Shown here: one piece after another, positions 1-64,000 of the stretch | Numbering within the stretch: the first letter of the stretch is position 1 | How the letters are laid out: each line of letters opens with the position of its first letter | NCBI RefSeq assembly: GCF_004122105.1 | Contig: NZ_SBKN01000001.1 | Coordinates: 744,001 to 808,000, forward strand | Direction of reading: 5' to 3' | From: Flavobacterium stagni | GTDB taxonomy: Bacteria; Bacteroidota; Bacteroidia; Flavobacteriales; Flavobacteriaceae | Length of the DNA stretch: 64,000 nt | Translations under genes and position numbers: made by a program | The notes under the pieces: generated by a model | The model's input: the letters and a program-made list of their open reading frames with translations, nothing else | The model's database searches: none | Told to the model about the DNA's origin: nothing

Positions 1-941
1 TCATGTTGGATGGTATAAAGTCCCATTTTTTCCATGTCCTCGGCCGGAATCACAGAAGCGTAGGCAATCCCCATTTTCCCTTCTTTGTTGATGGTTACGT
101 TAAGAGGCGTAACTACATTATTTCTTTTTACAACCACAGGAACTGTTTTGCCTTTGTTTTCTTTTAAAAGCGGCAAAACTTGGTCTACATAGGTTATTTT
201 TTGACCGTTAAATTCGGTCACAATATCTTTTTCTTTTAAAACCGATTTGTTGGGTGAATTGGCGGGAACTTCCGAAATAATGAACGGAATACGCAAGTTG
301 ACCAATACCCCTTTTTCGGTTTTCATCAATTGGTCAATCAGATTTTCAGGCATTTTCAGCACGGTATCTTTACCTTGACGGTTGATGGTAATCTCTTTGG
401 CCAAAACCAAATGTCCGGCAATTTCATTGTAGCGTTCAATCGGTGCTTTGTCAATACTTACAATTTTATCCCCATTACGAAGTCCGGCTTTCTCAAGCAC
501 GGGGTTGGTAATCCATAACCCTTGTTTGATGTCGGTATTGGCGATATATTCTTGGCCGTAGTAAAACGTCATACCAATGTAAATGATAAAGGCCAAAATG
601 AAGTTCACGATCACACCGCCCAACATGATAATTAAACGTTGCCAAGCCGGTTTGGAGCGAAATTCCCAGGCTTGAGGTTCGCCCTGCATTTGCTCGGTGT
701 CCATGGATTCGTCAATCATTCCGGCGATTTTGACATACCCGCCCAGTGGCAACCATCCAATGCCGTATTCGGTTTCCCCGATTTTCTTTTTCAATAACGA
801 AAATTTGACATCAAAAAACAGATAGAATTTTTCTACCCGTGTTTTAAAAAGTTTGGCAGGGATGAAGTGCCCCAATTCGTGAAGAACGATTAATATCGAT
901 AAGCTCAGTAAGAACTGACATAATTTAATTGCAAATTCCAT
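1..941 (-). CDS. rseP: RseP-family site-2 intramembrane metalloprotease (3' end beyond window)
   Basis: Membrane-embedded zinc protease that cuts transmembrane substrates such as anti-sigma factors (role known for the family). The start is the ATG whose complement lies at 939-941; 313 codons are open to the left edge, so the C-terminus is missing. Visible: an N-terminal membrane helix carrying the zinc motif HELGH at residues 21-25, the GGYVKI segment typical of RseP, a second membrane helix near residue 115, and two PDZ-like domains (a piece reading NPVLEKAGLRNGDKIVSID and a second after residue 225). The second catalytic motif (NxxPxPxLDG) should lie beyond the edge. A TATTTTTG promoter element lies just upstream. 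The family assignment is secure; the substrate in this organism is unknown. Confidence 0.93.
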   Translation of the reverse strand, partial: MEFAIKLCQFLLSLSILIVLHELGHFIPAKLFKTRVEKFYLFFDVKFSLLKKKIGETEYGIGWLPLGGYVKIAGMIDESMDTEQMQGEPQAWEFRSKPAWQRLIIMLGGVIVNFILAFIIYIGMTFYYGQEYIANTDIKQGLWITNPVLEKAGLRNGDKIVSIDKAPIERYNEIAGHLVLAKEITINRQGKDTVLKMPENLIDQLMKTEKGVLVNLRIPFIISEVPANSPNKSVLKEKDIVTEFNGQKITYVDQVLPLLKENKGKTVPVVVKRNNVVTPLNVTINKEGKMGIAYASVIPAEDMEKMGLYTIQH

Positions 942-968
942 GTATCCTTTTCCTAATTCAATGAGGCG

Positions 969-976
969 CAAAAATA
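969..976 (-). promoter_or_regulatory. Candidate -7 element TATTTTTG upstream of rseP
   Basis: Read on the minus strand, TATTTTTG fits the Bacteroidota -7 consensus TAnnTTTG and would start transcription about 25-30 nt before the rseP ATG. No TTG is seen at the usual distance. The element sits inside a short inverted repeat (968-987, GCAAAAATA facing ATTTTTTGC), which could also help end the upstream aminopeptidase transcript. Confidence 0.5.
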
Positions 977-1016
977 GTATTTTTTGCCCCCTTTATTTTT
1001 ATGCGTGTAATGAATT

Positions 1017-2936
1017 CTAGTTTTTTATCAATTTTTTATGAAAGACGCCCTCGTTGGTCGTAATTTTTACTTGATAGGTTCCGTTGGCCAAGGCACTCAT
1101 ATCCCATTCATAGGCCTCGGTTTCCAATACCATTTGTCCCAAGGTATTGTAGATTGTTACGGTTTCTAAGGTAAAATCATTCGGCATTTGCAAATGGGCC
1201 GTTTGATGCGTTGGATTGGGATAAACCGCTAGTGCATTGCTGTTGACAAATGTTTCATTGCCTAAGGTAGCGGAACTGTTTTTAGAAATAATATGTTTTT
1301 TAGGGTCAAATTGCACACCAGTTACTGTAAAAGGAACATTCACCAAAAACTCTTCTCCGTCATAAGTATTGTCCAAAACGACATCCAAAGTTTGTCCGCC
1401 ACTTCCGGTCAAACGAACAGGAACAGGCATTTCAAAATAGGTTACACTTGCATTGGATTGGGTTTGATTAATGGTGATTTTGGCTTGACCACCGCCCCAG
1501 TTTTGAGCGGTAATGCTGTAAATAGGATAGCCTTGGTTGTACACCCAGTCGTTAAAAAATTCAGTTAGACTGTTACCATATACCGTTTCCAAATGCACTT
1601 GTAGGTGCGGGGTTTGTGCATATTTATAGGCTAATACTGGGTCTGCCAAGTAATTTTTTAAACCTTGTAAAAAGACGGCATCGCCCAATTTGAACCGCAA
1701 CATGTGTAAGACCATGGCGCCTTTGTTGTATGACAATCGACTACTAAAAATACGATTGGCATTTAAGGCTTCAGTATCGGTTAAGTACACCGCTCCACCC
1801 GTTTGTGAAGTAATGTTGTTGATCATATTGGTTTTGTCTGCGATGAACGCCGACTCGCCGTCAAAATTCTCAATAACCATCGAGGCCAAATAGGTGGCAA
1901 AACCTTCATTTAACCAAATGTCTTTCCAAGTTCCACAGGTCACTTTATCGCCAAACCAATGGTGCGCGAGTTCGTGGGCAATCAATTGACGACTGAAATT
2001 ATTCATGAAAGAAACGGTAGTGTGTTCCATACCACCGCCCCAACCAAACTGGGCATGTCCGTACTTTTCTGTGTGAAAAGGATAGGTTTCAAAGGTGTTT
2101 TCAAAAAAGTCCATAATGCCAATCGTTTCATCCATTTGCGCTTGGGTGGTGGCATTGAAATTTTCAGGATAAACATAATTTACGATCGGGAAAGTATTGG
2201 GTGGCGTTCCTGCCGTTTGGGTGTACACGGTATAATTGGTCACCGCAAAGCAAATTAAATAAGCCGGAATCGGATATCCATGGTGAAAATGAGTGGTTTT
2301 TAAAGAACCGTTTACCGTTTGGGATTGTTCCAAACCATTCGCTACAGCTACATATTGTGAAGGCGCTGTGATAAAAATGTCAACCGATTCAATTTTATCA
2401 TTCAAATCTTGTTTACACGGCCACCAATCGCGTGCCCCAAAGGGCTCAGATAAAGTCCACATTACGGGTGTACCCGCATGAGTAGCTGCTTCAAAAGAAT
2501 CAAATCCGCTGGGCGGCGGAGTGCCGTTGTAGGTGATTTCTACTGTTGCTGAACTTCCTGCGGCTACAGTTGAAGGCAATGTAATGACCAATTCTTCGGA
2601 GGCATTTTGCACAAAGGCCAAGTTGGTCGTATTCTGTTTTACTGCCGTTACGGTCAACTCGTTCATCAAGTCAAACGTCACGGTATTCATATTTTGTAAG
2701 GCAGTAAACGTGGTGGTGACTTTCCCGCTCACAGTAGGTGAGGAGGGGTTTACCGTCAATTCAATTTTATGGTAGGTTACATCGTAGTTAGCCGTGTTGG
2801 GATTAATAGCCACGCTCATTGTTGCCGAAGCCGCTTTACGCTCAGCATTCACCATTTCGTTAAATTCTTCAGAATTGGTTTGCGCTAGTCCAAAGACACT
2901 ACTAAACAATAAGGGTAAGAAGTAGATTTTTCTCAT
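1017..2936 (-). CDS. Secreted M1-family zinc aminopeptidase with T9SS C-terminal sorting domain
   Basis: Probable exported aminopeptidase that trims N-terminal residues from peptides for nutrition. I start at the ATG at 2936, where a signal peptide begins (MRKIYFLPLLFSSVFGLAQ); an in-frame ATG 20 codons upstream would place extra sequence before it. 639 residues. The catalytic domain has HELAHHW at 321-327 with the third zinc ligand in NEGFATY (Glu344), the usual HExxH-x18-E spacing. The substrate-binding GxMEN motif reads GGMEH, a variant at its last position. The last 80 residues have the type A sorting pattern: YPNPT, then GxYxVxI, ending in KKLIKN. So the protein should pass the outer membrane by type IX secretion. 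It is separated from its neighbours by about 75 and 190 bp and is probably transcribed alone. Confidence 0.92.
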   Translation of the reverse strand: MRKIYFLPLLFSSVFGLAQTNSEEFNEMVNAERKAASATMSVAINPNTANYDVTYHKIELTVNPSSPTVSGKVTTTFTALQNMNTVTFDLMNELTVTAVKQNTTNLAFVQNASEELVITLPSTVAAGSSATVEITYNGTPPPSGFDSFEAATHAGTPVMWTLSEPFGARDWWPCKQDLNDKIESVDIFITAPSQYVAVANGLEQSQTVNGSLKTTHFHHGYPIPAYLICFAVTNYTVYTQTAGTPPNTFPIVNYVYPENFNATTQAQMDETIGIMDFFENTFETYPFHTEKYGHAQFGWGGGMEHTTVSFMNNFSRQLIAHELAHHWFGDKVTCGTWKDIWLNEGFATYLASMVIENFDGESAFIADKTNMINNITSQTGGAVYLTDTEALNANRIFSSRLSYNKGAMVLHMLRFKLGDAVFLQGLKNYLADPVLAYKYAQTPHLQVHLETVYGNSLTEFFNDWVYNQGYPIYSITAQNWGGGQAKITINQTQSNASVTYFEMPVPVRLTGSGGQTLDVVLDNTYDGEEFLVNVPFTVTGVQFDPKKHIISKNSSATLGNETFVNSNALAVYPNPTHQTAHLQMPNDFTLETVTIYNTLGQMVLETEAYEWDMSALANGTYQVKITTNEGVFHKKLIKN

Positions 2937-3089
2937 GGGTTTATTTAGAAATTTTTGCGAATGTATGAAAAATAACAGCATACTATTGATAATCAATTGC
3001 TAAAATGCGGTATAAAATTGACAAATTTCAATTCTACAGCAATCAAAAAATGGCCTGTTTTACATAAACAATTATCGGAAGCAATTCCC

Positions 3090-3097
3090 TAACTTTG
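3090..3097 (+). promoter_or_regulatory. Candidate -7 element TAACTTTG upstream of serS
   Basis: Perfect match to TAnnTTTG, 28 bp before the serS ATG, predicting a leader of about 24 nt. A clear -33 TTG is not seen at the expected distance. Confidence 0.55.
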
Positions 3098-3125
3098 CCC
3101 ACTGAAATTTAACACCCATAATCAC

Positions 3126-4397
3126 ATGTTACAGATTGCTGTTATTCGAGAAAATCCTGAGAAGGTAATTGCGGCGCTGAATCGCAAGCACATGGATGCC
3201 AAAGGTATCGTAGAGGAGATTTTACAATTGGATGAAAAACGCCGCAGTTCGCAAGCGTCGTTAGATAACGTATTGGCCGAATCCAACAAGCTGTCCAAAG
3301 ACATCGGGATGTTGATGAAAAATGGTGAAAAAGCCAAAGCGGAAATTCTAAAACAAAAAACGACGAATCTTCGTGAAGAAAGTAAAGTTTTATCCGAGCA
3401 ATTGGATGCATATGCTACTCAATTAACGGAGAAATTATATTTACTTCCCAACCTTCCTGCAGATATTGTTCCCGAAGGAAAAACACCTGAAGAAAATTTG
3501 AATGTGTTCCAAGAAGGTGACATTCCTGTGTTGCATGAAGGCGCATTACCGCACTGGGAATTGGTGAAAAAATACGATATCATCGATTTTGAATTGGGCG
3601 TAAAAATTACCGGTGCAGGTTTCCCTGTTTACAAAGGAAAAGGCGCGCGTTTGCAACGGGCTTTGATTTCGTATTTCTTAGATAAAAATACCGAAGCGGG
3701 TTACCAAGAATACCAAGTACCGCATTTAGTGAATGAAGCTTCAGGTTACGGAACGGGTCAGTTACCCGATAAAGAAGGTCAGATGTACCATGTAGGTTTG
3801 GATGATTTGTATTTGATTCCGACCGCTGAAGTTCCTGTAACCAACTTATTCCGTGATGAGTTGTTGAGTGAATCCGATTTGCCGATTTTGTGTACAGGAT
3901 ATACGCCTTGTTTCCGTCGTGAAGCGGGTTCGTATGGCGCTCATGTTCGCGGGTTGAATCGTTTGCACCAATTTGATAAAGTGGAAATCGTGCGCATCGA
4001 ACATCCAGATAATTCCTATGCGGCTTTAGACGGAATGGTAGACCACGTGAAAAATATCATGCGCGAATTGAAGTTGCCGTACCGAATTTTACGTTTGTGT
4101 GGCGGGGATATGAGTTTTGCTTCGGCCTTAACCTATGACTTCGAAGTGTTCTCTACAGCGCAAGACCGTTGGTTGGAAATTTCTTCGGTGTCAAATTTTG
4201 AAACTTTCCAAGCGAATCGTTTGAAATTACGCTTCAAAGGGAAAGACGGCAAAACGCAATTGGCACATACATTGAACGGTAGTTCATTGGCGCTTCCACG
4301 CGTGATGGCCGGAATCATCGAAAACTACCAAACTCCCGAAGGTATTGTAATCCCCGAAGTATTGCGTCCGTATACCGGATTTGATATCATCAACTAA
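3126..4397 (+). CDS. serS: Seryl-tRNA synthetase
   Basis: Cytoplasmic class II aminoacyl-tRNA synthetase that charges tRNA-Ser (and tRNA-Sec where present). 423 residues, the usual length. The N-terminal ~110 residues form the two-helix coiled-coil tRNA-binding arm, rich in Lys and Glu. The catalytic core follows: the TAEVPVTNLF segment, motif 2 with FRREAGSYG, and motif 3 with NGSSLALPRVMAGIIENYQ near the C-terminus. ATG start about 24 nt after the predicted transcription start. A strong hairpin with a T-run follows 24 bp after the stop, so serS may be its own transcript. Confidence 0.97.
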   Translation: MLQIAVIRENPEKVIAALNRKHMDAKGIVEEILQLDEKRRSSQASLDNVLAESNKLSKDIGMLMKNGEKAKAEILKQKTTNLREESKVLSEQLDAYATQLTEKLYLLPNLPADIVPEGKTPEENLNVFQEGDIPVLHEGALPHWELVKKYDIIDFELGVKITGAGFPVYKGKGARLQRALISYFLDKNTEAGYQEYQVPHLVNEASGYGTGQLPDKEGQMYHVGLDDLYLIPTAEVPVTNLFRDELLSESDLPILCTGYTPCFRREAGSYGAHVRGLNRLHQFDKVEIVRIEHPDNSYAALDGMVDHVKNIMRELKLPYRILRLCGGDMSFASALTYDFEVFSTAQDRWLEISSVSNFETFQANRLKLRFKGKDGKTQLAHTLNGSSLALPRVMAGIIENYQTPEGIVIPEVLRPYTGFDIIN

Positions 4398-4420
4398 TAT
4401 TCGTTAAGAAACCTTAAAAC

Positions 4421-4468
4421 ATGTACTAGACTGACACTTTTTGTGTTATTTTAGTACATTGTTTTTTT
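4421..4468 (+). terminator. Strong hairpin plus T-run between serS and the TPR gene
   Basis: The outer arms ATGTACTA (4421-4428) and TAGTACAT (4452-4459) are perfect complements. The inner bases continue pairing up to a TTTTT loop, giving about 17 pairs with one mismatch and some G-T pairs. Seven T follow at 4462-4468. This looks like a rho-independent terminator for serS, but the next ATG lies only 5 nt after the T-run, so it may also act as an attenuator or translation-control hairpin for the TPR gene. Confidence 0.7.
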
Positions 4469-4473
4469 ATCCT

Positions 4474-6249
4474 ATGAAACGATTTCTACTTTTCATTGTT
4501 TTCGGTCTGTCCCTGACTGCCTTCGCTCAAAACGAGCAGTTGGCTCAGAATTATTTTGACCGGGGCGAATTTGAAAAAGCGCTCGTGAGTTATGAGGAAT
4601 TATTAAAATCACAGCCACACAATTTCAATTATTTTCAACGCACGGTGGAATGTTATCAGCAATTGCAGCAGTTTGATAAAGCCGAGAAATTGATTTTGGA
4701 ACGCTTGGAAATGTATAAACAAGGGAGTTTTTTGGTAGAATTGGGGTATAATTTTCAATTGCAAAAAAACACTGAGAAAGCCAAAAAGTACTACGAGCAA
4801 GCCTTGGATAAGATTCGCAAAAACCACAATGAGGTGTTCCAAATTGCTTATGCATTCGATAAAAAAAGTTTGACCGATTACGCGATTCAATCCTATGAAT
4901 TGGCGTTGACACTCGAACCCAAATACAACTTCAATTACCAGTTGGCATTGCTGTATGGACAAAAAGGCGACTTGGATACCATGATCGAGAAATTCTTGAC
5001 GGAATCTTACAGTAATCCACAGAGTTTGGTGATGGTGCAAAACCAGTTGTCGCGTTTTATGAATGAAGAGGCTAATGTGACCTTCAACGATGCCTTACGC
5101 AAAGCTTTACTCGGTCGCATTCAGAAAACACAAGATTTGTTTTGGAATGATTATTTGAGTTGGTTTTATGTCCAACAAAAAGAATACAGCAAAGCTTTTA
5201 TTCAACAAAAAGCCATTTACAAACGCAGTCCGGAATCGTTTTCCAATATTGTGAATTTGGCGCAATTGGCGATGACGGAAGGCGATCAAGAAGCTGCCCA
5301 AGAGATTTTGCAATTTATTTTGGATAATACCAAAGATTTGGATTTGCAAATCAAAGCGCACACCTATTTGATTGAATTGCGTATCAAAAAGGCACAACCT
5401 GCCGACTATCCGGCGATTGCTCAAGAATTGGATTTGCGCATCAAGCAATTTGGGGTAAGTCCGTATTCTCTTTCGCTTTTACAATTGAAAGCTAAATTTG
5501 CCGCTTTTCAGCAAAAAGATACAGAAACTGCCAAGTTCATTTTGAAAAATGCTTTAGAAATGCCTTTGAAACGCGAAGAAATCGCTGAGGTAAAAATGGA
5601 TTTAGCAGATATTTTATTGTTGGAAGAAAAGTTCAATCAAGCCCTAATTTATTACGCGCAAGTCGAAAATGAAGGCGGTAATAGTCCGACAGGACAAGAA
5701 GCGAGTTTGCGCGTGGCCAAAACCAGTTATTACAAAGCGGATTTCAAATGGGCCGAGCACCAATTGAATGTGTTGAAGTCGGCGTCTACCCAGCTAATCG
5801 CCAATGATGCCATGGATTTGTATTTGCTGATCAGTGACAATACGGTGGCGGATTCGACCCAAACGGCTTTGAAGAAATTTGCCCGTGCCGATTATTTGCT
5901 GTACCAAAATAAAAAAGCAGAAGCATTGCAGGCGTTTCAAACTATTTTGAAAGAACACAAAGGGCAGGAAATCGAACCCATTACGCTTCTTCGCATTGGA
6001 AAATTAGAAGAAGAACAAAATAATATTCCGCAAGCCATTGCGAGCTACCGTCAAATTATTGACCAACATAAAGAATGCATTTATGTAGATGAAGCGACGT
6101 ATTTTGCTGCAGAATTATACAATAAAACAGGGGATGCTGAAAAAGCCAAACCGCTTTATGAAGACCTTATTTTGAACCATGAAGACAGCATTTACTATGT
6201 GGATGCCCAGAAAAAATTCAGACGTCTTCGCGGAGACAAAGAACTCTAA
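4474..6249 (+). CDS. Periplasmic tetratricopeptide-repeat protein
   Basis: 591 residues. The start is the ATG at 4474, chosen because it begins a clean signal peptide (MKRFLLFIVFGLSLTAFAQ); a longer reading frame from 4441 would put hairpin sequence into the protein. After the signal peptide almost the whole chain is helical TPR-type repeat, for example YFDRGEFEKALVSYEELL near the N-terminus and repeats with Ala, Gly and Tyr at TPR positions near residues 490-570. No enzymatic motif is visible. TPR arrays usually hold protein partners; here the partner is unknown. It is followed 86 bp later by the DUF4286 gene. Confidence 0.85.
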   Translation: MKRFLLFIVFGLSLTAFAQNEQLAQNYFDRGEFEKALVSYEELLKSQPHNFNYFQRTVECYQQLQQFDKAEKLILERLEMYKQGSFLVELGYNFQLQKNTEKAKKYYEQALDKIRKNHNEVFQIAYAFDKKSLTDYAIQSYELALTLEPKYNFNYQLALLYGQKGDLDTMIEKFLTESYSNPQSLVMVQNQLSRFMNEEANVTFNDALRKALLGRIQKTQDLFWNDYLSWFYVQQKEYSKAFIQQKAIYKRSPESFSNIVNLAQLAMTEGDQEAAQEILQFILDNTKDLDLQIKAHTYLIELRIKKAQPADYPAIAQELDLRIKQFGVSPYSLSLLQLKAKFAAFQQKDTETAKFILKNALEMPLKREEIAEVKMDLADILLLEEKFNQALIYYAQVENEGGNSPTGQEASLRVAKTSYYKADFKWAEHQLNVLKSASTQLIANDAMDLYLLISDNTVADSTQTALKKFARADYLLYQNKKAEALQAFQTILKEHKGQEIEPITLLRIGKLEEEQNNIPQAIASYRQIIDQHKECIYVDEATYFAAELYNKTGDAEKAKPLYEDLILNHEDSIYYVDAQKKFRRLRGDKEL

Positions 6250-6263
6250 GGAATTATTATACA

Positions 6264-6279
6264 TTTTGAATTATAAATT
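6264..6279. repeat. AT-rich 16-bp repeat, copy 1
   Basis: The 16 bases TTTTGAATTATAAATT occur here, between the TPR and DUF4286 genes, and again exactly at 48708-48723 between atpD and atpC. Low-complexity AT DNA makes chance matches easier, so the meaning is uncertain. Confidence 0.35.
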
Positions 6280-6335
6280 GGAAATGTAAATCGGGACGAA
6301 AATGCCCTTTGCATTAAAGAATTTAAAAAACATAC

Positions 6336-6659
6336 ATGATACTATACAATGTAACCATTAACATTCACGAAAGCGTTCACGACCAATGGATGCGCTGGAT
6401 GCAAACCAAACACATCAACGACGTATTGGCTACAGGGAAATTTTCTTCGGCGCGTATGGTCAAAGTTTTGGTAGAAGAAGAAATGGGCGGCGTCACTTAC
6501 GCCATTCAATACACTACCGATAGCATTGAAACGTTGCAACGGTATTACGACGAAGATGCCGCGCGTTTGCGTGATGAAGGACAAAAATTGTTTGGTGACA
6601 AAATGTTGGCCTTTCGCACGGAATTGCAACTGATTTCGGAGCATTTTCAAAATAACTAA
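6336..6659 (+). CDS. DUF4286 family protein
   Basis: Small cytoplasmic protein of 107 residues with no signal peptide or membrane segment. It opens with MILYNVTINIHESV and has HDQWMRWMQTKHI, the conserved N-terminal region of the DUF4286 family, a Bacteroidota-specific family without an established function; the ferredoxin-like alternation of strands and helices resembles dimeric alpha-beta barrel proteins. It lies 9 bp before rsmA, an arrangement I recall from other flavobacteria, so the two are probably co-transcribed. No function is assigned. Confidence 0.8.
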   Translation: MILYNVTINIHESVHDQWMRWMQTKHINDVLATGKFSSARMVKVLVEEEMGGVTYAIQYTTDSIETLQRYYDEDAARLRDEGQKLFGDKMLAFRTELQLISEHFQNN

Positions 6660-6668
6660 AACATACCC

Positions 6669-7448
6669 ATGAATCAAGTTAGAGCCAAAAAACATTTAGG
6701 TCAGCACTTCCTGACCGACGAGACCATTGCCCGTCGCATTGGCGATACCTTGTCCTTGGAGGGTTACGATACCGTACTTGAAATTGGACCCGGAATGGGT
6801 GTTTTGACCAAGTATTTGTTGGAAAAAAACACCGACACGCACGTCATTGAAATCGATACCGAATCGGTTGACTATTTGTCCCAACATTACCCGAAATTAC
6901 ACGGAAAAATTCTGTCTAAAGATTTCTTGAAACACGATTTTTACAAAGAATTTGACGGAAAACCTTTTGCCATTACCGGCAATTTCCCCTACAATATTTC
7001 GACGCAAATTGTATTTAAAATGTTGGAAATGCGCGACCGTGTTCCCGAGTTTTCAGGAATGTTTCAAAAAGAAGTAGCCGAACGCATTTGTGAAAAAAAA
7101 GGGACGAAGGCCTATGGTATTTTGTCCGTTTTAGTGCAAGCCTTTTACGACGCCGAATACTTGTTTACGGTTTCCGAAGACGTCTTCAATCCACCTCCAA
7201 AAGTGAAGTCGGGTGTGCTTCGTTTGATCCGAAAATCCAATTACCATTTGGACTGCAATGAAAAAATGTTGTTCAATGTGGTAAAAACCGCCTTTAATCA
7301 ACGCAGAAAAACGCTTAGAAACAGTTTAAAATCCTTAAATTTGCCCGATTCTTTGCGGGAAGATTCTATATTTGACCTTCGTCCGGAACAATTGTCCACC
7401 GAAGATTTTATCGAATTGACCCGAAAAATTGAGGCCTATGCAGTTTAA
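6669..7448 (+). CDS. rsmA: 16S rRNA (adenine1518-N6/adenine1519-N6)-dimethyltransferase
   Basis: RsmA (KsgA) dimethylates two adjacent adenines in the 3' terminal hairpin of 16S rRNA, a late quality-control step in 30S assembly; its loss is a known route to kasugamycin resistance. 259 residues. Visible: the opening KKHLGQHFL, the S-adenosylmethionine motif [13 protein letters not shown], and the catalytic motif IV NFPYNIS (NLPYNI in most homologues). The stop overlaps the mgtE start by 11 bp, indicating translational coupling. Confidence 0.96.
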
Positions 7449-8790
7449 AATCAGTAAAGAATTACTGGATCAAATCGATAATTTGATTCTGCACAATAAG
7501 GAGCGTGAACTGCACGACCTCCTTAGCGAACTGCATTATGCCGATATCGCCGAGATCATGGAAGAACTCGATGATAATCAGGCTTCTTACATCTTTAGCA
7601 TCCTCGATTCTGAAAAAACAGCCGATGTCCTCATGGAAATCGACGAGGAACTCCGTGTAAAAATTCTTAAACGGATGTCGGCCAAAGAGATTGCCGAAGA
7701 AATCGACGAACTCGATACCGACGACGCTGCCGATATTATTGCCGAACTCCCTCAGAGCAAAAAAGAAGAAGTAATCTCCGAGCTCGAAGACGTTGAACAC
7801 GCCAAAGACATTGTGGATTTGTTGCGCTACGACGAAGATACTGCCGGGGGTTTGATGGGAAAAGAGTTGGTGAAAGTCAATGAAAATTGGAATGTGCTAA
7901 CCTGCGTCAAGGAAATGCGCTTGCAGGCCGAAAATGTTACTCGTGTCCATTCCATTTATGTGGTCGACGATGATAACCGATTAAAAGGACGTTTGTCGTT
8001 AAAAGATTTATTGACCACTTCGACCAAAACGCCCATTAGCGACGTCTATATCAAAAAAGTGGATTACGTTCGGGTGAATACGTCCAATACCGAAGTGGCG
8101 CGCATCATGCAGAAATACGACTTGGAAGCGATTCCCGTGGTGGATGAAATGGGCCGACTCGTAGGGCGCATTACCATTGATGATATCGTGGACGTGATTA
8201 AGGAAGAAGCCGACAAAGATTACCAGTTGGCGGCCGGTATCTCGCAAGACGTTGAGGCGGATGACAGCATTCTCGAACTCACCCGTGCGCGTTTACCTTG
8301 GTTAGTACTTGCCTTGTTTGGCGGATTTATCTCCGTACATACACTTGGGTTGTTCGAACCCGCCATGAAAGAACACGGACAGTTGTTCTTTTTTACTCCA
8401 TTAATTGCCGCGATGGCCGGAAATGTGGGCGTACAATCTTCTGCGATTATCGTGCAAGGTTTGGCGAATAACTCCATCAGCGGTTCGTTGTGGAACCGAC
8501 TACTTAAAGAAATTTCTCTTTCGTTGTTAAACGGAATCATCTTAGCTACTATCTTGTTTTTGGGAAGTCATTTTCTCCTAGGCTATGCCACGCAAATTGG
8601 CGAAATCATTGCCGTAGCCTTGATTTCAGTGATTGTCATCGCTTCGTTGATTGGAACGTTTATACCGTTATTGTTGGATAAAATGGGTATCGACCCAGCA
8701 TTGGCCACGGGACCTTTTATCACCACCAGTAACGACATTTGCGGGATTTTGATTTACTTCTCCATCGCTCGTTTGATTTTAGGATTCTAG
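7438..8790 (+). CDS. mgtE: MgtE-family magnesium transporter
   Basis: Inner-membrane Mg2+ channel/transporter. 450 residues from the ATG at 7438; a TTG nine bases upstream is less likely. Domain order: an acidic N-terminal superhelical domain (to ~130) with [11 protein letters not shown] repeats, a pair of CBS domains (~135-255) ending in the acidic plug helix, then five predicted membrane helices. The MgtE membrane signature [16 protein letters not shown] is present in the second half. In the family, cytosolic Mg2+ binds the acidic N and CBS domains and closes the pore. It overlaps rsmA by 11 bp. No Mg2+ riboswitch is visible upstream, as expected for an internal operon gene. Confidence 0.95.
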
Positions 8791-8814
8791 GTCCGATTTC
8801 CAATTCCCCTTTCT

Positions 8815-8822
8815 TATCTTTG
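8815..8822 (+). promoter_or_regulatory. Candidate -7 element TATCTTTG before the dehydrogenase-VOC gene
   Basis: Perfect TAnnTTTG match. It predicts transcription starting near 8827, downstream of the first in-frame TTG (8824). This supports TTG 8845 as the start codon, with a leader of about 18 nt. Confidence 0.55.
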
Positions 8823-8844
8823 TTTGGAATCAAAAGCACACGTT

Positions 8845-10203
8845 TTGAAACCATCCGCTATTCGTATTTTACATTTGGATTCCAATCATCCCTTGCTTTG
8901 GGAACAATTGGAAGCTGCCGGTTTTTTGAATGAAGCCGATTATACTTCAGACAAAGCCACTGTGGAAACCAAAATTGCCCACTACCACGGCATCGTCATT
9001 CGCAGTCGTTTTAAAATTGACAAAACCTTTCTCGACGCAGCGACTCAACTGCAGTTTATTGCTCGGGTTGGCGCTGGTTTAGAAAGCATTGATATCGAAT
9101 ATGCCCAACAAAAAGGCGTTCATTTAATTGCCGCTCCAGAAGGGAATCGCAATGCGGTGGGTGAACAAGCCTTGGGGATGTTGTTGTCCTTAATGAATCA
9201 ATTGAATCGTGCCGATCGCATGGTGCGCCAAGGGCAATGGGTGCGCGAAGGAAACCGCGGGTATGAGTTGGAAGGCAAAACCGTCGGGATTATTGGGTAT
9301 GGGAATATGGGGAAATCATTGGCCAAAAAACTGCAAGGTTTTGAGGTTAAAGTGCTTTGTTATGACATCCAAGAAAATGTAGGCGATGCATTTGCCCAAC
9401 AAGTCGATTTGGCCACCTTACAAGCCGAAGCCGATGTGTTGAGTTTGCACATTCCCTGGACGCCCGAAACAGATAAAATGGTGAACGCTGCTTTTATACA
9501 GCAATTTGCCAAACCCTTTTGGTTGATCAATACTTCGCGTGGGAAAAATGTAGTGACTGCCGATTTAGTCACGGCCTTGGAATCAGGGAAAATATTGGGA
9601 GCAGGTTTGGATGTATTGGAATATGAAAAACTCTCGTTTGAAAGTTTGTTTACCGATGACAACCGCCCCGAAGCATTAGCCTATCTTTTACAATCAGAAA
9701 AGGTTTTGTTGACGCCGCATATAGCGGGGTGGACTTTTGAAAGTCATCAAAAATTAGCCCAAACCATTGTAGATAAAATTAAAATGCACTACGGATTGGC
9801 CGAGCAAATAGTACCCGAACAACCCCGAGTTACTGGCTTGGGTGGGTTTTTCTTTAAATCCAACAATCCAAAAGCATTGCGCGAATGGTACGGAACGCAT
9901 TTAGGAATTCCTGTGGATGATTACGGTTGGTCATTTTGGTGGAAAGATGCCCAAGGGCAAGATGCCATGACGCAATGGTCGCCTTTTGAGGCGGGATCGG
10001 ACTATTTTCAACCCAGTGAAAAACCGTTTATGCTAAATTATCGAGTAAGCGATTTGGAAGGATTGTTGGAAAAATTAGCTGCTCAAGGTGTAACAATAGT
10101 GGGGGAACCGCAGTCGTATGACTATGGAAAGTTTGGTTGGATTATGGATCCTGAAGGAAACAAAATCGAACTTTGGGAGCCAATAGATAGTGGTTTCAAA
10201 TAA
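8845..10203 (+). CDS. D-2-hydroxyacid dehydrogenase fused to a VOC/glyoxalase-like domain
   Basis: The first ~320 residues are an NAD-dependent 2-hydroxyacid dehydrogenase of the phosphoglycerate dehydrogenase type: dinucleotide motif GIIGYGNMG followed by an Asp (LCYD) that favours NAD, the Arg in LINTSRGKNVV, Glu in GLDVLEYE, and catalytic His in LLTPHIAGW. The last ~120 residues (DNA 9829-10200) are a separate VOC domain running from TGLGGFFFKSNNP to MDPEGNKIELWEP, the typical metal-binding Glu end of glyoxalase-like folds. The frame is open across the junction. No ATG lies near the start; I use TTG 8845 because a TATCTTTG promoter at 8815-8822 would exclude TTG 8824 from the mRNA. The substrate of each half is unknown. 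The join could be a real bifunctional enzyme or a recent fusion of neighbouring genes. Confidence 0.85.
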   Translation: MKPSAIRILHLDSNHPLLWEQLEAAGFLNEADYTSDKATVETKIAHYHGIVIRSRFKIDKTFLDAATQLQFIARVGAGLESIDIEYAQQKGVHLIAAPEGNRNAVGEQALGMLLSLMNQLNRADRMVRQGQWVREGNRGYELEGKTVGIIGYGNMGKSLAKKLQGFEVKVLCYDIQENVGDAFAQQVDLATLQAEADVLSLHIPWTPETDKMVNAAFIQQFAKPFWLINTSRGKNVVTADLVTALESGKILGAGLDVLEYEKLSFESLFTDDNRPEALAYLLQSEKVLLTPHIAGWTFESHQKLAQTIVDKIKMHYGLAEQIVPEQPRVTGLGGFFFKSNNPKALREWYGTHLGIPVDDYGWSFWWKDAQGQDAMTQWSPFEAGSDYFQPSEKPFMLNYRVSDLEGLLEKLAAQGVTIVGEPQSYDYGKFGWIMDPEGNKIELWEPIDSGFK

Positions 10204-10260
10204 TTTTCTTACTTTAGAACCGACAAGCTGAAAAATTATATCAACCTAAAAACAAAAATT

Positions 10261-10599
10261 ATGGATTCACAAAAAGTAGACATGTTCATGATGGCTAATT
10301 CAAAATTCTTCGAAGCACATCATTTACCTGCTATTCGCGAGCGTTTATTAAGTTTAGACGAGTCAAAATGGGCTATGGTTCAAACTACTCAATTCAAAGA
10401 CCCTACTACAAGTTTAATCATCTCTTTATTAGCGGGTGGTTTAGGAATTGACCGTTTCTACATTGGAGATACGGGATTGGGTATTGCGAAGTTATTAACC
10501 TGTGGTGGATTAGGAATTTGGAGCATTGTGGACTGGTTCTTAATCATGGGTGTAACACGTGAGAAAAACATGGAAAAATTCCAAAACGCTTTATACTAA
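10261..10599 (+). CDS. TM2 domain membrane protein
   Basis: 112 residues. The C-terminal half is a TM2 domain: two membrane helices joined by a short turn, with GGLGIDRFYIGDTGLGIAK and then GGLGIWSIVDWFLI. The hydrophilic N-terminal half (residues 1-55) precedes it. TM2 proteins are widespread and their function is not settled. It is the first gene of a tight group: DUF2752 begins 13 bp later, then DUF4870-like and M48 genes overlap each other. A near-consensus -7 element, TACTTTAG, lies at 10210-10217. Confidence 0.88.
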   Translation: MDSQKVDMFMMANSKFFEAHHLPAIRERLLSLDESKWAMVQTTQFKDPTTSLIISLLAGGLGIDRFYIGDTGLGIAKLLTCGGLGIWSIVDWFLIMGVTREKNMEKFQNALY

Positions 10600-10612
10600 A
10601 AGCTAAAAAAAT

Positions 10613-11017
10613 ATGACCCGAAATCGGTTGTACACTATCGTCATGATTGTCTCCATTTCGGGTTTGTTTTATTTAATTTACAGTTATTTTAGAGATCCAG
10701 ATACCGGTGTTGGTTTATGCCTTTTCAAAAATGCAACCGGTTATCCTTGTCCGTCTTGTGGTACAACCCGTTCAATAAAACATTTGTACCAAGGCGAATT
10801 TTACAAAGCCATGATGACCAATCCATTGGGTTATGTAATGGCAATTGTTATGCTTGTCGTACCGTTTTGGGTAGGCTATGATTATGTTACCCGTAAATCG
10901 GGATTCTTTTATTTTTATCAAAAGTCAGAGGCTTTCCTTCGTAAACGCCCTGTTGCAATTGTATTAATTGGCTTGGTTCTTGCCAATTGGATTTGGAATA
11001 TTTATAAACAGCTATGA
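10613..11017 (+). CDS. DUF2752 membrane protein
   Basis: 134 residues, three predicted membrane helices. Near residue 45 it has the DUF2752 hallmark YPCPSCGTTRS, a Cys-rich turn (CPSCG) after a first Cys in GVGLCLF, then HLYQGEFYKAMMTNPLG. The family often sits beside TM2 genes; its function is unknown, although the paired Cys suggest a metal or redox role (inference). The stop overlaps the next start by four bases (ATGA), so the two are translationally coupled. Confidence 0.87.
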   Translation: MTRNRLYTIVMIVSISGLFYLIYSYFRDPDTGVGLCLFKNATGYPCPSCGTTRSIKHLYQGEFYKAMMTNPLGYVMAIVMLVVPFWVGYDYVTRKSGFFYFYQKSEAFLRKRPVAIVLIGLVLANWIWNIYKQL

Positions 11018-11460
11018 TTCAAAACCTCAATTTTCCCTATAAACCCTCTGAGCACGAAGCCGAAAAAGCATCCAACAGTTATTTGATGTCTTTAGTTGCT
11101 TTGGTCGCGGGGTTGCCGTTGCCTATTATCAATTTAATAGCCACGTTTTTCTTTTTTATTGCCAACCGAAAAGGCACCTATTTTGTGCGTTGGCATTGTA
11201 CCCAAGCCTTGTTTTCCCAAGCGGGCTTGTTGTGCATGAATAGCTTTGGTTTCTGGTGGACCATTGACATTATTTTTTATAATTATCCGATTTCAGGTTC
11301 GTACTTCGCTTATCTGTTTACGGTAATTCTATTCAATATCACCGAATTTATATCGACCATATATTTAGCCGTGACTACCCGAAAAGGAAAACACGTCGAA
11401 TTGTGGTTTTTTGGTCCTTTAACAAATTTAATCTGTAAGCCCGATGCATCAGCTCAATAA
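11014..11460 (+). CDS. DUF4870-like small membrane protein
   Basis: 148 residues with about three hydrophobic segments. It resembles DUF4870 proteins (Tic20-like four-helix membrane proteins): a soluble N-terminus, then helices containing LPIINLIATFFFFIANRKG and FVRWHCTQALFSQ, where an Arg-Trp-His-aromatic stretch precedes QAL as in that family. Function unknown. It overlaps DUF2752 by 4 bp upstream and the M48 protease by 17 bp downstream, so all three must be made together. Confidence 0.7.
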   Translation: MIQNLNFPYKPSEHEAEKASNSYLMSLVALVAGLPLPIINLIATFFFFIANRKGTYFVRWHCTQALFSQAGLLCMNSFGFWWTIDIIFYNYPISGSYFAYLFTVILFNITEFISTIYLAVTTRKGKHVELWFFGPLTNLICKPDASAQ

Positions 11461-12247
11461 AGTTATTATTCAAGGAATTGTCCTTTTGGCCTTATTTTTC
11501 GGTTTGTTTTTTGGATTATCCCAAATCGATTTTATCAAAGTATTCCATATCAAGCAAACGAAATTGAATACCGCAAGTAAATTGGGTGATGTGCTTTGGA
11601 AACAAGTAGAAGAAAGTGAAATCATTATCCATAATGATACCTTACAAAAAACCTTGGATTCTTTGATTTCTCCAATTCTAGAAGCCAATGATATCCCAAA
11701 AGATTCCATTCATTTGCACCTTGTCGAAAACAGTCAGGTGAACGCCTTTGCCATGCCAAATAATCACTTGGTGGTGTATACCGGTTTGATCAAAGATTGT
11801 AAAAAACAAGAAGCGCTACAAGCGGTTTTGGGTCACGAAATTGCGCACATTCGCAAGAATCACGTGATGCAAAAGTTATCCAAAGAAATCGGGTTGTCGG
11901 TATTGCTATCGGCCTCAGGCGGGAATGGCGCATTAATTCGTGAAATACTCAAAACACTTTCTTCATCGGCGTATGATCGCGCGTTGGAAAAAGAAGCCGA
12001 CTTAACCGCGGTTGATTATTTGATGAAAGCCAACATTAACCCGAAACCCATGGCTGATTTCATGTACCAATTGGCCCAAAAAGACGTTATGCCCGATGGT
12101 TTTGGTTGGATTTCAACCCATCCCGAATCCGAAGATCGCGCCCAATATATCCTCAGTTATGTAAAAGGTAAAAAAATAGGCAATAAACAAATGCTCAGCT
12201 CAAAAGGCTGGGAAACGTTTAAAGAACGTATTGCGGAAGAAGACTAA
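11444..12247 (+). CDS. M48-family membrane-anchored zinc metallopeptidase
   Basis: 267 residues. An N-terminal hydrophobic helix (residues ~7-27) anchors or exports the protein. The catalytic motif is GHEIAHIRKNH near residue 130 and the third zinc ligand is in the EKEAD segment near residue 185. STHPESEDRA near the C-terminus is typical of the BepA/LoiP branch of M48. These enzymes degrade misassembled envelope proteins. It is the last gene of the TM2-DUF2752-DUF4870 group and is followed by a terminator. The substrate is unknown; the context suggests a job on inner-membrane or periplasmic proteins. Confidence 0.9.
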   Translation: MHQLNKVIIQGIVLLALFFGLFFGLSQIDFIKVFHIKQTKLNTASKLGDVLWKQVEESEIIIHNDTLQKTLDSLISPILEANDIPKDSIHLHLVENSQVNAFAMPNNHLVVYTGLIKDCKKQEALQAVLGHEIAHIRKNHVMQKLSKEIGLSVLLSASGGNGALIREILKTLSSSAYDRALEKEADLTAVDYLMKANINPKPMADFMYQLAQKDVMPDGFGWISTHPESEDRAQYILSYVKGKKIGNKQMLSSKGWETFKERIAEED

Positions 12248-12262
12248 AAGTAAAAAACAAAA

Positions 12263-12290
12263 ACCTGACACTTACGTCAGGTTTTTTGTT
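12263..12290. terminator. Bidirectional rho-independent terminator
   Basis: ACCTGAC (12263-12269) and GTCAGGT (12276-12282) pair around a 6-nt loop, with A-runs before and T-runs after, so it can act on both strands. It lies between the convergent M48 protease and aldo/keto reductase genes. Confidence 0.85.
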
Positions 12291-12292
12291 TT

Positions 12293-13333
12293 TTAAGGAG
12301 CAGGGTTGGGATGTAATTCCTGTATTTTTTGAATGCCGGCTAACACGTCATCAGAGAGTTCGATCGAAAACGCATCGAGGTTTTCTTTTAATTGTGCCAA
12401 ACTCGTAGCGCCTACAATGGTTGAGGTCACAAACGACTGACGGTGTACAAAAGCTTCCGCCAATTGCACCAAAGTTAGACCGTGTGCTTCCGCTAATTCT
12501 TTATACAAACGCGTTGCTGTAAAACAGTTTTCGTTGGTGTAGCGCGTGAAATTGGGGAACAACTTCATTCGCGAATTTTCGGGATAGCCGTTTAAATATT
12601 TTCCTGATAAAAATCCGAAAGCCAAAGGAGAATATGCCAATAAGCCCACACCTTCGCGGTAGCACAATTCGCTCAATCCCACTTCAAACAAGCGATTCAA
12701 CAACGAATACGGATTTTGAATCGTCGCGATGCGCGGTAATCCATGACGCTCACTTTCTTGTAAGAAACGCACCACGCCAAACGGATTTTCATTGGAAACG
12801 CCAATATGTTTGATTTTCCCTTCTTTGATTAAACCGTCAAAAACCTGCAATACTTCCAAAATATTGTCTTGCCATTGGGTGTCAAAATCGGTTAACCCGC
12901 GTTTCCCAAACATATTCATTATGCGTTCGGGCCAATGCATTTGGTACAAATCAATATAATCGGTTTGGAGGTTTTTCAAACTCAAATCTACCGCTTCGTG
13001 CAAACTCTTTTTGGAAAAATCCAACGGCTGACGAATGTATTCCATGCCGCGGTTGGGTCCGGCAATTTTCGTTGCCAACACCAATTTCTCGCGTTCACTC
13101 GCCCCAATTTTCTTAATCCAAGTCCCAATAAATCGTTCGGTACTTCCAAAGATTTGCGCATTCCCGCCGATGGGGTACATTTCGGCCGTATCGATAAAAT
13201 TAATCCCGCGCTCAATGGCGTAATCCAACTGGTCATGGGCTTCAGCTTCGGTGTTTTGGTTACCAAAGGTCATCGTGCCGAGGCAAATCGTACTCACTTT
13301 CACATCGGTACGGGGAAGAGTCGTGTATTTCAT
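12293..13333 (-). CDS. Aldo/keto reductase (Tas-like)
   Basis: Cytoplasmic NADPH-dependent oxidoreductase with a TIM-barrel fold. 346 residues from the ATG at 13333; the frame is open further upstream but that stretch enters the regulator promoter. Features: LGTMTFGNQNTEAEAH at the start, the catalytic Asp and Tyr in FIDTAEMYP, catalytic Lys in VLATKIAGP and His in LYQMHWPER. The long loop between Tyr and Lys (IGGNAQIFGSTERFIG) is typical of the E. coli Tas branch. The substrate cannot be predicted. Divergent from the two-component genes. Confidence 0.93.
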   Translation of the reverse strand: MKYTTLPRTDVKVSTICLGTMTFGNQNTEAEAHDQLDYAIERGINFIDTAEMYPIGGNAQIFGSTERFIGTWIKKIGASEREKLVLATKIAGPNRGMEYIRQPLDFSKKSLHEAVDLSLKNLQTDYIDLYQMHWPERIMNMFGKRGLTDFDTQWQDNILEVLQVFDGLIKEGKIKHIGVSNENPFGVVRFLQESERHGLPRIATIQNPYSLLNRLFEVGLSELCYREGVGLLAYSPLAFGFLSGKYLNGYPENSRMKLFPNFTRYTNENCFTATRLYKELAEAHGLTLVQLAEAFVHRQSFVTSTIVGATSLAQLKENLDAFSIELSDDVLAGIQKIQELHPNPAP

Positions 13334-13467
13334 GGTTTGGGTGATTGAGGCACAAAAGTACACAATTCTAAAAAAGGCGGTTAACGAACTTTTGTTAAAC
13401 AAACCTGAAAAATACATAGAAGCGATACTTGAAATATGTAATTTTACTTTTTATAAATCCGCAAGTC

Positions 13468-14148
13468 ATGAAAGCCCTTTTAATGGAAGATGATTTGGTG
13501 TTGTCCAAAGAAGTGGTTCACTTTTTACACCAAATGCAGTTTGAATGTGATGCCGTTTTTGATGGAGAAACCTTTTTTCGCCAACAGAAATCAGGGGGCT
13601 ATGACATTTATTTATTAGACATCAATGTGCCTAAAATTAACGGACTGGATGTGTGTAAAAAAATCAGGGAGACGGATGCGACAACGCCCATTTTGATGTT
13701 GACCGCTTACCGCGATATTCAAGACAAACTGGATGCGTTCAATATGGGCGCCGACGATTACTTGGTGAAACCGTTTCATTTTGACGAATTGTTTGTGCGC
13801 ATTCAAGCCTTATTGCGTCGCAGCAGTCAGCCCCAAGAAGCCAAAGAATTGATTGTTATCGGCGATTTAGAAATAGATGTTCGGGAACAATCAGCCAAAC
13901 GAGCCGGTCAGAAAATCGAGTTGACGCCGAAAGAATACCAACTTTTACTGGTATTAGCAAAAGCCAACGGACGCACCTTGTCCAAACATTCGATTTCGGA
14001 ACAAATGTGGGACAATCATTTTGATAGTAATCTCAACACGATTGAGGTGTACATTAATTTTTTACGCAAAAAATTGGATAAAAATTTTGATTCCAAACTC
14101 ATCCATACCCGTCCAGGATTTGGGTATTATTTAGCGGAACAAGCATGA
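13468..14148 (+). CDS. OmpR-family response regulator of the metal efflux locus
   Basis: 226 residues from ATG 13468 (a TTG 13 codons upstream lies within the promoter). The receiver domain has the acidic pair in LLMEDDLVL, the phospho-acceptor Asp in YLLDINVPKINGLDV, Thr in MLTAYRD and Lys in YLVKPFHFDEL. The C-terminal winged-helix DNA-binding domain (~125-225) includes ELTPKEYQLLLVLA and VYINFLRKKLD. It overlaps the histidine kinase by 4 bp. Directly after the kinase come four 11-bp spaced direct repeats and the pump genes, so it very likely activates the pump. A near-consensus -7 element (TAATTTTA, 13439-13446) lies upstream. Confidence 0.94.
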   Translation: MKALLMEDDLVLSKEVVHFLHQMQFECDAVFDGETFFRQQKSGGYDIYLLDINVPKINGLDVCKKIRETDATTPILMLTAYRDIQDKLDAFNMGADDYLVKPFHFDELFVRIQALLRRSSQPQEAKELIVIGDLEIDVREQSAKRAGQKIELTPKEYQLLLVLAKANGRTLSKHSISEQMWDNHFDSNLNTIEVYINFLRKKLDKNFDSKLIHTRPGFGYYLAEQA

Positions 14149-15509
14149 CCTTAAAACGAAAAATTGCCATTAATGTATCCATTGCCTTTTCGATTTTATT
14201 CGGATTGGCGGCCACTTACATTTATATCAGTTTTTCCAATTTTAGGAAAGAAGAATTTAAAGATCGCTTGACCGAAAAAGCGTTGACTACCGCCAAGTTG
14301 TTGTTGGAAGTAAAAGAAATTGACAACACCATTCTCAAGTTAATCGATCAAAACACCATCAACAAACTCTACAACGAAAAAACCTTGGTGTTTGATGGTC
14401 AGTATAAATTGGTCTACCAAAGTTTGGACGATTCCAAAATCAAGTATACCAAAGATGATTTGGTAAGGTTGAACAATGAAAAATCATTTTATAAAGTCAA
14501 TGGCGACCAAGAGCTTTTAGGAATTTATTTGCCTTTTGAAAACACCGATTACTATGTGTTGATTTCAGCGCAAGACAAATACGGATATTCTAAGATGCAG
14601 TACTTGTTGTATTCCTTAATTATTACGTACATCATCAGTATTACGCTGGTTTGGTTGCTGACCTATTTTTTCATCAAAAAATTATTGCAACCCTTGGATG
14701 AATTCCAAAAAACAATCACGACCATTTCTGCCAATGCTTTAAATATTCATTTGGTCGAAAATCAAAGTCACGACGAAATCAATTTGTTGACCAAAGCCTT
14801 CAATCAAATGTTGAATCGTTTGGAGTTTTCCTTCAATACCCAAAAAGAATTTACGTCCAACGCATCTCATGAATTGTATACGCCGCTTACGCGAATTTCA
14901 TTGCAGTTGGAAAACTTAATGAACGCGGGTAACCATCCCCCAGAAACCGAGCAGTATTTGAAAAACATCAATAACGATGTGCACCAAATGGCGGATTTGA
15001 TTAATTCCTTACTCTTGTTGGCCAAATTAAATCAGGATGAAATTGGCAAGAAATTGGAAACGTTACGCGTGGACGATTTGGTTTTTGATGCTTATAGTCA
15101 GATGCAACGCAACTTCCCCGATTTCACCATGCATTTTGAGTTGGAAGATAACGAAGCGGTTGACAATGCTTTCGAAATTCATGGGTTTAAATCTTTGCTG
15201 CAAATCGTCATCGTGAATCTTTTAAAGAATGCTTACTTATATTCTGAAGATAAAAAAGCCACCGTATTGATTCAGCAACCCGATGCTTCAACCACGCTTG
15301 TAACGGTTAAAAATTCCGGAAAAACACTAACTGCAGAGGAGCAACATAAATTGTTCCAACCTTTTGCGCGGGGAGAAAATTCGGCCAACATTCATGGCTC
15401 CGGATTGGGATTGCGGATTGTAAAACGAATTTTGGATTTTCATGGAGCCGAAATTCAGTATACTGCAGACGGCAAAACGAATCAATTTCAAATCGTATTT
15501 TCAGCCTAA
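14145..15509 (+). CDS. Sensor histidine kinase of the metal efflux locus
   Basis: 454 residues. Two membrane helices (~10-30 and ~160-180) flank a periplasmic sensor region of about 130 residues with no recognised metal motif. A HAMP-like segment follows (KKLLQPLDEFQKTI). The phospho-acceptor His is in NASHELYTPLTRIS; most kinases read HELRTPL, so Tyr replaces Arg. N box: VIVNLLKNAYLYS; G box: GSGLGLRIVKRIL. Coupled to the response regulator by the ATGA overlap. By analogy with CzcS/CusS it should sense excess metal in the periplasm; this is inferred from the neighbouring pump. Confidence 0.93.
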   Translation: MTLKRKIAINVSIAFSILFGLAATYIYISFSNFRKEEFKDRLTEKALTTAKLLLEVKEIDNTILKLIDQNTINKLYNEKTLVFDGQYKLVYQSLDDSKIKYTKDDLVRLNNEKSFYKVNGDQELLGIYLPFENTDYYVLISAQDKYGYSKMQYLLYSLIITYIISITLVWLLTYFFIKKLLQPLDEFQKTITTISANALNIHLVENQSHDEINLLTKAFNQMLNRLEFSFNTQKEFTSNASHELYTPLTRISLQLENLMNAGNHPPETEQYLKNINNDVHQMADLINSLLLLAKLNQDEIGKKLETLRVDDLVFDAYSQMQRNFPDFTMHFELEDNEAVDNAFEIHGFKSLLQIVIVNLLKNAYLYSEDKKATVLIQQPDASTTLVTVKNSGKTLTAEEQHKLFQPFARGENSANIHGSGLGLRIVKRILDFHGAEIQYTADGKTNQFQIVFSA

Positions 15510-15516
15510 AATTTCA

Positions 15517-15557
15517 TTTAAGGTAAAATTAAGTCGGTTGTAAGGTCACTTTAAGGT
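15517..15557 (+). promoter_or_regulatory. Four-fold 11-bp direct repeat, probable response-regulator operator
   Basis: Four hexamers, TTTAAG (15517-15522), ATTAAG (15528-15533), TGTAAG (15539-15544) and TTTAAG (15550-15555), are spaced exactly 11 bp apart, three of them continuing as GGT or GT. Known OmpR-family sites have this layout, and the PmrA box (YTTAAK-N5-YTTAAK) is very close. The last repeats cover the place expected for the -33 element of the pump promoter, as for an activator. Confidence 0.7.
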
Positions 15558-15565
15558 GGATGCCG

Positions 15566-15573
15566 AAATTTTG
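15566..15573 (+). promoter_or_regulatory. Candidate -7 element AAATTTTG of the efflux operon
   Basis: One mismatch from TAnnTTTG (first base). It lies 8 bp after the last operator repeat and 18 bp before the start codon. A weak core promoter is expected for an activator-dependent gene. Confidence 0.4.
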
Positions 15574-15591
15574 TATCGTAAAACCTACGAT

Positions 15592-16842
15592 ATGAAAACC
15601 TTTACGTATTTATCGTTTCTCTTGTGTACCATCGGGATGATGGGACAACAAAAGTTGACGCTTCAAGATTGCGAACGTCAATTCTTAGACAAAAATTTAA
15701 TGCTTCTCGCCAGTCACTACAACATTGACCAAGCGCAAGCGGCAGTCCTGCAATCCAAAATTTGGGATTTACCACAAGTAGGCGGTGAAGTCAATGCTTG
15801 GGCGCCCAACAATGATCAAAAGTTTTTTAATGCGGGAAAAGAAGGTCAGAAAGCCGCCTACATTCAACAGGTGATTAAAATTGGGGGCCAGCGCAAAAAC
15901 CAAATTGAATTGGCTAAATCCAATGCCGCTATTACCCAATTGGATTTTGACCAACTACTTCGGGATTTAAAATTTCAATTGCGTACCGCTTTTTTTGCCA
16001 TTTACTTCGACACCCAATCCATTGCCGAAATTGACAAACAACGGGACAATTTAAAAACATTGATTGATGCCTATTCGTTACAAACCCAAAAAGGCAATGT
16101 GTCGTTAAAAGACTTGGTGCGCTTACAGAATTTGTATTTGAGTTTAAAAAGCGACCGCAATGCATTGATGACGGAAATTTTGGACAACAAAAACGTACTC
16201 ATTACACTTTTAAATTCAAATGACATCAATTTAACACCGGCGCCAACTCCACAAGAATTGGAAGTCTATCAAGCCGGATTGCTTTACCAACCCGAACAGT
16301 TGCAACAAATGGCTTTAACCAACCGCCCCGATGTTTTGCGCAGTCAAAAAGTATTGGAAGCCGACAATTGGAACATCAAATTACAAAAGTCGCTTGCCTT
16401 GCCATCGATTACTTTGGGCGCAGCCTATGACCAACGCGGAGGGGCTTTTAATAACCAAACCAATTTGACGTTGGGTATTCCATTACCGCTTTGGAACCAA
16501 AATAAAGGCAACATCAAAATTGCCAAATTTCAATTGGATCAAGACAAGGCCGGAAACCAACAAAAGAATTTGGAAGTCCAAAACGAAGTGACCACAGCCT
16601 ATCAAAAGTACGTCGAGTTGAAAGATAGCTTTGTATCATCTCGCAGTCCGATTGCTCAAGATTTGGAAACCGTTTATCAAGGAATTTATACCAATTTCAA
16701 GAAAAGCAACATCAGCATTTTGGAATTTACCGATTTTATGGAAAGTTATAATTCCAGTGTTATTACACTAAATCAATTTCATAAAAACCTAATCAATGCC
16801 TGTGAAACGCTTAATTACGCCACAGCCGCTAAACTTTTTTAA
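15592..16842 (+). CDS. TolC-family outer-membrane channel of the metal efflux pump (CzcC-like)
   Basis: 416 residues from ATG 15592, where a signal peptide begins (MKTFTYLSFLLCTIGMMGQ). The rest is the long alpha-helical coiled structure of outer-membrane efflux proteins in two similar halves, each with a helix pair and a membrane strand region (for example LGAAYDQRGGAFNNQTNLTL in the second half). It forms the exit duct for the RND pump encoded by the next two genes. The adaptor begins 12 bp downstream. The start is chosen by the signal peptide; a frame open from 15556 would run through the promoter. Confidence 0.9.
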   Translation: MKTFTYLSFLLCTIGMMGQQKLTLQDCERQFLDKNLMLLASHYNIDQAQAAVLQSKIWDLPQVGGEVNAWAPNNDQKFFNAGKEGQKAAYIQQVIKIGGQRKNQIELAKSNAAITQLDFDQLLRDLKFQLRTAFFAIYFDTQSIAEIDKQRDNLKTLIDAYSLQTQKGNVSLKDLVRLQNLYLSLKSDRNALMTEILDNKNVLITLLNSNDINLTPAPTPQELEVYQAGLLYQPEQLQQMALTNRPDVLRSQKVLEADNWNIKLQKSLALPSITLGAAYDQRGGAFNNQTNLTLGIPLPLWNQNKGNIKIAKFQLDQDKAGNQQKNLEVQNEVTTAYQKYVELKDSFVSSRSPIAQDLETVYQGIYTNFKKSNISILEFTDFMESYNSSVITLNQFHKNLINACETLNYATAAKLF

Positions 16843-16854
16843 AAACCAAATCGT

Positions 16855-17940
16855 ATGAAAACAACCGTTTTAAAATATACCCTTATTGCCTCCTTAGTTG
16901 TTTTGGTTTCTTGTTCTAAAAAAGAAGAAACTGAGAAAAAAGAAGTATTTCAAATCACCGATGTGATGCTGAAAACGACTCAATTTGCCAAAGTAGAATC
17001 CCAACAATTAAAAAATGAGTTGCGCTTTTTTGGAAAGATTAGTGCCGACAAAAACAAAATGATTGAGGTCTATCCTGTAGTGGGAGGTAATGTAGAAAAA
17101 GTCTATGTCGAATTGGGTGATTACGTAAAAAAAGGACAAATTATGGCCACCATCCGCAGTACAGAAGCGGCCGGTTATGAAAAGGATTTGCAGGATGCCC
17201 GCAGTCAGGTTCTGGTGGCCAAAAATGCCCTGAAAGTCGCCCAAGAAATGTTTGAAGGGAAGTTAGTGACCGAGAAAGAAGTGTTGCAAGCCAAAAGTGA
17301 TTTGTCTGTGGCCCAATCGCAGCTCAATCGCATGCAACAAACTTATAAAATCTACAACCTCAAACCGGGCTCGATTTACCAAGTCGTAGCACCGATTAGC
17401 GGGTATGTAATTCAAAAAAACATCAATCAGGATATGCAATTGCGCAGTGATCGCACCGACAATATTTTTGACGTAGCCGATACCAATGATGTTTGGGCGA
17501 TTGCCAATGTGAACGAAAGCGATATCAATCAGGTGGGCTTGGGCATGGACGCTTCGGTTTCTACGTTATCCAATCCCGATAAAAAGTTTTCGGGTAAAGT
17601 GGATAAGATTTTTAAAGTGATCGATCCTGAAACCAACGCCATGAATATTCGTGTGGTGTTGAATAATTCCGCGTCACTTTTGGTACCCGAGAGTAAAGCC
17701 ACGATTAACGTGTCTTATAAAGAAAACAAAAGTATGTTGGCGATACCTGCTTCGGCTTTAATTTTTGACAACAACAAAAATTATGTGATGGTGTATAAAT
17801 CCAAAACCAATTTGGAAACCCGTCCTGTGGAAGTTTTTCGCCAAGTGGGCGATATCGCTTATATCGCTTCGGGATTGAACGAAGGAGAAACGGTGATTAC
17901 ACACAATCAGTTGTACTTCTACGATGCATTAAATGATTAA
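16855..17940 (+). CDS. RND efflux periplasmic adaptor lipoprotein (CzcB-like)
   Basis: 361 residues. Lipoprotein signal peptide ending in LVVLVSC, so Cys20 should carry the lipid that anchors it in the inner membrane. Domain order: barrel-sandwich (lipoyl-like) half with VYVELGDYVKKGQIMATI, an alpha-helical hairpin (~105-165), the second lipoyl half (GYVIQKNINQDMQLRS), beta-barrel and membrane-proximal domains. It bridges the RND pump and the outer-membrane channel. No His- or Met-rich metal segment is visible near the N-terminus. It starts 12 bp after the channel gene and ends 18 bp before the pump gene. Confidence 0.93.
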   Translation: MKTTVLKYTLIASLVVLVSCSKKEETEKKEVFQITDVMLKTTQFAKVESQQLKNELRFFGKISADKNKMIEVYPVVGGNVEKVYVELGDYVKKGQIMATIRSTEAAGYEKDLQDARSQVLVAKNALKVAQEMFEGKLVTEKEVLQAKSDLSVAQSQLNRMQQTYKIYNLKPGSIYQVVAPISGYVIQKNINQDMQLRSDRTDNIFDVADTNDVWAIANVNESDINQVGLGMDASVSTLSNPDKKFSGKVDKIFKVIDPETNAMNIRVVLNNSASLLVPESKATINVSYKENKSMLAIPASALIFDNNKNYVMVYKSKTNLETRPVEVFRQVGDIAYIASGLNEGETVITHNQLYFYDALND

Positions 17941-17958
17941 TCCAAAACCAACTACACT

Positions 17959-20900
17959 ATGAATCGTTTTATTCGAAATATCATTGCTTTTTCCCTAAAA
18001 AATAGAGCGTTTACGTTCTTTTGGGTCGGCATCATGGCCATCAGTGGGTTTTTGGCTTTTAAAAATATGCCTATTGAAGCGTTTCCCGACGTGACCAATA
18101 CGCAAATCATCATTATCACCCAATGGAATGGGAAAAGTGCCGAAGAGGTAGAGCGTTTTGTTACAACGCCTATCGAGTTGTCAATGACTTCCTTACAGAA
18201 AAAAACCAGCGTGCGCAGTACGTCCATGTTTGGGTTGTCGGTGATCAAAATCATTTTTGATGATGGAGTGGATGATGCCTTTGCCCGTAATCAGGTTAAT
18301 AACCAATTACGTAACGTGAATTTGCCCGATGATGTCGAACCAGAAGTGCAACCGCCTTACGGGCCAACAGGTGAGATTTTCCGGTATACGTTGGAAAGTA
18401 AAACCCAAGATTCACGCTATTTGTTGACCATTCAAAATTGGGTGGTGGACCGTGCTTTGCGCTCTGTTCCTGGGGTAGCCGATATCAATGCTTTTGGGGG
18501 ACAAACTAAAATTTTTGAAATCAGTGTGGATCCTCGCAAATTGGAAAAATACAAATTAACACCACTTCAAGTGTACGATGCGGTAAGCAAAAGCAACTTG
18601 AATGTGGGCGGTGATGTGATTGAAAAAAATGGACAAGCCTATGTAGTTCGCGGTATCGGCTTGTTGCAATCCATTCCTGATATTGAAAATATTATTGTCA
18701 CCCAAGATAACGGAAATCCTGTTTTGGTGAAAAATTTAGCGACCGTAAATGAAGGTTCGATGCCCCGTGTGGGTCAGGCCGGATTAAATGATAATGAAGA
18801 TGTGGTCGAAGGAATAGTGGTGATGCGCAAAGGCGAAAATACGCCTCAAGTCTTGGAACGCGTAAAAGAAAAAGTGCACGAACTTCAAACAAAAGTATTA
18901 CCCAAAGATGTAGAATTGAAAGTTTTCTACGATCGGGATAATTTAATGGAATTCTGTACGCATACAGTAATGCACAATTTGGTCGAAGGAATTCTTTTAG
19001 TAACCTTGATGGTCTTGCTATTCATGGCCGATTGGCGAACAACTGTGGTGGTTTCGATTATCATTCCACTAGCGTTGTTGTTCTCGTTCTTCTGTCTGAA
19101 TTTGATGGGCATGAGTGCCAATTTATTGTCGTTGGGTGCAGTCGACTTCGGAATCATCATCGATGGCGCCGTCGTCATGGTCGAAGGGCTCTTTGTCATG
19201 CTCGATCACAAGGCGGCACAACTCGGCATGGAGAAATTCAATAAACTCGCTAAAGGCGGTTGGATTAAAAAAACAGGAACCGAAATGGGGAAAGCGATTT
19301 TCTTCTCCAAAATGATCATCATTACGGCCTTGTTACCCATTTTCTCTTTCCAAAAAGTAGAAGGAAAAATGTTCTCACCATTGGCCTATACACTTGGGTT
19401 CGCCTTGTTAGGCGCCTTATTGTTCACCTTGACCTTGGTGCCTGTTTTGTCGCATATGTTGTTGAATAAAAATGTGAAAGAAAAAAACAACAAGTTTGTG
19501 GATTTCTGGAATCGAATTGTAGAAAAAGGGTTCCGATTCACCTTTCACCACAAACGATTAACCTTAACAGTTGCCATCGGGATTTTAGCGGTCACTTTGG
19601 GTTTGGCGAAGTTTTTAGGAACCGAATTCTTACCGCCGTTGAATGAAGGGGCTTTGTGGGTAACAGCTGAAATGCCAATGAGTGAAAGCTTAGAGGAAAG
19701 CGTAAAAATGGTAAAAAAATTGAAAAATGAAATTGTCAGTTTTCCTGAAGTCAATGGCGTGTTGACACAAACCGGAAGAAGTAATGACGGGACCGATCCT
19801 AGTGGATTTTATTTTGCACAAATGCAAGTGAATCTGAAACCAAAATCCGAATGGAAACGCAAAATTTCCATAGATGAATTGGTAGATGAAATGGATCATA
19901 AATTAAAAAAGTATCAAGGGATTACCTACAATTATTCCCAACCCATTATTGATAATGTAGCAGAGGCCGTGGCTGGGTTTAAAGCTTCCAATGGGGTAAA
20001 AATATATGGGGAAGATTTAAAGAAATTAGATAGTTTATCCAAAATTGTGCTCGATCAAATCAAGAATATTGATGGTGTAAAAGAACCAGGAATCATTCGC
20101 AATATCGGTCAGCCGGAGTTGAGTGTGACGTTGGATAAAGAGAAAATGGCCGCGTATGGTGTATCTATTGCCGATGCGCAAGCAGTGTTGGAAATGGCTT
20201 TTGGCGGAAAAACAGCGACACAGAAGTATGAAGGCGAACGCAAATTTGATATCCGTATCCGGTACGATAAAGATTACCGAAAAGATTCCGATGATATGGG
20301 GAATTTGATGGTGCCTACCTTGCGTAATACCAAAGTCCCACTTAAAGAGATTGCCGAAATTAAAGCGGCAACAGGGGCTGCCTTTGTATATCGTGATGAT
20401 TTAAAACGGTATATTGGAATCAAGTTTTCTGTTCGTGACCGCGATTTGGGGAGCACTATTGCTGAAGCACAAGAAAAAGTTGCTAAAAATGTAAAATTAC
20501 CAGAGGGTTATCAATTGGGATGGATTGGTGAATTTGAAAACCAAGTGCGTGCCACCAACCGTTTAGGACAAGTGGTTCCTGTAAGTTTGATTTTGATTTT
20601 TGTCTTGTTATTCATCATGTTTGGAAAAATCAAAGATGCGGCATTGGTCTTGGCGAATGTTCCTTTCGCCTTGATTGGCGGGATTTTGGCGTTGCATTTA
20701 ACCGGAATTAATTTCGGGATTTCTGCCGGAGTTGGATTTATTGCCTTGTTCGGAATTTGTATTCAAAATGGGGTGATATTGATCTCTGAGTTCCATAAGA
20801 ATTTGAAAGCGAATATGGATATGGAAAACTCCATTTTACAAGCGGTGAAAGTGCGTACGCGCCCTGTTGTTATGACGGCTTTGATGGCGGCTATTGGTTT

Positions 20901-21060
20901 GATGCCTGCTGCGCTCTCCACCGGAATTGGATCAGAATCCCAAAAACCATTGGCGGTTGTGATTATCGGTGGTTTGATTTCAGCAACGATATTAACGTTA
21001 TTGGTATTCCCCATTATTTTCTGGGTATTCAATCGTGTAAAAAATGAAGAAATAATTTAA
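17959..21060 (+). CDS. czcA: Heavy-metal RND efflux pump, CzcA/CusA family (divalent-cation signature)
   Basis: 1033 residues, 12 predicted membrane helices with two large periplasmic loops. N-terminal IEAFPDVTNTQIIIIT and ERFVTTPIE are typical of the HME-RND family. Helix 4 reads DFGIIIDGAVVMVEG, matching the divalent-cation signature DFGx3DGAx3VEN (Zn, Co, Cd, Ni) and not the monovalent Cu/Ag form Ax4DAx3IEN; the final Gly replaces the usual Asn. From memory, the three substrate Met of CusA do not all line up here. It uses proton flow to pump metal from periplasm or cytoplasm through the TolC-like channel. Last gene of the operon. The exact metal cannot be read from sequence. Confidence 0.93.
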   Translation: MNRFIRNIIAFSLKNRAFTFFWVGIMAISGFLAFKNMPIEAFPDVTNTQIIIITQWNGKSAEEVERFVTTPIELSMTSLQKKTSVRSTSMFGLSVIKIIFDDGVDDAFARNQVNNQLRNVNLPDDVEPEVQPPYGPTGEIFRYTLESKTQDSRYLLTIQNWVVDRALRSVPGVADINAFGGQTKIFEISVDPRKLEKYKLTPLQVYDAVSKSNLNVGGDVIEKNGQAYVVRGIGLLQSIPDIENIIVTQDNGNPVLVKNLATVNEGSMPRVGQAGLNDNEDVVEGIVVMRKGENTPQVLERVKEKVHELQTKVLPKDVELKVFYDRDNLMEFCTHTVMHNLVEGILLVTLMVLLFMADWRTTVVVSIIIPLALLFSFFCLNLMGMSANLLSLGAVDFGIIIDGAVVMVEGLFVMLDHKAAQLGMEKFNKLAKGGWIKKTGTEMGKAIFFSKMIIITALLPIFSFQKVEGKMFSPLAYTLGFALLGALLFTLTLVPVLSHMLLNKNVKEKNNKFVDFWNRIVEKGFRFTFHHKRLTLTVAIGILAVTLGLAKFLGTEFLPPLNEGALWVTAEMPMSESLEESVKMVKKLKNEIVSFPEVNGVLTQTGRSNDGTDPSGFYFAQMQVNLKPKSEWKRKISIDELVDEMDHKLKKYQGITYNYSQPIIDNVAEAVAGFKASNGVKIYGEDLKKLDSLSKIVLDQIKNIDGVKEPGIIRNIGQPELSVTLDKEKMAAYGVSIADAQAVLEMAFGGKTATQKYEGERKFDIRIRYDKDYRKDSDDMGNLMVPTLRNTKVPLKEIAEIKAATGAAFVYRDDLKRYIGIKFSVRDRDLGSTIAEAQEKVAKNVKLPEGYQLGWIGEFENQVRATNRLGQVVPVSLILIFVLLFIMFGKIKDAALVLANVPFALIGGILALHLTGINFGISAGVGFIALFGICIQNGVILISEFHKNLKANMDMENSILQAVKVRTRPVVMTALMAAIGLMPAALSTGIGSESQKPLAVVIIGGLISATILTLLVFPIIFWVFNRVKNEEII

Positions 21061-21136
21061 AAAAAAGAAGCGCTAAAGCTAGTTAAACGCAATGATAGAT
21101 TATGGTTAGGGTTGATTTTCTACTTTGGTAGAAATG

Positions 21137-21165
21137 AAAAAAGGGGTCGAAATTCGGCCCCTTTT
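21137..21165. terminator. Bidirectional terminator between the pump and OmpA-like genes
   Basis: AAAAGGGG (21139-21146) pairs with CCCCTTTT (21158-21165), and TCGA/TTCGG extends the stem to a short loop. A-runs and T-runs flank it, with the better T-run (six T) on the minus strand, just downstream of the OmpA-like gene. Confidence 0.85.
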
Positions 21166-21172
21166 GGTGTTT

Positions 21173-22138
21173 TTATAATTCGTCCAACATTTTGGAAATC
21201 TCATCCAATTTGGGTGTCAAGATGATTTCGATGCGTCGGTTTTTGGCTTTGCCTTCGGGTGTGGTGTTGGGCATTAAAGGTGCATATTCTCCACGACCGG
21301 CTGCGGTCAAACTTTGACGGTTGATGTCTTTATTTTCAGAAAGAATGTTGACGATGGCTGTGGCGCGTTTGGTGGATAAATCCCAGTTGCTTTCAATACC
21401 GCCGCCAATGTTTCCTAAGATTTTATCGTCATCGGTGTGGCCTTCGATCAATACCGAAATGTCGGGGTTTTGTGCGAGCACTTTTCCTAATTCCACCACG
21501 GCTTTTTTCCCTTCAACACCCACGGCCCAGCTACCCGTTTGGAACAACAATTTGTTTTCCATAGAAACGTAAACTTTGCCGTTTTTTTGTTCGATTGTCA
21601 ATCCTTTTCCTTCAAAAGCATTCAAGGCTTTGGAAAGATTGTCTTTCAAACGTTTCATGTTGGCATCTTTTGCTGCGATGTAGGCTTCTAGTTCATTTAA
21701 ACGTTTCGAACTCGCTTCCAATTCAGCGCGTAATTTATTCAAACGCTCTTGTTCGGCCGCGATGGTTTTTTCTTTGGCTTCTAATTGCGCTAAGAGTTCG
21801 CGGTTCTTGCTAATGTTGCTGCTCAGTGCGTCATTGCTGTCTTTTTCAAGTGCAGAATAAGCGGCTTGCAAGTTTTTCATGTTTTTTTCAGAAGCTACGA
21901 GTTCGGTTTGCAATTTATCGCGGTCGGCTTTGAGTTTGTCGTAATCCGCTTTGAGTTTGGCTCCATCCAATTCGAGCTGTCCTTTGGCTTTTTGCAAGTT
22001 TTCATTTTCGTCCGCCAATTGACGGTTTTCTTTTTTCAAATCGGCGTATTTGTTTTCCAATTCGTTGTAAATCTTTTTGGATACGCAGGAGGTTGACAAG
22101 GTAATCAGTGCCAGACCTAAAGTTACTTTTTTAATCAT
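21173..22138 (-). CDS. OmpA-family lipoprotein with long coiled coil
   Basis: 321 residues. Signal peptide ending LITLSTSC with Cys18 as lipidation site. Residues ~25-165 form a continuous heptad-type coiled coil rich in Lys, Glu, Leu and Asn. The C-terminal ~130 residues are an OmpA peptidoglycan-binding domain with VLIEGHTDDDKILG and NWDLSTKRATAIVNIL and the closing KNRRIEIIL. The protein likely tethers the outer membrane to peptidoglycan through a rod-like spacer. No OmpA beta-barrel is present. It lies 39 bp downstream of the exonuclease gene, probably in the same transcript, and ends at a terminator. Confidence 0.9.
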   Translation of the reverse strand: MIKKVTLGLALITLSTSCVSKKIYNELENKYADLKKENRQLADENENLQKAKGQLELDGAKLKADYDKLKADRDKLQTELVASEKNMKNLQAAYSALEKDSNDALSSNISKNRELLAQLEAKEKTIAAEQERLNKLRAELEASSKRLNELEAYIAAKDANMKRLKDNLSKALNAFEGKGLTIEQKNGKVYVSMENKLLFQTGSWAVGVEGKKAVVELGKVLAQNPDISVLIEGHTDDDKILGNIGGGIESNWDLSTKRATAIVNILSENKDINRQSLTAAGRGEYAPLMPNTTPEGKAKNRRIEIILTPKLDEISKMLDEL

Positions 22139-22177
22139 TTTGCTTTTGTTATTTCGGTTTGGGGAAGGTTATACAGT

Positions 22178-22939
22178 TCAGTTAATTTCGACAACAATCG
22201 GACAATGGTCGGAGTGTTTGGCTTCGGGCAAAATTACAGCACGGTGCAAACGATCGCGCAGGGGTTCGCTCACCAAGTTGTAATCGATGCGCCACCCTTT
22301 GTTGTTGTTACGAGCATTGGCGCGGTAACTCCACCAGCTGTAGTGGTGCGGTTCTTTATTAAAATGACGGAAACTATCGATGAATCCCGATTTCATAAAG
22401 GCATCCAACCACGCGCGTTCTTCGGGTAAGAAGCCCGAAACGGTGGCGTTGCGAATGGGATCGTGAATATCGATGGCTTCGTGACAAATGTTGTAGTCGC
22501 CGCAAATGATGAGATTGGGCACACTTTTTTTCAAATCGTTAATGTACGCTTGAAAGTCGTCCATGTATTTGAATTTATGATCCAATCGATCGATGTTGGT
22601 TCCCGAAGGCAAATACAAACTCATTACGGAAACATCACCAAAGTCGGCACGCAAGTTACGCCCTTCAAAGTCCATGTGTTCGATGCCTGTTCCAAATTCG
22701 ACATGTTTCGGTTCGATTTTGGATAAAATGGCCACACCGCTGTACCCTTTTTTTTGTGCTGAAAAATAGTATTGGTAAGGATAGCCGGCGGCGGTAATGG
22801 CTTCGGTCGGGATTTGGTCTTCGGTGGCTTTAATTTCCTGAAGGCAAATTACATCGGGATTGGCTTGTTGGAGCCAGTCTAGAAATCCTTTGGTAATGGC
22901 TGCTCGAATTCCGTTGACGTTGTAAGAAATAATTTTCAT
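22178..22939 (-). CDS. xth: Exodeoxyribonuclease III (AP endonuclease)
   Basis: Base-excision repair enzyme: cuts 5' of abasic sites and degrades 3' ends of duplex DNA. 253 residues. Opens with MKIISYNVNGIRAA and has the metal-binding Glu in ICLQEIKATEDQIP. Further motifs: GYSGVAILSK, the Asn/Asp pair in ICGDYNICHEAIDIHDP, and the C-terminal catalytic GWRIDYNLVS and KHSDHCPIVVEI. Full length for the family. A TATTTTTG promoter element lies upstream at 22988-22995. Confidence 0.96.
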   Translation of the reverse strand: MKIISYNVNGIRAAITKGFLDWLQQANPDVICLQEIKATEDQIPTEAITAAGYPYQYYFSAQKKGYSGVAILSKIEPKHVEFGTGIEHMDFEGRNLRADFGDVSVMSLYLPSGTNIDRLDHKFKYMDDFQAYINDLKKSVPNLIICGDYNICHEAIDIHDPIRNATVSGFLPEERAWLDAFMKSGFIDSFRHFNKEPHHYSWWSYRANARNNNKGWRIDYNLVSEPLRDRLHRAVILPEAKHSDHCPIVVEIN

Positions 22940-22987
22940 GAATGATTTAGAATTCTGGGAGTAAAATGTTCCCTTTTGTCATTTGTT

Positions 22988-22995
22988 CAAAAATA
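22988..22995 (-). promoter_or_regulatory. Candidate -7 element TATTTTTG for xth
   Basis: Perfect TAnnTTTG match on the minus strand, predicting a leader of about 44 nt. No TTG at the 19-bp distance. Confidence 0.45.
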
Positions 22996-23101
22996 CTGAT
23001 TTCGTCGGAACTGCAGGAACGATGTGGAAAAATTATAATAAATGTTTAACCTTTTTTTCGGGAAAAGGCTAAAATTTAAAATCGCTATTGGGAAGAATTG
23101 T

Positions 23102-23109
23102 TATCTTTG
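23102..23109 (+). promoter_or_regulatory. Candidate -7 element TATCTTTG for the acyltransferase gene
   Basis: Perfect TAnnTTTG match 34 bp before the start codon, predicting a leader of about 30 nt. Confidence 0.55.
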
Positions 23110-23143
23110 TTTTTTCACAATAAGCACACAACAGAAGAAGTAA

Positions 23144-24940
23144 ATGGGTTTAGTCACAGCGAAAGAAGTAGCCAAAGCAATTAAAGCGGACAAATACGGT
23201 GTATTCGGTACGTTTGCAGGTTGGTTACTGATGAAAACACTTAAAATTTCGACGCTGAATAAAATCTATGACCGCAACAAGCATTTGAGCGAATTAGAGT
23301 TTTTGAATGCGATTTTGGACGAATTCCAAATCAAATTTGAAATCCCGGAAGAAGATTTAAAACGTTTACCCAAAGACGGAGCTTACATTACCATTTCCAA
23401 CCATCCTTTAGGTGGAATAGACGGTATTTTATTATTGAAATTAATGTTGGAGCGCGAGCCCAATTTTAAAATCATTGCCAATTTCCTATTGCACCGAATC
23501 GAACCGATGAAGCCGTATATCATGCCGGTGAATCCGTTTGAAAATCATAAAGATGCCAAGTCGAGTGTTGTTGGAATTAAAGAAACGTTGCGTCATTTGA
23601 GTGATGGCAAACCGTTGGGGATGTTTCCCGCGGGAGAAGTTTCAACCTACAAAGATGGAAAGTTGGTGGTCGATAAAGAATGGGAAGAAGGTGCCATCAA
23701 AGTGATTCGTAAGGCCCAAGTTCCTGTGGTTCCCATTTATTTTCACGCGCAAAATAGCAAGTTGTTTTATCGATTGTCCAAGATCAGTGATACGATGCGC
23801 ACGGCGAAGTTACCATCGGAGTTACTGACGCAAAAGGACCGAACGATTAAAGTGCGTATTGGGAAACCGATTTCGGTGAATGAGCAAAACGAACACGAGA
23901 ATTTAGAAGATTATTGCGAGTTTTTACGCCGCAAAACCTATATGTTGGCCAATTCCTTTGACGATGAGAGTAAGTTTCAAGCGTTAAATGGATTGAAGCC
24001 CGCTAAAAATGTTAAGCAAATTGCCCATCCCGCCAATCACGATAAAATATTAGAAGATATAGCTGAGGTGCGCAAAGGCGATTTCCGTTTATTGCAAAGT
24101 AAAAACTATGAGGTTTTCCTAGTTTCTGCGGATAAAATTCCAAATATTTTGCACGAAATAGGCCGACTGCGTGAAATTACCTTCCGTGAAGTTGGTGAAG
24201 GAACCAACGAGTCCTTGGATTTGGATAAGTTTGACAAATACTACCAACACATGTTTTTGTGGGATGAAGAAACCCAACAAATTGCAGGTGCTTACCGCAT
24301 GGGATTGGGGAATGAAATATTCCCGCAATACGGAATCGATGGATTTTATTTGAATGATTTGTTCCGATTCGAACCCGAATTGCATTCCATGATGTCACAG
24401 TCGATTGAAATGGGAAGGGCCTTTATTATCAAAGAATACCAACAAAAACCGATGCCGTTATTCTTGTTGTGGAAAGGTATCGTGCATACCACGTTACGTC
24501 ATCCCGAACACAAGTATTTGATTGGTGGCGTGAGTATTAGCAATCAATTTACGGAGTTTTCGAAATCCTTGATGATTGAATTTATGAAGTCGCATTACTA
24601 TGATCCGTATGTGGCGCAATATATTCACCCCAAAATGGAATACAAGGTAAAGTTGAAAGATGCCGATAAAGATTTTGTCTTCAACGAAGCGGAAGCCGAT
24701 TTGAATAAATTCGATAAGATTATTGATGAAATCGAACCTGGAAATTTGCGCTTACCCGTTTTGATTAAAAAGTATATCAAACAAAATGCGCGTGTGGTGG
24801 CTTTTAATGTCGATCCACTATTTAATAATGCCGTTGACGGTCTGATGTATATTCGCATCGCCGATTTACCCGAAAGTACGGTAAAGCCCGTAATGGAAGA
24901 GTTTCAAGCCGAACTGGAACGAAAAATGGGAGAAAAATAA
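23144..24940 (+). CDS. olsF: Bifunctional OlsF-type acyltransferase (aminolipid synthesis)
   Basis: 598 residues, two acyltransferase modules. The N-terminal half (~70-270) is a PlsC/OlsA-like O-acyltransferase with SNHPLGGIDG (His87, Asp93) and FPAGEVSTYK; the His-Asp spacing is HX5D rather than the PlsC HX4D. The C-terminal half (~310-560) is an OlsB-like N-acyltransferase of the GNAT type with LREITFREVGEGTNESLDLD and IAGAYRMGLG. This order matches OlsF, shown in Serratia and Flavobacterium johnsoniae to make ornithine lipids from ornithine and two acyl-ACPs; Bacteroides uses separate GlsB and GlsA for glycine lipids. Whether the head group here is ornithine, glycine or another amino acid cannot be read from sequence. 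Monocistronic, with its own promoter and terminator. Confidence 0.87.
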   Translation: MGLVTAKEVAKAIKADKYGVFGTFAGWLLMKTLKISTLNKIYDRNKHLSELEFLNAILDEFQIKFEIPEEDLKRLPKDGAYITISNHPLGGIDGILLLKLMLEREPNFKIIANFLLHRIEPMKPYIMPVNPFENHKDAKSSVVGIKETLRHLSDGKPLGMFPAGEVSTYKDGKLVVDKEWEEGAIKVIRKAQVPVVPIYFHAQNSKLFYRLSKISDTMRTAKLPSELLTQKDRTIKVRIGKPISVNEQNEHENLEDYCEFLRRKTYMLANSFDDESKFQALNGLKPAKNVKQIAHPANHDKILEDIAEVRKGDFRLLQSKNYEVFLVSADKIPNILHEIGRLREITFREVGEGTNESLDLDKFDKYYQHMFLWDEETQQIAGAYRMGLGNEIFPQYGIDGFYLNDLFRFEPELHSMMSQSIEMGRAFIIKEYQQKPMPLFLLWKGIVHTTLRHPEHKYLIGGVSISNQFTEFSKSLMIEFMKSHYYDPYVAQYIHPKMEYKVKLKDADKDFVFNEAEADLNKFDKIIDEIEPGNLRLPVLIKKYIKQNARVVAFNVDPLFNNAVDGLMYIRIADLPESTVKPVMEEFQAELERKMGEK

Positions 24941-24954
24941 ACGACTATAAATAG

Positions 24955-24984
24955 AAAGCCCTTCAGATTCTGAAGGGCTTTTTT
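24955..24984. terminator. Bidirectional terminator after olsF
   Basis: A perfect 12-bp stem, AAAGCCCTTCAG (24955-24966) with CTGAAGGGCTTT (24970-24981), and a 3-nt loop followed by T's. It serves the convergent acyltransferase and sugar dehydrogenase genes. Confidence 0.92.
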
Positions 24985-24986
24985 AA

Positions 24987-26381
24987 TTATTCAAACAGTA
25001 TTTTTTCTGTGTAAGTGGCGCCGTTTTGGTTAATGTGTAAAAAATACATTCCGGGTGCAACCCCTTCAAAGTTTAATGCAATTGTTGAAGTGGTTTCAGG
25101 CTTGTGTTCGGCAATTGTTTTTCCCGTAAGATCGGTCAGTTGAATGTGATCGATTGCGACAAGTTTTGGGTTTTGGATTTGAACTATTCCCTTTGTTGGA
25201 TTGGGAGCTACCGCTAACCCAAGGGCTGAAAATTGGGCGGTATTGAAAGAAGCATCTGTGATTCTAAAAATAGTGCTTCCTCCTGTAACATACAATTCGC
25301 CATTGACATCTTCACCAAATGTGGTGAAATTATTATTTCCATTGAAATAAGGCGTGTACGTTATACTTCCAGTGGCGATGTCTAAAATACCCATGCGGTT
25401 TTGGCAATAATCAGCGAAGTAATATTTGTTCAACATGTTGGGGTATAAACTTCCTGTATATACATAGCCGCCGGTAATGGAACAGCCTCCTGTAGCGGCG
25501 TGGGTATATTCAGCAACGGGAGCAATCATGCCTGTTGTATTCGAACAAGATGCATACACCGCCGTTCCTTCAAAACATTTCCAGCCAAAATTGAGTCCGG
25601 TATTTGGAAGTGGCGTTGAAATACGATTGATTTCTTCCACAGCATTTTGACCCACATCAGCAATCCATAAGTCGCCATTCAAACGATTAAAAGAGAATTT
25701 CCAAGGATTTCGCAAACCTAAGGCCCAAATTTCTTGTTTACCACTTTCGTTGATAAAAGGATTGGTGGGCGGATAGCCATAATTCAGAGAGCCAGCAGTC
25801 GTATTGACATCCAAACGTAGCATTTTACCTAAGTAAATTCGGGAGGGCGTAGTGGCATTTACCGTTAGGTTTTGCGCAAAATTTTGGGGATCTCCACCGC
25901 TGCCGCCATCTCCCATACCGATGTATAAGTAGCCATCGGGTCCAAATTTTAACGTTCCTCCGTTGTGGTTGTTGTAGGGTTGATCGATGGTCATCAAGAT
26001 AGTTCCTGTAGGATTGGCCACATTGGGGTTGGAACTACTTACCGTGTAACGCGCAATCACGGTGTCGCCTGCGAGATCGGTATAATTTACAAAAAACTGA
26101 CCGTTTGTGGCATAATTGGGATGAAAGGCTAATCCCAAAAAACCTTGTTCGCCACTATTTACGGTTAATGAGGAAATATCCAAAAAAGGAGTGGTGACCA
26201 AAGCATTGTTTTGGATAATCCGAATCTGTCCGCCTTTTTGTACTACAAACAATCGGGTATCACCACAGTGGGTAATTTCAACGGCACCCGATAAACCAGT
26301 GACATAGGTTTGAAGGCTAATGATTTGCGCCATAGATAGGCAGCTCCAACCTAGGAGTAGGAGTGAGTAAATCTTTTTCAT
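24987..26381 (-). CDS. Secreted PQQ-dependent sugar dehydrogenase-like protein with T9SS sorting domain
   Basis: 464 residues from ATG 26381 (signal peptide MKKIYSLLLLGWSCLSMAQ). The body is a beta-propeller of the glucose/sorbosone dehydrogenase family: EQGFLGLAFHPNY, NHNGGTLKFGPDGYLYIGMGDGG, LRNPWKFSFNRLNGDLWIADVGQ and a C-rich segment GWKCFEGTAVYASCSNT. Such proteins oxidise sugars with PQQ, although many T9SS relatives have no tested activity. The last ~75 residues are a type A sorting domain (APNPTKGIVQIQN, then GMYFLHI, ending KILFE). Transcribed alone. Confidence 0.9.
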   Translation of the reverse strand: MKKIYSLLLLGWSCLSMAQIISLQTYVTGLSGAVEITHCGDTRLFVVQKGGQIRIIQNNALVTTPFLDISSLTVNSGEQGFLGLAFHPNYATNGQFFVNYTDLAGDTVIARYTVSSSNPNVANPTGTILMTIDQPYNNHNGGTLKFGPDGYLYIGMGDGGSGGDPQNFAQNLTVNATTPSRIYLGKMLRLDVNTTAGSLNYGYPPTNPFINESGKQEIWALGLRNPWKFSFNRLNGDLWIADVGQNAVEEINRISTPLPNTGLNFGWKCFEGTAVYASCSNTTGMIAPVAEYTHAATGGCSITGGYVYTGSLYPNMLNKYYFADYCQNRMGILDIATGSITYTPYFNGNNNFTTFGEDVNGELYVTGGSTIFRITDASFNTAQFSALGLAVAPNPTKGIVQIQNPKLVAIDHIQLTDLTGKTIAEHKPETTSTIALNFEGVAPGMYFLHINQNGATYTEKILFE

Positions 26382-26437
26382 GTGTTTTTTTGTTTTTACT
26401 AAGGTACAAAAAGTTAAAGACCTGACAATCAAATAAA

Positions 26438-26461
26438 AAATCCCGAGTTTCCCCGGGATTT
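26438..26461 (-). terminator. Terminator of the long minus-strand gene run
   Basis: On the minus strand, AAATCCCG and CGGGATTT pair around an 8-nt loop and are followed by TTTTTT. It lies 36 bp after the last DUF4139 gene and ends that transcript before the sugar dehydrogenase gene. Confidence 0.82.
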
Positions 26462-26496
26462 AAGGCGTGAATAAAAAATGTGTGTTTTTGTTAGGC

Positions 26497-28128
26497 TTAT
26501 AAATTATCGATGATTTTGTCTTTGGGATAGCGCACTTTATAACTGATCCGTATTTTTTTGGATTCGTTGGGTGCCAATTTGAGATCCCATGTCATGAAAC
26601 CTGTTTCTGGATTGACGGATGCTTTGCCGTCTTCCAACAATTCGATCGTAATATCTTTATCCGAACTCAACGGATATTGATCTTTTAAAGTCAAATTAAT
26701 TTCTTCTTTTTTATTGTTGCGAATGGTAATGTCATACGTAAACGTTTGCTCTTTGTACGAAGACAAAAACTTGGTGCCCGATTTATCGACCACTTTCTCG
26801 CGTTTGATAGAAATCTTTTTGTCGCGTCCCATGCTCAAACTCAAAGTGTCTCCCGTTTGCTCAGGATTGATGAAGGTTTTGCCCACATTCATTTCTTCAA
26901 ATACAATATTGGCTTCGCCTGGTAACAAATTGTATTGGCCGTAGTTGTCAATTTTAGCCAACAAATACGCTTCTTTCTCCAATCGTGGCGCACTGTAGAA
27001 TTTGTAAGTGGCCGGAATCTGGATTTCTTTCAACGACACACTGTGCATTTTTCCATTGGACAACACATCATACGGTATGTCAATGTCGAAGTTCACGTTC
27101 AGTTGGGATTCGGAGATTTGGGTGTAGTCGTCGATACCATTGTCAAATTCACCGTCAGTGTCTGTTGTATCAGTGTATTTATAATCTTTTTTTACAGCGT
27201 CATTTAAAGTATAAGCATTTAATGTGGTTCTATAACCTTGTACAACAACTTCTTCAAGTCTATTGGTTTGATACCTCAAAAACCACGCTTGTTGCAACGG
27301 TGCTTCGTTACTTTGGTTGGGGTTGCCGCTGGACAAACTCATTTTGATTTTTTTCCAATCAATACCGGTCGTTTGCCAAACTTGGGCTTTGTACAGCAAT
27401 TGAATCGGGTCTTTAATGCTGTTGGCACGTAAGTCATACATGGGTTTCCACCCCGCATTGTTGGTGATGTATGAAAAATTCAAGGTGACATTCCCCGCGA
27501 CTTCGTTTAAGACTTGCAGTACCAATTTCCCCTTCGACATTTTTTCTTCCTTGGCGGTATTCAACTGCAAACGTGCATTTAAGTTGGCCAAAGTTTTGTT
27601 CCACTTGGTTTCTTTTTCTTTGAACGCTTCAATTTGGTTGTCGAGTTCGATGCGTTTCGCTTTATAATACTCCACCATTTTTATCAATTCGGCGGTATTC
27701 AAACCCGAATTGGCGCCACCCACTTGTTGGTTGGTGTCTAACAAGCCAATGGTTTGTTGGTACGAATAAATTTGAATCTGTACTTTTTTGATTTCCTTTT
27801 TAACGATTTCAATACTATCGCGCACCTTTTTAATAGCGGGATTGCTTTCGTCAATTTCGTATTCGGAGATGTAATTTTTAGTAAACTGCACCGACATTAC
27901 GGTTACCGATTTCGGAGCTTTGATTTGCAACGTACTCTCGTTGATGTAATCGGCTACATTTTTAATTACGATTTCGCTATTTCCAACGGGCAAATTCAAT
28001 TGGGCCGAATGTTGGAGTTCTGCACCGCTAAAGTAAACCGTGGCGCCTTGAGTTTTGGCTGTCGTAAACAAGGGTTTTTGGGCCAAGATACTCACAGGAA
28101 GGAGCAGCAGCCAAAGGATATTTTTCAT
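26497..28128 (-). CDS. DUF4139 (MuiA-like) secreted protein, paralogue 1
   Basis: 543 residues from ATG 28128, the start of the signal peptide MKNILWLLLLPVSILAQ; upstream in-frame codons are not credible. An N-terminal domain (~20-90, TVYFSGAELQH), a helical coiled segment (~95-195) and a C-terminal DUF4139 beta domain (~205-543, e.g. YITNNAGWKPMYDLRA, WQTTGIDWKKIKMSLSSG). The family is annotated as mucoidy inhibitor MuiA-like; its real function is unclear. Between the two halves of DUF4139, at residues 291-302, it has LEEVVVQGYRTT, which matches the linker that precedes TonB-receptor plugs, followed by an acidic low-complexity stretch. A close paralogue lies 61 bp upstream. Confidence 0.83.
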   Translation of the reverse strand: MKNILWLLLLPVSILAQKPLFTTAKTQGATVYFSGAELQHSAQLNLPVGNSEIVIKNVADYINESTLQIKAPKSVTVMSVQFTKNYISEYEIDESNPAIKKVRDSIEIVKKEIKKVQIQIYSYQQTIGLLDTNQQVGGANSGLNTAELIKMVEYYKAKRIELDNQIEAFKEKETKWNKTLANLNARLQLNTAKEEKMSKGKLVLQVLNEVAGNVTLNFSYITNNAGWKPMYDLRANSIKDPIQLLYKAQVWQTTGIDWKKIKMSLSSGNPNQSNEAPLQQAWFLRYQTNRLEEVVVQGYRTTLNAYTLNDAVKKDYKYTDTTDTDGEFDNGIDDYTQISESQLNVNFDIDIPYDVLSNGKMHSVSLKEIQIPATYKFYSAPRLEKEAYLLAKIDNYGQYNLLPGEANIVFEEMNVGKTFINPEQTGDTLSLSMGRDKKISIKREKVVDKSGTKFLSSYKEQTFTYDITIRNNKKEEINLTLKDQYPLSSDKDITIELLEDGKASVNPETGFMTWDLKLAPNESKKIRISYKVRYPKDKIIDNL

Positions 28129-28189
28129 GTTTGGTTTTCTGTTGGTTAAGGATATTAACGTCGGTTTCATGATTTCTATTGTTTTGAAA

Positions 28190-30016
28190 TTATAATTTTC
28201 CAATCGATTTGTTTTTATCGGAACGAACGGTATAGCTCAACCGCACCTTTTTGGTTTCGTTGGGTTGCAATGCGATTTTCCACCGTAAAAAGCCTTTATC
28301 CGTGTTCACTAAAGCTTTTCCGTCGTTGGTGAGTTCGATGGAAATACTTGAATCATTACTCAACGGATATTGGTCGCGAAGGTCAACCGTAACCGCTTCT
28401 TTTTTATTATTTCGAAGGGTGATTTCATACGTAAATTGCTGTTCTTTTTGAGACGACAAGAACTTAGTCGCTGATTTTGCTTTCACTTTTTCTCTGAGAA
28501 CAGTGATTTTTTTGTCCCGACCCAAACAGACACGCAAAGTATCTTGGATTTCATTCGGATTGAGTTGGGTAGTGCCTACAACAGTTTCGTCAAAATACAA
28601 TTGGGCGGTTCCTGGCAGCAGATTATATTTTCCAAAATCGGTGATTTCCGCCATTAAAAACACATCCTTGTTCATTTTTGGTACGGTATAAAATTGGTAG
28701 TTGGCCGGAATCTCAAGATTTTTAATTTCGATACCGTGTTTTTTCCCATTGGATAAAATAGCATATGGCAAATCAATGTCAAACGAAACGTTGAGTTCCC
28801 GTTCTACTACTTCGGTATAATCGGAAACGTTTTGTTTGGTCGTAATTAAAATGACCCCGTTACTGGCGCGACTTCCGTAAATGGAAACTGCACTCGCATC
28901 TTTTAACACTTCCACACTTTTTACAGCTTGAGGCGGAAGATTTCTAAAATCATCTGAACTGGCTGGCTTACCGTCAATAATGTATAAAGGTTCGGCATTG
29001 GCATTTAAAGAAGAATATCCCCGAATCATAACTGCACTTTTTGCGCCAGGATTCCCTGTTGCTGCAGTAATATTGACACCAGCCAGTTGACCTTGCAATG
29101 CATTCAAAACAGGAGCATTTTGCTGTATAGCCACTTTTTCTTTCCGTCCATACGGATTGCGGTAAACCAACGTCCACGCTTGTTGTAACGGCGCTTCGTG
29201 TTGAGTGGCCGGATTTCCGTTGGAGAGCGTGAGTTTGATAGAATTCCAATCGATGCCAGTGGTTTGCCACAACTGACTTTTCATCACCAATGCTAAAGGT
29301 TGGGTTAGGGATGTCGCTTTAAGGTCGTAGGTAGGTTCCCAGCCCGCCAAGGTTGTTGTGTAGGTTATTTGAATCGGATGTGTTCCCGCTTGTGCAGTAC
29401 TGAGATACAACACCAATTGCCCTTTGGATTTAACGGATGAATTGGGTTGGGGTGTTAATTGTTGGTTCCAAAAATCCAGCTGCTTTTGGTACTTGACTTG
29501 CTTTTCACCCAACACAAAAGCTTCCCAGGAAAGTTCGTAGAGTTTGGATTGAAAATAGAGTGAATAATTCGCCAATTCTTGAGTCACAATCCCCGTATTA
29601 TTGCCACTCAGCTTGGTGTTAGCATTCAACAAGGCAATTGTTTTTTCTACAGCTCCTTTTTGGATGATAATGGATTGGAGTTTGGATTGAAAAAAGCGAA
29701 TGCTGTCGTGGACTTTGGCGAGTTCGGGACGTTCGTATTCAGGATCAAATTCGGTAGCGTAGTGTTGCGTGAATTGGGTGGCCAAAACGGTAACCGACTT
29801 TGGTGTGCTAATGCGCAGTGATGATTCATCCAATGCATTGGCGATATTAGAAATCACTAATTCTGAAGTTCCTTCAGGCAAAGTAACGCGGGTTGTATGT
29901 CGGAGTTCGGCACCGGAGAAATACACGGTTGCCGATTGGAGTTCGGCTTGTGCAAAAACAGGCTTTTGGGCCCATATTGTGCACGAAAATAATATGAGGA
30001 AAAGAAAGGCTTTCAT
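28190..30016 (-). CDS. DUF4139 (MuiA-like) protein with inserted TonB-receptor plug-like domain, paralogue 2
   Basis: 608 residues from ATG 30016 (signal peptide MKAFLFLILFSCTIWAQ). It shares the N-terminal domain (ATVYFSGAELRH), the helical segment and the DUF4139 domain (WQTTGIDWNSIKLTLSNG) with the next gene. Residues ~300-394 (DNA 28835-29119) are different: they contain AVMIRGYSSLNANAEPLYIIDGKP and then VEVLKDASAVSIYGSRASNG followed by VILITTK, the plug-domain signature of SusC/RagA-type TonB-dependent receptors. No beta-barrel follows, so it is not a receptor. It probably stays in the periplasm or outer membrane. What the plug does here is unknown. Confidence 0.85.
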   Translation of the reverse strand: MKAFLFLILFSCTIWAQKPVFAQAELQSATVYFSGAELRHTTRVTLPEGTSELVISNIANALDESSLRISTPKSVTVLATQFTQHYATEFDPEYERPELAKVHDSIRFFQSKLQSIIIQKGAVEKTIALLNANTKLSGNNTGIVTQELANYSLYFQSKLYELSWEAFVLGEKQVKYQKQLDFWNQQLTPQPNSSVKSKGQLVLYLSTAQAGTHPIQITYTTTLAGWEPTYDLKATSLTQPLALVMKSQLWQTTGIDWNSIKLTLSNGNPATQHEAPLQQAWTLVYRNPYGRKEKVAIQQNAPVLNALQGQLAGVNITAATGNPGAKSAVMIRGYSSLNANAEPLYIIDGKPASSDDFRNLPPQAVKSVEVLKDASAVSIYGSRASNGVILITTKQNVSDYTEVVERELNVSFDIDLPYAILSNGKKHGIEIKNLEIPANYQFYTVPKMNKDVFLMAEITDFGKYNLLPGTAQLYFDETVVGTTQLNPNEIQDTLRVCLGRDKKITVLREKVKAKSATKFLSSQKEQQFTYEITLRNNKKEAVTVDLRDQYPLSNDSSISIELTNDGKALVNTDKGFLRWKIALQPNETKKVRLSYTVRSDKNKSIGKL

Positions 30017-30021
30017 GGTTA

Positions 30022-30549
30022 TTATTTCAATTGGAAGTAGTATTCGGTTTTGTGGTACCAACTCGATTGATTGCCGTTCGGATAACTGTGTACATAGCGC
30101 AAACAGATGCGATTATCGCGTAAGGAAAAGACCACCCATTTCCCATTATACGGCGCGCCACGTGCTTCCGAAAGTAAGTTGACCATGAGTGGGTCACCGC
30201 TGTAGAGCAAGGTGTCTTGGCGGTAGAATTTCACAAAATCCAATAGCATAGTGCCCGAAATTATATTTCCAGGATTACCCACGGCGAGTTCCGAAATGTC
30301 ATAGCGTTGATTCGGCCTATTTTCGTGCCAACCCGATTGGTAGCGGTAGAGCAGTTCCCACTGACTTTCGGGCGTGATTTTTTGATCACTCTCTTTTTTG
30401 GGATTGGAATTCCAAACGGTTAGCGTGGCTAAATCCCGTTTGATAATTTCAGGATCGGTGATTCGGGTCAAATATTTATCCAAAGGAGTATCGCTTTGGG
30501 TGAAGCTCCAAAGGAAAAGACACAAGAGAAGGAAGAGTAGTTTTTTCAT
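30022..30549 (-). CDS. Unrecognised secreted protein (175 aa)
   Basis: I do not recognise a family. Start ATG 30549 gives a signal peptide (MKKLLFLLLCLFLWSFTQS). The mature part is about 155 residues with many aromatic residues and a compact, probably beta-rich C-terminus (WVVFSLRDNRICLRYVHSYP, ending YYFQLK). The single Cys in the mature chain rules out internal disulfides. It ends 5 bp before the DUF4139 paralogue with the plug-like insert, so the two are very likely co-transcribed and may act together. Confidence 0.7.
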   Translation of the reverse strand: MKKLLFLLLCLFLWSFTQSDTPLDKYLTRITDPEIIKRDLATLTVWNSNPKKESDQKITPESQWELLYRYQSGWHENRPNQRYDISELAVGNPGNIISGTMLLDFVKFYRQDTLLYSGDPLMVNLLSEARGAPYNGKWVVFSLRDNRICLRYVHSYPNGNQSSWYHKTEYYFQLK

Positions 30550-30603
30550 ACAAAGGCTTTTCAAATAAGAGGAGCTATTGTATGAAAAGGTTGGAAAGGA
30601 AGT

Positions 30604-31062
30604 TTATTTTTCCTTTTCTAAGGAAACACCAAGTGCAATGATATTGGGGAAATACGGAAATTCAAAGGTGTTTTCGAAAGTAAAGGTGTAGGTTCCGGGT
30701 TCGAAATGTTTTTGGGTAAAAAGCGACTGTTTCACATCACAAACATCGCCGGTACAATCACCCACTTCTTCTCCTTTGTCATTTTTAATATTAAAATCGA
30801 CCGATTGGTTTTCTAAAACTTCATTTTTTGCAATGGAGAAATGTAAAGGGAGTTTTGGAAATTGCGACCCGTATACAAAACTACCGTTCAGGAATCCGTT
30901 GTAGTTGCCCGCTTCTTTCACCGTAAGGGAAAACGTCTTTTTATCTGATTTTAACCACTGATGATTTTCTGGAAAATCATACGATTCGCGAATCACAGTT
31001 TCATTTTGACAAGCTTGTAATAGTAATGCAAGCAATACGAAGGGTAAAAATTTGATGTTCAT
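30604..31062 (-). CDS. Small lipoprotein, distantly GldH-like
   Basis: 152 residues. Lipoprotein signal with LLALLLQAC (Cys18). The mature domain looks like a single beta-sandwich: an opening ESYDFPENHQWLKSDKKTF, a hydrophobic strand pair, two close Cys in DCTGDVCDV that could form a disulfide, and a closing strand rich in Phe. The opening and the length resemble the gliding-motility lipoprotein GldH, but the match is weak and gldH normally lies beside a bifunctional penicillin-binding protein. Here it follows an AsmA/GT51 gene by 51 bp. I treat the GldH link as a hypothesis. Confidence 0.6.
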   Translation of the reverse strand: MNIKFLPFVLLALLLQACQNETVIRESYDFPENHQWLKSDKKTFSLTVKEAGNYNGFLNGSFVYGSQFPKLPLHFSIAKNEVLENQSVDFNIKNDKGEEVGDCTGDVCDVKQSLFTQKHFEPGTYTFTFENTFEFPYFPNIIALGVSLEKEK

Positions 31063-31113
31063 GGTCGGTATTTTTTTAGCTAACGTTAAAAAGCTAAATT
31101 TTCGTATACCTTT

Positions 31114-33078
31114 TTAAAATTCAGGGAATTCTATTCCTAAACTATCTATTGAAATCGAGTCCGTTGCATTCCCCTTAATGCGATATTGGGCCGGACCCGT
31201 TAGATGCAAGGGTTGATGAAATCCGAGGGTGTCTTCAGCGGTAATTAATTGGCGGCGCAGCATCAATTTGGCTAAAAAATCTTGTTGTTGAACGGCAAAT
31301 TTCTTTTGTTCCCGATTCGAATCAAAACGGTACATGAAGCCTTTGGGTTTTGGTACAATAGTCGCTAAATACAAACATTCTTTTAGCGTGAGATCAGAAG
31401 GTCTTTTTTGGAAATAATATTGAGCAGCTTCCCCAATTCCGTATACATTAGGGCCCCATTCAATGATGTTGAAGTAAACTTCAAGCATGCGCTCTTTGGT
31501 AGCGATGCGTTGGTTTTCTAAAATATACACCAACAGTATTTCTTCCAATTTTCGCGAAAGCGTTTTTTCTCGGGTAAGAAAAACATTTTTCACTAATTGC
31601 ATACTAATCGTACTGGCGCCACGGGCAAATTTTTTGGTGCGAATGTTTTTGGCAATGGATTGTTTAAATGCTTCCGTGATGAATCCGCGGTGGTGCATAA
31701 ACGAAGGGTCTTCGCTGGTCAATACGCATTTTTGCAAGTAGGGCGAAATTTCAGAAAGCGGTGTATACATTGGATTGTCGATACTCACCAAAATGGGACG
31801 CTGAGGCACACCTCGCTCCATAGCACGGTAGACAAATTCGGTGTTGATTTTACTGAGATCAGCAGCGCCATAAAGCACGATTTTTAACCCTTCCGGTTGC
31901 AGTTTGTTTTCAAAAACAACTTCATTGGGTTTTTGGTCATTGTATTTAAAATCCAACGAATAACTAAAACTCCCCATGGTTTTCATCCCTTCAAAATGGG
32001 AAAACAATCCTTTGGGTAAGGCATCGATAAAGTCTTGGGCTTTCGTTTTTGGGATGTGAAGTTGGAGTGCATAGGTTTTACCCTCTTCTTTTTCATAGAA
32101 AAGATACGGACGGCATTTCAACTTGCCTAAAGTGAGAAGCGAACTTGAATCCAAGGCAATGCTGCGTTCGCCAATAATCCAATGAAAATCCATCCGGGCA
32201 TTGGCGACTTCCACGTCTTTTGAGGCAATTTTCGGATGGTTAAGCACCAATTGTTGAATGGAAGCAAAACCGTCAGTATGAAAATCACCGCTGTCCATTC
32301 CCATATTATCCAAATGAAAGCGCGCGGATTGAAAGGCGGTTTTCAAATGAAATTTATGTTGTAAATAGGGTAAAACTAACGTGTCGTTCTTTTGATTTTT
32401 AAAAATCAAATCGGCTTTACGATTCCGTGGATCGGCAAATCCAGAAAGTTGCCATTGTTGATGAATTTCGCCTTCGGTAAGTTGGATTGCGGTTTTTAAT
32501 TGTTCGTTGTGCAAAGCCAATTGGGTAAAATCCAAATGCACTTTATGTCCTTTGTCATTGATTTTAAGGGCAAAACCTGTAATCTCCATTTGGGTCGGAA
32601 TCAGGTTTAAGAATCGGGACGACAGACGGTTGGCCAATTCAGCATAATCCAAAGTCGTCGTTGTATTTTGTTTTTCTTTTTTGCGAAGAAAGGCATCAAA
32701 ATTAGATCCGTTTTTGGTTTTTACCAATTGAATATAACCCCGATTGATTTCCAAATCGGTGATTTGTAGCGTACCTGTGAGTAATTTCCAAAGATTAAAA
32801 CCGGTACGTAGGTGTCCGACATAAACCAAAGTATCGGCATGATGCGGCGTAAGGCTGATGCCTTCGATTTCAATATGGTTTAAGCCTTCAAAATGCGGGT
32901 TTTTCACGACCAATTCGCATTGGTAGTCGGATTGCATTTTAACAGCCGCTTTGGCGATAATTTGTTCCAAAATGGCATTGCGGAAGGCAAAACCCAAAAC
33001 AATTGCCAGCACTAGTATTCCAAGAATACTGAAGCCAAGGGTCCTTATTTTTTTACGTGAAAAGTTTAATCGTTTCAT
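31114..33078 (-). CDS. AsmA-like protein with C-terminal GT51 peptidoglycan glycosyltransferase domain
   Basis: 654 residues. One N-terminal membrane helix (~13-33), then ~350 residues resembling AsmA/DUF748-type proteins: LEINRGYIQLVKTKNG and repeated amphipathic strands. Residues ~435-590 are a glycosyltransferase family 51 domain: catalytic Glu456 in LTSEDPSFMHHRGF, GASTISMQLVKNVFLT, RKLEEILLVYILE and YFNIIEWGPNVYGIG, closest to monofunctional MtgA. No transpeptidase domain is present. GT51 enzymes polymerise lipid II into glycan strands. AsmA-like proteins are linked with lipid movement across the envelope. The two in one chain is unusual. It overlaps radA by 4 bp. Confidence 0.85.
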   Translation of the reverse strand: MKRLNFSRKKIRTLGFSILGILVLAIVLGFAFRNAILEQIIAKAAVKMQSDYQCELVVKNPHFEGLNHIEIEGISLTPHHADTLVYVGHLRTGFNLWKLLTGTLQITDLEINRGYIQLVKTKNGSNFDAFLRKKEKQNTTTTLDYAELANRLSSRFLNLIPTQMEITGFALKINDKGHKVHLDFTQLALHNEQLKTAIQLTEGEIHQQWQLSGFADPRNRKADLIFKNQKNDTLVLPYLQHKFHLKTAFQSARFHLDNMGMDSGDFHTDGFASIQQLVLNHPKIASKDVEVANARMDFHWIIGERSIALDSSSLLTLGKLKCRPYLFYEKEEGKTYALQLHIPKTKAQDFIDALPKGLFSHFEGMKTMGSFSYSLDFKYNDQKPNEVVFENKLQPEGLKIVLYGAADLSKINTEFVYRAMERGVPQRPILVSIDNPMYTPLSEISPYLQKCVLTSEDPSFMHHRGFITEAFKQSIAKNIRTKKFARGASTISMQLVKNVFLTREKTLSRKLEEILLVYILENQRIATKERMLEVYFNIIEWGPNVYGIGEAAQYYFQKRPSDLTLKECLYLATIVPKPKGFMYRFDSNREQKKFAVQQQDFLAKLMLRRQLITAEDTLGFHQPLHLTGPAQYRIKGNATDSISIDSLGIEFPEF

Positions 33079-34433
33079 CCAAATAATTCACTGACTACTT
33101 CTTCGATTTTGGAGACTAGTACGATACGGATTTTGGCATTGGGCACCGTAATTTTATTGTATTTCGAAACAAAAATGGTGGTAAAACCCAGTTTTTCGGC
33201 TTCTTGAATCCGTTGTTCAATGCGGTTCACAGGCCGAATTTCTCCGGAGAGTCCGACTTCCCCAGCGAAACAAACGTCTTTGCCTACAGCGATGTCTTCA
33301 TTGGATGAGAGAATGGCGCCAATAACTGCCAAGTCAATAGCGGGATCATCGACAGAAATTCCACCGGTGACATTTAAGAAAACGTCTTTGGTTCCTAAAC
33401 GGAAGCCCGCACGTTTTTCCAAAACTGCCAAAATCATGTTTAAGCGTTTGGCATTATAACCCGTAGTGCTGCGTTGCGGCGTACCGTAAACGGCTGTGGA
33501 CACCAAGGCTTGAATTTCGATCATTAACGGTCGCATCCCTTCCAAGGTAGAGGCAATGGCGGTACCTGATAGTTCTTCTTCGCGGTGTGAAATCAAAATT
33601 TCCGATGGATTGGACACTTCGCGTAAACCCGAACCTTGCATTTCGTAAATTCCGAGTTCGGCGGTCGAACCAAAGCGGTTTTTTAGGGCACGCAAAATGC
33701 GGTACACATGATTACGGTCACCTTCAAACTGCAAAACCGTATCCACCATATGTTCGAGAATCTTGGGTCCGGCAATGTTTCCATCTTTGGTGATATGGCC
33801 AATTAGGATAACAGGAACGTTGGTTTCTTTGGCAAATTTGATCAATTCGGCGGTACATTCACGAATTTGCGAAATACTTCCGGCGGTGGATTCGATATAA
33901 TCGGTGTGCAGCGTTTGAATCGAATCAATAATCAGGATTTCAGGATCGACTTCCTGAATTTGACGGAAGATATTTTGTGTTTTGGTTTCGGTAAGAATGA
34001 AGCAACTTTCGTTGTTGGGGTTAATGCGTTCGGCACGCATTTTTATTTGTTTCTGACTCTCTTCTCCTGATACATATAAGGTTTTGTAGGGAAGCATGAG
34101 GGAAAGTTGTAATAATAATGTACTTTTCCCGATACCGGGTTCGCCCCCCAATAAGATGACTGAACCGGGAACAATGCCGCCTCCGAGCACGCGATTGAGT
34201 TCGCCATCACCCGTGTTTAATCGGATTTCTTGAGACGAATCGATTTCTTTTATTTTGAGAGGCTTGGGTGCTTTTTTAACTTCGGTGGTCGCTTTCCAAG
34301 CCACTTTTTCTTCTTTCTGAATAATTTCTTCAACAATGGTATTCCATTCTTTGCAGGCATTGCATTGCCCTTGCCATTTGGCGTATTGGGTGCCACAATT
34401 TTGACAGAAGAAGGTTGTTTTTAGTTTTGCCAT
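33075..34433 (-). CDS. radA: DNA repair protein RadA
   Basis: RecA-like branch-migration factor in recombinational repair. 452 residues, normal length. N-terminal C4 zinc finger (CQNCGTQYAKWQGQCNAC), Walker A GGEPGIGKSTLL, Walker B region EILIIDSIQTLHT, the RadA-specific KNRFGSTAELG, and a C-terminal Lon-protease-like domain with GGISVDDPAIDLAV and VGLSGEIRPV. It begins 15 bp after the esterase-like gene and its stop overlaps the AsmA/GT51 gene start, so expression of the two is coupled although their functions differ. Confidence 0.97.
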   Translation of the reverse strand: MAKLKTTFFCQNCGTQYAKWQGQCNACKEWNTIVEEIIQKEEKVAWKATTEVKKAPKPLKIKEIDSSQEIRLNTGDGELNRVLGGGIVPGSVILLGGEPGIGKSTLLLQLSLMLPYKTLYVSGEESQKQIKMRAERINPNNESCFILTETKTQNIFRQIQEVDPEILIIDSIQTLHTDYIESTAGSISQIRECTAELIKFAKETNVPVILIGHITKDGNIAGPKILEHMVDTVLQFEGDRNHVYRILRALKNRFGSTAELGIYEMQGSGLREVSNPSEILISHREEELSGTAIASTLEGMRPLMIEIQALVSTAVYGTPQRSTTGYNAKRLNMILAVLEKRAGFRLGTKDVFLNVTGGISVDDPAIDLAVIGAILSSNEDIAVGKDVCFAGEVGLSGEIRPVNRIEQRIQEAEKLGFTTIFVSKYNKITVPNAKIRIVLVSKIEEVVSELFG

Positions 34434-34448
34434 TAATTTGATTAACGC

Positions 34449-35603
34449 TTATTTTTTCTTGACTTGTGGTTTGAGTTCTTCCATTTTATCCATCATCATA
34501 TCTTTGGTCAAATCGCCAATTTCTTGCAATTGAAATGCATTTTGATAATGTTTCATGGCCATTTTTAAATCGCCATTATTTTCATAAAAACGCGCCATGT
34601 GGTAATCTGCCAGCATGGATTTTGGGTAGGCTTTTCGCGAAAGTTGGGCCAATTGTTCAAACTCATTAAACGCTTTATTTTTAATGATGGCTGCTTCAAT
34701 GGCTTTGAAATCATTGATACGAATATTCATTTTCATACCTAATGCTTTTTCAACCAATTCGTATTTGTTTTTCAGATAATCGGCATAACCAGAGGTGAGT
34801 GTGACGATTTTTTCCTGAAACTCATTGGTTGAAATGGGTTGATATACCGAGAAAAATTGGTACAACGCGCTAGGGATGGCAAAGGGGACAAGTGAATAAT
34901 GTGAGCAACCTTTAAAATCATCAAAACGATAATTAACCGTGCTAATGTTGGCCGCTTTAAAGTTAGTGTCCAAAGCCGTTATTTTATCTTTTATCGTTTT
35001 GATATCCCCATCTGCGGATGCTACATAATAAAACATATTGTTTTTGAAGGTAGCCATTCGTTCGGGAATATGGATTTCCATATCGAGCGGCATAACGGGG
35101 CTTAACGATATGTAGGCATTGAAAATGGGGTTGTCTTTGTATAAATAGAAATTCATAAAACCGGCGGTGACATCGTGACCTGCAACAATTTTAAAGGGTG
35201 CAATGCGTAAGTTTTTTTGAAGATAAGGCAGTAATTCGCCGCCAATAAATTCATAAAATGATTCGCCGATTCCTTCTGGAAGTCCAGTAGTTTCATCCAC
35301 TTTACATTCTTCATCACGTTCGGTATCGGTGGTGTGATTGAGTCCGACCAAAATCACTTCGGGTAAATCATCCCAATAGTACCCGTATTTCAAAGTTCCT
35401 AAAATGGGGTCAAAGAGATAATCTCCATCAAGGGCCAATAATAGAGGAAAGGCTCTTTTGGTGTCTTTATTGTAAGAAGGGGGGAGCGAGATGGAAAGGT
35501 AACGGTATTTATCCAAGCGATTGGAAAAAATACTGTCTTTAATTACTTGACCAAATCCGTTTAGACTCAGGGCTAGAGCTAAAATCAGAAGTGTTTTTTT
35601 CAT
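34449..35603 (-). CDS. Esterase-like alpha/beta hydrolase with Asp in place of the nucleophile Ser
   Basis: 384 residues with a signal peptide (MKKTLLILALALSLNGFGQ). Residues ~25-270 have the putative-esterase (Esterase D/IroE-like) fold: LSISLPPSYNKD, FPLLLALDGDYLF and VILVGLNHTTDTERDEEC. The nucleophile elbow, normally GHSxGG, reads AGHDVTAGF, with Asp144 at the Ser position. The His expected late in the domain may be that of FKGCSHYSLVPFAIP. The C-terminal ~100 residues are TPR-like helices. So it may use an Asp nucleophile (as haloalkane dehalogenases do), or be a non-catalytic binder. Co-directional with radA (15 bp downstream). Confidence 0.8.
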   Translation of the reverse strand: MKKTLLILALALSLNGFGQVIKDSIFSNRLDKYRYLSISLPPSYNKDTKRAFPLLLALDGDYLFDPILGTLKYGYYWDDLPEVILVGLNHTTDTERDEECKVDETTGLPEGIGESFYEFIGGELLPYLQKNLRIAPFKIVAGHDVTAGFMNFYLYKDNPIFNAYISLSPVMPLDMEIHIPERMATFKNNMFYYVASADGDIKTIKDKITALDTNFKAANISTVNYRFDDFKGCSHYSLVPFAIPSALYQFFSVYQPISTNEFQEKIVTLTSGYADYLKNKYELVEKALGMKMNIRINDFKAIEAAIIKNKAFNEFEQLAQLSRKAYPKSMLADYHMARFYENNGDLKMAMKHYQNAFQLQEIGDLTKDMMMDKMEELKPQVKKK

Positions 35604-35652
35604 TTTTTGTTATCCGGTTGATTTTTGTGATTAGAGTCAACCAATATAACAA

Positions 35653-36615
35653 TTATTTTCTATTCATGATAGGTAAAAGTAGATATCCTATTAATCCTAA
35701 TAAAATGGTGAGTACCGTTTGAGAGGTCCATGCTAACCAACCAAAGGCAACACTAATTTCTTCGGGGATGTTGTAAAGTCCGAAAATGAGTGAAATGGAG
35801 AGTGGAAACGCGCCGATTCCGCCGTTGGTAAATCCGATGGCTAAACTTCCAAAAATAAAGCCCATGATGACAATGTTAAAGCCGATATTTTCCGTTTCAG
35901 GAAGGGCGAAAATAGGGATATAGAACATGATAAGGTAGCAACCCCAAATTAGAAAAGAATGGAAGATGTACTGCCATTTTTTTTCCATGTACCATACACT
36001 CAATATGCCTTCGGTGAGTCCGGCCAATTTTTTCTTAAGCTTTAACAAGATGGACCATTCTGCATAAATCCAAATGACAAGAAAAAGGACAGCCATTACA
36101 AGAAATGCGATACCTGAAAAGGCAATCGTTCGCAAGGAAACATTTTGATCAATAAAAAATTGATGGAGTTTTTCGTATTGCAATACAAATCCGATGATTA
36201 CAAATAAGAAGAAGATGGCTAAATCGATAATTCTTTCGGCAACAATGGTTCCGAATGCTTTGTCAAAGGGAACATCTTCGTATTTTTTTATCAGGGCGGC
36301 TCGGGTAACTTCCCCAGATCGTGGAATCGTTAAATTGACTAAGTAGGATACACAAACGGTGAAGAAATTGTTGCTCATTTTGGTTTCGTAACCCAAATGT
36401 TGGAGGGCAAATTTCCAGCGGTAAGCACGTGCACCATGACTAATTACGGCAACCAGTAAAGAGAGTAAAATATAAAAATAGTTGGCGTTCCACAAACTGT
36501 TTTTTATACTGTCTAATTCATGGGTTGAAAGGGAATTGTATTGATAATAGATAATTCCACACCCAATGAATAATGGTATAATTAAAAGTAGAAAATTTTT
36601 AATTGATGTTTTCAA
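35653..36615 (-). CDS. LPG synthase/flippase-like integral membrane protein (UPF0104)
   Basis: 320 residues with about eight predicted membrane helices and no signal peptide cleavage site. Motifs of the lysylphosphatidylglycerol synthase transmembrane/AglD family: ARAYRWKFAL in the second segment, TIPRSGEVTRAALIKKYEDVPFDKA, and GGIGAFPLSISLIFG near the C-terminus. The family is flippase-like; no soluble aminoacyl transferase domain is attached, so its lipid substrate is unknown. It begins 6 bp after panD, which is only a transcriptional link. Confidence 0.87.
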   Translation of the reverse strand: MKTSIKNFLLLIIPLFIGCGIIYYQYNSLSTHELDSIKNSLWNANYFYILLSLLVAVISHGARAYRWKFALQHLGYETKMSNNFFTVCVSYLVNLTIPRSGEVTRAALIKKYEDVPFDKAFGTIVAERIIDLAIFFLFVIIGFVLQYEKLHQFFIDQNVSLRTIAFSGIAFLVMAVLFLVIWIYAEWSILLKLKKKLAGLTEGILSVWYMEKKWQYIFHSFLIWGCYLIMFYIPIFALPETENIGFNIVIMGFIFGSLAIGFTNGGIGAFPLSISLIFGLYNIPEEISVAFGWLAWTSQTVLTILLGLIGYLLLPIMNRK

Positions 36616-36621
36616 TTAGTT

Positions 36622-36972
36622 TTACTTCAATAAATTGGTGGTTTCGTCAGGGAATACAAGCCAAGGCTTAAAGGTTTTTGCTTCTTCAAATTCCAATAAA
36701 GCATAGGAAATGATGATAATGATATCGCCAGCATGAACCTTTCTAGCTGCGGGACCGTTGAGTGTAATTTCACCAGAATTTCGGGCGCCTTTGATGGCAT
36801 ACGTTTCAAAGCGTTCGCCGTTGTTGATATTTACGATGGCCACTTTTTCACCTTCAATCAAATTGGAAGCATCCATCAAAGCTTCATCAATAGTGATACT
36901 GCCGATGTAATTTAAGTCGGCGCCGGTCACTTTTACACGGTGAATTTTAGATTTAACTACTTGAATTTGCAT
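36622..36972 (-). CDS. panD: Aspartate 1-decarboxylase
   Basis: Makes beta-alanine from L-aspartate for pantothenate and CoA. 116 residues, the usual size. A pyruvoyl enzyme: self-cleavage is expected between Gly24 and Ser25 in NYIGSITID, the new Ser25 becoming the pyruvoyl group. [17 protein letters not shown] and [20 protein letters not shown] are conserved core segments. Starts 15 bp after panC. Confidence 0.97.
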
Positions 36973-36987
36973 GGGGGCAAAGGTAAA

Positions 36988-37836
36988 TTAATTTAATGAA
37001 ATTGTGTCTATAAGTCGGACATTGTTTGCAAAAACCGCAATGAATATCCGATAGGTTTTGTTTTTCGATTTTCGAATACAAGTTTGAAGTGTTGCTTCGT
37101 CGGCGATTTCAACATATTCGAGTTGGAAAAGCGGGTGGTTTTGAAACACTTTTGCAACTCTTTTTTTAAGAGCAGAAGTCGATTTGTTTGGAAAAAGGGA
37201 TTTAATTTCTTGTAATGTTTTGAAGATAATTCCGGCTTCTTTACGTTCGTGGTCACTTAATCGTTCATTTCTTGAGCTCATCGCGAGACCATTGGCTTCT
37301 CTAAAAATGGGGCAGCCGACGATGGTCACAGATAGCTTTTCTTTGGCGACTAATTTTTTTACAATTTGGAGTTGTTGAAAATCTTTTTCACCAAAATAAG
37401 CGAAATCAGGTTGGACAATTTCAAACAGTTTTTTGACTACAGTACCCACACCATCAAAATGTCCGGGTCGAAATTTGCCTTCCATTTGGTGTTCTAATCC
37501 GTCAAAATCATAGGCTTTGGATTGGGTGTTGCCTTCATAGATATCTTGAACGGTAGGAGCATAAACGATTATATCTTCAGAAACACGTTTAATTTTTTCC
37601 AAATCGGCTTCTAAGGTTCGGGGGTATTTTTCTAAGTCTTCAGGATTATTGAATTGTGTAGGATTGACAAAAATGCTGATTACCGTTAGGGCGTTGTTTT
37701 GTAATGAATTACGAAGCAAAGAAAGGTGTCCTTCATGTAAAGCACCCATAGTAGGTACAAAACCGATTGTGGTATTGGGCTTCTTTAAAGTGGTAAGGTG
37801 TTGCGAAAGCGCAACTTTATGTTCAAAAACCAACAT
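36988..37836 (-). CDS. panC: Pantothenate synthetase
   Basis: ATP-dependent ligation of pantoate and beta-alanine to pantothenate. 282 residues. The nucleotide-binding segment GFVPTMGALHEGHLSLL, SIFVNPTQFNNPEDLEKYPRT, FDGVGTVVKKLFEIVQPDFAYFGEKDFQQL and MSSRNERLS are all present. First gene of the minus-strand run (panC-panD and onward). TAAGTTTG at 37861-37868 is a good -7 element 25-32 bp upstream of the ATG. Confidence 0.97.
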   Translation of the reverse strand: MLVFEHKVALSQHLTTLKKPNTTIGFVPTMGALHEGHLSLLRNSLQNNALTVISIFVNPTQFNNPEDLEKYPRTLEADLEKIKRVSEDIIVYAPTVQDIYEGNTQSKAYDFDGLEHQMEGKFRPGHFDGVGTVVKKLFEIVQPDFAYFGEKDFQQLQIVKKLVAKEKLSVTIVGCPIFREANGLAMSSRNERLSDHERKEAGIIFKTLQEIKSLFPNKSTSALKKRVAKVFQNHPLFQLEYVEIADEATLQTCIRKSKNKTYRIFIAVFANNVRLIDTISLN

Positions 37837-37860
37837 CGATTTGTTTTATGAAATAGGGTA

Positions 37861-37868
37861 CAAACTTA
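37861..37868 (-). promoter_or_regulatory. Candidate -7 element TAAGTTTG for panC
   Basis: Perfect TAnnTTTG match on the minus strand, predicting a leader of about 20 nt. It lies 33 bp from the oppositely directed element at 37901-37908, so the two genes share one divergent promoter region. Confidence 0.55.
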
Positions 37869-37900
37869 CTATGTTTCGTGAAAAACTCCATAAAATTTTG

Positions 37901-37908
37901 TAGTTTTG
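37901..37908 (+). promoter_or_regulatory. Candidate -7 element TAGTTTTG for the glycogen-synthase-like operon
   Basis: Perfect TAnnTTTG match, predicting transcription from about 37913 and a leader of about 43 nt. TTTCG lies 22-26 bp upstream in place of a -33 element. Confidence 0.55.
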
Positions 37909-37955
37909 CGTGTTTTTTAAACAGCAGTAAAACCAAAACCAACAATAATCAACCC

Positions 37956-38759
37956 ATGGAAGATAAGAGGATATTGTATGTATCATCTGAAGTAGTGCCG
38001 TATTTGGCTGAAAATGAGGTGTCTTTAATGTCGTATGATGTTCCAAAAATGATCAATGATCAAGGAGGACAAATTCGTATCTTCATGCCAAGATATGGAA
38101 ATATTAATGAACGCAGACATCAATTACACGAAGTAATTCGTCTTTCAGGGATGAATTTGGTGGTTAATGATGTTGATATGCCTTTAATTATTAAGGTAGC
38201 TTCTATCCCGAAAGAGCGCATTCAAGTCTATTTTATTGATAACGACGAATATTTCAAAAGAAAATCAACGTTTACAGATGAAGAAGGGGTGATGTATCCT
38301 GACAATGACGAGCGTGCCATCTTTTTTGCAAAGGGTGTAGTAGAAACGGTTAAGAAACTCAATTGGGTGCCTGATATTATTCATGTTCACGGATGGTTAG
38401 CTTCTTTGCTACCTGTTTACATGAAGCATTATTACAAACACGAAGCGTTATTTTCAGAGACAAAAATTGTAACATCTGTTTACAATACTGGCTTTGAGGG
38501 TAATTTGGATGCTGCAGCTATTGATAAAGTAAAATTTGACGGAATTCCTCAGGAAAGTGTACAGGTTTTGGAGCAGCCGAATTACGCGAATTGGATGAAA
38601 GTAGCTGTTGATCATTCCGATGCAGTAATCATTGGGTCAGAAAATTTAGACGGAGGTTTAACAAAAATTATAGAATCTTCAGGAAAACCTTTTTTACCTT
38701 TCACCCCAAAAGAAGCCTTTGCGCAAGCGTACACTTCTTTTTACAAGCAAATGTTATAA
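37956..38759 (+). CDS. Half-length glycogen/starch-synthase-like protein (N-terminal GT5 domain only)
   Basis: 267 residues from ATG 37956, which opens MEDKRILYVSSEVVPY as in GT5 synthases. It matches only the N-terminal Rossmann half of glycogen synthase (IRIFMPRYGNINERRHQLHEV, DNDERAIFFAKGVVE, PDIIHVHGWLASLLPVYM). The ADP-glucose-binding KxGGLADV near residue 15 is replaced by AENEVSLM, and the C-terminal nucleotide-binding half is absent. It is probably not a glycogen synthase but a pseudoenzyme. It is followed 10 bp later by a DUF4270 lipoprotein and then glmS, an arrangement I recall as common in Flavobacteriia. Its function is unknown. Confidence 0.82.
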   Translation: MEDKRILYVSSEVVPYLAENEVSLMSYDVPKMINDQGGQIRIFMPRYGNINERRHQLHEVIRLSGMNLVVNDVDMPLIIKVASIPKERIQVYFIDNDEYFKRKSTFTDEEGVMYPDNDERAIFFAKGVVETVKKLNWVPDIIHVHGWLASLLPVYMKHYYKHEALFSETKIVTSVYNTGFEGNLDAAAIDKVKFDGIPQESVQVLEQPNYANWMKVAVDHSDAVIIGSENLDGGLTKIIESSGKPFLPFTPKEAFAQAYTSFYKQML

Positions 38760-38769
38760 ATTGGTTTTT

Positions 38770-40404
38770 ATGAAATTAAAGCAGTTAGTCGCGGTTTTTA
38801 GTCTATTTTTTGTATTGTCATTAGTTTCCTGTGACAAAGAGTTTTCCGATGTTGGAGCGGATTTGGTAGGGGATGAACATTTTGGACTCAACACAACGAC
38901 ATATGACGTTACCGCATACAATCAGGCAACAGGTGATGTGCAAACGAATGATATGGCAATTCAATCGTTGGGTTATTATAACAATCCTGTTTTTGGGAAA
39001 ACCAAAGCGAGCATTGTAACCCAGTTGGAATTGGCATCCACAAATCCAAAATTTTACGCACCTGAAGCAGTAGATTCTGTGTATATGCACATTCCGTATT
39101 ACACAACAATCACTGATCTTGATGATTCAGGAGCGCCGATTTACAGGTTAGATTCTTTATTGCCTGCATTTGATGAAACAAACACTCCAAAAATAAAGTT
39201 AAGCGTGTTTGAGTCGGGTTACTACATTCAAGATTATGATCCAAGCACCAATCTTCAGCAAGTGCAACGGTATTATTCCAACCAACAATCTGAATTTGAA
39301 GCGGTAATTGCGAATGGAGGACAACGTTTAAACGACGACAATAGCAATCCAAAAGATGCAACAATAACCGACTATAGTCAAAATGATCAATTTGTTTTTA
39401 GTAACAAACCCATTGTTTTTTATAAAACAAATGGTGATGTACGCGAAACACTAGCGCCGGGGATGTACATGAATTTGAATAAATCATTTTTTCAAAATAA
39501 ATTTTACAATGCGCCATCTGGATCACTTTTGAATAACAATACGTTTAAGAATTATTTTAGAGGATTGTTTTTCAAAGTAGAAAGTGCTTCTGGAAGTGAT
39601 AATCAAGGTACATTAGCTCGTCTTAACATAACACGAGGAACGATTACTGTGGTTTATAAAGATTTTCAAAGTCAATCCGCTTATGAAAATAGTTTGACGG
39701 ATCCAACCATTAAAAAAGTTAGAAAGAAAATCACGATTAACTTAACCGGTCGATCGGTAAATTTTTTTGACACTGATTATTCCAATCCCATCACTCCAAA
39801 TGTGACATTAGGGGATGAGCGTTTGCAAATAAAAGGAGGAAAAGGATCAATGGGTGTAGTTAGCTTATTTGGTGGGCAAGCTACTTCAAGTTCGCCTTTG
39901 ATTCAGCAAATGAAAAACGAAAATTGGTTGATTAATGAAGCCAATATGATTTTTTACATCGACAAAACCGCGATGACCAATGCGCCAGAGCCGAATCGAA
40001 TTTTATTATATGATTTAGATAATCATCGACCCGTAATTGATTATTATAATGATTTAACAACTTCTGTAAGTTCTAAATACAATAAAGTAGTACATAGTGG
40101 GATAATTTCAAAAGGGACTGATGAGCGCGGTGAGTACTACAAAGTGAGATTAACTAATCACATACGAAATATAGTTGAACACGATTCAACCAATGTGCGT
40201 TTAGGGTTAGTTGTTACAGAGAATATTAATAATGTAAATCGAGCCTATTTGAAAGTACCTTTCACAGTAGGGTCAAAACAAGCTAAATACGTACCTGCGA
40301 TGTCTGTGGTGAATCCATTGGGGACCATTTTATACGGTTCAAATTCCAATGTTCCTGCGGATAAACGTATTAAATTACAAGTTTACTATACCAAACCTGA
40401 CTAA
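38770..40404 (+). CDS. DUF4270 outer-membrane-type lipoprotein
   Basis: 544 residues from ATG 38770 (10 bp after the previous stop). Lipoprotein signal MKLKQLVAVFSLFFVLSLVSC. The mature part opens DKEFSDVGADLVGDEHFGLN, the hallmark of DUF4270 proteins, and is beta-rich with no membrane helices. The family is Bacteroidota-specific and has no proven role. glmS begins 15 bp downstream, so it is co-expressed with amino-sugar synthesis; a link to surface glycan or peptidoglycan is a guess. Confidence 0.85.
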   Translation: MKLKQLVAVFSLFFVLSLVSCDKEFSDVGADLVGDEHFGLNTTTYDVTAYNQATGDVQTNDMAIQSLGYYNNPVFGKTKASIVTQLELASTNPKFYAPEAVDSVYMHIPYYTTITDLDDSGAPIYRLDSLLPAFDETNTPKIKLSVFESGYYIQDYDPSTNLQQVQRYYSNQQSEFEAVIANGGQRLNDDNSNPKDATITDYSQNDQFVFSNKPIVFYKTNGDVRETLAPGMYMNLNKSFFQNKFYNAPSGSLLNNNTFKNYFRGLFFKVESASGSDNQGTLARLNITRGTITVVYKDFQSQSAYENSLTDPTIKKVRKKITINLTGRSVNFFDTDYSNPITPNVTLGDERLQIKGGKGSMGVVSLFGGQATSSSPLIQQMKNENWLINEANMIFYIDKTAMTNAPEPNRILLYDLDNHRPVIDYYNDLTTSVSSKYNKVVHSGIISKGTDERGEYYKVRLTNHIRNIVEHDSTNVRLGLVVTENINNVNRAYLKVPFTVGSKQAKYVPAMSVVNPLGTILYGSNSNVPADKRIKLQVYYTKPD

Positions 40405-40419
40405 TAAAACAAACAGATT

Positions 40420-42267
40420 ATGTGTGGAATCGTTGGATATATAGGACACAGAGAAGCTTATCCTATCGTAATTAAAGGATTAAAGCGATTAGAATATAGA
40501 GGATATGATAGTGCCGGAGTCATGTTGTATGATGGTTCCGACTTAAAAGTATCAAAAACCAAAGGAAAGGTTTCTGATTTGGAAGAACGTTCCACAAAGG
40601 AAATTTCGACTTCGGGAACAATTGGAATGGGACATACCCGTTGGGCTACACATGGTGTGCCTAATGATGTCAATTCGCATCCTCATTTGTCCAATTCAGG
40701 AAATCTTGCCATTATTCATAATGGTATTATTGAGAATTACGAACCTTTAAAAAAGGAGCTAATCAATAGAGGATATACCTTCAAGTCTGATACAGATACA
40801 GAAGTATTGGTAAATCTTATTGAAGATGTTCAAAAGAAAGACGGACTTAAATTAGGAAAAGCGGTACAAGTTGCCCTTAACCAAGTTGTGGGTGCTTATG
40901 CAATTTGTGTGTTTGACAAAAACAAACCGGATGAAATTGTAGTTGCTCGTTTGGGTAGTCCGTTGGCTATTGGAGTGGGTGAAAACGAGTTTTTCATTGC
41001 ATCTGACGCCTCTCCTTTTATTGAATATACGTCTAATGCTATTTATTTGGAAGATGAAGAAATGGCTATTGTGCGTTTGCATAAGCCTTTGAAAATTCGA
41101 AAAATTAAAGATGATTCCTTGGTTGACCCCTACGTTCAAGAGTTGCAAATGAATTTGGAACAAATTGAAAAAGGAGGTTATGATCACTTTATGTTGAAAG
41201 AGATTTATGAGCAACCCAATGTGATTAAAGATACGTATCGCGGTCGTTTGCATTCCACTACAGGAATCATTCAAATGGCTGGTGTAGAAGATAATTTAGA
41301 GAAGTTTTTAAATGCCGATCGTATTTTAATTATTGCCTGTGGTACGTCTTGGCATGCCGGATTGGTAGCTGAATATATTATCGAAGAGTTTGCTCGAATT
41401 CCTGTTGAAGTAGAATATGCATCTGAGTTCCGTTACCGCAATCCAATTATCACTCCGAAAGATGTGGTTATTGCCATTTCTCAGTCGGGTGAAACGGCTG
41501 ATACTTTAGCCGCTATTAAATTGGCCAAAGAAAAAGGGGCCTTTGTTTTTGGCGTGTGTAATGTGGTAGGTTCATCCATTTCGAGAGAGACCAACGGTGG
41601 GGCTTATACCCATGCAGGTCCAGAAATTGGGGTAGCTTCTACAAAAGCCTTCACTACCCAAATTACAGTATTAACCATGATGGCTTTGCGTTTGGCTAAA
41701 GCTAAAGGAACTTTATCTAATTCGGACTATTTCCGCTATTTACAAGAGTTGGAGTTAATTCCTGAAAAAGTGTTAGAAGCCTTAAACACTAACGATATTT
41801 CTAAAGAAATTGCCGCTATTTATAAAGATGCTTCCAATTGTTTGTATTTAGGAAGAGGATACAATTTTCCAGTTGCTTTAGAAGGTGCATTGAAATTAAA
41901 AGAGATATCCTATATTCACGCCGAAGGATATCCAGCTGCAGAAATGAAGCACGGTCCGATCGCTTTGATTGATGAAAAAATGCCAGTGGTAGTCATTGCT
42001 CCAAAGCAAGGGCACTACGATAAAGTGGTGAGTAATATACAGGAAATTAAATCCCGTAGTGGGAAAATTATTGCCATTGTGACTAAAGGCGATGTTCAAG
42101 TGAAAGAATTAGCTGATCACGTGATTGAAATTCCTGAAACTTCAGATGCTTTATCACCGTTGATTACTACAATTCCGTTACAATTATTGTCGTATCATAT
42201 CGCAGTATTGCGTGGGTGTAACGTCGATCAACCGCGTAACTTGGCAAAATCAGTTACGGTTGAATAA
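40420..42267 (+). CDS. glmS: Glutamine-fructose-6-phosphate aminotransferase (isomerizing)
   Basis: First step of UDP-GlcNAc synthesis: fructose-6-phosphate plus glutamine to glucosamine-6-phosphate. 615 residues. The N-terminal Cys2 nucleophile (MCGIVGYIGHREAYPI) and GHTRWATHG belong to the glutaminase domain. Two SIS domains follow: IACGTSWHAGLVAEY, ISQSGETADTLAA, GRGYNFPVALEGALKLKEI, HAEGYPAAEMKHGPIALI, and the terminal DQPRNLAKSVTVE. No ribozyme riboswitch (a Firmicutes feature) is seen upstream. A terminator follows. Confidence 0.98.
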   Translation: MCGIVGYIGHREAYPIVIKGLKRLEYRGYDSAGVMLYDGSDLKVSKTKGKVSDLEERSTKEISTSGTIGMGHTRWATHGVPNDVNSHPHLSNSGNLAIIHNGIIENYEPLKKELINRGYTFKSDTDTEVLVNLIEDVQKKDGLKLGKAVQVALNQVVGAYAICVFDKNKPDEIVVARLGSPLAIGVGENEFFIASDASPFIEYTSNAIYLEDEEMAIVRLHKPLKIRKIKDDSLVDPYVQELQMNLEQIEKGGYDHFMLKEIYEQPNVIKDTYRGRLHSTTGIIQMAGVEDNLEKFLNADRILIIACGTSWHAGLVAEYIIEEFARIPVEVEYASEFRYRNPIITPKDVVIAISQSGETADTLAAIKLAKEKGAFVFGVCNVVGSSISRETNGGAYTHAGPEIGVASTKAFTTQITVLTMMALRLAKAKGTLSNSDYFRYLQELELIPEKVLEALNTNDISKEIAAIYKDASNCLYLGRGYNFPVALEGALKLKEISYIHAEGYPAAEMKHGPIALIDEKMPVVVIAPKQGHYDKVVSNIQEIKSRSGKIIAIVTKGDVQVKELADHVIEIPETSDALSPLITTIPLQLLSYHIAVLRGCNVDQPRNLAKSVTVE

Positions 42268-42292
42268 GCAATATAGAAAATAAGAAAAATAG

Positions 42293-42320
42293 AAGCAGGA
42301 CCTAGTTCCTGCTTTTTTTA
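42293..42320 (+). terminator. Rho-independent terminator after glmS
   Basis: AGCAGGA (42294-42300) pairs with TCCTGCT (42307-42313) around a 6-nt loop, followed by seven T (42313-42319). About 200 bp of AT-rich DNA then separates it from the receptor gene; nothing else recognisable is seen there. Confidence 0.88.
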
Positions 42321-42520
42321 TGAAAAAAAATAAGAACCAAAAAATTCCTTTTAAAATTGATAATTCACAGGGTGATTTTAACAAGAGTATTGCTTTTTAT
42401 TTACCGATTCACTGTTAAATTAGTTTAAAAAATTATCAGATTAGAAAAATTATGCACGCATAATTAATAATTTCAAAAATATTCGTATTTTGGCTACATA
42501 AACCAACAAAATAATATCAG

Positions 42521-45373
42521 ATGAAGATTTACCATCTTTTTGTAACGCTGTTGTTCTGTGCAGTGAGTATGGCACAAACAACGATTACAGGTTCGGTTAA
42601 GGATAGCAAAAACGAACCTGTGCCAGCAGCCAATGTTAAGGTTGCCGGAGAATCTTCAGGAACTGTCACGGATGCTGACGGTAAATTCACCCTGAAAGTT
42701 TCCAAAAAACCACCTTTTACCATTGAGATTTCCAGTATTGGATTTGCGGCTCAAAAGGTGCAGATCACTTCAGCTTCTCAAAATGTAAGCGTGGTGCTTC
42801 AAAATGAAGATACCCGTTTGGAAGAAATTGTTGTTTCTGCTTCACGTACACCTGAGCGAATCAAAGAATCTCCGGTTACTATTGAGCGTATGACCGTTAA
42901 GGACATCAAGAAGACAGCTTCACCTTCTTTTTATGATGGGTTAGAGAATTTAAAAGAGGTACATATGAATACTAGTAGTATGTCTTTTAAATCCATCAAT
43001 ACACGTGGTTTTGCTACGGTGGCCAATACACGTTTTATGCAGTTGGTTGACGGTATGGATAACTCTTCACCATTGTTGAACTTCGTGTTAGGAAATCTTA
43101 TCGGGATTTCAGAATTGGATGTGCAAAGTGTAGAGTTGTTACCAGGAGCATCTTCAGCGTTGTATGGAGCAAATGCCTTTAATGGTATTTTGTTTATGAA
43201 CAGTAAGAGCCCTTTTACAAGTCAAGGAATTTCTGCGTATGCCAAATACGGTCAAACCAATCAAAAAGCAGCGGGAGCGAATGAATATGTGGATTATGGT
43301 GTGCGTGTTGCGCATGCGTTTACTAAACATTTTGCAGCCAAAGCTAACTTTTCATTCATGAAAGGTACCGATTGGTATGCAACAGACTATCGTGATAAAG
43401 ATTTAGTGAATAATATCGGAATGGATCGTTCGGCACCAAACTATAATGGTATTAATGTGTATGGAGATGAGGCTTCAACAAACATTAGAGGTGTTGCGAC
43501 AGGAATGTTAAATGCAGGGGTAATCACACCAGCACAATTTTCTGTATTCCAACAAATTTTACCTAATTACAATGTGTCACGTACAGGATATAATGAGGTA
43601 GATTTAACAGACAATAAAGTACGTAATGCTAAAGTCGATTTCTCGTTACATTTCAAGCCTTGGGGCGATGATAATGAAATCATTTGGCAAAGTAAATTTG
43701 GATTTGGTAATACTGTGTATCAAGGAGCCAACCGTTATTATTTGAATGGCTTTTTTATGCAACAACATAAATTAGAATTGAAAGGGAAAAACTATTTCAT
43801 TCGTGGTTATTTCACTACAGAAGATGGCGGAAATTCCTACGACATGTTGTTCACCGGTTTGAATGTTAACCGTCAATGGAAATCAGATGCTACTTGGTTT
43901 GGTCAATATGCTGCAACCTATGTGCAATCTACTTTAGCAGGGGCTACACCAACACAAGCGCATGCAGCTGCTCGTAATATAGCAGATACAGGTCGTTTAA
44001 TTCCGGGTACACCAGAATTCCAAGCAGCATTCAATAGAGTAATCGCGGATTCTGATGTGTTGACTGGATCAAAATTGGTTGACGACTCTAAATTATACCA
44101 TTCGGATGCCAACTATAATTTTAAAGATTTAATCAAATTTGCTGAAATTCAAGTGGGTGGTTCATTCCGTATGTATGAATTGAATTCATTAGGAAGAATT
44201 TATACTGACAAAGGAACAGATATTCTTTACAGAGAACACGGTTTGTATACTCAAGTTCAAAAGAAATTCATGGAAGACCGTTTGAAATTTACAGGTTCGG
44301 TTCGTTATGACAAATCGCAAAACTTTGACGGGAATTTCTCACCACGTGTATCTTTAGTTTATTCAGCTGGAGAACAAAAAAATCACAACTTCCGTGGGTC
44401 TTTCCAAACCGGTTTCCGTAACCCAACGACGCAAGATCAATATATCGGTTTTAACGTAGGTAGTGCAGTTTTACTTGGGTCTGCACCCGATAACTTAATT
44501 CGATATACAGAAACATTACCAGTTACTTCGGCTTCAGGTCAAGCTATTGTTGGAGGTACATCGACTACGATTAACGGTAACAATGCTTACTATAACTCGT
44601 ATACCGCTTCTTCCGCTTCACAGTTTGCGGCTTTGGCTAGTACAGATCCTGTTGCGGCTTCTGCCTTATTGCGCAAAGCGAATGTGAACTTGGTGAAACC
44701 AGAAACGGTAAAAGCTTTTGAATTGGGCTATCGCGGACAAATCAAAAACTTATCGTATGATTTAACAGGATATTACAATATTTACAATGACTTCATTGGA
44801 AACATCAATGTGGTAACTCCTTTGTATGGTACAGCACAAGATGCTCCAAATCCATTGGCAGGCCCTACTAACCCAGGAGCACAATCGATTGATGCATTAG
44901 CAACAGGCAATACCCGCGTATTCCAATTGTATACGAATACAGATGTTGAGGTGCGGTCATTAGGTTTCGGTGCTGGATTAAATTATAAATTGCCAAGAAA
45001 CTTTGAAGTAAGCGCTAATTATAACTATGCACAATTTGATTTTGATCAAGGCAAAGATCCAGGGTTTGAAGCAGGTTTCAATACACCAAAACACCGTGTG
45101 AAAGCGAGTATCAGCAATGATAAATTGTTCAAAAACTTCGGGTTTAACATTAGTGGGCGTTGGAATACAGGTTATCAATGGGAATCTACTTTCGTAGATG
45201 GTTACATCAACGAAGCAACTGTATTTGATGCACAAATCAATTACAACATCCCAAAATTGAAAGCAATTATTAAGTTGGGAGCGACCAACCTTGGTGGTAA
45301 AGAATACCAACAAGTGCTTGGAGCTGGTTTTATCGGAAGTCAATATTTTGCTTCTTTAACGCTTAACCCATAA
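42521..45373 (+). CDS. TonB-dependent outer-membrane receptor with carboxypeptidase-like N-terminal domain
   Basis: 950 residues. Signal peptide (MKIYHLFVTLLFCAVSMAQ), a carboxypeptidase-regulatory-like domain (~20-100, TITGSVKDSKNEPVPAANVKV), the TonB-interacting linker (NEDTRLEEIVVSASRTPERI), plug domain with INTRGFATVANTRFMQLVDG and LPGASSALYGANAFNGI, then a 22-strand barrel to the end (FIGSQYFASLTLNP). No SusD partner follows; instead an SGNH lipoprotein starts 25 bp downstream. The LLPGASSALYGANAFNGILF form differs from SusC. The ligand is unknown; uptake of a lipid, ester or siderophore-like molecule is possible given the partner. Confidence 0.92.
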   Translation: MKIYHLFVTLLFCAVSMAQTTITGSVKDSKNEPVPAANVKVAGESSGTVTDADGKFTLKVSKKPPFTIEISSIGFAAQKVQITSASQNVSVVLQNEDTRLEEIVVSASRTPERIKESPVTIERMTVKDIKKTASPSFYDGLENLKEVHMNTSSMSFKSINTRGFATVANTRFMQLVDGMDNSSPLLNFVLGNLIGISELDVQSVELLPGASSALYGANAFNGILFMNSKSPFTSQGISAYAKYGQTNQKAAGANEYVDYGVRVAHAFTKHFAAKANFSFMKGTDWYATDYRDKDLVNNIGMDRSAPNYNGINVYGDEASTNIRGVATGMLNAGVITPAQFSVFQQILPNYNVSRTGYNEVDLTDNKVRNAKVDFSLHFKPWGDDNEIIWQSKFGFGNTVYQGANRYYLNGFFMQQHKLELKGKNYFIRGYFTTEDGGNSYDMLFTGLNVNRQWKSDATWFGQYAATYVQSTLAGATPTQAHAAARNIADTGRLIPGTPEFQAAFNRVIADSDVLTGSKLVDDSKLYHSDANYNFKDLIKFAEIQVGGSFRMYELNSLGRIYTDKGTDILYREHGLYTQVQKKFMEDRLKFTGSVRYDKSQNFDGNFSPRVSLVYSAGEQKNHNFRGSFQTGFRNPTTQDQYIGFNVGSAVLLGSAPDNLIRYTETLPVTSASGQAIVGGTSTTINGNNAYYNSYTASSASQFAALASTDPVAASALLRKANVNLVKPETVKAFELGYRGQIKNLSYDLTGYYNIYNDFIGNINVVTPLYGTAQDAPNPLAGPTNPGAQSIDALATGNTRVFQLYTNTDVEVRSLGFGAGLNYKLPRNFEVSANYNYAQFDFDQGKDPGFEAGFNTPKHRVKASISNDKLFKNFGFNISGRWNTGYQWESTFVDGYINEATVFDAQINYNIPKLKAIIKLGATNLGGKEYQQVLGAGFIGSQYFASLTLNP

Positions 45374-45398
45374 TTTTTAACTTAAAACATCTTTTACC

Positions 45399-46952
45399 AT
45401 GATAAAGAATTTTAAATGGCTGTTTGTTGTAGCAATTGCTTTCACAGCCTGTAATAATGATGATGAGGTGGTAGCCGATCCCAATTCTTCTGACGGTCAG
45501 CCATTGACCGCGGGAACTGCGGATTTCTCCAAATATGTTTCATTAGGAAACTCATTAACGGCTGGTTTTTCAGATAATGCATTATTTATCGAAGGACAAA
45601 AAGGGTCCTATCCCAATTTAATGGCTCAAAAATTTGCGCTAGTTGGTGGTGGTGAATTTAAAATCCCCTATATGAATGATAATGTGGGTGGATTATTAAT
45701 TGGAGGAACACAAATTCAAGGGCCACGTTTGTATTTCAATGGTTCTGCACCAGTAAGTGTAGCAGGTACACCTTCAACAGAAGTAACGAATGTTTTGACT
45801 GGTCCATTTAATAATATGGGTATTCCAGGTGCAAAGAGTTTCCATTTAGTAGCCAATGGCTATGGAAATGCTGCAGGTGTATTATTGGGTCAAGCCAATC
45901 CCTATTTTGTGCGATTTGCATCTTCACCAACGACAAATGTATTGGCTGATGCAGTGGCTCAAAACCCAACATTTTTCTCCTTGTGGATTGGAAATAATGA
46001 TGTTTTAGCTTATGCAACTTCTGGAGGAACAGGAGTAAACCAAGTCGGAAATTTGAACCCAGCAACCTATGGTTCAAATGATATTACTGATCCAAACGTA
46101 TTTGCCAATGTATATTCAACTCTGGTGAATGGATTAACAGCTAATGGAGCTAAAGGTGTAGTAGGTAATATTCCTGATGTGACTTCTGTACCGTTCTTCA
46201 CTACGGTACCAACAGACCCAATTCCGGGATTACCCGCTGCAAGTGCTGGTCAGTTGAATACATTATTTGGTGCTGTTAACCAAATTTGTTCCGCAATTGG
46301 TCAGCCCGCTCGTTTTCAAACTTTAGTGGCTGATGACAGTAATGCTGCAACAACAGAGAAAAATCCGTTGTTGATTGCTGATGAGACTTTAGTTGACTTG
46401 TCTGGTCCAATTGCTAGTGCGTTGTCTCCAGTTTTAGGTCCAACAACAGCAACTTTCGTAGGTAGTCTATACGGAAAAGCGCGTCACGCTAGTAACACAA
46501 CCGGCTCTCGTGATTATATTTTATTGCCAGCACGAACAGTTATTGGTACAACCACAGCTAGTGCGCCATCACCTTTTAATACGGTTGGGGTGTCTTATCC
46601 AATGCAAGACAACACTACGTTGACTGCTTCAGAAACGGCAGAAGTAAAAACAGCGACTACCGCATTCAATAATTCAATTGCAACTATCGCCGCATCAAAA
46701 GGATTGGCATTAGTAGATGCAAATACATTATTAACCCAAGTAGCCAATGGCGGAATTTCCAAAGACGGATTTAATGTTACCTCTGTGTATGTAACAGGCG
46801 GTGGCTTCTCATTGGATGGTGTACACCCAAGTCCGAGAGGCTATGGTTTAATTGCTAATGAATTCTTGAAAGCCATTAATGCTACGTATGGATCTAATTT
46901 CAAAGGGTACAATTTCGGCGACTTTAGAATCTTATACCCAGCCAGTTTGTAA
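45399..46952 (+). CDS. SGNH/GDSL-family hydrolase lipoprotein
   Basis: 517 residues. Lipoprotein signal MIKNFKWLFVVAIAFTAC with Cys18, then an Asp-rich linker (NNDDEVVADPNSSDG) of the surface-export kind. All four SGNH blocks are visible: Ser in SLGNSLTAGFSD (GNSL instead of GDSL), Gly in GIPGAKSFH, Asn in LWIGNNDVL and the Asp-His pair in DGVHPSPRGYG. It is likely an esterase or deacylase on the cell surface. It starts 25 bp after the TonB-dependent receptor and ends at a terminator, so the two form an operon, probably substrate trimming and uptake. Confidence 0.88.
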   Translation: MIKNFKWLFVVAIAFTACNNDDEVVADPNSSDGQPLTAGTADFSKYVSLGNSLTAGFSDNALFIEGQKGSYPNLMAQKFALVGGGEFKIPYMNDNVGGLLIGGTQIQGPRLYFNGSAPVSVAGTPSTEVTNVLTGPFNNMGIPGAKSFHLVANGYGNAAGVLLGQANPYFVRFASSPTTNVLADAVAQNPTFFSLWIGNNDVLAYATSGGTGVNQVGNLNPATYGSNDITDPNVFANVYSTLVNGLTANGAKGVVGNIPDVTSVPFFTTVPTDPIPGLPAASAGQLNTLFGAVNQICSAIGQPARFQTLVADDSNAATTEKNPLLIADETLVDLSGPIASALSPVLGPTTATFVGSLYGKARHASNTTGSRDYILLPARTVIGTTTASAPSPFNTVGVSYPMQDNTTLTASETAEVKTATTAFNNSIATIAASKGLALVDANTLLTQVANGGISKDGFNVTSVYVTGGGFSLDGVHPSPRGYGLIANEFLKAINATYGSNFKGYNFGDFRILYPASL

Positions 46953-46973
46953 TTATTAATTATATGTTATTTC

Positions 46974-47006
46974 AAAACCACCGTAATTTGCGGTGGTTTT
47001 TGTTTT
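46974..47006 (+). terminator. Terminator after the SGNH lipoprotein gene
   Basis: A 10-bp perfect stem, AAAACCACCG (46974-46983) with CGGTGGTTTT (46991-47000), and a 7-nt loop followed by a T-rich tail. Confidence 0.9.
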
Positions 47007-47043
47007 TATACAGAATTGTAGGCGGTTTCAAGTTTCCGTTTGG

Positions 47044-47090
47044 AAAAAATCAATAAAGGCTTAAAAAAATCAATTTTTTGTATTGATTTT
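47044..47090. repeat. Repeated AAAAATCAAT and inverted copy upstream of atpD
   Basis: AAAAAATCAAT occurs at 47044-47054 and again at 47064-47074, about two helical turns apart. The second copy also pairs with ATTGATTTT at 47082-47090, giving an inverted repeat AAAATCAAT-N7-ATTGATTTT that overlaps the -33 TTG of the atpD promoter. It could be an operator; the AT-rich background makes chance possible. Confidence 0.4.
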
Positions 47091-47112
47091 CTATTTCGAA
47101 AATGTATCTTTG
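47083..47112 (+). promoter_or_regulatory. atpD promoter: TTG, 19 bp, TATCTTTG
   Basis: TTG at 47083-47085 and TATCTTTG at 47105-47112, with a 19-bp spacer, match the Bacteroidota -33/-7 promoter. The predicted start near 47117 gives a leader of about 57 nt. Confidence 0.75.
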
Positions 47113-47170
47113 CACTCGAAAAAAAACCGACGTTTTTTCAAATCTAATTCGCTATTAAATAAATACATAA

Positions 47171-48685
<1,515 letters not shown>

Positions 48686-48707
48686 TTCAACTATTTTAAA
48701 TGATAAA

Positions 48708-48723
48708 TTTTGAATTATAAATT
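48708..48723. repeat. AT-rich 16-bp repeat, copy 2
   Basis: TTTTGAATTATAAATT, identical to 6264-6279. It lies in a run of AAATTTAAAAT-type tandem sequence that fills the 77-bp gap between atpD and atpC. Confidence 0.35.
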
Positions 48724-48762
48724 AATTTAAAATCTAAAATTTAAAATTTAAAATAATATCTA

Positions 48763-49044
48763 ATGATTTTAGAAATAGTATCACCCGAAGCTACGTTGTT
48801 CAAAGGAGAAGTTACTGCGGTAACGCTTCCTGGAGTAGATGGATCATTCCAACTCTTAAACAACCACGCTCCCATCGTTTCGATTTTGAAAGACGGTGCT
48901 GTGAAAATTACAGCAACTTCGTTCAACTTTGAGGAAACTGTAAAAGGTCGCTTTACCAAAATTAACGACCAAAATTACAGCTTGTCCATCAATTCAGGAA
49001 CAATCGAAATGAAAGACAATAAAGTTATTGTATTGGCCGACTAA
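48763..49044 (+). CDS. atpC: F1F0 ATP synthase subunit epsilon (short form)
   Basis: 93 residues: MILEIVSPEATLFKGEVTAVTLPG and FQLLNNHAPIVSIL are the conserved beta-sandwich of epsilon. The family is often 130-140 residues with a C-terminal two-helix domain that can inhibit ATP hydrolysis; that domain is absent here, as in other Bacteroidota I know of. It links the rotor to the gamma subunit. It follows atpD by 77 bp and is closed by a terminator. Confidence 0.93.
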   Translation: MILEIVSPEATLFKGEVTAVTLPGVDGSFQLLNNHAPIVSILKDGAVKITATSFNFEETVKGRFTKINDQNYSLSINSGTIEMKDNKVIVLAD

Positions 49045-49066
49045 TATCGACCCTTACAAATCCTAT

Positions 49067-49098
49067 AAACCCGGTGCAGCTTTGTATCGGGTTTTTTT
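49067..49098 (+). terminator. Terminator after atpC
   Basis: AAACCCG (49067-49073) pairs with CGGGTTT (49088-49094); a loop of 14 nt has further weak pairs. A run of T follows. Confidence 0.8.
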
Positions 49099-49100
49099 AT

Positions 49101-49213
49101 AGGGAGCAATTTCCGGCTCTCCGCTGTACCTGCCTGCCTTGGGTAGGTCTCCCTCCTAACATCGGGAGGATGCCGCTGCGACCTGACTGCCGAAATGAGG
49201 TAGTTCCGGGCTA
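49101..49213 (-). repeat. GC-rich structured interspersed element A
   Basis: Strikingly GC-rich DNA between atpC and bioF, with two internal hairpins on the plus strand: ACCTGCC pairing with GGTAGGT (49128-49148) and CCTCC with GGAGG (49152-49169). Read on the minus strand it begins AGCCCGGA, has GCAGCGGCATCCT in the middle and ends near AGCCGGAAATTGCTCC. This pattern resembles, from memory, a dispersed intergenic element of Flavobacteriaceae (REP-like or a structured RNA). I cannot search other copies here. Confidence 0.5.
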
Positions 49214-49220
49214 AATCACG

Positions 49221-49228
49221 TATATTTG
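49221..49228 (+). promoter_or_regulatory. Candidate -7 element TATATTTG right before bioF
   Basis: Perfect TAnnTTTG match ending 4 bp before the bioF ATG. Transcription would start at or next to the A of the start codon, so the mRNA may be leaderless. No clear -33 TTG, because the GC-rich element ends there. Confidence 0.55.
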
Positions 49229-49232
49229 AACG

Positions 49233-50393
49233 ATGAAGTTTCCAGAAAATTTACAACATAAGTTATTCCAACGCCAAGCGGCAAATGCCTTGCGCCAATT
49301 ACCCGTTTACGGTAATCGGTTGGACTTTGCCTCCAACGATTATTTGGGATTTGCACAAAATGCCGCCTTGTTTGAGGCCGTACATGATTTTCTGATCTCC
49401 CGAAATAGCAAAACCAATGGCGCTACCGGCTCGCGCTTAATTTCGGGAAACCATTCGTTATATTCAGAAACGGAAGCAGCCATTGCTCAATTTCATCAAG
49501 CGGAATCGGCCCTGATTTTCAATTCGGGTTATGATGCCAATGTGGGCTTTTTTAGTGCCGTGCCACAACGCGGTGATGTTATTTTGTATGACGAACTCTG
49601 CCATGCCTCCATTCGGGATGGTTTGCAAATGAGTAAAGCCAAATCCTATAAGTTCAATCACAACGATCCCGAAGAGCTGCAACAATCTCTTGAAAAATGG
49701 AATTCCAAACGGACGGCTGAAAATCACTTCGAAATCTATGTCGCACTCGAAACGGTCTATTCTATGGATGGTGATACGCCGCCGCTGGAAGAAATTGTCC
49801 TACTATGCGAACAGTACAATGCCTATCTTGTAGTTGACGAAGCCCATGCCTTGGGGGTTATGGGGGAACACGGTGAAGGTGTCGTGCAGTATCTCAACCT
49901 ACAATCTCGTATTTTTGCCCGTATCGTTACGTTTGGCAAAGGCTTGGGTTGTCACGGCGCTGCAATATTGGGTTCTCATGAATTACAGTCGTACTTGGTC
50001 AATTTTGCCCGAAGTTTTATTTATACTACCGGTTTGTCTCCGCATGCCGTTGCAACGATTCACGTGGCTTATCAGTTTTTGCAACAAGAACAAGCCACCG
50101 TGCAAGCGCTACAAACGCGCATTGTGCACATGAATCAAGAAATTAAGCGCCTCGGACTCCAACCGCTCTTCGTGTATTCCAAGTCGGCGATACATTGTGC
50201 TATTATTCCGGGAAATGACAAAGTTCGCGCGATCGCTCATTCGTTGCAAGAGGCCGGATTTGAGGTCAAACCCATACTTTCCCCCACTGTTCCCGAAGGA
50301 CAAGAACGCCTTCGATTTTGTTTGCATGCGTTCACGCCGTTACAATCAATTACTGCAGTTCTAGAACGACTGGCCAGCACTTTATTTCAATAG
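49233..50393 (+). CDS. bioF: 8-amino-7-oxononanoate synthase
   Basis: PLP enzyme of biotin synthesis: joins L-alanine with a pimeloyl thioester to make 8-amino-7-oxononanoate (KAPA). 386 residues. NDYLGFAQN, the substrate loop GATGSRLISGNHSLYSETE, the Asp-Glu-Ala-His segment VVDEAHALGVMGEHGEG and the PLP Lys in IVTFGKGLGCHGAAI are present. The opening MKFPENLQHKL fits flavobacterial BioF, supporting this start even though the promoter leaves almost no leader. bioD and bioA follow on the same strand. Confidence 0.95.
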   Translation: MKFPENLQHKLFQRQAANALRQLPVYGNRLDFASNDYLGFAQNAALFEAVHDFLISRNSKTNGATGSRLISGNHSLYSETEAAIAQFHQAESALIFNSGYDANVGFFSAVPQRGDVILYDELCHASIRDGLQMSKAKSYKFNHNDPEELQQSLEKWNSKRTAENHFEIYVALETVYSMDGDTPPLEEIVLLCEQYNAYLVVDEAHALGVMGEHGEGVVQYLNLQSRIFARIVTFGKGLGCHGAAILGSHELQSYLVNFARSFIYTTGLSPHAVATIHVAYQFLQQEQATVQALQTRIVHMNQEIKRLGLQPLFVYSKSAIHCAIIPGNDKVRAIAHSLQEAGFEVKPILSPTVPEGQERLRFCLHAFTPLQSITAVLERLASTLFQ

Positions 50394-50397
50394 GAGC

Positions 50398-50510
50398 AGG
50401 AATCCGCGGTAGGGACCAACCTTGTCGGTTGGCAGGTAGAAGCAAAGTGCCCTGCCTGACGCCAGGAAGGCCGGCACTGCGGATAGCCCGGGCCGGAGGC
50501 ACCGCCCAAA
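50398..50510. repeat. GC-rich structured interspersed element B between bioF and bioD
   Basis: A second GC-rich block. Outer stem ATCCGC (50402-50407) with GCGGAT (50479-50484). Inside are hairpin CCAACC (50416-50421)/GGTTGG (50427-50432) and hairpin GTGCC (50447-50451)/GGCAC (50473-50477), a three-way junction. The strand pattern GGGCGGTGCC then CGGGCTATCCGC on the minus strand resembles, from memory, another dispersed element in flavobacterial genomes. No tRNA or known riboswitch fits. An open reading frame runs through it in the bioD frame, but its residues look non-native. Confidence 0.5.
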
Positions 50511-50582
50511 TTAATAAGCTTTCGTTAAAATTTGATGGTATTTTCCAATCACTTCCCGAACTTTGCCAAAAAAATGAAGGCA

Positions 50583-51202
50583 TGAAATTATTTATCACAG
50601 GGATTGGAACCGATGTGGGAAAAACTGTGGTCGCAGCGATCGTTACAGAAGCGTTGGAAGCCGATTATTGGAAACCCGTTCAGGCGGGAGATTTGGAAGA
50701 TAGCGATACGCATAAAGTTCGTCGTCGTGTATCCAATGCCAAAACCCAATTTCACCCCAATGCCTATGCGTTACAAACGCCCGCGAGTCCGCACCTAGCC
50801 GCAGCTCTCGATGAGATTGCTATTGATGTAGCGCAAATTCAAGAGCCGACAACCGAAAATCATTTGGTGATTGAAGGGGCAGGCGGTGTATTTGTACCGT
50901 TAAATGCTAAGGATTGTGTCATCGATTTGATTCGCCCCGACTATCAAGTGATTGTAGTTTCGCGGCATTATTTGGGCAGTATCAATCATACTTTGTTGAC
51001 GATAGAAGCTTTGCAAGCGCGAAAAATAAACATTGCAGGGATTATTTTTTCGGGGGACGAACATGAACCGACGGAATCCATTATTTTACAAAAAACAGGC
51101 GTTCCTTTTTTAGGACGCATCAATAACGAACCCTATTTTGACGAAAATGTAGTGCGCGATTATGCTGAGCAATTGCGTGAAACCTTGTTAAAATTGGGAT
51201 AA
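50583..51202 (+). CDS. bioD: Dethiobiotin synthetase
   Basis: ATP-dependent ring closure of 7,8-diaminononanoate with CO2. 206 residues from ATG 50583, which gives the conserved N-terminal P-loop MKLFITGIGTDVGKTVVA; the frame is open much further upstream, but that stretch is the tail of bioF and GC-rich element B. Also VQAGDLEDSDTHKVRR, HLVIEGAGGVFVPLN and VIVVSRHYLGSINHTLLT. Step four of the pathway; bioA follows after 59 bp. Confidence 0.94.
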
Positions 51203-51261
51203 GAAAAAAGAGAAAAGAAGCAAGAAGAAAGAGTTGTCTCATACTTCTTTACGTTAATAAT

Positions 51262-52548
51262 ATGAATTTATCTGAAAAAGACCAGCTGTACAACTGGCAT
51301 CCGTATACGCAACACCAAACAGTAGGTTTGTTACCTGCCATTGTCAAAGGGCAAGGTGCGGTGTTGTGGGATGAAAACGGCAAAGAATATTTGGATGCGA
51401 TTGCATCGTGGTGGGTGAATCCCTATGGGCATTCCAATCCCGTGATGGCGGAAGCGATTTACAAGCAATTGACTACGCTCGAACATGTTTTGTTTGGGGG
51501 GTTTACGAATAAACCTGCAGTGGAATTGGCTGAAAAATTACTTGCATTGTTGCCTTCTAATCAAAAGAAATTATTCTTTTCGGACAACGGTTCGACCGCA
51601 GTTGAAGTCGCTCTCAAAGCGGCTATGCAGTTTTTTTACAACAAAAAGGAAGTTCGACGCCGCATACTTGCCTTTGACGATGCTTTTCATGGCGATACTT
51701 TTGGAGCGATGGCTTCGAGTGGCATTACCTTTTTTACGGAAGCATTTCAGGGTTCACTGGTCGATGTATACCGCATTCCAGTGCCTGTCGATGGGCAAGA
51801 GGCGCATGCATTACAAGTGTTGGAAGAGCAATTACAAACGGGCGAATTTGCTGCTTTTATCTTCGAGCCCTTGTGCCAAGGCGCTGCGGGAATGGTGATG
51901 TATAGTGCTGAAGTTTTGGATAAAATGATACTGTTATGTCGCAAATACGGCGTGTTTACAATTGCCGATGAAGTGATGACGGGTTTTGGAAAAACGGGAA
52001 AGAACTTGGCTTGCGACTATTTAACGGAACAACCCGATATGATGTGCTTGTCCAAAGCCTTGACAGGCGGCACTATTCCCATGGCGATTACGTCGTTTAC
52101 CCAAGAAATTTTTGACGGATTTTTAGACACGGATGTCAACAAAGCCTTGTTTCACGGACATACGTTTACGGCGAATCCGACGGGTTGTGCAGCAGCATTG
52201 GCCAGTATTGGATTGTTGGAATCGGATGAAATGCAAGCGAATATTCAACGAATTCATAAGCATCATTTGGTTTTCGCCGAAAAAATGAACGCGCATCCTC
52301 GGGTAAAAACGACGCGGGTTTTGGGTGTTATTTTTGCGTTGGAGATTGCTCGTGAAGGCGTGGAAAGTTATTATGGAAATTTCCGAAATCGCTTGTATCA
52401 ATTTTTTATTGAAAATGGTGTGATTTTACGTCCAGTGGGGAATATCGTCTATATTTTACCGCCGTACATCATGACCGATGCACAATTGGAAAAAGTGTAT
52501 GAAGTGGTGGAAGCTGCTGTAAACGTAATTAATGATGAACCCAGATAA
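51262..52548 (+). CDS. bioA: Adenosylmethionine-8-amino-7-oxononanoate aminotransferase
   Basis: PLP enzyme that moves an amino group from S-adenosylmethionine to KAPA giving 7,8-diaminononanoate. 428 residues. WHPYTQHQTVGLLP and SWWVNPYGHSNP are BioA-specific (the WHPY/WWxxxxGH segments), FSDNGSTAVEVALKAAMQ is the cofactor-phosphate loop, and the PLP Lys is in LSKALTGGTIPMAIT. The start of the next gene overlaps its end by 17 bp. BioF, D and A here and BioB at 60.1 kb cover the last four steps; no bioC or bioH is in the window. Confidence 0.97.
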   Translation: MNLSEKDQLYNWHPYTQHQTVGLLPAIVKGQGAVLWDENGKEYLDAIASWWVNPYGHSNPVMAEAIYKQLTTLEHVLFGGFTNKPAVELAEKLLALLPSNQKKLFFSDNGSTAVEVALKAAMQFFYNKKEVRRRILAFDDAFHGDTFGAMASSGITFFTEAFQGSLVDVYRIPVPVDGQEAHALQVLEEQLQTGEFAAFIFEPLCQGAAGMVMYSAEVLDKMILLCRKYGVFTIADEVMTGFGKTGKNLACDYLTEQPDMMCLSKALTGGTIPMAITSFTQEIFDGFLDTDVNKALFHGHTFTANPTGCAAALASIGLLESDEMQANIQRIHKHHLVFAEKMNAHPRVKTTRVLGVIFALEIAREGVESYYGNFRNRLYQFFIENGVILRPVGNIVYILPPYIMTDAQLEKVYEVVEAAVNVINDEPR

Positions 52549-53011
52549 ACTACCCAATTTCAAAGGAGATATCGGAATCTATTTTAGGAGAAACTCCCCT
52601 GTTTTGTTGTACGCCGTTGCATTAATCATTTTGGTGTCCTCGACTCTTATCTTTGGCGAATCCATCCTTTACTTATTTTTCCCAATTGCAACTTTGTGTA
52701 TTATCCTTTTTATTTTAGCTACGGCTCCTGATAAATATGTAGTTTGTTTTTATGAAAATGAACTGATTTATCATAAAGGGAAAAAAAGTCAATCTTTTTC
52801 CTATCAGTCCATTAAAGAAGTTAAATCTACGTGGTCAAAAGCAGGTTGGATGTTCGTTTTACGAATGGATGATTGCCGTCCCATTCGCTTTTGTTTGGGT
52901 GTAGATTATGTACAAAGTAGTTCAGTTGAAGATTTTGAAAAGTTCCTTCAGGAAAAGGCTTCAGAGGCAAAATTGAAATTTCAAAAGGATCATTTTCACG
53001 GTTGGTTTTAG
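52532..53011 (+). CDS. Small membrane protein with PH-like domain, in the biotin cluster
   Basis: 159 residues. Two adjoining membrane helices (~25-62), then about 90 soluble residues whose pattern (FYENELIYHKGKKSQSFSYQSIKEVKSTWSK in strands) looks like a bacterial PH-type domain. I do not recognise a specific family. It overlaps bioA by 17 bp, so it is made with it. The ketosynthase-like gene begins 25 bp later from its own promoter element, which overlaps this gene's last base. A role in biotin synthesis is only suggested by position. Confidence 0.65.
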   Translation: MMNPDKLPNFKGDIGIYFRRNSPVLLYAVALIILVSSTLIFGESILYLFFPIATLCIILFILATAPDKYVVCFYENELIYHKGKKSQSFSYQSIKEVKSTWSKAGWMFVLRMDDCRPIRFCLGVDYVQSSSVEDFEKFLQEKASEAKLKFQKDHFHGWF

Positions 53012-53019
53012 TACCTTTG
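53012..53019 (+). promoter_or_regulatory. Candidate -7 element TACCTTTG for the ketosynthase-like gene
   Basis: Perfect TAnnTTTG match starting right after the previous stop codon. It predicts a leader of only about 13 nt before GTG 53037. No good -33 TTG. Confidence 0.5.
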
Positions 53020-53036
53020 CATTTCAAAAATATCCA

Positions 53037-54188
53037 GTGAAACACCGTATTTCCATTACTGCTTTAGCAACCGTATCGCCTTTGGGTTCGGATGTACGAA
53101 CTATTCGTGAGGCGTATACTTCTAAAGCCACCTCGATTCAAAAAAAGCGTGTTGGGGCGCAAGAGTATTGGGTGGCTCCCTTAATGGAATCCGATCAAGC
53201 ACGTTTAGCGGCCATTCGACTCTCGGAGGCGAAGTACAAAAACTTGGATCCTTCTGTGATTATGGCGTTGGATGTGAGTCGGCGTGCCGTAGCACAAGCC
53301 GGTTGGCAAGCGGGCGATGCGATTGGTATCAATATCGGTTCGTCGCGCGGTGCTACGCAGTTGTTCGAACAATTTCATCACGAGTTTATCACTACAGGCA
53401 AAACTCCGACCTTGAGTTCGCCCACCACCACTTTGGGCAATTTGTCGAGTTGGGTTGCCCACGATTTAAAGTCGGCCGGACCCGAAATTTCCCACTCCAT
53501 CACTTGTTCGACTGCCTTGCATGCTATTTTAAATGCCGTGGCTTGGTTGGAAGCAGGAATGGCCGATCGATTTATTGCAGGTGGAAGTGAAGCCCCATTG
53601 ACTCCATTTACCTTAGCTCAAATGCAAGCGTTAAAAATTTACTCTCGAGAAACCGATGGGTATCCGTGTAAGGCCATGGATTTGGATAAACTTCGCAATA
53701 CCATGGTGTTGGGTGAGGGGGCAGGCGTAGTGGCTTTGGAGCGCAATGCCAAAAATGCGTTGGCTTATATCACAGGTTTGGGTTATGCTACGGATGAATT
53801 GGAACACAATATTTCCATTTCGGATGAGGCGGTTTGTTTTCAAAAATCGATGACAATGGCGATGGGTGATTTGCCTTTTTCTGAAATCGATGCCATTGTA
53901 ATGCATGCACCAGGAACCATTAAAGGCGATTTGTCGGAATACAAAGCGATTCAAAAAGTATTTGGCGATAAATTACCGTTATTGACTACCAACAAATGGA
54001 AAATCGGTCACACTTTTGGCTCATCAGGGGTCTTGAGTTTGGAGTTGGCTGTGTTGATGTTGCAGGAACAAACTTTTTTCGGAACTCCTTTTGGATCTTC
54101 AATTTCCCTCACAAAACCGATGAAAAACATTTTGGTGAATGCAGTAGGTTTTGGAGGAAATGCGGTAACACTATTGATTTCGCTATAA
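53037..54188 (+). CDS. Ketosynthase-like protein (FabF-related) in the biotin cluster
   Basis: 383 residues from a GTG start, with no better start nearby. A condensing-enzyme (thiolase) fold: SITCSTALHAILNAVAW holds the acyl-binding Cys157. The first catalytic His motif, normally NAHGTxT, reads MHAPGTIKGD, so Pro292 takes the His position while His290 sits two residues before. The second His motif NKWKIGHTFGSSG (Lys320, His325) is intact. Shorter than FabF (~410). It could extend an acyl chain for the pimeloyl precursor of biotin, or be a decarboxylase-defective synthase. Overlaps recX by 6 bp at the 3' ends. Confidence 0.85.
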   Translation: MKHRISITALATVSPLGSDVRTIREAYTSKATSIQKKRVGAQEYWVAPLMESDQARLAAIRLSEAKYKNLDPSVIMALDVSRRAVAQAGWQAGDAIGINIGSSRGATQLFEQFHHEFITTGKTPTLSSPTTTLGNLSSWVAHDLKSAGPEISHSITCSTALHAILNAVAWLEAGMADRFIAGGSEAPLTPFTLAQMQALKIYSRETDGYPCKAMDLDKLRNTMVLGEGAGVVALERNAKNALAYITGLGYATDELEHNISISDEAVCFQKSMTMAMGDLPFSEIDAIVMHAPGTIKGDLSEYKAIQKVFGDKLPLLTTNKWKIGHTFGSSGVLSLELAVLMLQEQTFFGTPFGSSISLTKPMKNILVNAVGFGGNAVTLLISL

Positions 54189-54671
54189 TTCGGGGGCGGT
54201 TTTTTCGAATTCATGGGCTTTTTCAAAAACCCGATCATTTTCCCACCCTTTTCGCAATAGGTAATCACAAAATTTCTTTTTCTTTTTTAGGAGATTTGAC
54301 TCACGAATACTTTCCCATTGGTGGATAGCGAGTTGGTCAAAAGTGGTTTCATATTCCTCAGGGTTGATTTCTTTCAACGCTTTCTGAATGAGAAAATCTG
54401 AGATTTGGCGCGCTTTTAATTCGATTTTGATCCGCACCTTACCCCATTTTTTTTGATGGAATTTACTTACAGCAAATAACAAAGCAAAACGCTCTTCGTT
54501 TAAATAATTGTTATGCAAGAGATAGACAATAATTTCGTCTTTTTCAGCGGTCGAAATCGCGTATTCTCTTAGCTTTTGCTGGACTTCAGCATGACAGCGT
54601 TCCTGATAGGCGCAAAATTGCTCCATTTTAGAGCGGACTTCTTTCGGGGAAAGTGCTGAATTTGAGGTCAA
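54183..54671 (-). CDS. recX: Regulatory protein RecX
   Basis: Small helical modulator of RecA filaments. 162 residues. The repeated three-helix units are visible: EQFCAYQERCHAEVQQKLREY, then NYLNEERFALLFAVSKFHQKKWGKVRIKIELKARQI and IQKALKEINPEEYETTFDQLA. The start is taken as TTG 54671 (MTSNSALSPKEVRSK, as in relatives); an ATG 15 codons on is an alternative. Convergent with the ketosynthase-like gene. recA is not in the window. Confidence 0.88.
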   Translation of the reverse strand: MTSNSALSPKEVRSKMEQFCAYQERCHAEVQQKLREYAISTAEKDEIIVYLLHNNYLNEERFALLFAVSKFHQKKWGKVRIKIELKARQISDFLIQKALKEINPEEYETTFDQLAIHQWESIRESNLLKKKKKFCDYLLRKGWENDRVFEKAHEFEKTAPEL

Positions 54672-54722
54672 AACGTAAAAAATTGAGTGTTAAATTGTTA
54701 ATAATTTAGTAATACAAAACTA

Positions 54723-54752
54723 TTGAAATTCTGTGATTTGGATGTAATTTTG
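54723..54752 (+). promoter_or_regulatory. Promoter of the large T9SS protein: TTG, 19 bp, TAATTTTG
   Basis: TTG at 54723-54725 and TAATTTTG at 54745-54752 with a 19-bp spacer, the best-fitting arrangement in the window. The leader should be about 20 nt. Confidence 0.75.
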
Positions 54753-54776
54753 TAAGCTGGAAAAAAATTAACTTTT

Positions 54777-57700
54777 ATGCTATTCAAAAGAGTATTTTTA
54801 GTTGTACTACTACTTTTAAAATTTACTACGTATTCCCAAGTAAATTTAACGGCTGGAGCACCAACCTATTTTGAAAACTTTAATACGTTGGCAAATACAG
54901 GTACTCCGACATGGACAGACAACACCACGCCGCTTGTTGGTTGGTACAGTACTAAAAATGGTACAACCTATGGAATCAATACAGGTTCAAACAATGCGAA
55001 TAATGTCTATAGTTTTGGTGCTAGCTTAGCAACAGATAGAGCTTTAGGTGCAATTTCTACAGCTACAACTCATCGTTTTGCAGTTCGAATCAAAAATAAC
55101 GATCCTGTACAGAGTATTACTTCTTTAACCATAAATTTTACAGGGGAACATTGGCGTGTAAACACTACGACTCAAGCATTAGTTTTTGAATATCAAAAAG
55201 GTGCTACTGCATTAGCAACGGGAACTTGGACAGCAGATACAAATTTAGATTTTGGAAATTTAAGTACTGGAGCAGCAGCAGCTATAGACGGGACGTTACC
55301 AGCAAATCAAGCAGCAAAGTCTTCTACAATTACGATTACATTAGCTCCTGGCGAAGAAATTTGGTTACGATGGACAAAATCGGCTACAAATAGTCATGGT
55401 TTAGCAATTGATGATTTGAATATAGCGGCCACTTTTGTTTCTCCCTGCACTCCGCCAACTAATCCTACAGGCTCTATTACAGGAACTACCCCCGCATGTT
55501 CGTCCACAACATTGACGTATACGGGAACGGCTACTGCGCCTGTGGTGAACTATTGGCAAACGTCAGCTACAGGAATGTCTACAGCCAATAATGCGGCTTC
55601 ACCTTTAGCGGTGACTACTTCTGGAAATTATTATGTACGTGCTTATGATCCAACCTCGGGTTCGGGGTGTTGGTCAACTACGGCTGTTGGGCCGTATGCA
55701 GTGGTGATTAATCCTGCTGTATCGATTACCACCCAACCCACAAATCAATCCATTGCAGCGGCACAGAATACGACTTTCACTGTCGTAGCTTCTAATGCAA
55801 CGGCTTACCAATGGCAAGTATCCACTGATAGTGGTGCTACATGGACCAACTTAACCAATACCGGTGTTTATACTACAGTAACTACAGCAACCATGAACAT
55901 TACTGGGGCAACCTTTGCGATGAATGGATACCAATACCGTTGTGTTGTAAGTGGAACGGCTCCATGTGCTGCGGTGAATTCAACAGCGGCAACATTGTCT
56001 GTTGTGAATGCGATAAATACCATTGCCGATTTAGGAACACAAGTAACCGCTGCTTTTGTCCCTCAAGCAACATTGGATCATGTAATTTTTAAATTTCAAG
56101 TGAGTCCGACGGTTACTACCAATCTTCAAGGTATTGCCAACGTGGTAACTGCGGGGACTTATGTTTCTGCGGATATTGTGAATTTGAAAGTTCGTTATTC
56201 AGCCGATAATGTGTTAGACGCTGCGGATATAACCTTAAGTACATTAACCACTCCGGGTGTAGCAGGGGCCAAAACTTTTCCGGCTTTTACTGCTCAATCA
56301 ATTACTGGTGGTACTACAGGTTATATTTTCATTACCGCAGATGTTTCAGCAACGGCAGTTGTTGGGAATACGATTTCTTTAAATGCAGTTACTACGGCAA
56401 ATTTAATTTTCTCTTTAGGAACAAAAACGGGAACTACGACTGCAGGTGGTACACAAACAATTGCGCCTTCTGCACCTTTAGTGCCTGCGAGTTTTACCAA
56501 AGGTTGTACAACCAATACTACGCAAATTTTGAATTGGACGGCGCCAGCTTCCGGGTCTTATGATGGTTATATAGTAGTAGCTCGTCAAGGTGGTTTAAAT
56601 CCGCATGCGATTACTTCGTTAGTGGCTTCCTCACAAACCTTCAATACTGATTTTTCATTAGCACCCACTTATGGAAGTACAGCACCCTTATCGCGCGTAG
56701 TCTATATTGGAACGGGTACAACGGCTACGATTACAGGTTTGACTACAGGTGCGACCTATGTTTTTGAAATTTATACTTTTAGAAATAACGGTCCGACTAA
56801 CTCAGTCTATTCCACAACATCACGCACGACTACACAATTGATCGGACTCAACAATGTAACAAGTGCTTCGTCAACAGCGGGGAATACCACCGGATTGATT
56901 GGTTGGGCAAATCCTAATGCCATTTGTTATGATCAAGTGTTAGTTGTTGTAACAAGTGCGGCGGGTATTACTTTCACGCCTACTGGGGATGGAAGTGCTT
57001 ATACTGCGAATCCAGCATTTACAGCTTTTAATCAAGTGGTCTATGCTTCCAGTGGTAACAATGTAAATATTACAGGATTAACCAATGGCGTTACCTATTA
57101 TGTTGAAATTTTTGTTCGCTTTGGAACCCAATGGAGTACAGGTGTAGAAGTAAGTTGTACACCACAAAACATAGTACCTACGGTTTTTAAAACGGGGGAT
57201 TTGTTGTTGATTGCTTATAACAATAATGCTGCTGGAGGAGATGATGATATACGTTTAGTTACATTAGTTGATGTGAATCCAGGGACTAGCTTTTTATGGA
57301 CTAATGCAACTTATGAAACAGGAGGCTCACCTGCCGCAAATGTGAGAACCGATAAATGGTATGAATGCCGCGCAGATATCGCTCCTACAGGAAATGTACC
57401 CTATTTGGAATTTACCTACAATGGTGCTACACCTATACCTGCCGGTTCTGTTTTTTGTATTACAACCGATAACGGCGGAACAGCAACCGTTATTTCTTGT
57501 GTTTCGCCATCAGGAACAACGTATACAACTTTTACAATTAGTGGAAAATCGGCAGATGGTAACTCTTTATTGAGTCATACTTCTGTAAATGTATCAACAT
57601 CAAATCCAGACTCCATGTTTTTGATGCAAGGCTATTTTACGTATAATGCTTCGGGCTCAACATTTACAGGTACAGTATTGTCAGGTGTTCAAGATGGTGG

Positions 57701-60080
57701 TTTGTGGTATACTTTAGCAGATGATTTAAGTGGCGTGGTTACTCCATCTGCTAATCTTCGCAGATCTAGAAAACACCCTGCATTGGAATGTGCTTCATTG
57801 CAAGCAAATACGACAACAGGTACTTATGCTCGTAGTTATACGGTATCTCCGGCAGCCACGTATACTGTAGGAAATAGAGCCTATTTGATTGGAAATATTG
57901 TAAATTATTCCACCAATTGGACGAGTAGTTTCGGGACTTGTCCTTCACCTTCACCTTTTGTAATTAACGCTTCAGACCCTTTTAACAAATGGAATGGTTC
58001 AGCCAATACTAATTGGTTTGACTGTAATAACTGGAGTTTGCTTACAATTCCTGATGAATTAACAGACGTGGTGATTGATAATACGGCTGTTAATGATGCC
58101 GTAGTTGATTATACTGCAGCTAATTCAGATACTTTTTCAGATTTGGCAAAATGTAAAGATTTAACGGTTTCTGGGCGTAAAGTCCAAGTGCAAGGAAATG
58201 TCTTGAATAAATTGGAAGTACATGGTAATTTAGTGCTTAGCGGGACTGGAGTTGTTGATATGGATGATTCTAATTCAGCTACAAATGATGGTCAATTGTA
58301 TTTGTATGGGAATTGGACGAATTCAATTTCTAATGCCGCTTTTGAGGAAGGAAATGGGACCGTTCATTTTGTAGGAAGTGCAACACAAGTGATTAACTCC
58401 AATGTGCATACCAATGTAGAGCAGTTTTACAATGTGGTTTTGGACAATGACTTTACTACTGCTGTTTCCAATAATTTGTATGCTAAAGGAAATTTAGAAT
58501 TGAAAATCAATAAAATATTGACCATTGGAACGGGCGATCATGTGTTTGCTTATAAGAAACTAACCAGCAATGGAGATATTATCATAAACAATTCAGGTCA
58601 ATTGGTACAAGTAGATGAAACCGACACCAATGATGGGGATTACTCGGGAACAAAATTCCGTTTGACACGAACAGCACAAGCAAAGCATTATGACTATATT
58701 TATTGGAGTGCGCCAACGGAGAATTACATGGTAACTAACTTGCCTACCGATTACCATTATTTCTGGAATCCGACTTACGCCAATACCAATGGAACACAAG
58801 GGAATTGGAATAGTGCCTCAGGTTCTATGGTGAAAGGAAAAGGGTATATCGCTAGAGCGTCCAATAATTCAACTACAGCCGTGGCATTATCAGCTACATT
58901 TACAGGTAAACCCAATAACGGTCAACTGACATTACCGATTAGTCGTGGAAATTATGATGGAGCGGATTATGATGCAGATTTAACGAACGCCACCAATGCC
59001 TTAACAACGAGATACGACGACAACTGGAATTTAGTAGGAAATCCATATCCTTCAGCTATTGATGCTGAGGAGTTTTTGGTGCTCAACCAATCGGTTATTG
59101 AAGGATCTATTTGGGTTTGGAAGCATGGATTGAATCCGACTTCATCTACAAGTCCGTTTTACAATAACTACCAATACAATTATAATCCGACTTCAGATTA
59201 CATCAAATACAACGGGTTAGGTTCAACAGAGCCCGACACATTTGCAGGGAAAATCGCTTCTGGACAAGGGTTTATGGTGAATATGTTGCATGCTGCGGCG
59301 ACACCTAATACGTTAACTTTTACCAATAATCTTCGTGCAGATGCTTCAATTATGTCGTATGACAATACCGATTTCTTCCGTGCGAATTGGATGCAAAATC
59401 AGAAGCACCGTATTTGGTTGGATATTGTAAACACTAATACAGGTTCGAAAGATCGTACACTCGTAGGCTATGCCACCAATGCCACCAATGGTCGTGATCA
59501 ATTGTATGATTGTATATCAAAAATCACAGGTGATTTGAGCGTGTATTCCATGATTCAAGATGAACCGTTTTCTATTCAAGGAAAAGGATTGCCTTTTAAT
59601 AGTAATGATCGCATTCCTTTAGGGGTAAATGTGAATACCAACGGTACTTATCAATTGGCTATTTACAAAACCGATGGCTTATTTGCGGGTCAGCAAGCAA
59701 TTTACATTGAGGATAAAGTGACGGGTCATTTCCATGATTTAAAAGCAAGTCCGTTTACATTTACCTTGCCTCAAGGTGTGTATAATAATCGTTTCGTGTT
59801 GCGTTTCAATGTCCCAGGTTCAAGTTTAAGCAATACTGATTTTACATCATCACAGTCAGTGATTACTGCGGTAAAGAATCAAGTAATTACTGCGCAATCT
59901 GCAGAAGAGCCTATTCAAGAAATGCACGTGATGGATGTTTTAGGACGAACGCTTTGTTTGGTTAAAGGGAATGATACAAATTCGCTTGCCACTCCTGCTT
60001 TAGAAGTTGCTCACCAAACCGTAGTCGTTAAAATACAATTAGAAAGTGGAATTGTTGTTACTCGAAAAGTGCAATTGTAA
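54777..60080 (+). CDS. Very large modular T9SS-secreted protein (1767 aa) with type C sorting domain
   Basis: Signal peptide (MLFKRVFLVVLLLLKFTTYSQ). Modules in order, approximate: a beta-sandwich of the FENFNTLANTGTPTWTDN type (~25-215), an Ig-like module (~220-310), another (~310-405, AYQWQVSTDSGATWTNLTN), a beta-rich module (~410-565), two fibronectin-type III-like modules (~570-690 and ~690-800), a lamin-tail-like module (~800-940), a T9SS-type beta region starting at FNKWNGSANTNWFDCNNW (~1069), a long beta domain, and a C-terminal sorting domain (~1690-1767) ending VVKIQLESGIVVTRKVQL, type C. No catalytic motif found. Likely a surface adhesin or matrix protein. Own promoter and terminator. 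Confidence 0.85.
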   Translation: MLFKRVFLVVLLLLKFTTYSQVNLTAGAPTYFENFNTLANTGTPTWTDNTTPLVGWYSTKNGTTYGINTGSNNANNVYSFGASLATDRALGAISTATTHRFAVRIKNNDPVQSITSLTINFTGEHWRVNTTTQALVFEYQKGATALATGTWTADTNLDFGNLSTGAAAAIDGTLPANQAAKSSTITITLAPGEEIWLRWTKSATNSHGLAIDDLNIAATFVSPCTPPTNPTGSITGTTPACSSTTLTYTGTATAPVVNYWQTSATGMSTANNAASPLAVTTSGNYYVRAYDPTSGSGCWSTTAVGPYAVVINPAVSITTQPTNQSIAAAQNTTFTVVASNATAYQWQVSTDSGATWTNLTNTGVYTTVTTATMNITGATFAMNGYQYRCVVSGTAPCAAVNSTAATLSVVNAINTIADLGTQVTAAFVPQATLDHVIFKFQVSPTVTTNLQGIANVVTAGTYVSADIVNLKVRYSADNVLDAADITLSTLTTPGVAGAKTFPAFTAQSITGGTTGYIFITADVSATAVVGNTISLNAVTTANLIFSLGTKTGTTTAGGTQTIAPSAPLVPASFTKGCTTNTTQILNWTAPASGSYDGYIVVARQGGLNPHAITSLVASSQTFNTDFSLAPTYGSTAPLSRVVYIGTGTTATITGLTTGATYVFEIYTFRNNGPTNSVYSTTSRTTTQLIGLNNVTSASSTAGNTTGLIGWANPNAICYDQVLVVVTSAAGITFTPTGDGSAYTANPAFTAFNQVVYASSGNNVNITGLTNGVTYYVEIFVRFGTQWSTGVEVSCTPQNIVPTVFKTGDLLLIAYNNNAAGGDDDIRLVTLVDVNPGTSFLWTNATYETGGSPAANVRTDKWYECRADIAPTGNVPYLEFTYNGATPIPAGSVFCITTDNGGTATVISCVSPSGTTYTTFTISGKSADGNSLLSHTSVNVSTSNPDSMFLMQGYFTYNASGSTFTGTVLSGVQDGGLWYTLADDLSGVVTPSANLRRSRKHPALECASLQANTTTGTYARSYTVSPAATYTVGNRAYLIGNIVNYSTNWTSSFGTCPSPSPFVINASDPFNKWNGSANTNWFDCNNWSLLTIPDELTDVVIDNTAVNDAVVDYTAANSDTFSDLAKCKDLTVSGRKVQVQGNVLNKLEVHGNLVLSGTGVVDMDDSNSATNDGQLYLYGNWTNSISNAAFEEGNGTVHFVGSATQVINSNVHTNVEQFYNVVLDNDFTTAVSNNLYAKGNLELKINKILTIGTGDHVFAYKKLTSNGDIIINNSGQLVQVDETDTNDGDYSGTKFRLTRTAQAKHYDYIYWSAPTENYMVTNLPTDYHYFWNPTYANTNGTQGNWNSASGSMVKGKGYIARASNNSTTAVALSATFTGKPNNGQLTLPISRGNYDGADYDADLTNATNALTTRYDDNWNLVGNPYPSAIDAEEFLVLNQSVIEGSIWVWKHGLNPTSSTSPFYNNYQYNYNPTSDYIKYNGLGSTEPDTFAGKIASGQGFMVNMLHAAATPNTLTFTNNLRADASIMSYDNTDFFRANWMQNQKHRIWLDIVNTNTGSKDRTLVGYATNATNGRDQLYDCISKITGDLSVYSMIQDEPFSIQGKGLPFNSNDRIPLGVNVNTNGTYQLAIYKTDGLFAGQQAIYIEDKVTGHFHDLKASPFTFTLPQGVYNNRFVLRFNVPGSSLSNTDFTSSQSVITAVKNQVITAQSAEEPIQEMHVMDVLGRTLCLVKGNDTNSLATPALEVAHQTVVVKIQLESGIVVTRKVQL

Positions 60081-60097
60081 TTTCAATTATAAGTAAT

Positions 60098-60128
60098 AAA
60101 AAAGTCCCGATGTTGTCGGGACTTTTTT
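60098..60128. terminator. Bidirectional terminator between the T9SS protein and bioB
   Basis: AAAAAAGTCCCGA (60098-60110) pairs with TCGGGACTTTTTT (60116-60128) around TGTTG. Both arms have A/T runs, so it works for both convergent genes. Confidence 0.92.
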
Positions 60129-60146
60129 TATGAAGTAAAATAGTTT

Positions 60147-61232
60147 TTATTTTCCTTTAATTGAAGCTTTCACATTACGTTCAATGCTATGGCCTGGACG
60201 TGACCATTTTGGTTTTTCACCTAAGGGTTGGAACTGTGAATCTTCCGCTTCAATCGTTTTGGGTTGCATTAATTTGATGAATGGTTTTTGGGGTTGCAAT
60301 CCAAGTAATTCAAACATTTTCATGTCTTCGTTTACATCTGGATTAGGTGTAGTCAATAACTTGTCACCCGCAAAGATTGAATTGGCTCCTGCAAAGAAAC
60401 ACATGGCTTGTCCTTCGCGCGACATTTCTGTTCGACCCGCAGACAAACGAACTTGTGTTTCGGGCATCACAATACGTGTAGTGGCTACCATACGAATCAT
60501 TTCCCAAATTTCAACAGGTTTTTCATTTTCCATTGGCGTACCTTCTACAGCTACTAGTGCGTTAATTGGCACCGATTCAGGTTGTGGATCAAGTGTCGCT
60601 AATGCTACTAACATTCCGGCACGGTCTTCAACACTTTCCCCCATACCAATGATACCACCACTACAAACAGTAACATTTGTTTTGCGAACATTTTCAATAG
60701 TTTGAATACGGTCTTCAAATCCGCGGGTAGAAATCACTTCTTTATAATATTCTTCAGAAGTATCGAGGTTATGGTTGTAGGCATACAATCCTGCTTCAGC
60801 CAAACGTTGCGCTTGGTTTTCGGTTAACATACCCAACGTACAACACACTTCCATGTCTAGTTTATTGATCGTACGCACCATTTCCAACACTTGGTCAAAT
60901 TCAGGTCCGTCTTTCACATTTCGCCATGCGGCTCCCATACAAACACGAGAGGAACCTGAGGCTTTAGCCCGTAAAGCCTGAGCTTTCACTTGGTTTACCG
61001 ACATTAAATCGTTTCCTTCAATATCGGTATGGTAGCGTGCCGCTTGTGGACAATAACCACAATCCTCTGGACAGCCGCCTGTTTTAATTGATAAAAGTGT
61101 TGACACCTGAACCACATTAGGGTCATGATGTAAACGGTGTATAGATGCTGCTTCAAATAACAAATCCATTAAAGGTTTGTTGTAAATAGCAATAATTTCT
61201 TCTTTGGTCCAATTATGTCTAATTTCACTCAT
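60147..61232 (-). CDS. bioB: Biotin synthase
   Basis: Radical-SAM enzyme that inserts sulfur into dethiobiotin. 361 residues. The [4Fe-4S] motif CPEDCGYCPQ follows LLSIKTGG. Other conserved pieces: RVCMGAAWRNVKDGPEF, VCCTLGMLTENQA, YNHNLDTSEEYYKEVISTR, SGGIIGMGES and RLSAGRTEMS, which holds the Arg that binds the [2Fe-2S] cluster. Not next to bioF-D-A: recX and a 5.3-kb T9SS gene lie between, and it is on the other strand. A very good promoter lies upstream (61255-61284). Confidence 0.97.
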   Translation of the reverse strand: MSEIRHNWTKEEIIAIYNKPLMDLLFEAASIHRLHHDPNVVQVSTLLSIKTGGCPEDCGYCPQAARYHTDIEGNDLMSVNQVKAQALRAKASGSSRVCMGAAWRNVKDGPEFDQVLEMVRTINKLDMEVCCTLGMLTENQAQRLAEAGLYAYNHNLDTSEEYYKEVISTRGFEDRIQTIENVRKTNVTVCSGGIIGMGESVEDRAGMLVALATLDPQPESVPINALVAVEGTPMENEKPVEIWEMIRMVATTRIVMPETQVRLSAGRTEMSREGQAMCFFAGANSIFAGDKLLTTPNPDVNEDMKMFELLGLQPQKPFIKLMQPKTIEAEDSQFQPLGEKPKWSRPGHSIERNVKASIKGK

Positions 61233-61254
61233 ATGTGAAGGGTTTTAAGAATTT

Positions 61255-61284
61255 CAAAGGTAACGAATTCCTTTGGTTTTGCAA
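61255..61284 (-). promoter_or_regulatory. bioB promoter: TTG, 19 bp, TACCTTTG
   Basis: On the minus strand, TTG at 61284-61282 and TACCTTTG at 61262-61255, spacer 19 bp. Predicted leader of about 18 nt. No obvious BirA/BioR operator is seen. Confidence 0.72.
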
Positions 61285-61286
61285 TA

Positions 61287-62222
61287 TTATGACTGAGCGT
61301 CTAAAAAGTAGTCAGCAGCTATTTGTTTGTCTTTGGCTATCTGTGACTTAAGCGTGTTGAGGTCTTCAAATTTTTGTTCTGGGCGAATGTATTCAATCAA
61401 TTCAAGCGTGATTTTTTCACCATAAATTGAAGTGTTAAAGTCAAATAGATGAATTTCGATACTTTGGGATTGACCGTTTACAGTAGGCCGATTACCGATA
61501 TTCATGACACCTTGACACTTCTTATTATCGATATGGGCAAAAGCAATATACACTCCATTGCACGGAATTAATTTTTCAGAAGTCTCTATCGCTATATTCG
61601 CTGTTGGAAAACCAATTGTTCGTCCAATTTGTTGGCCTTGAACAACAGTTCCATTCAATGTATAATTGTATCCCAAATAGTCATTGGCAATTTTGATCTT
61701 GCCTCGATGAAGTGCTTCACGAATTTTAGTAGAACTAATGGTGATTTCATTTATTTCTTCCGCAGAAATCTGTTCAACTTCAAATCCGTGTACAGCTCCA
61801 AAATGAATTAGGTCTTCTATGGTTGCTGTTCGGTTACGACCAAATCGGTGATCATAGCCAATAATGATTTTTTTTACATTGAATTTTTTAACCAGAACAT
61901 TCACAACAAATTCTTCTGCAGTGAGTCGCGAAAATTCTTTATCAAATGGATGAATGACTAAGAAATCAATATTTTGATGGGCTAACAAAACTTTTTTTTC
62001 TTCAATAGAATTTAAAAGTTGTAGGGAAGAGGAGTCTTGTAATACGGTTCTTGGATGTGGGTGAAATGTAAGCACTAAACTTTTTAACTCCATTTTTTGA
62101 GCAGATTCCGTAAGCTTTTTAATTATTTTTTGATGTCCTAAATGCACACCGTCAAATGTGCCTAAAGTCACTACAGTGCCTTTGGATGTTGGGAATTCTG
62201 CTATGTTAAAAAAGGTTTCCAA
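61287..62222 (-). CDS. ribF: Bifunctional riboflavin kinase/FAD synthetase
   Basis: Phosphorylates riboflavin to FMN and adenylates it to FAD. 311 residues from TTG 62222 (METFFNIAEF; no ATG lies near). N-terminal nucleotidyltransferase domain with VTLGTFDGVHLGHQKII and IIGYDHRFGRNRTATIEDL and the ISSTKIREAL motif; C-terminal flavokinase with GRTIGFPTANIAI and GVMNIGNRPTVNG. Full length. A TACCTTTG element at 62242-62249 agrees with the TTG start. Confidence 0.95.
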   Translation of the reverse strand: METFFNIAEFPTSKGTVVTLGTFDGVHLGHQKIIKKLTESAQKMELKSLVLTFHPHPRTVLQDSSSLQLLNSIEEKKVLLAHQNIDFLVIHPFDKEFSRLTAEEFVVNVLVKKFNVKKIIIGYDHRFGRNRTATIEDLIHFGAVHGFEVEQISAEEINEITISSTKIREALHRGKIKIANDYLGYNYTLNGTVVQGQQIGRTIGFPTANIAIETSEKLIPCNGVYIAFAHIDNKKCQGVMNIGNRPTVNGQSQSIEIHLFDFNTSIYGEKITLELIEYIRPEQKFEDLNTLKSQIAKDKQIAADYFLDAQS

Positions 62223-62241
62223 ATCTTCAAAACGATGGCTC

Positions 62242-62249
62242 CAAAGGTA
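62242..62249 (-). promoter_or_regulatory. Candidate -7 element TACCTTTG for ribF
   Basis: Perfect TAnnTTTG match on the minus strand, leader of about 15 nt to TTG 62222. No FMN riboswitch is visible. Confidence 0.5.
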
Positions 62250-62321
62250 GGGTATTTTTAGAATTAAAAACTAATGTATTTACAAATGGGCTGAATTAAC
62301 AAAATTTCAGCAAAAAACTTA

Positions 62322-62329
62322 TATATTTG
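62322..62329 (+). promoter_or_regulatory. Candidate -7 element TATATTTG for the metzincin gene
   Basis: Perfect TAnnTTTG match 28 bp before the ATG, predicting a leader of about 23 nt. Confidence 0.55.
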
Positions 62330-62356
62330 TTAGCTATTATAACCAATCTAATTAAA

Positions 62357-64000
62357 ATGAAAAAAAGTTTACTACTTTCTGTAATTTTCTTGGGTTTGGC
62401 TACTGCCAATGCACAAACAGGTAGATATTGGTCTCCTGCTGAAAAGCGTGCAGATATTGAAAGAGCCAAAGGAACGTTCAGAAGTACATTTCCTACGCAG
62501 TATGATTTGTATACTTTGAACTTCAACCAAATTAAATCAAAATTGTTTACAGTTGTTGACCAACCTGGGGCAACCTGTGTAATTACTTTACCTAATTCTC
62601 AAGGTAAATTGGAAGATTTTATTGTGAATGAAGCTTCCAACTTTGACGCTGAATTACAAGCACAATTTCCTGAAATCCGCGCTTTTTCTGGTAAAAGTAC
62701 TGTTGATCCATCGGCTTACTTAAAGTTGAGTATTGCTCCACAAGGAATTAAAACTGTGGTTTTCAGAGCCGGTACTACAAGTGAATTTATGGAGCCTTTT
62801 TCTGCTGATGGAAGTACTTATGTTGTTTACAACAAGAGTAACAATGGTCAAGCTATGGCATGGAAATGTGATGTAAATGATGAATTCGGTGGAATTGCTG
62901 CGCCAAATAATCGCAATACAGGAAATGTTGCTTTAGCAAGCAATGGTGTTTTAAAAACGATGCGTTTGGCACAATCTTGTACAGCTGAATATTCCAACTA
63001 TTTTGGTGCTACAAGTGCTGCACAAGTAAATTTAGTTTTAGCAGCCTTTAATGCTACTTTAACACGTGCAAACGGTTGTTACGAGAAAGATTTAGGAGTG
63101 CATTTAAACATTGTAGCTCAGTCAACTAACGTAATTTATTACAATGCGGCAACCGATCCTTATTCAGCTGCTGGAACAGGAGCTGGAGGTGCTTGGAATA
63201 CAGAATTACAAAATACGTTAAGTGGTAATTTAACCGGTACAGGAACTACATTGGCAGCAAATAATGCCGCTTACGATATAGGTCACTTGTTTGGTGCTTC
63301 AGGTGGTGGAGGTAATGCAGGTTGTATTGGATGTGTTTGTACAGATGATACAGCAAGTACTACGGATAAAAACAAAGGTAGTGGATATACCTCCCCTGGT
63401 GATGGAGTTCCAGAAGGAGATACGTATGATATAGATTATGTTGTTCACGAAGTTGGGCACCAATTAGGAGCTAACCATACTTTTACCCATGCCAATGAAG
63501 GTTCGGGTTATAATGTTGAGGTTGGTTCTGGTATTACAATTATGGGGTATGCAGGTATTACTAATTATAATGCTGCAATGCACTCGATTGACACCTACCA
63601 TGTTTTGTCAATTTCTCAAATTCAAAACAATTTAAATACAAAAACTTGTCCCGTTTCTTCTCCATTAGCTGGAGTTAATGCTACTCCAACAGCTAATGCA
63701 GGCGGAAACTTTACCATTCCAAAAAGTACTCCTTTTATGTTGATTGGTTCGGGTGCAGATGCTGATGGAGATGCTTTAACCTATAGCTGGGAACAAGTAA
63801 ATGTTGATTCAGCGGGGTCTTATACTGCAGCAAACAGTGTGGCTTCACCAACGAAAGCAGGAGGTCCAAACTGGATTTCTTATTCGCCTTCAACCTCACC
63901 AGTTCGTTATTGTCCTGTTTTACCTACTGTGTTTAATGGTGGTCAAACTACTACTGGAACTGGAAACATTGTGGTAGAAGCTTTAAGTTCTGTAGCTCGT
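62357..64000 (+). CDS. Secreted reprolysin-like metzincin protease, N-terminal part (3' end beyond window)
   Basis: Open for 548 codons to the right edge. Signal peptide MKKSLLLSVIFLGLATANAQ. After a prodomain-like region (~25-190) comes a zinc metzincin domain: HEVGHQLGANH at residues 364-374 (three His ligands and the catalytic Glu), and the Met-turn in GITIMGYAG about 25 residues on. A Cys-rich loop (GCIGCVCTDD) precedes the active site. After it starts a PKD-like module (ANAGGNFTIPKSTPF). Relatives end in a T9SS sorting domain, which would lie outside. Probably an exported protease. Confidence 0.9.
   Translation, partial: MKKSLLLSVIFLGLATANAQTGRYWSPAEKRADIERAKGTFRSTFPTQYDLYTLNFNQIKSKLFTVVDQPGATCVITLPNSQGKLEDFIVNEASNFDAELQAQFPEIRAFSGKSTVDPSAYLKLSIAPQGIKTVVFRAGTTSEFMEPFSADGSTYVVYNKSNNGQAMAWKCDVNDEFGGIAAPNNRNTGNVALASNGVLKTMRLAQSCTAEYSNYFGATSAAQVNLVLAAFNATLTRANGCYEKDLGVHLNIVAQSTNVIYYNAATDPYSAAGTGAGGAWNTELQNTLSGNLTGTGTTLAANNAAYDIGHLFGASGGGGNAGCIGCVCTDDTASTTDKNKGSGYTSPGDGVPEGDTYDIDYVVHEVGHQLGANHTFTHANEGSGYNVEVGSGITIMGYAGITNYNAAMHSIDTYHVLSISQIQNNLNTKTCPVSSPLAGVNATPTANAGGNFTIPKSTPFMLIGSGADADGDALTYSWEQVNVDSAGSYTAANSVASPTKAGGPNWISYSPSTSPVRYCPVLPTVFNGGQTTTGTGNIVVEALSSVAR

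Follow-up and report, generated by a model that had tools for sequence, protein, structure and literature searches.

A SusC-type plug domain in a hypervariable loop of a DUF4139 (MuiA-family) protein from Flavobacterium stagni

Locus organization and identity of the plug

The DNA stretch analyzed, referred to as the window, comprises 64,000 nucleotides of Flavobacterium stagni (contig NZ_SBKN01000001.1, positions 744,001-808,000). Within this window, two tandem genes encoding DUF4140-DUF4139 proteins are located on the minus strand, one of which carries a SusC-type plug domain. The product of the latter gene (28193-30016) is designated the window protein. Features of both genes are as follows:

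28193-30016, minus strand: plug-bearing DUF4140-DUF4139 gene, 608 amino acids from its ATG, stop codon at 28190-28192
29969-30016, minus strand: signal peptide, taken as type I, placed by eye (...TIWA/QKP)
29627-29932, minus strand: DUF4140 domain (Pfam, 62.6 bits)
29456-29728, minus strand: helical hairpin, AlphaFold2 helices 97-132 and 145-187 of the 608-residue protein
29174-29422, minus strand: N-terminal half of DUF4139 (Pfam)
28799-29173, minus strand: whole variable loop (linker, plug, linker), 125 residues, pLDDT below 50 at 271-301 and 398-406
28835-29104, minus strand: SusC-type plug domain (Pfam, NCBIfam, PDB sequences, AlphaFold2 with superposition)
28193-28798, minus strand: C-terminal half of DUF4139 (Pfam)
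26500-28170, minus strand: plug-less DUF4140-DUF4139 paralogue in tandem, with two candidate start codons (ATG 28170 or 28128)
27106-27282, minus strand: equivalent loop of the paralogue, 59 residues, disordered by prediction with pLDDT mostly about 30-37
27229-27258, minus strand: TonB-box-like LEEVVVQGYR within this paralogue loop (motif score 23.9, shuffling p 0.001)

The open frame of the plug-bearing gene extends over 28190-30061 (minus strand, 623 amino acids), with the likely ATG at 30016. Its signal peptide includes LFSC, a weak lipobox-like string. Since none of 80 scanned frames of named relatives showed a lipobox-like match in the first 70 residues, the window protein is unlikely to be a lipoprotein. 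In the Pfam search, DUF4140 (PF13600) was matched at 62.6 bits against a cut-off of 27 and DUF4139 (PF13598) at 167.7 bits against 31.8, the latter over residues 230-613 with the plug interrupting it. Moreover, the MuiA family profile TIGR02231 was matched at 221.1 bits (NCBIfam cut-off 112.6). On structure superposition, the hairpin resembled those of MacA and EnvC at Z 8-9, an arrangement that is common, and the best structural matches of the C-terminal part of DUF4139 were AP2 mu and glycosidase beta domains, all at Z below 8. The gene product is a periplasmic DUF4140-hairpin-DUF4139 protein. Complete DUF4140 and DUF4139 domains and a signal peptide are shared with the MuiA/DUF4139 family (TIGR02231, PF13598, PF13600). 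The profiles of this family hold no plug, whereas in the window protein SusC-derived sequence replaces one loop.

An earlier note on this DNA had described a TonB-receptor plug-like stretch at 28835-29119 within a DUF4139 (MuiA-like) protein devoid of a beta-barrel. The profile searches bear this description out. The plug family PF07715 was matched at 59.0 bits (gathering cut-off 23.9) over residues 311-403, and the barrel family PF00593 gave no Pfam match up to E 1, the remainder of the protein being DUF4139. The stretch described is essentially the plug itself and reached 61.6 bits when translated alone. Furthermore, TIGR04057, the SusC signature, was matched at 57.3 bits against a cut-off of 46.2. 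TIGR04056, the profile of the full SusC family, remained below its cut-off (131.8 versus 368.25 bits), with the match confined to profile positions 109-210 of 981. A search of PDB sequences with the window protein retrieved the RagA and SusC plugs with E values down to 2e-22. The N-terminal extension (PF13715) was absent according to Pfam and to models built from SusC receptors, and a motif scan detected no TonB box.

The structure prediction proposed in the same note returned a plug-like insert. The AlphaFold2 model of the window protein showed a mean pLDDT of 77.6 and a pTM of 0.49, with pLDDT values of 75-83 for plug residues 341-390, only 54-59 for the first third of the plug (301-340) and below 50 for the linkers. 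The modelled plug superposed on the BT1763 plug (6zlt_B 111-214) at Z 9.4 and an rmsd of 3.6 over 100 residues, with 47% identity, and the sole Foldseek match of the protein model at E below 0.001 was RagA. The plug identity and the predicted plug-like fold of the insert hold, the first third being of low confidence in the model. An assembly or annotation artefact was rejected because the same architecture occurs in other assemblies, including that of Flavobacterium fontis (L245, 88% identity). Compared with SusC/RagA receptors (TIGR04056; RagA, BT1763), the window protein has the plug sequence, the SusC signature and the predicted fold in common, but it lacks a barrel match and its plug is set within a DUF4139 protein.

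Pfam searches of 17 window frames revealed neither a tonB gene nor a susCD operon. A separate TonB-dependent receptor with extension, plug and barrel is encoded at 42521-45373, about 12 kb from the plug gene. Other neighbours identified by Pfam were GSDH-like, GldH-like lipoprotein, transglycosylase, AAA/Lon-like (which we take to be RadA) and OmpA proteins, all of them ordinary. Relatives of the GSDH gene and of the AAA/Lon-like gene accompany the gene at 35 and 31 of 140 loci, respectively, duplicates included. The small frame 30022-30564 yielded no Pfam match. The lipoprotein at 30604-31062, two genes upstream, matches GldH (30.8 bits, cut-off 27), by name a gliding-motility component. A DUF4270 protein is encoded at 38719-40404, about 9 kb off, and the 1767-residue open frame at 54777-60080 has no Pfam match at E 1e-5.

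Contents of the DUF4139 loop in related proteins

DUF4139 was present in 47 of 101 genomes of a genus sample, in 38 of 149 of a family sample and in 107 of 296 of a phylum sample (91 of the latter above the curated cut-off); these samples overlap by a few genomes. In total, 160 distinct DUF4139 frames were collected and 156 were compared, those too divergent or partial (one at L136, two at L141, one at L154) being left out of the loop counts. Extension and plug were called in the loops with models built from SusC receptors only, and Pfam was concordant with them on ten proteins checked, four of which belong to the named set described below. Extension and plug together were found in 22 loops, the extension only in 36, the plug only in ten, including the window protein, and neither in 88. 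The earlier note had also suggested looking for the insert in other Bacteroidota DUF4139 proteins. SusC N-terminal material does lie at the same loop across the relatives and is widespread in Bacteroidota; Pfam confirmed the extension in relatives such as L069. Extension and TonB box occur in these relatives in the native order of SusC/RagA receptors, whereas pieces in the DUF4139 family are often incomplete or reordered.

A TonB box was detected in 53 of the 58 extension-bearing loops (22 of 22 with extension and plug, 31 of 36 with extension only), positioned 4-6 residues past the extension in 44 of those 53. This occurrence and placement would favour a loop that engages TonB and thereby pulls on or senses the DUF4139 protein, with plug-only forms being derived and acting together with a TonB-box-bearing paralogue. 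The motif is the same as the TonB box VDEVVV of Bt1763, which is functional and the loss of which disables Bt1763 (PMC7782687, accessible portion). The strong TonB-box-like stretch LEEVVVQGYR in the loop of the window paralogue resembles it as well. These points are opposed by the plug-only proteins, only one of ten of which has a TonB box, the window protein being among the nine without. Likewise, the stretch is missing from the paralogue's counterparts in G097 (L025, p 0.12) and F. fontis (second gene of L245, p 0.52), and we regard a TonB-driven role of the loop as improbable. Of the two roles offered in the earlier note, docking is still the best functional guess, whereas direct recruitment of TonB or a TonB-like partner appears unlikely for the window protein because its sequence has no TonB box.

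Further plug-bearing forms were found in a named set representing the best 80 of 171 matching loci (82 loops; at least four of its genomes were already sampled), namely in F. fontis, F. difficile, F. limnosediminis, F. swingsii, F. terrigena, F. psychrophilum and F. branchiophilum. On a backbone tree of the 156 proteins, a quick tree with long-branch warnings, 13 changes were counted for the plug and 10 for the extension. Many forms of the loop resemble plugs from which internal parts have been deleted, and SusC-like genes are abundant (19-38 TIGR04056 matches per genome in eight genomes, not all above the cut-off). Both observations would be accommodated by an unconstrained loop in which an old in-frame SusC insert provided homology, and which ectopic recombination and deletion reshape without any function. 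The predicted disorder of the plug-less paralogue's loop is also compatible with this explanation, which we consider a serious alternative, though less likely than not in view of the frame and constraint data given below.

The two sets together comprised 220 distinct loops, 132 of which are short (85 residues or fewer). At a shuffling p of 0.01, these short loops contained the TonB box in 47 cases, LQGxxAG in 43 and IRGxSS in 11, with 1.3 expected for each. At least one of these three 10-residue SusC motifs was found in 72 of the 132 and none in 60. The same scan of reversed sequences gave 0, 1 and 1 hits, respectively. With thresholds set at the lower quartile of motif hits, densities per thousand residues in short loops amounted to 4.85 (TonB box), 4.45 (LQG) and 1.21 (IRG), compared with 0.032, 0.009 and 0.123 in flanking frames, corresponding to ratios of about 150, 500 and 10. 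This flanking control consisted of 1043 frames at these loci, each 150 codons or longer, after those matching plug or extension models had been set aside.

Two or three motifs were present in 26 short loops, in native receptor order in 10 and in non-native order in 16; among the latter, several loops are closely related, and the calls in L022, L119, L284, L297 and L305 are weak or overlapping on reading. A rough regular-expression count gave non-native or repeated order in 17 of 59 multi-motif loops. Clear non-native order is seen in L273 (IRG-LQG-TonB box), and the longer L288 loop reads LQG-IRG-TonB box-plug end.

Six-frame translations of the 132 short loops were compared with 22 SusC proteins at E 0.01. 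Matches were obtained for 53 loops, in all 53 cases in the native frame and never in the five other frames. By reading, the matched region is the periplasmic N-terminal module in all of them except L042, a weak match at a barrel position; the match of L119, for example, covers receptor residues 105-154 of that module. Random capture of any SusC piece is unsupported, given zero alternative-frame matches and a single weak barrel-position match among 53. That short pieces in non-native order still lie in the native frame also argues against a loop reshaped without function. Native-frame-only fragments, in turn, would equally be expected from homologous gene conversion of an old in-frame insert without selection on the peptide. 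No single piece seems to be needed, because relatives keep different pieces and 60 of the 132 short loops hold none.

Turnover, constraint and origin of the plugs

The DUF4139 loop is hypervariable. Between L005 and L008, the backbone is 98.3% identical and the loop 31%; between the window paralogue (L029) and L025, the values are 97.8% and 44%. Pairs with at least 95% backbone identity, 22 in number, had a median loop identity of 0.65, some of them reaching 0.9. In six sets of closely related genes, the DNA alignments showed apparent block replacement between conserved flanks, a pattern that functionless reshaping by recombination would also produce. The earlier note had missed that the insert represents one state of a hypervariable loop with several SusC-derived acquisitions.

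Nevertheless, the plug of the window protein is computed to be under purifying selection at the protein level, its dN/dS being 0.134 versus F. fontis and 0.144 versus L244 (core 0.097 and 0.072). This constraint in the window lineage speaks against an unconstrained loop, as do four captured plugs (L095, L068, L012, L009) with 67-84% residue identity to their own receptor despite near-saturated synonymous sites. In both comparisons with the window, pN was higher for the plug than for any of the 284 core blocks, with unremarkable pS. That the window protein had its plug replaced recently, compared with F. fontis, was unsupported, since the plug pS of 0.565 was reached by 13 of the 284 core blocks.

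As an observation on the backbone, synonymous divergence between window positions 28193-30016 and L245 positions 4001-5824 amounts to 0.63-0.70 in the first 90 codons and 0.05-0.38 in the final 210, a pattern resembling that of a backbone recombined in mosaic fashion between the window species and F. fontis.

Receptor sampling covered nine genomes (eight plus the own genome, with extra receptors from G526, G300 and G264) and provided own-genome receptors for nine of 32 DUF4139 plugs. L217 (the L021 gene itself) and L215 (another protein) were dropped from the trees and from the recount. Among the receptors sampled, the closest relative was a receptor for 10 of the 32 plugs and another DUF4139 plug for 22, including that of the window protein. 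Five of the nine plugs with own-genome receptors sampled sit closest to one of these receptors:

L095 with L201: own receptor 85%, best DUF4139 plug 48%
L068 with L205: own receptor 77%, best DUF4139 plug 52%
L012 with L220: own receptor 74%, best DUF4139 plug 55%
L009 with L204: own receptor 69%, best DUF4139 plug 53%
L089 with L242: own receptor 58%, best DUF4139 plug 55%

For the other four (the window protein, L047, L021 and L156), an own-genome receptor was not the closest relative. The nearest own-genome receptor of the window plug is G000:C32:39052 (62%), and its nearest DUF4139 plug is L047 (73%) in the first set and that of F. fontis on a larger tree.

The plug tree, built on an alignment of only about 100 columns and with many weakly supported forks, required 11 changes between the DUF4139 and receptor labels, at least four of which are forced by well-supported branches. 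A single clade of DUF4139 plugs was rejected (AU p 2.8e-5) in a test that used 100 columns and a quick tree and was run after the plug tree had been seen. The larger tree with 20 additional plugs required 10 changes, at least five of them forced. Based on these computations, several separate exchanges took place between receptor genes and the DUF4139 family. On the larger tree, receptors L220 and L242 fall within a DUF4139 group, and exchange may therefore run both ways, its direction being unsettled. One ancient insertion followed by vertical inheritance and decay is insufficient, given that the plugs do not form one clade and that motifs occur in non-native order. Inheritance within the family is likewise common, 22 of the 32 plugs having their closest relative among DUF4139 plugs, as would be expected of a loop reshaped without function.

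The loop as a candidate docking module

SusC receptors are central to glycan uptake in Bacteroidota. Our best reading, held tentatively and at somewhat less than even confidence, is that the loop is refilled from resident SusC genes and retained as a receptor-mimicking candidate docking module. One long DUF4139 loop would be the place at which parts of the N-terminal, periplasmic SusC module, namely extension, TonB box and plug, are received. In the window lineage, this loop carries an entire plug between flexible linkers; the resident receptor G000:C32:39052 has a plug of this type too. The loop may be retained since it mimics the periplasmic face of the receptor, and the mimic could dock to whatever normally meets this face, be it the barrel of a receptor, the assembly machinery or, for loops with a TonB box, TonB. 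Renewal would proceed by gene conversion or capture, with the numerous resident SusC genes as donors.

Receptor-mimicking docking is favoured because matches keep to the native frame and, apart from L042, to the N-terminal module in the periplasm, because the window plug is constrained and because nearly all extension-bearing loops contain a TonB box. Selection would be a putative cause of the loop's likeness to receptors. Set against the docking reading are, besides the gene conversion argument given above, the faster change of the plug protein compared with the core, the predominance of plugs closest to other family members, the motif-free short loops and the position of receptors L220 and L242 inside a DUF4139 group. 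It appears rather unlikely that cells repeatedly copy their own SusC plug, TonB-box and extension pieces into the loop under peptide-level selection, creating a tunable competitor or docking surface for SusC-handling machinery.

Phage- or bacteriocin-type agents exploit the periplasmic module of SusC or TonB. A loop displaying receptor pieces could titrate a phage, a bacteriocin or another agent using this face, and both the fast turnover of the loop and its mimicry of the module so exploited would fit such a decoy. Pfam detected no defence gene in the 17 window frames searched, and nothing ties the loop to phage, which makes a decoy function very improbable.

Plugs outside receptors also occur in other Bacteroidota proteins, e.g., M56 peptidases, as plug-like sequence without a barrel in stable fusions. 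The DUF4139 plug differs from these in its hypervariable loop setting and in its repeated exchange with receptor genes. A literature search, mostly outside subscription journals, retrieved nothing on DUF4139 together with a plug domain, and for DUF4139 alone only titles on other matters. Queries on MuiA, mucoidy inhibitor, Bacteroidota plug domains and SusC gene conversion gave nothing on plug-bearing DUF4139 proteins among the matches listed, which likewise included no characterized function for the MuiA/DUF4139 family. The family is unmentioned in the accessible portions of PMC12204202, PMC12611786, PMC12578637 and PMC7782687. The periplasmic extension of Bt1763 is required for growth on levan (PMC7782687, accessible portion).

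The DUF4139 family represents a second family that borrowed the SusC periplasmic module several times and offers a natural set of minimal pieces for finding the partners of this module. Moreover, it makes the fate of copied receptor domains testable, as a neutral conversion hot spot versus selected mimicry, and the repeated refilling of its loop points to unexplored receptor mimicry or gene shuffling.

Two other frames may represent non-receptor plug proteins. L215 (G264:C8:216800-217582), possibly another non-receptor use of the SusC module, has a cytoplasmic-looking start and one membrane segment (by eye), followed by extension- and plug-like sequence, and a second plug match lies about 2 kb from it. 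In the window genome, a 595-residue frame at G000:C35:68032-68211 possibly encodes another such protein, matching plug profile positions 45-107 only, at 25.2 bits against a cut-off of 23.9.
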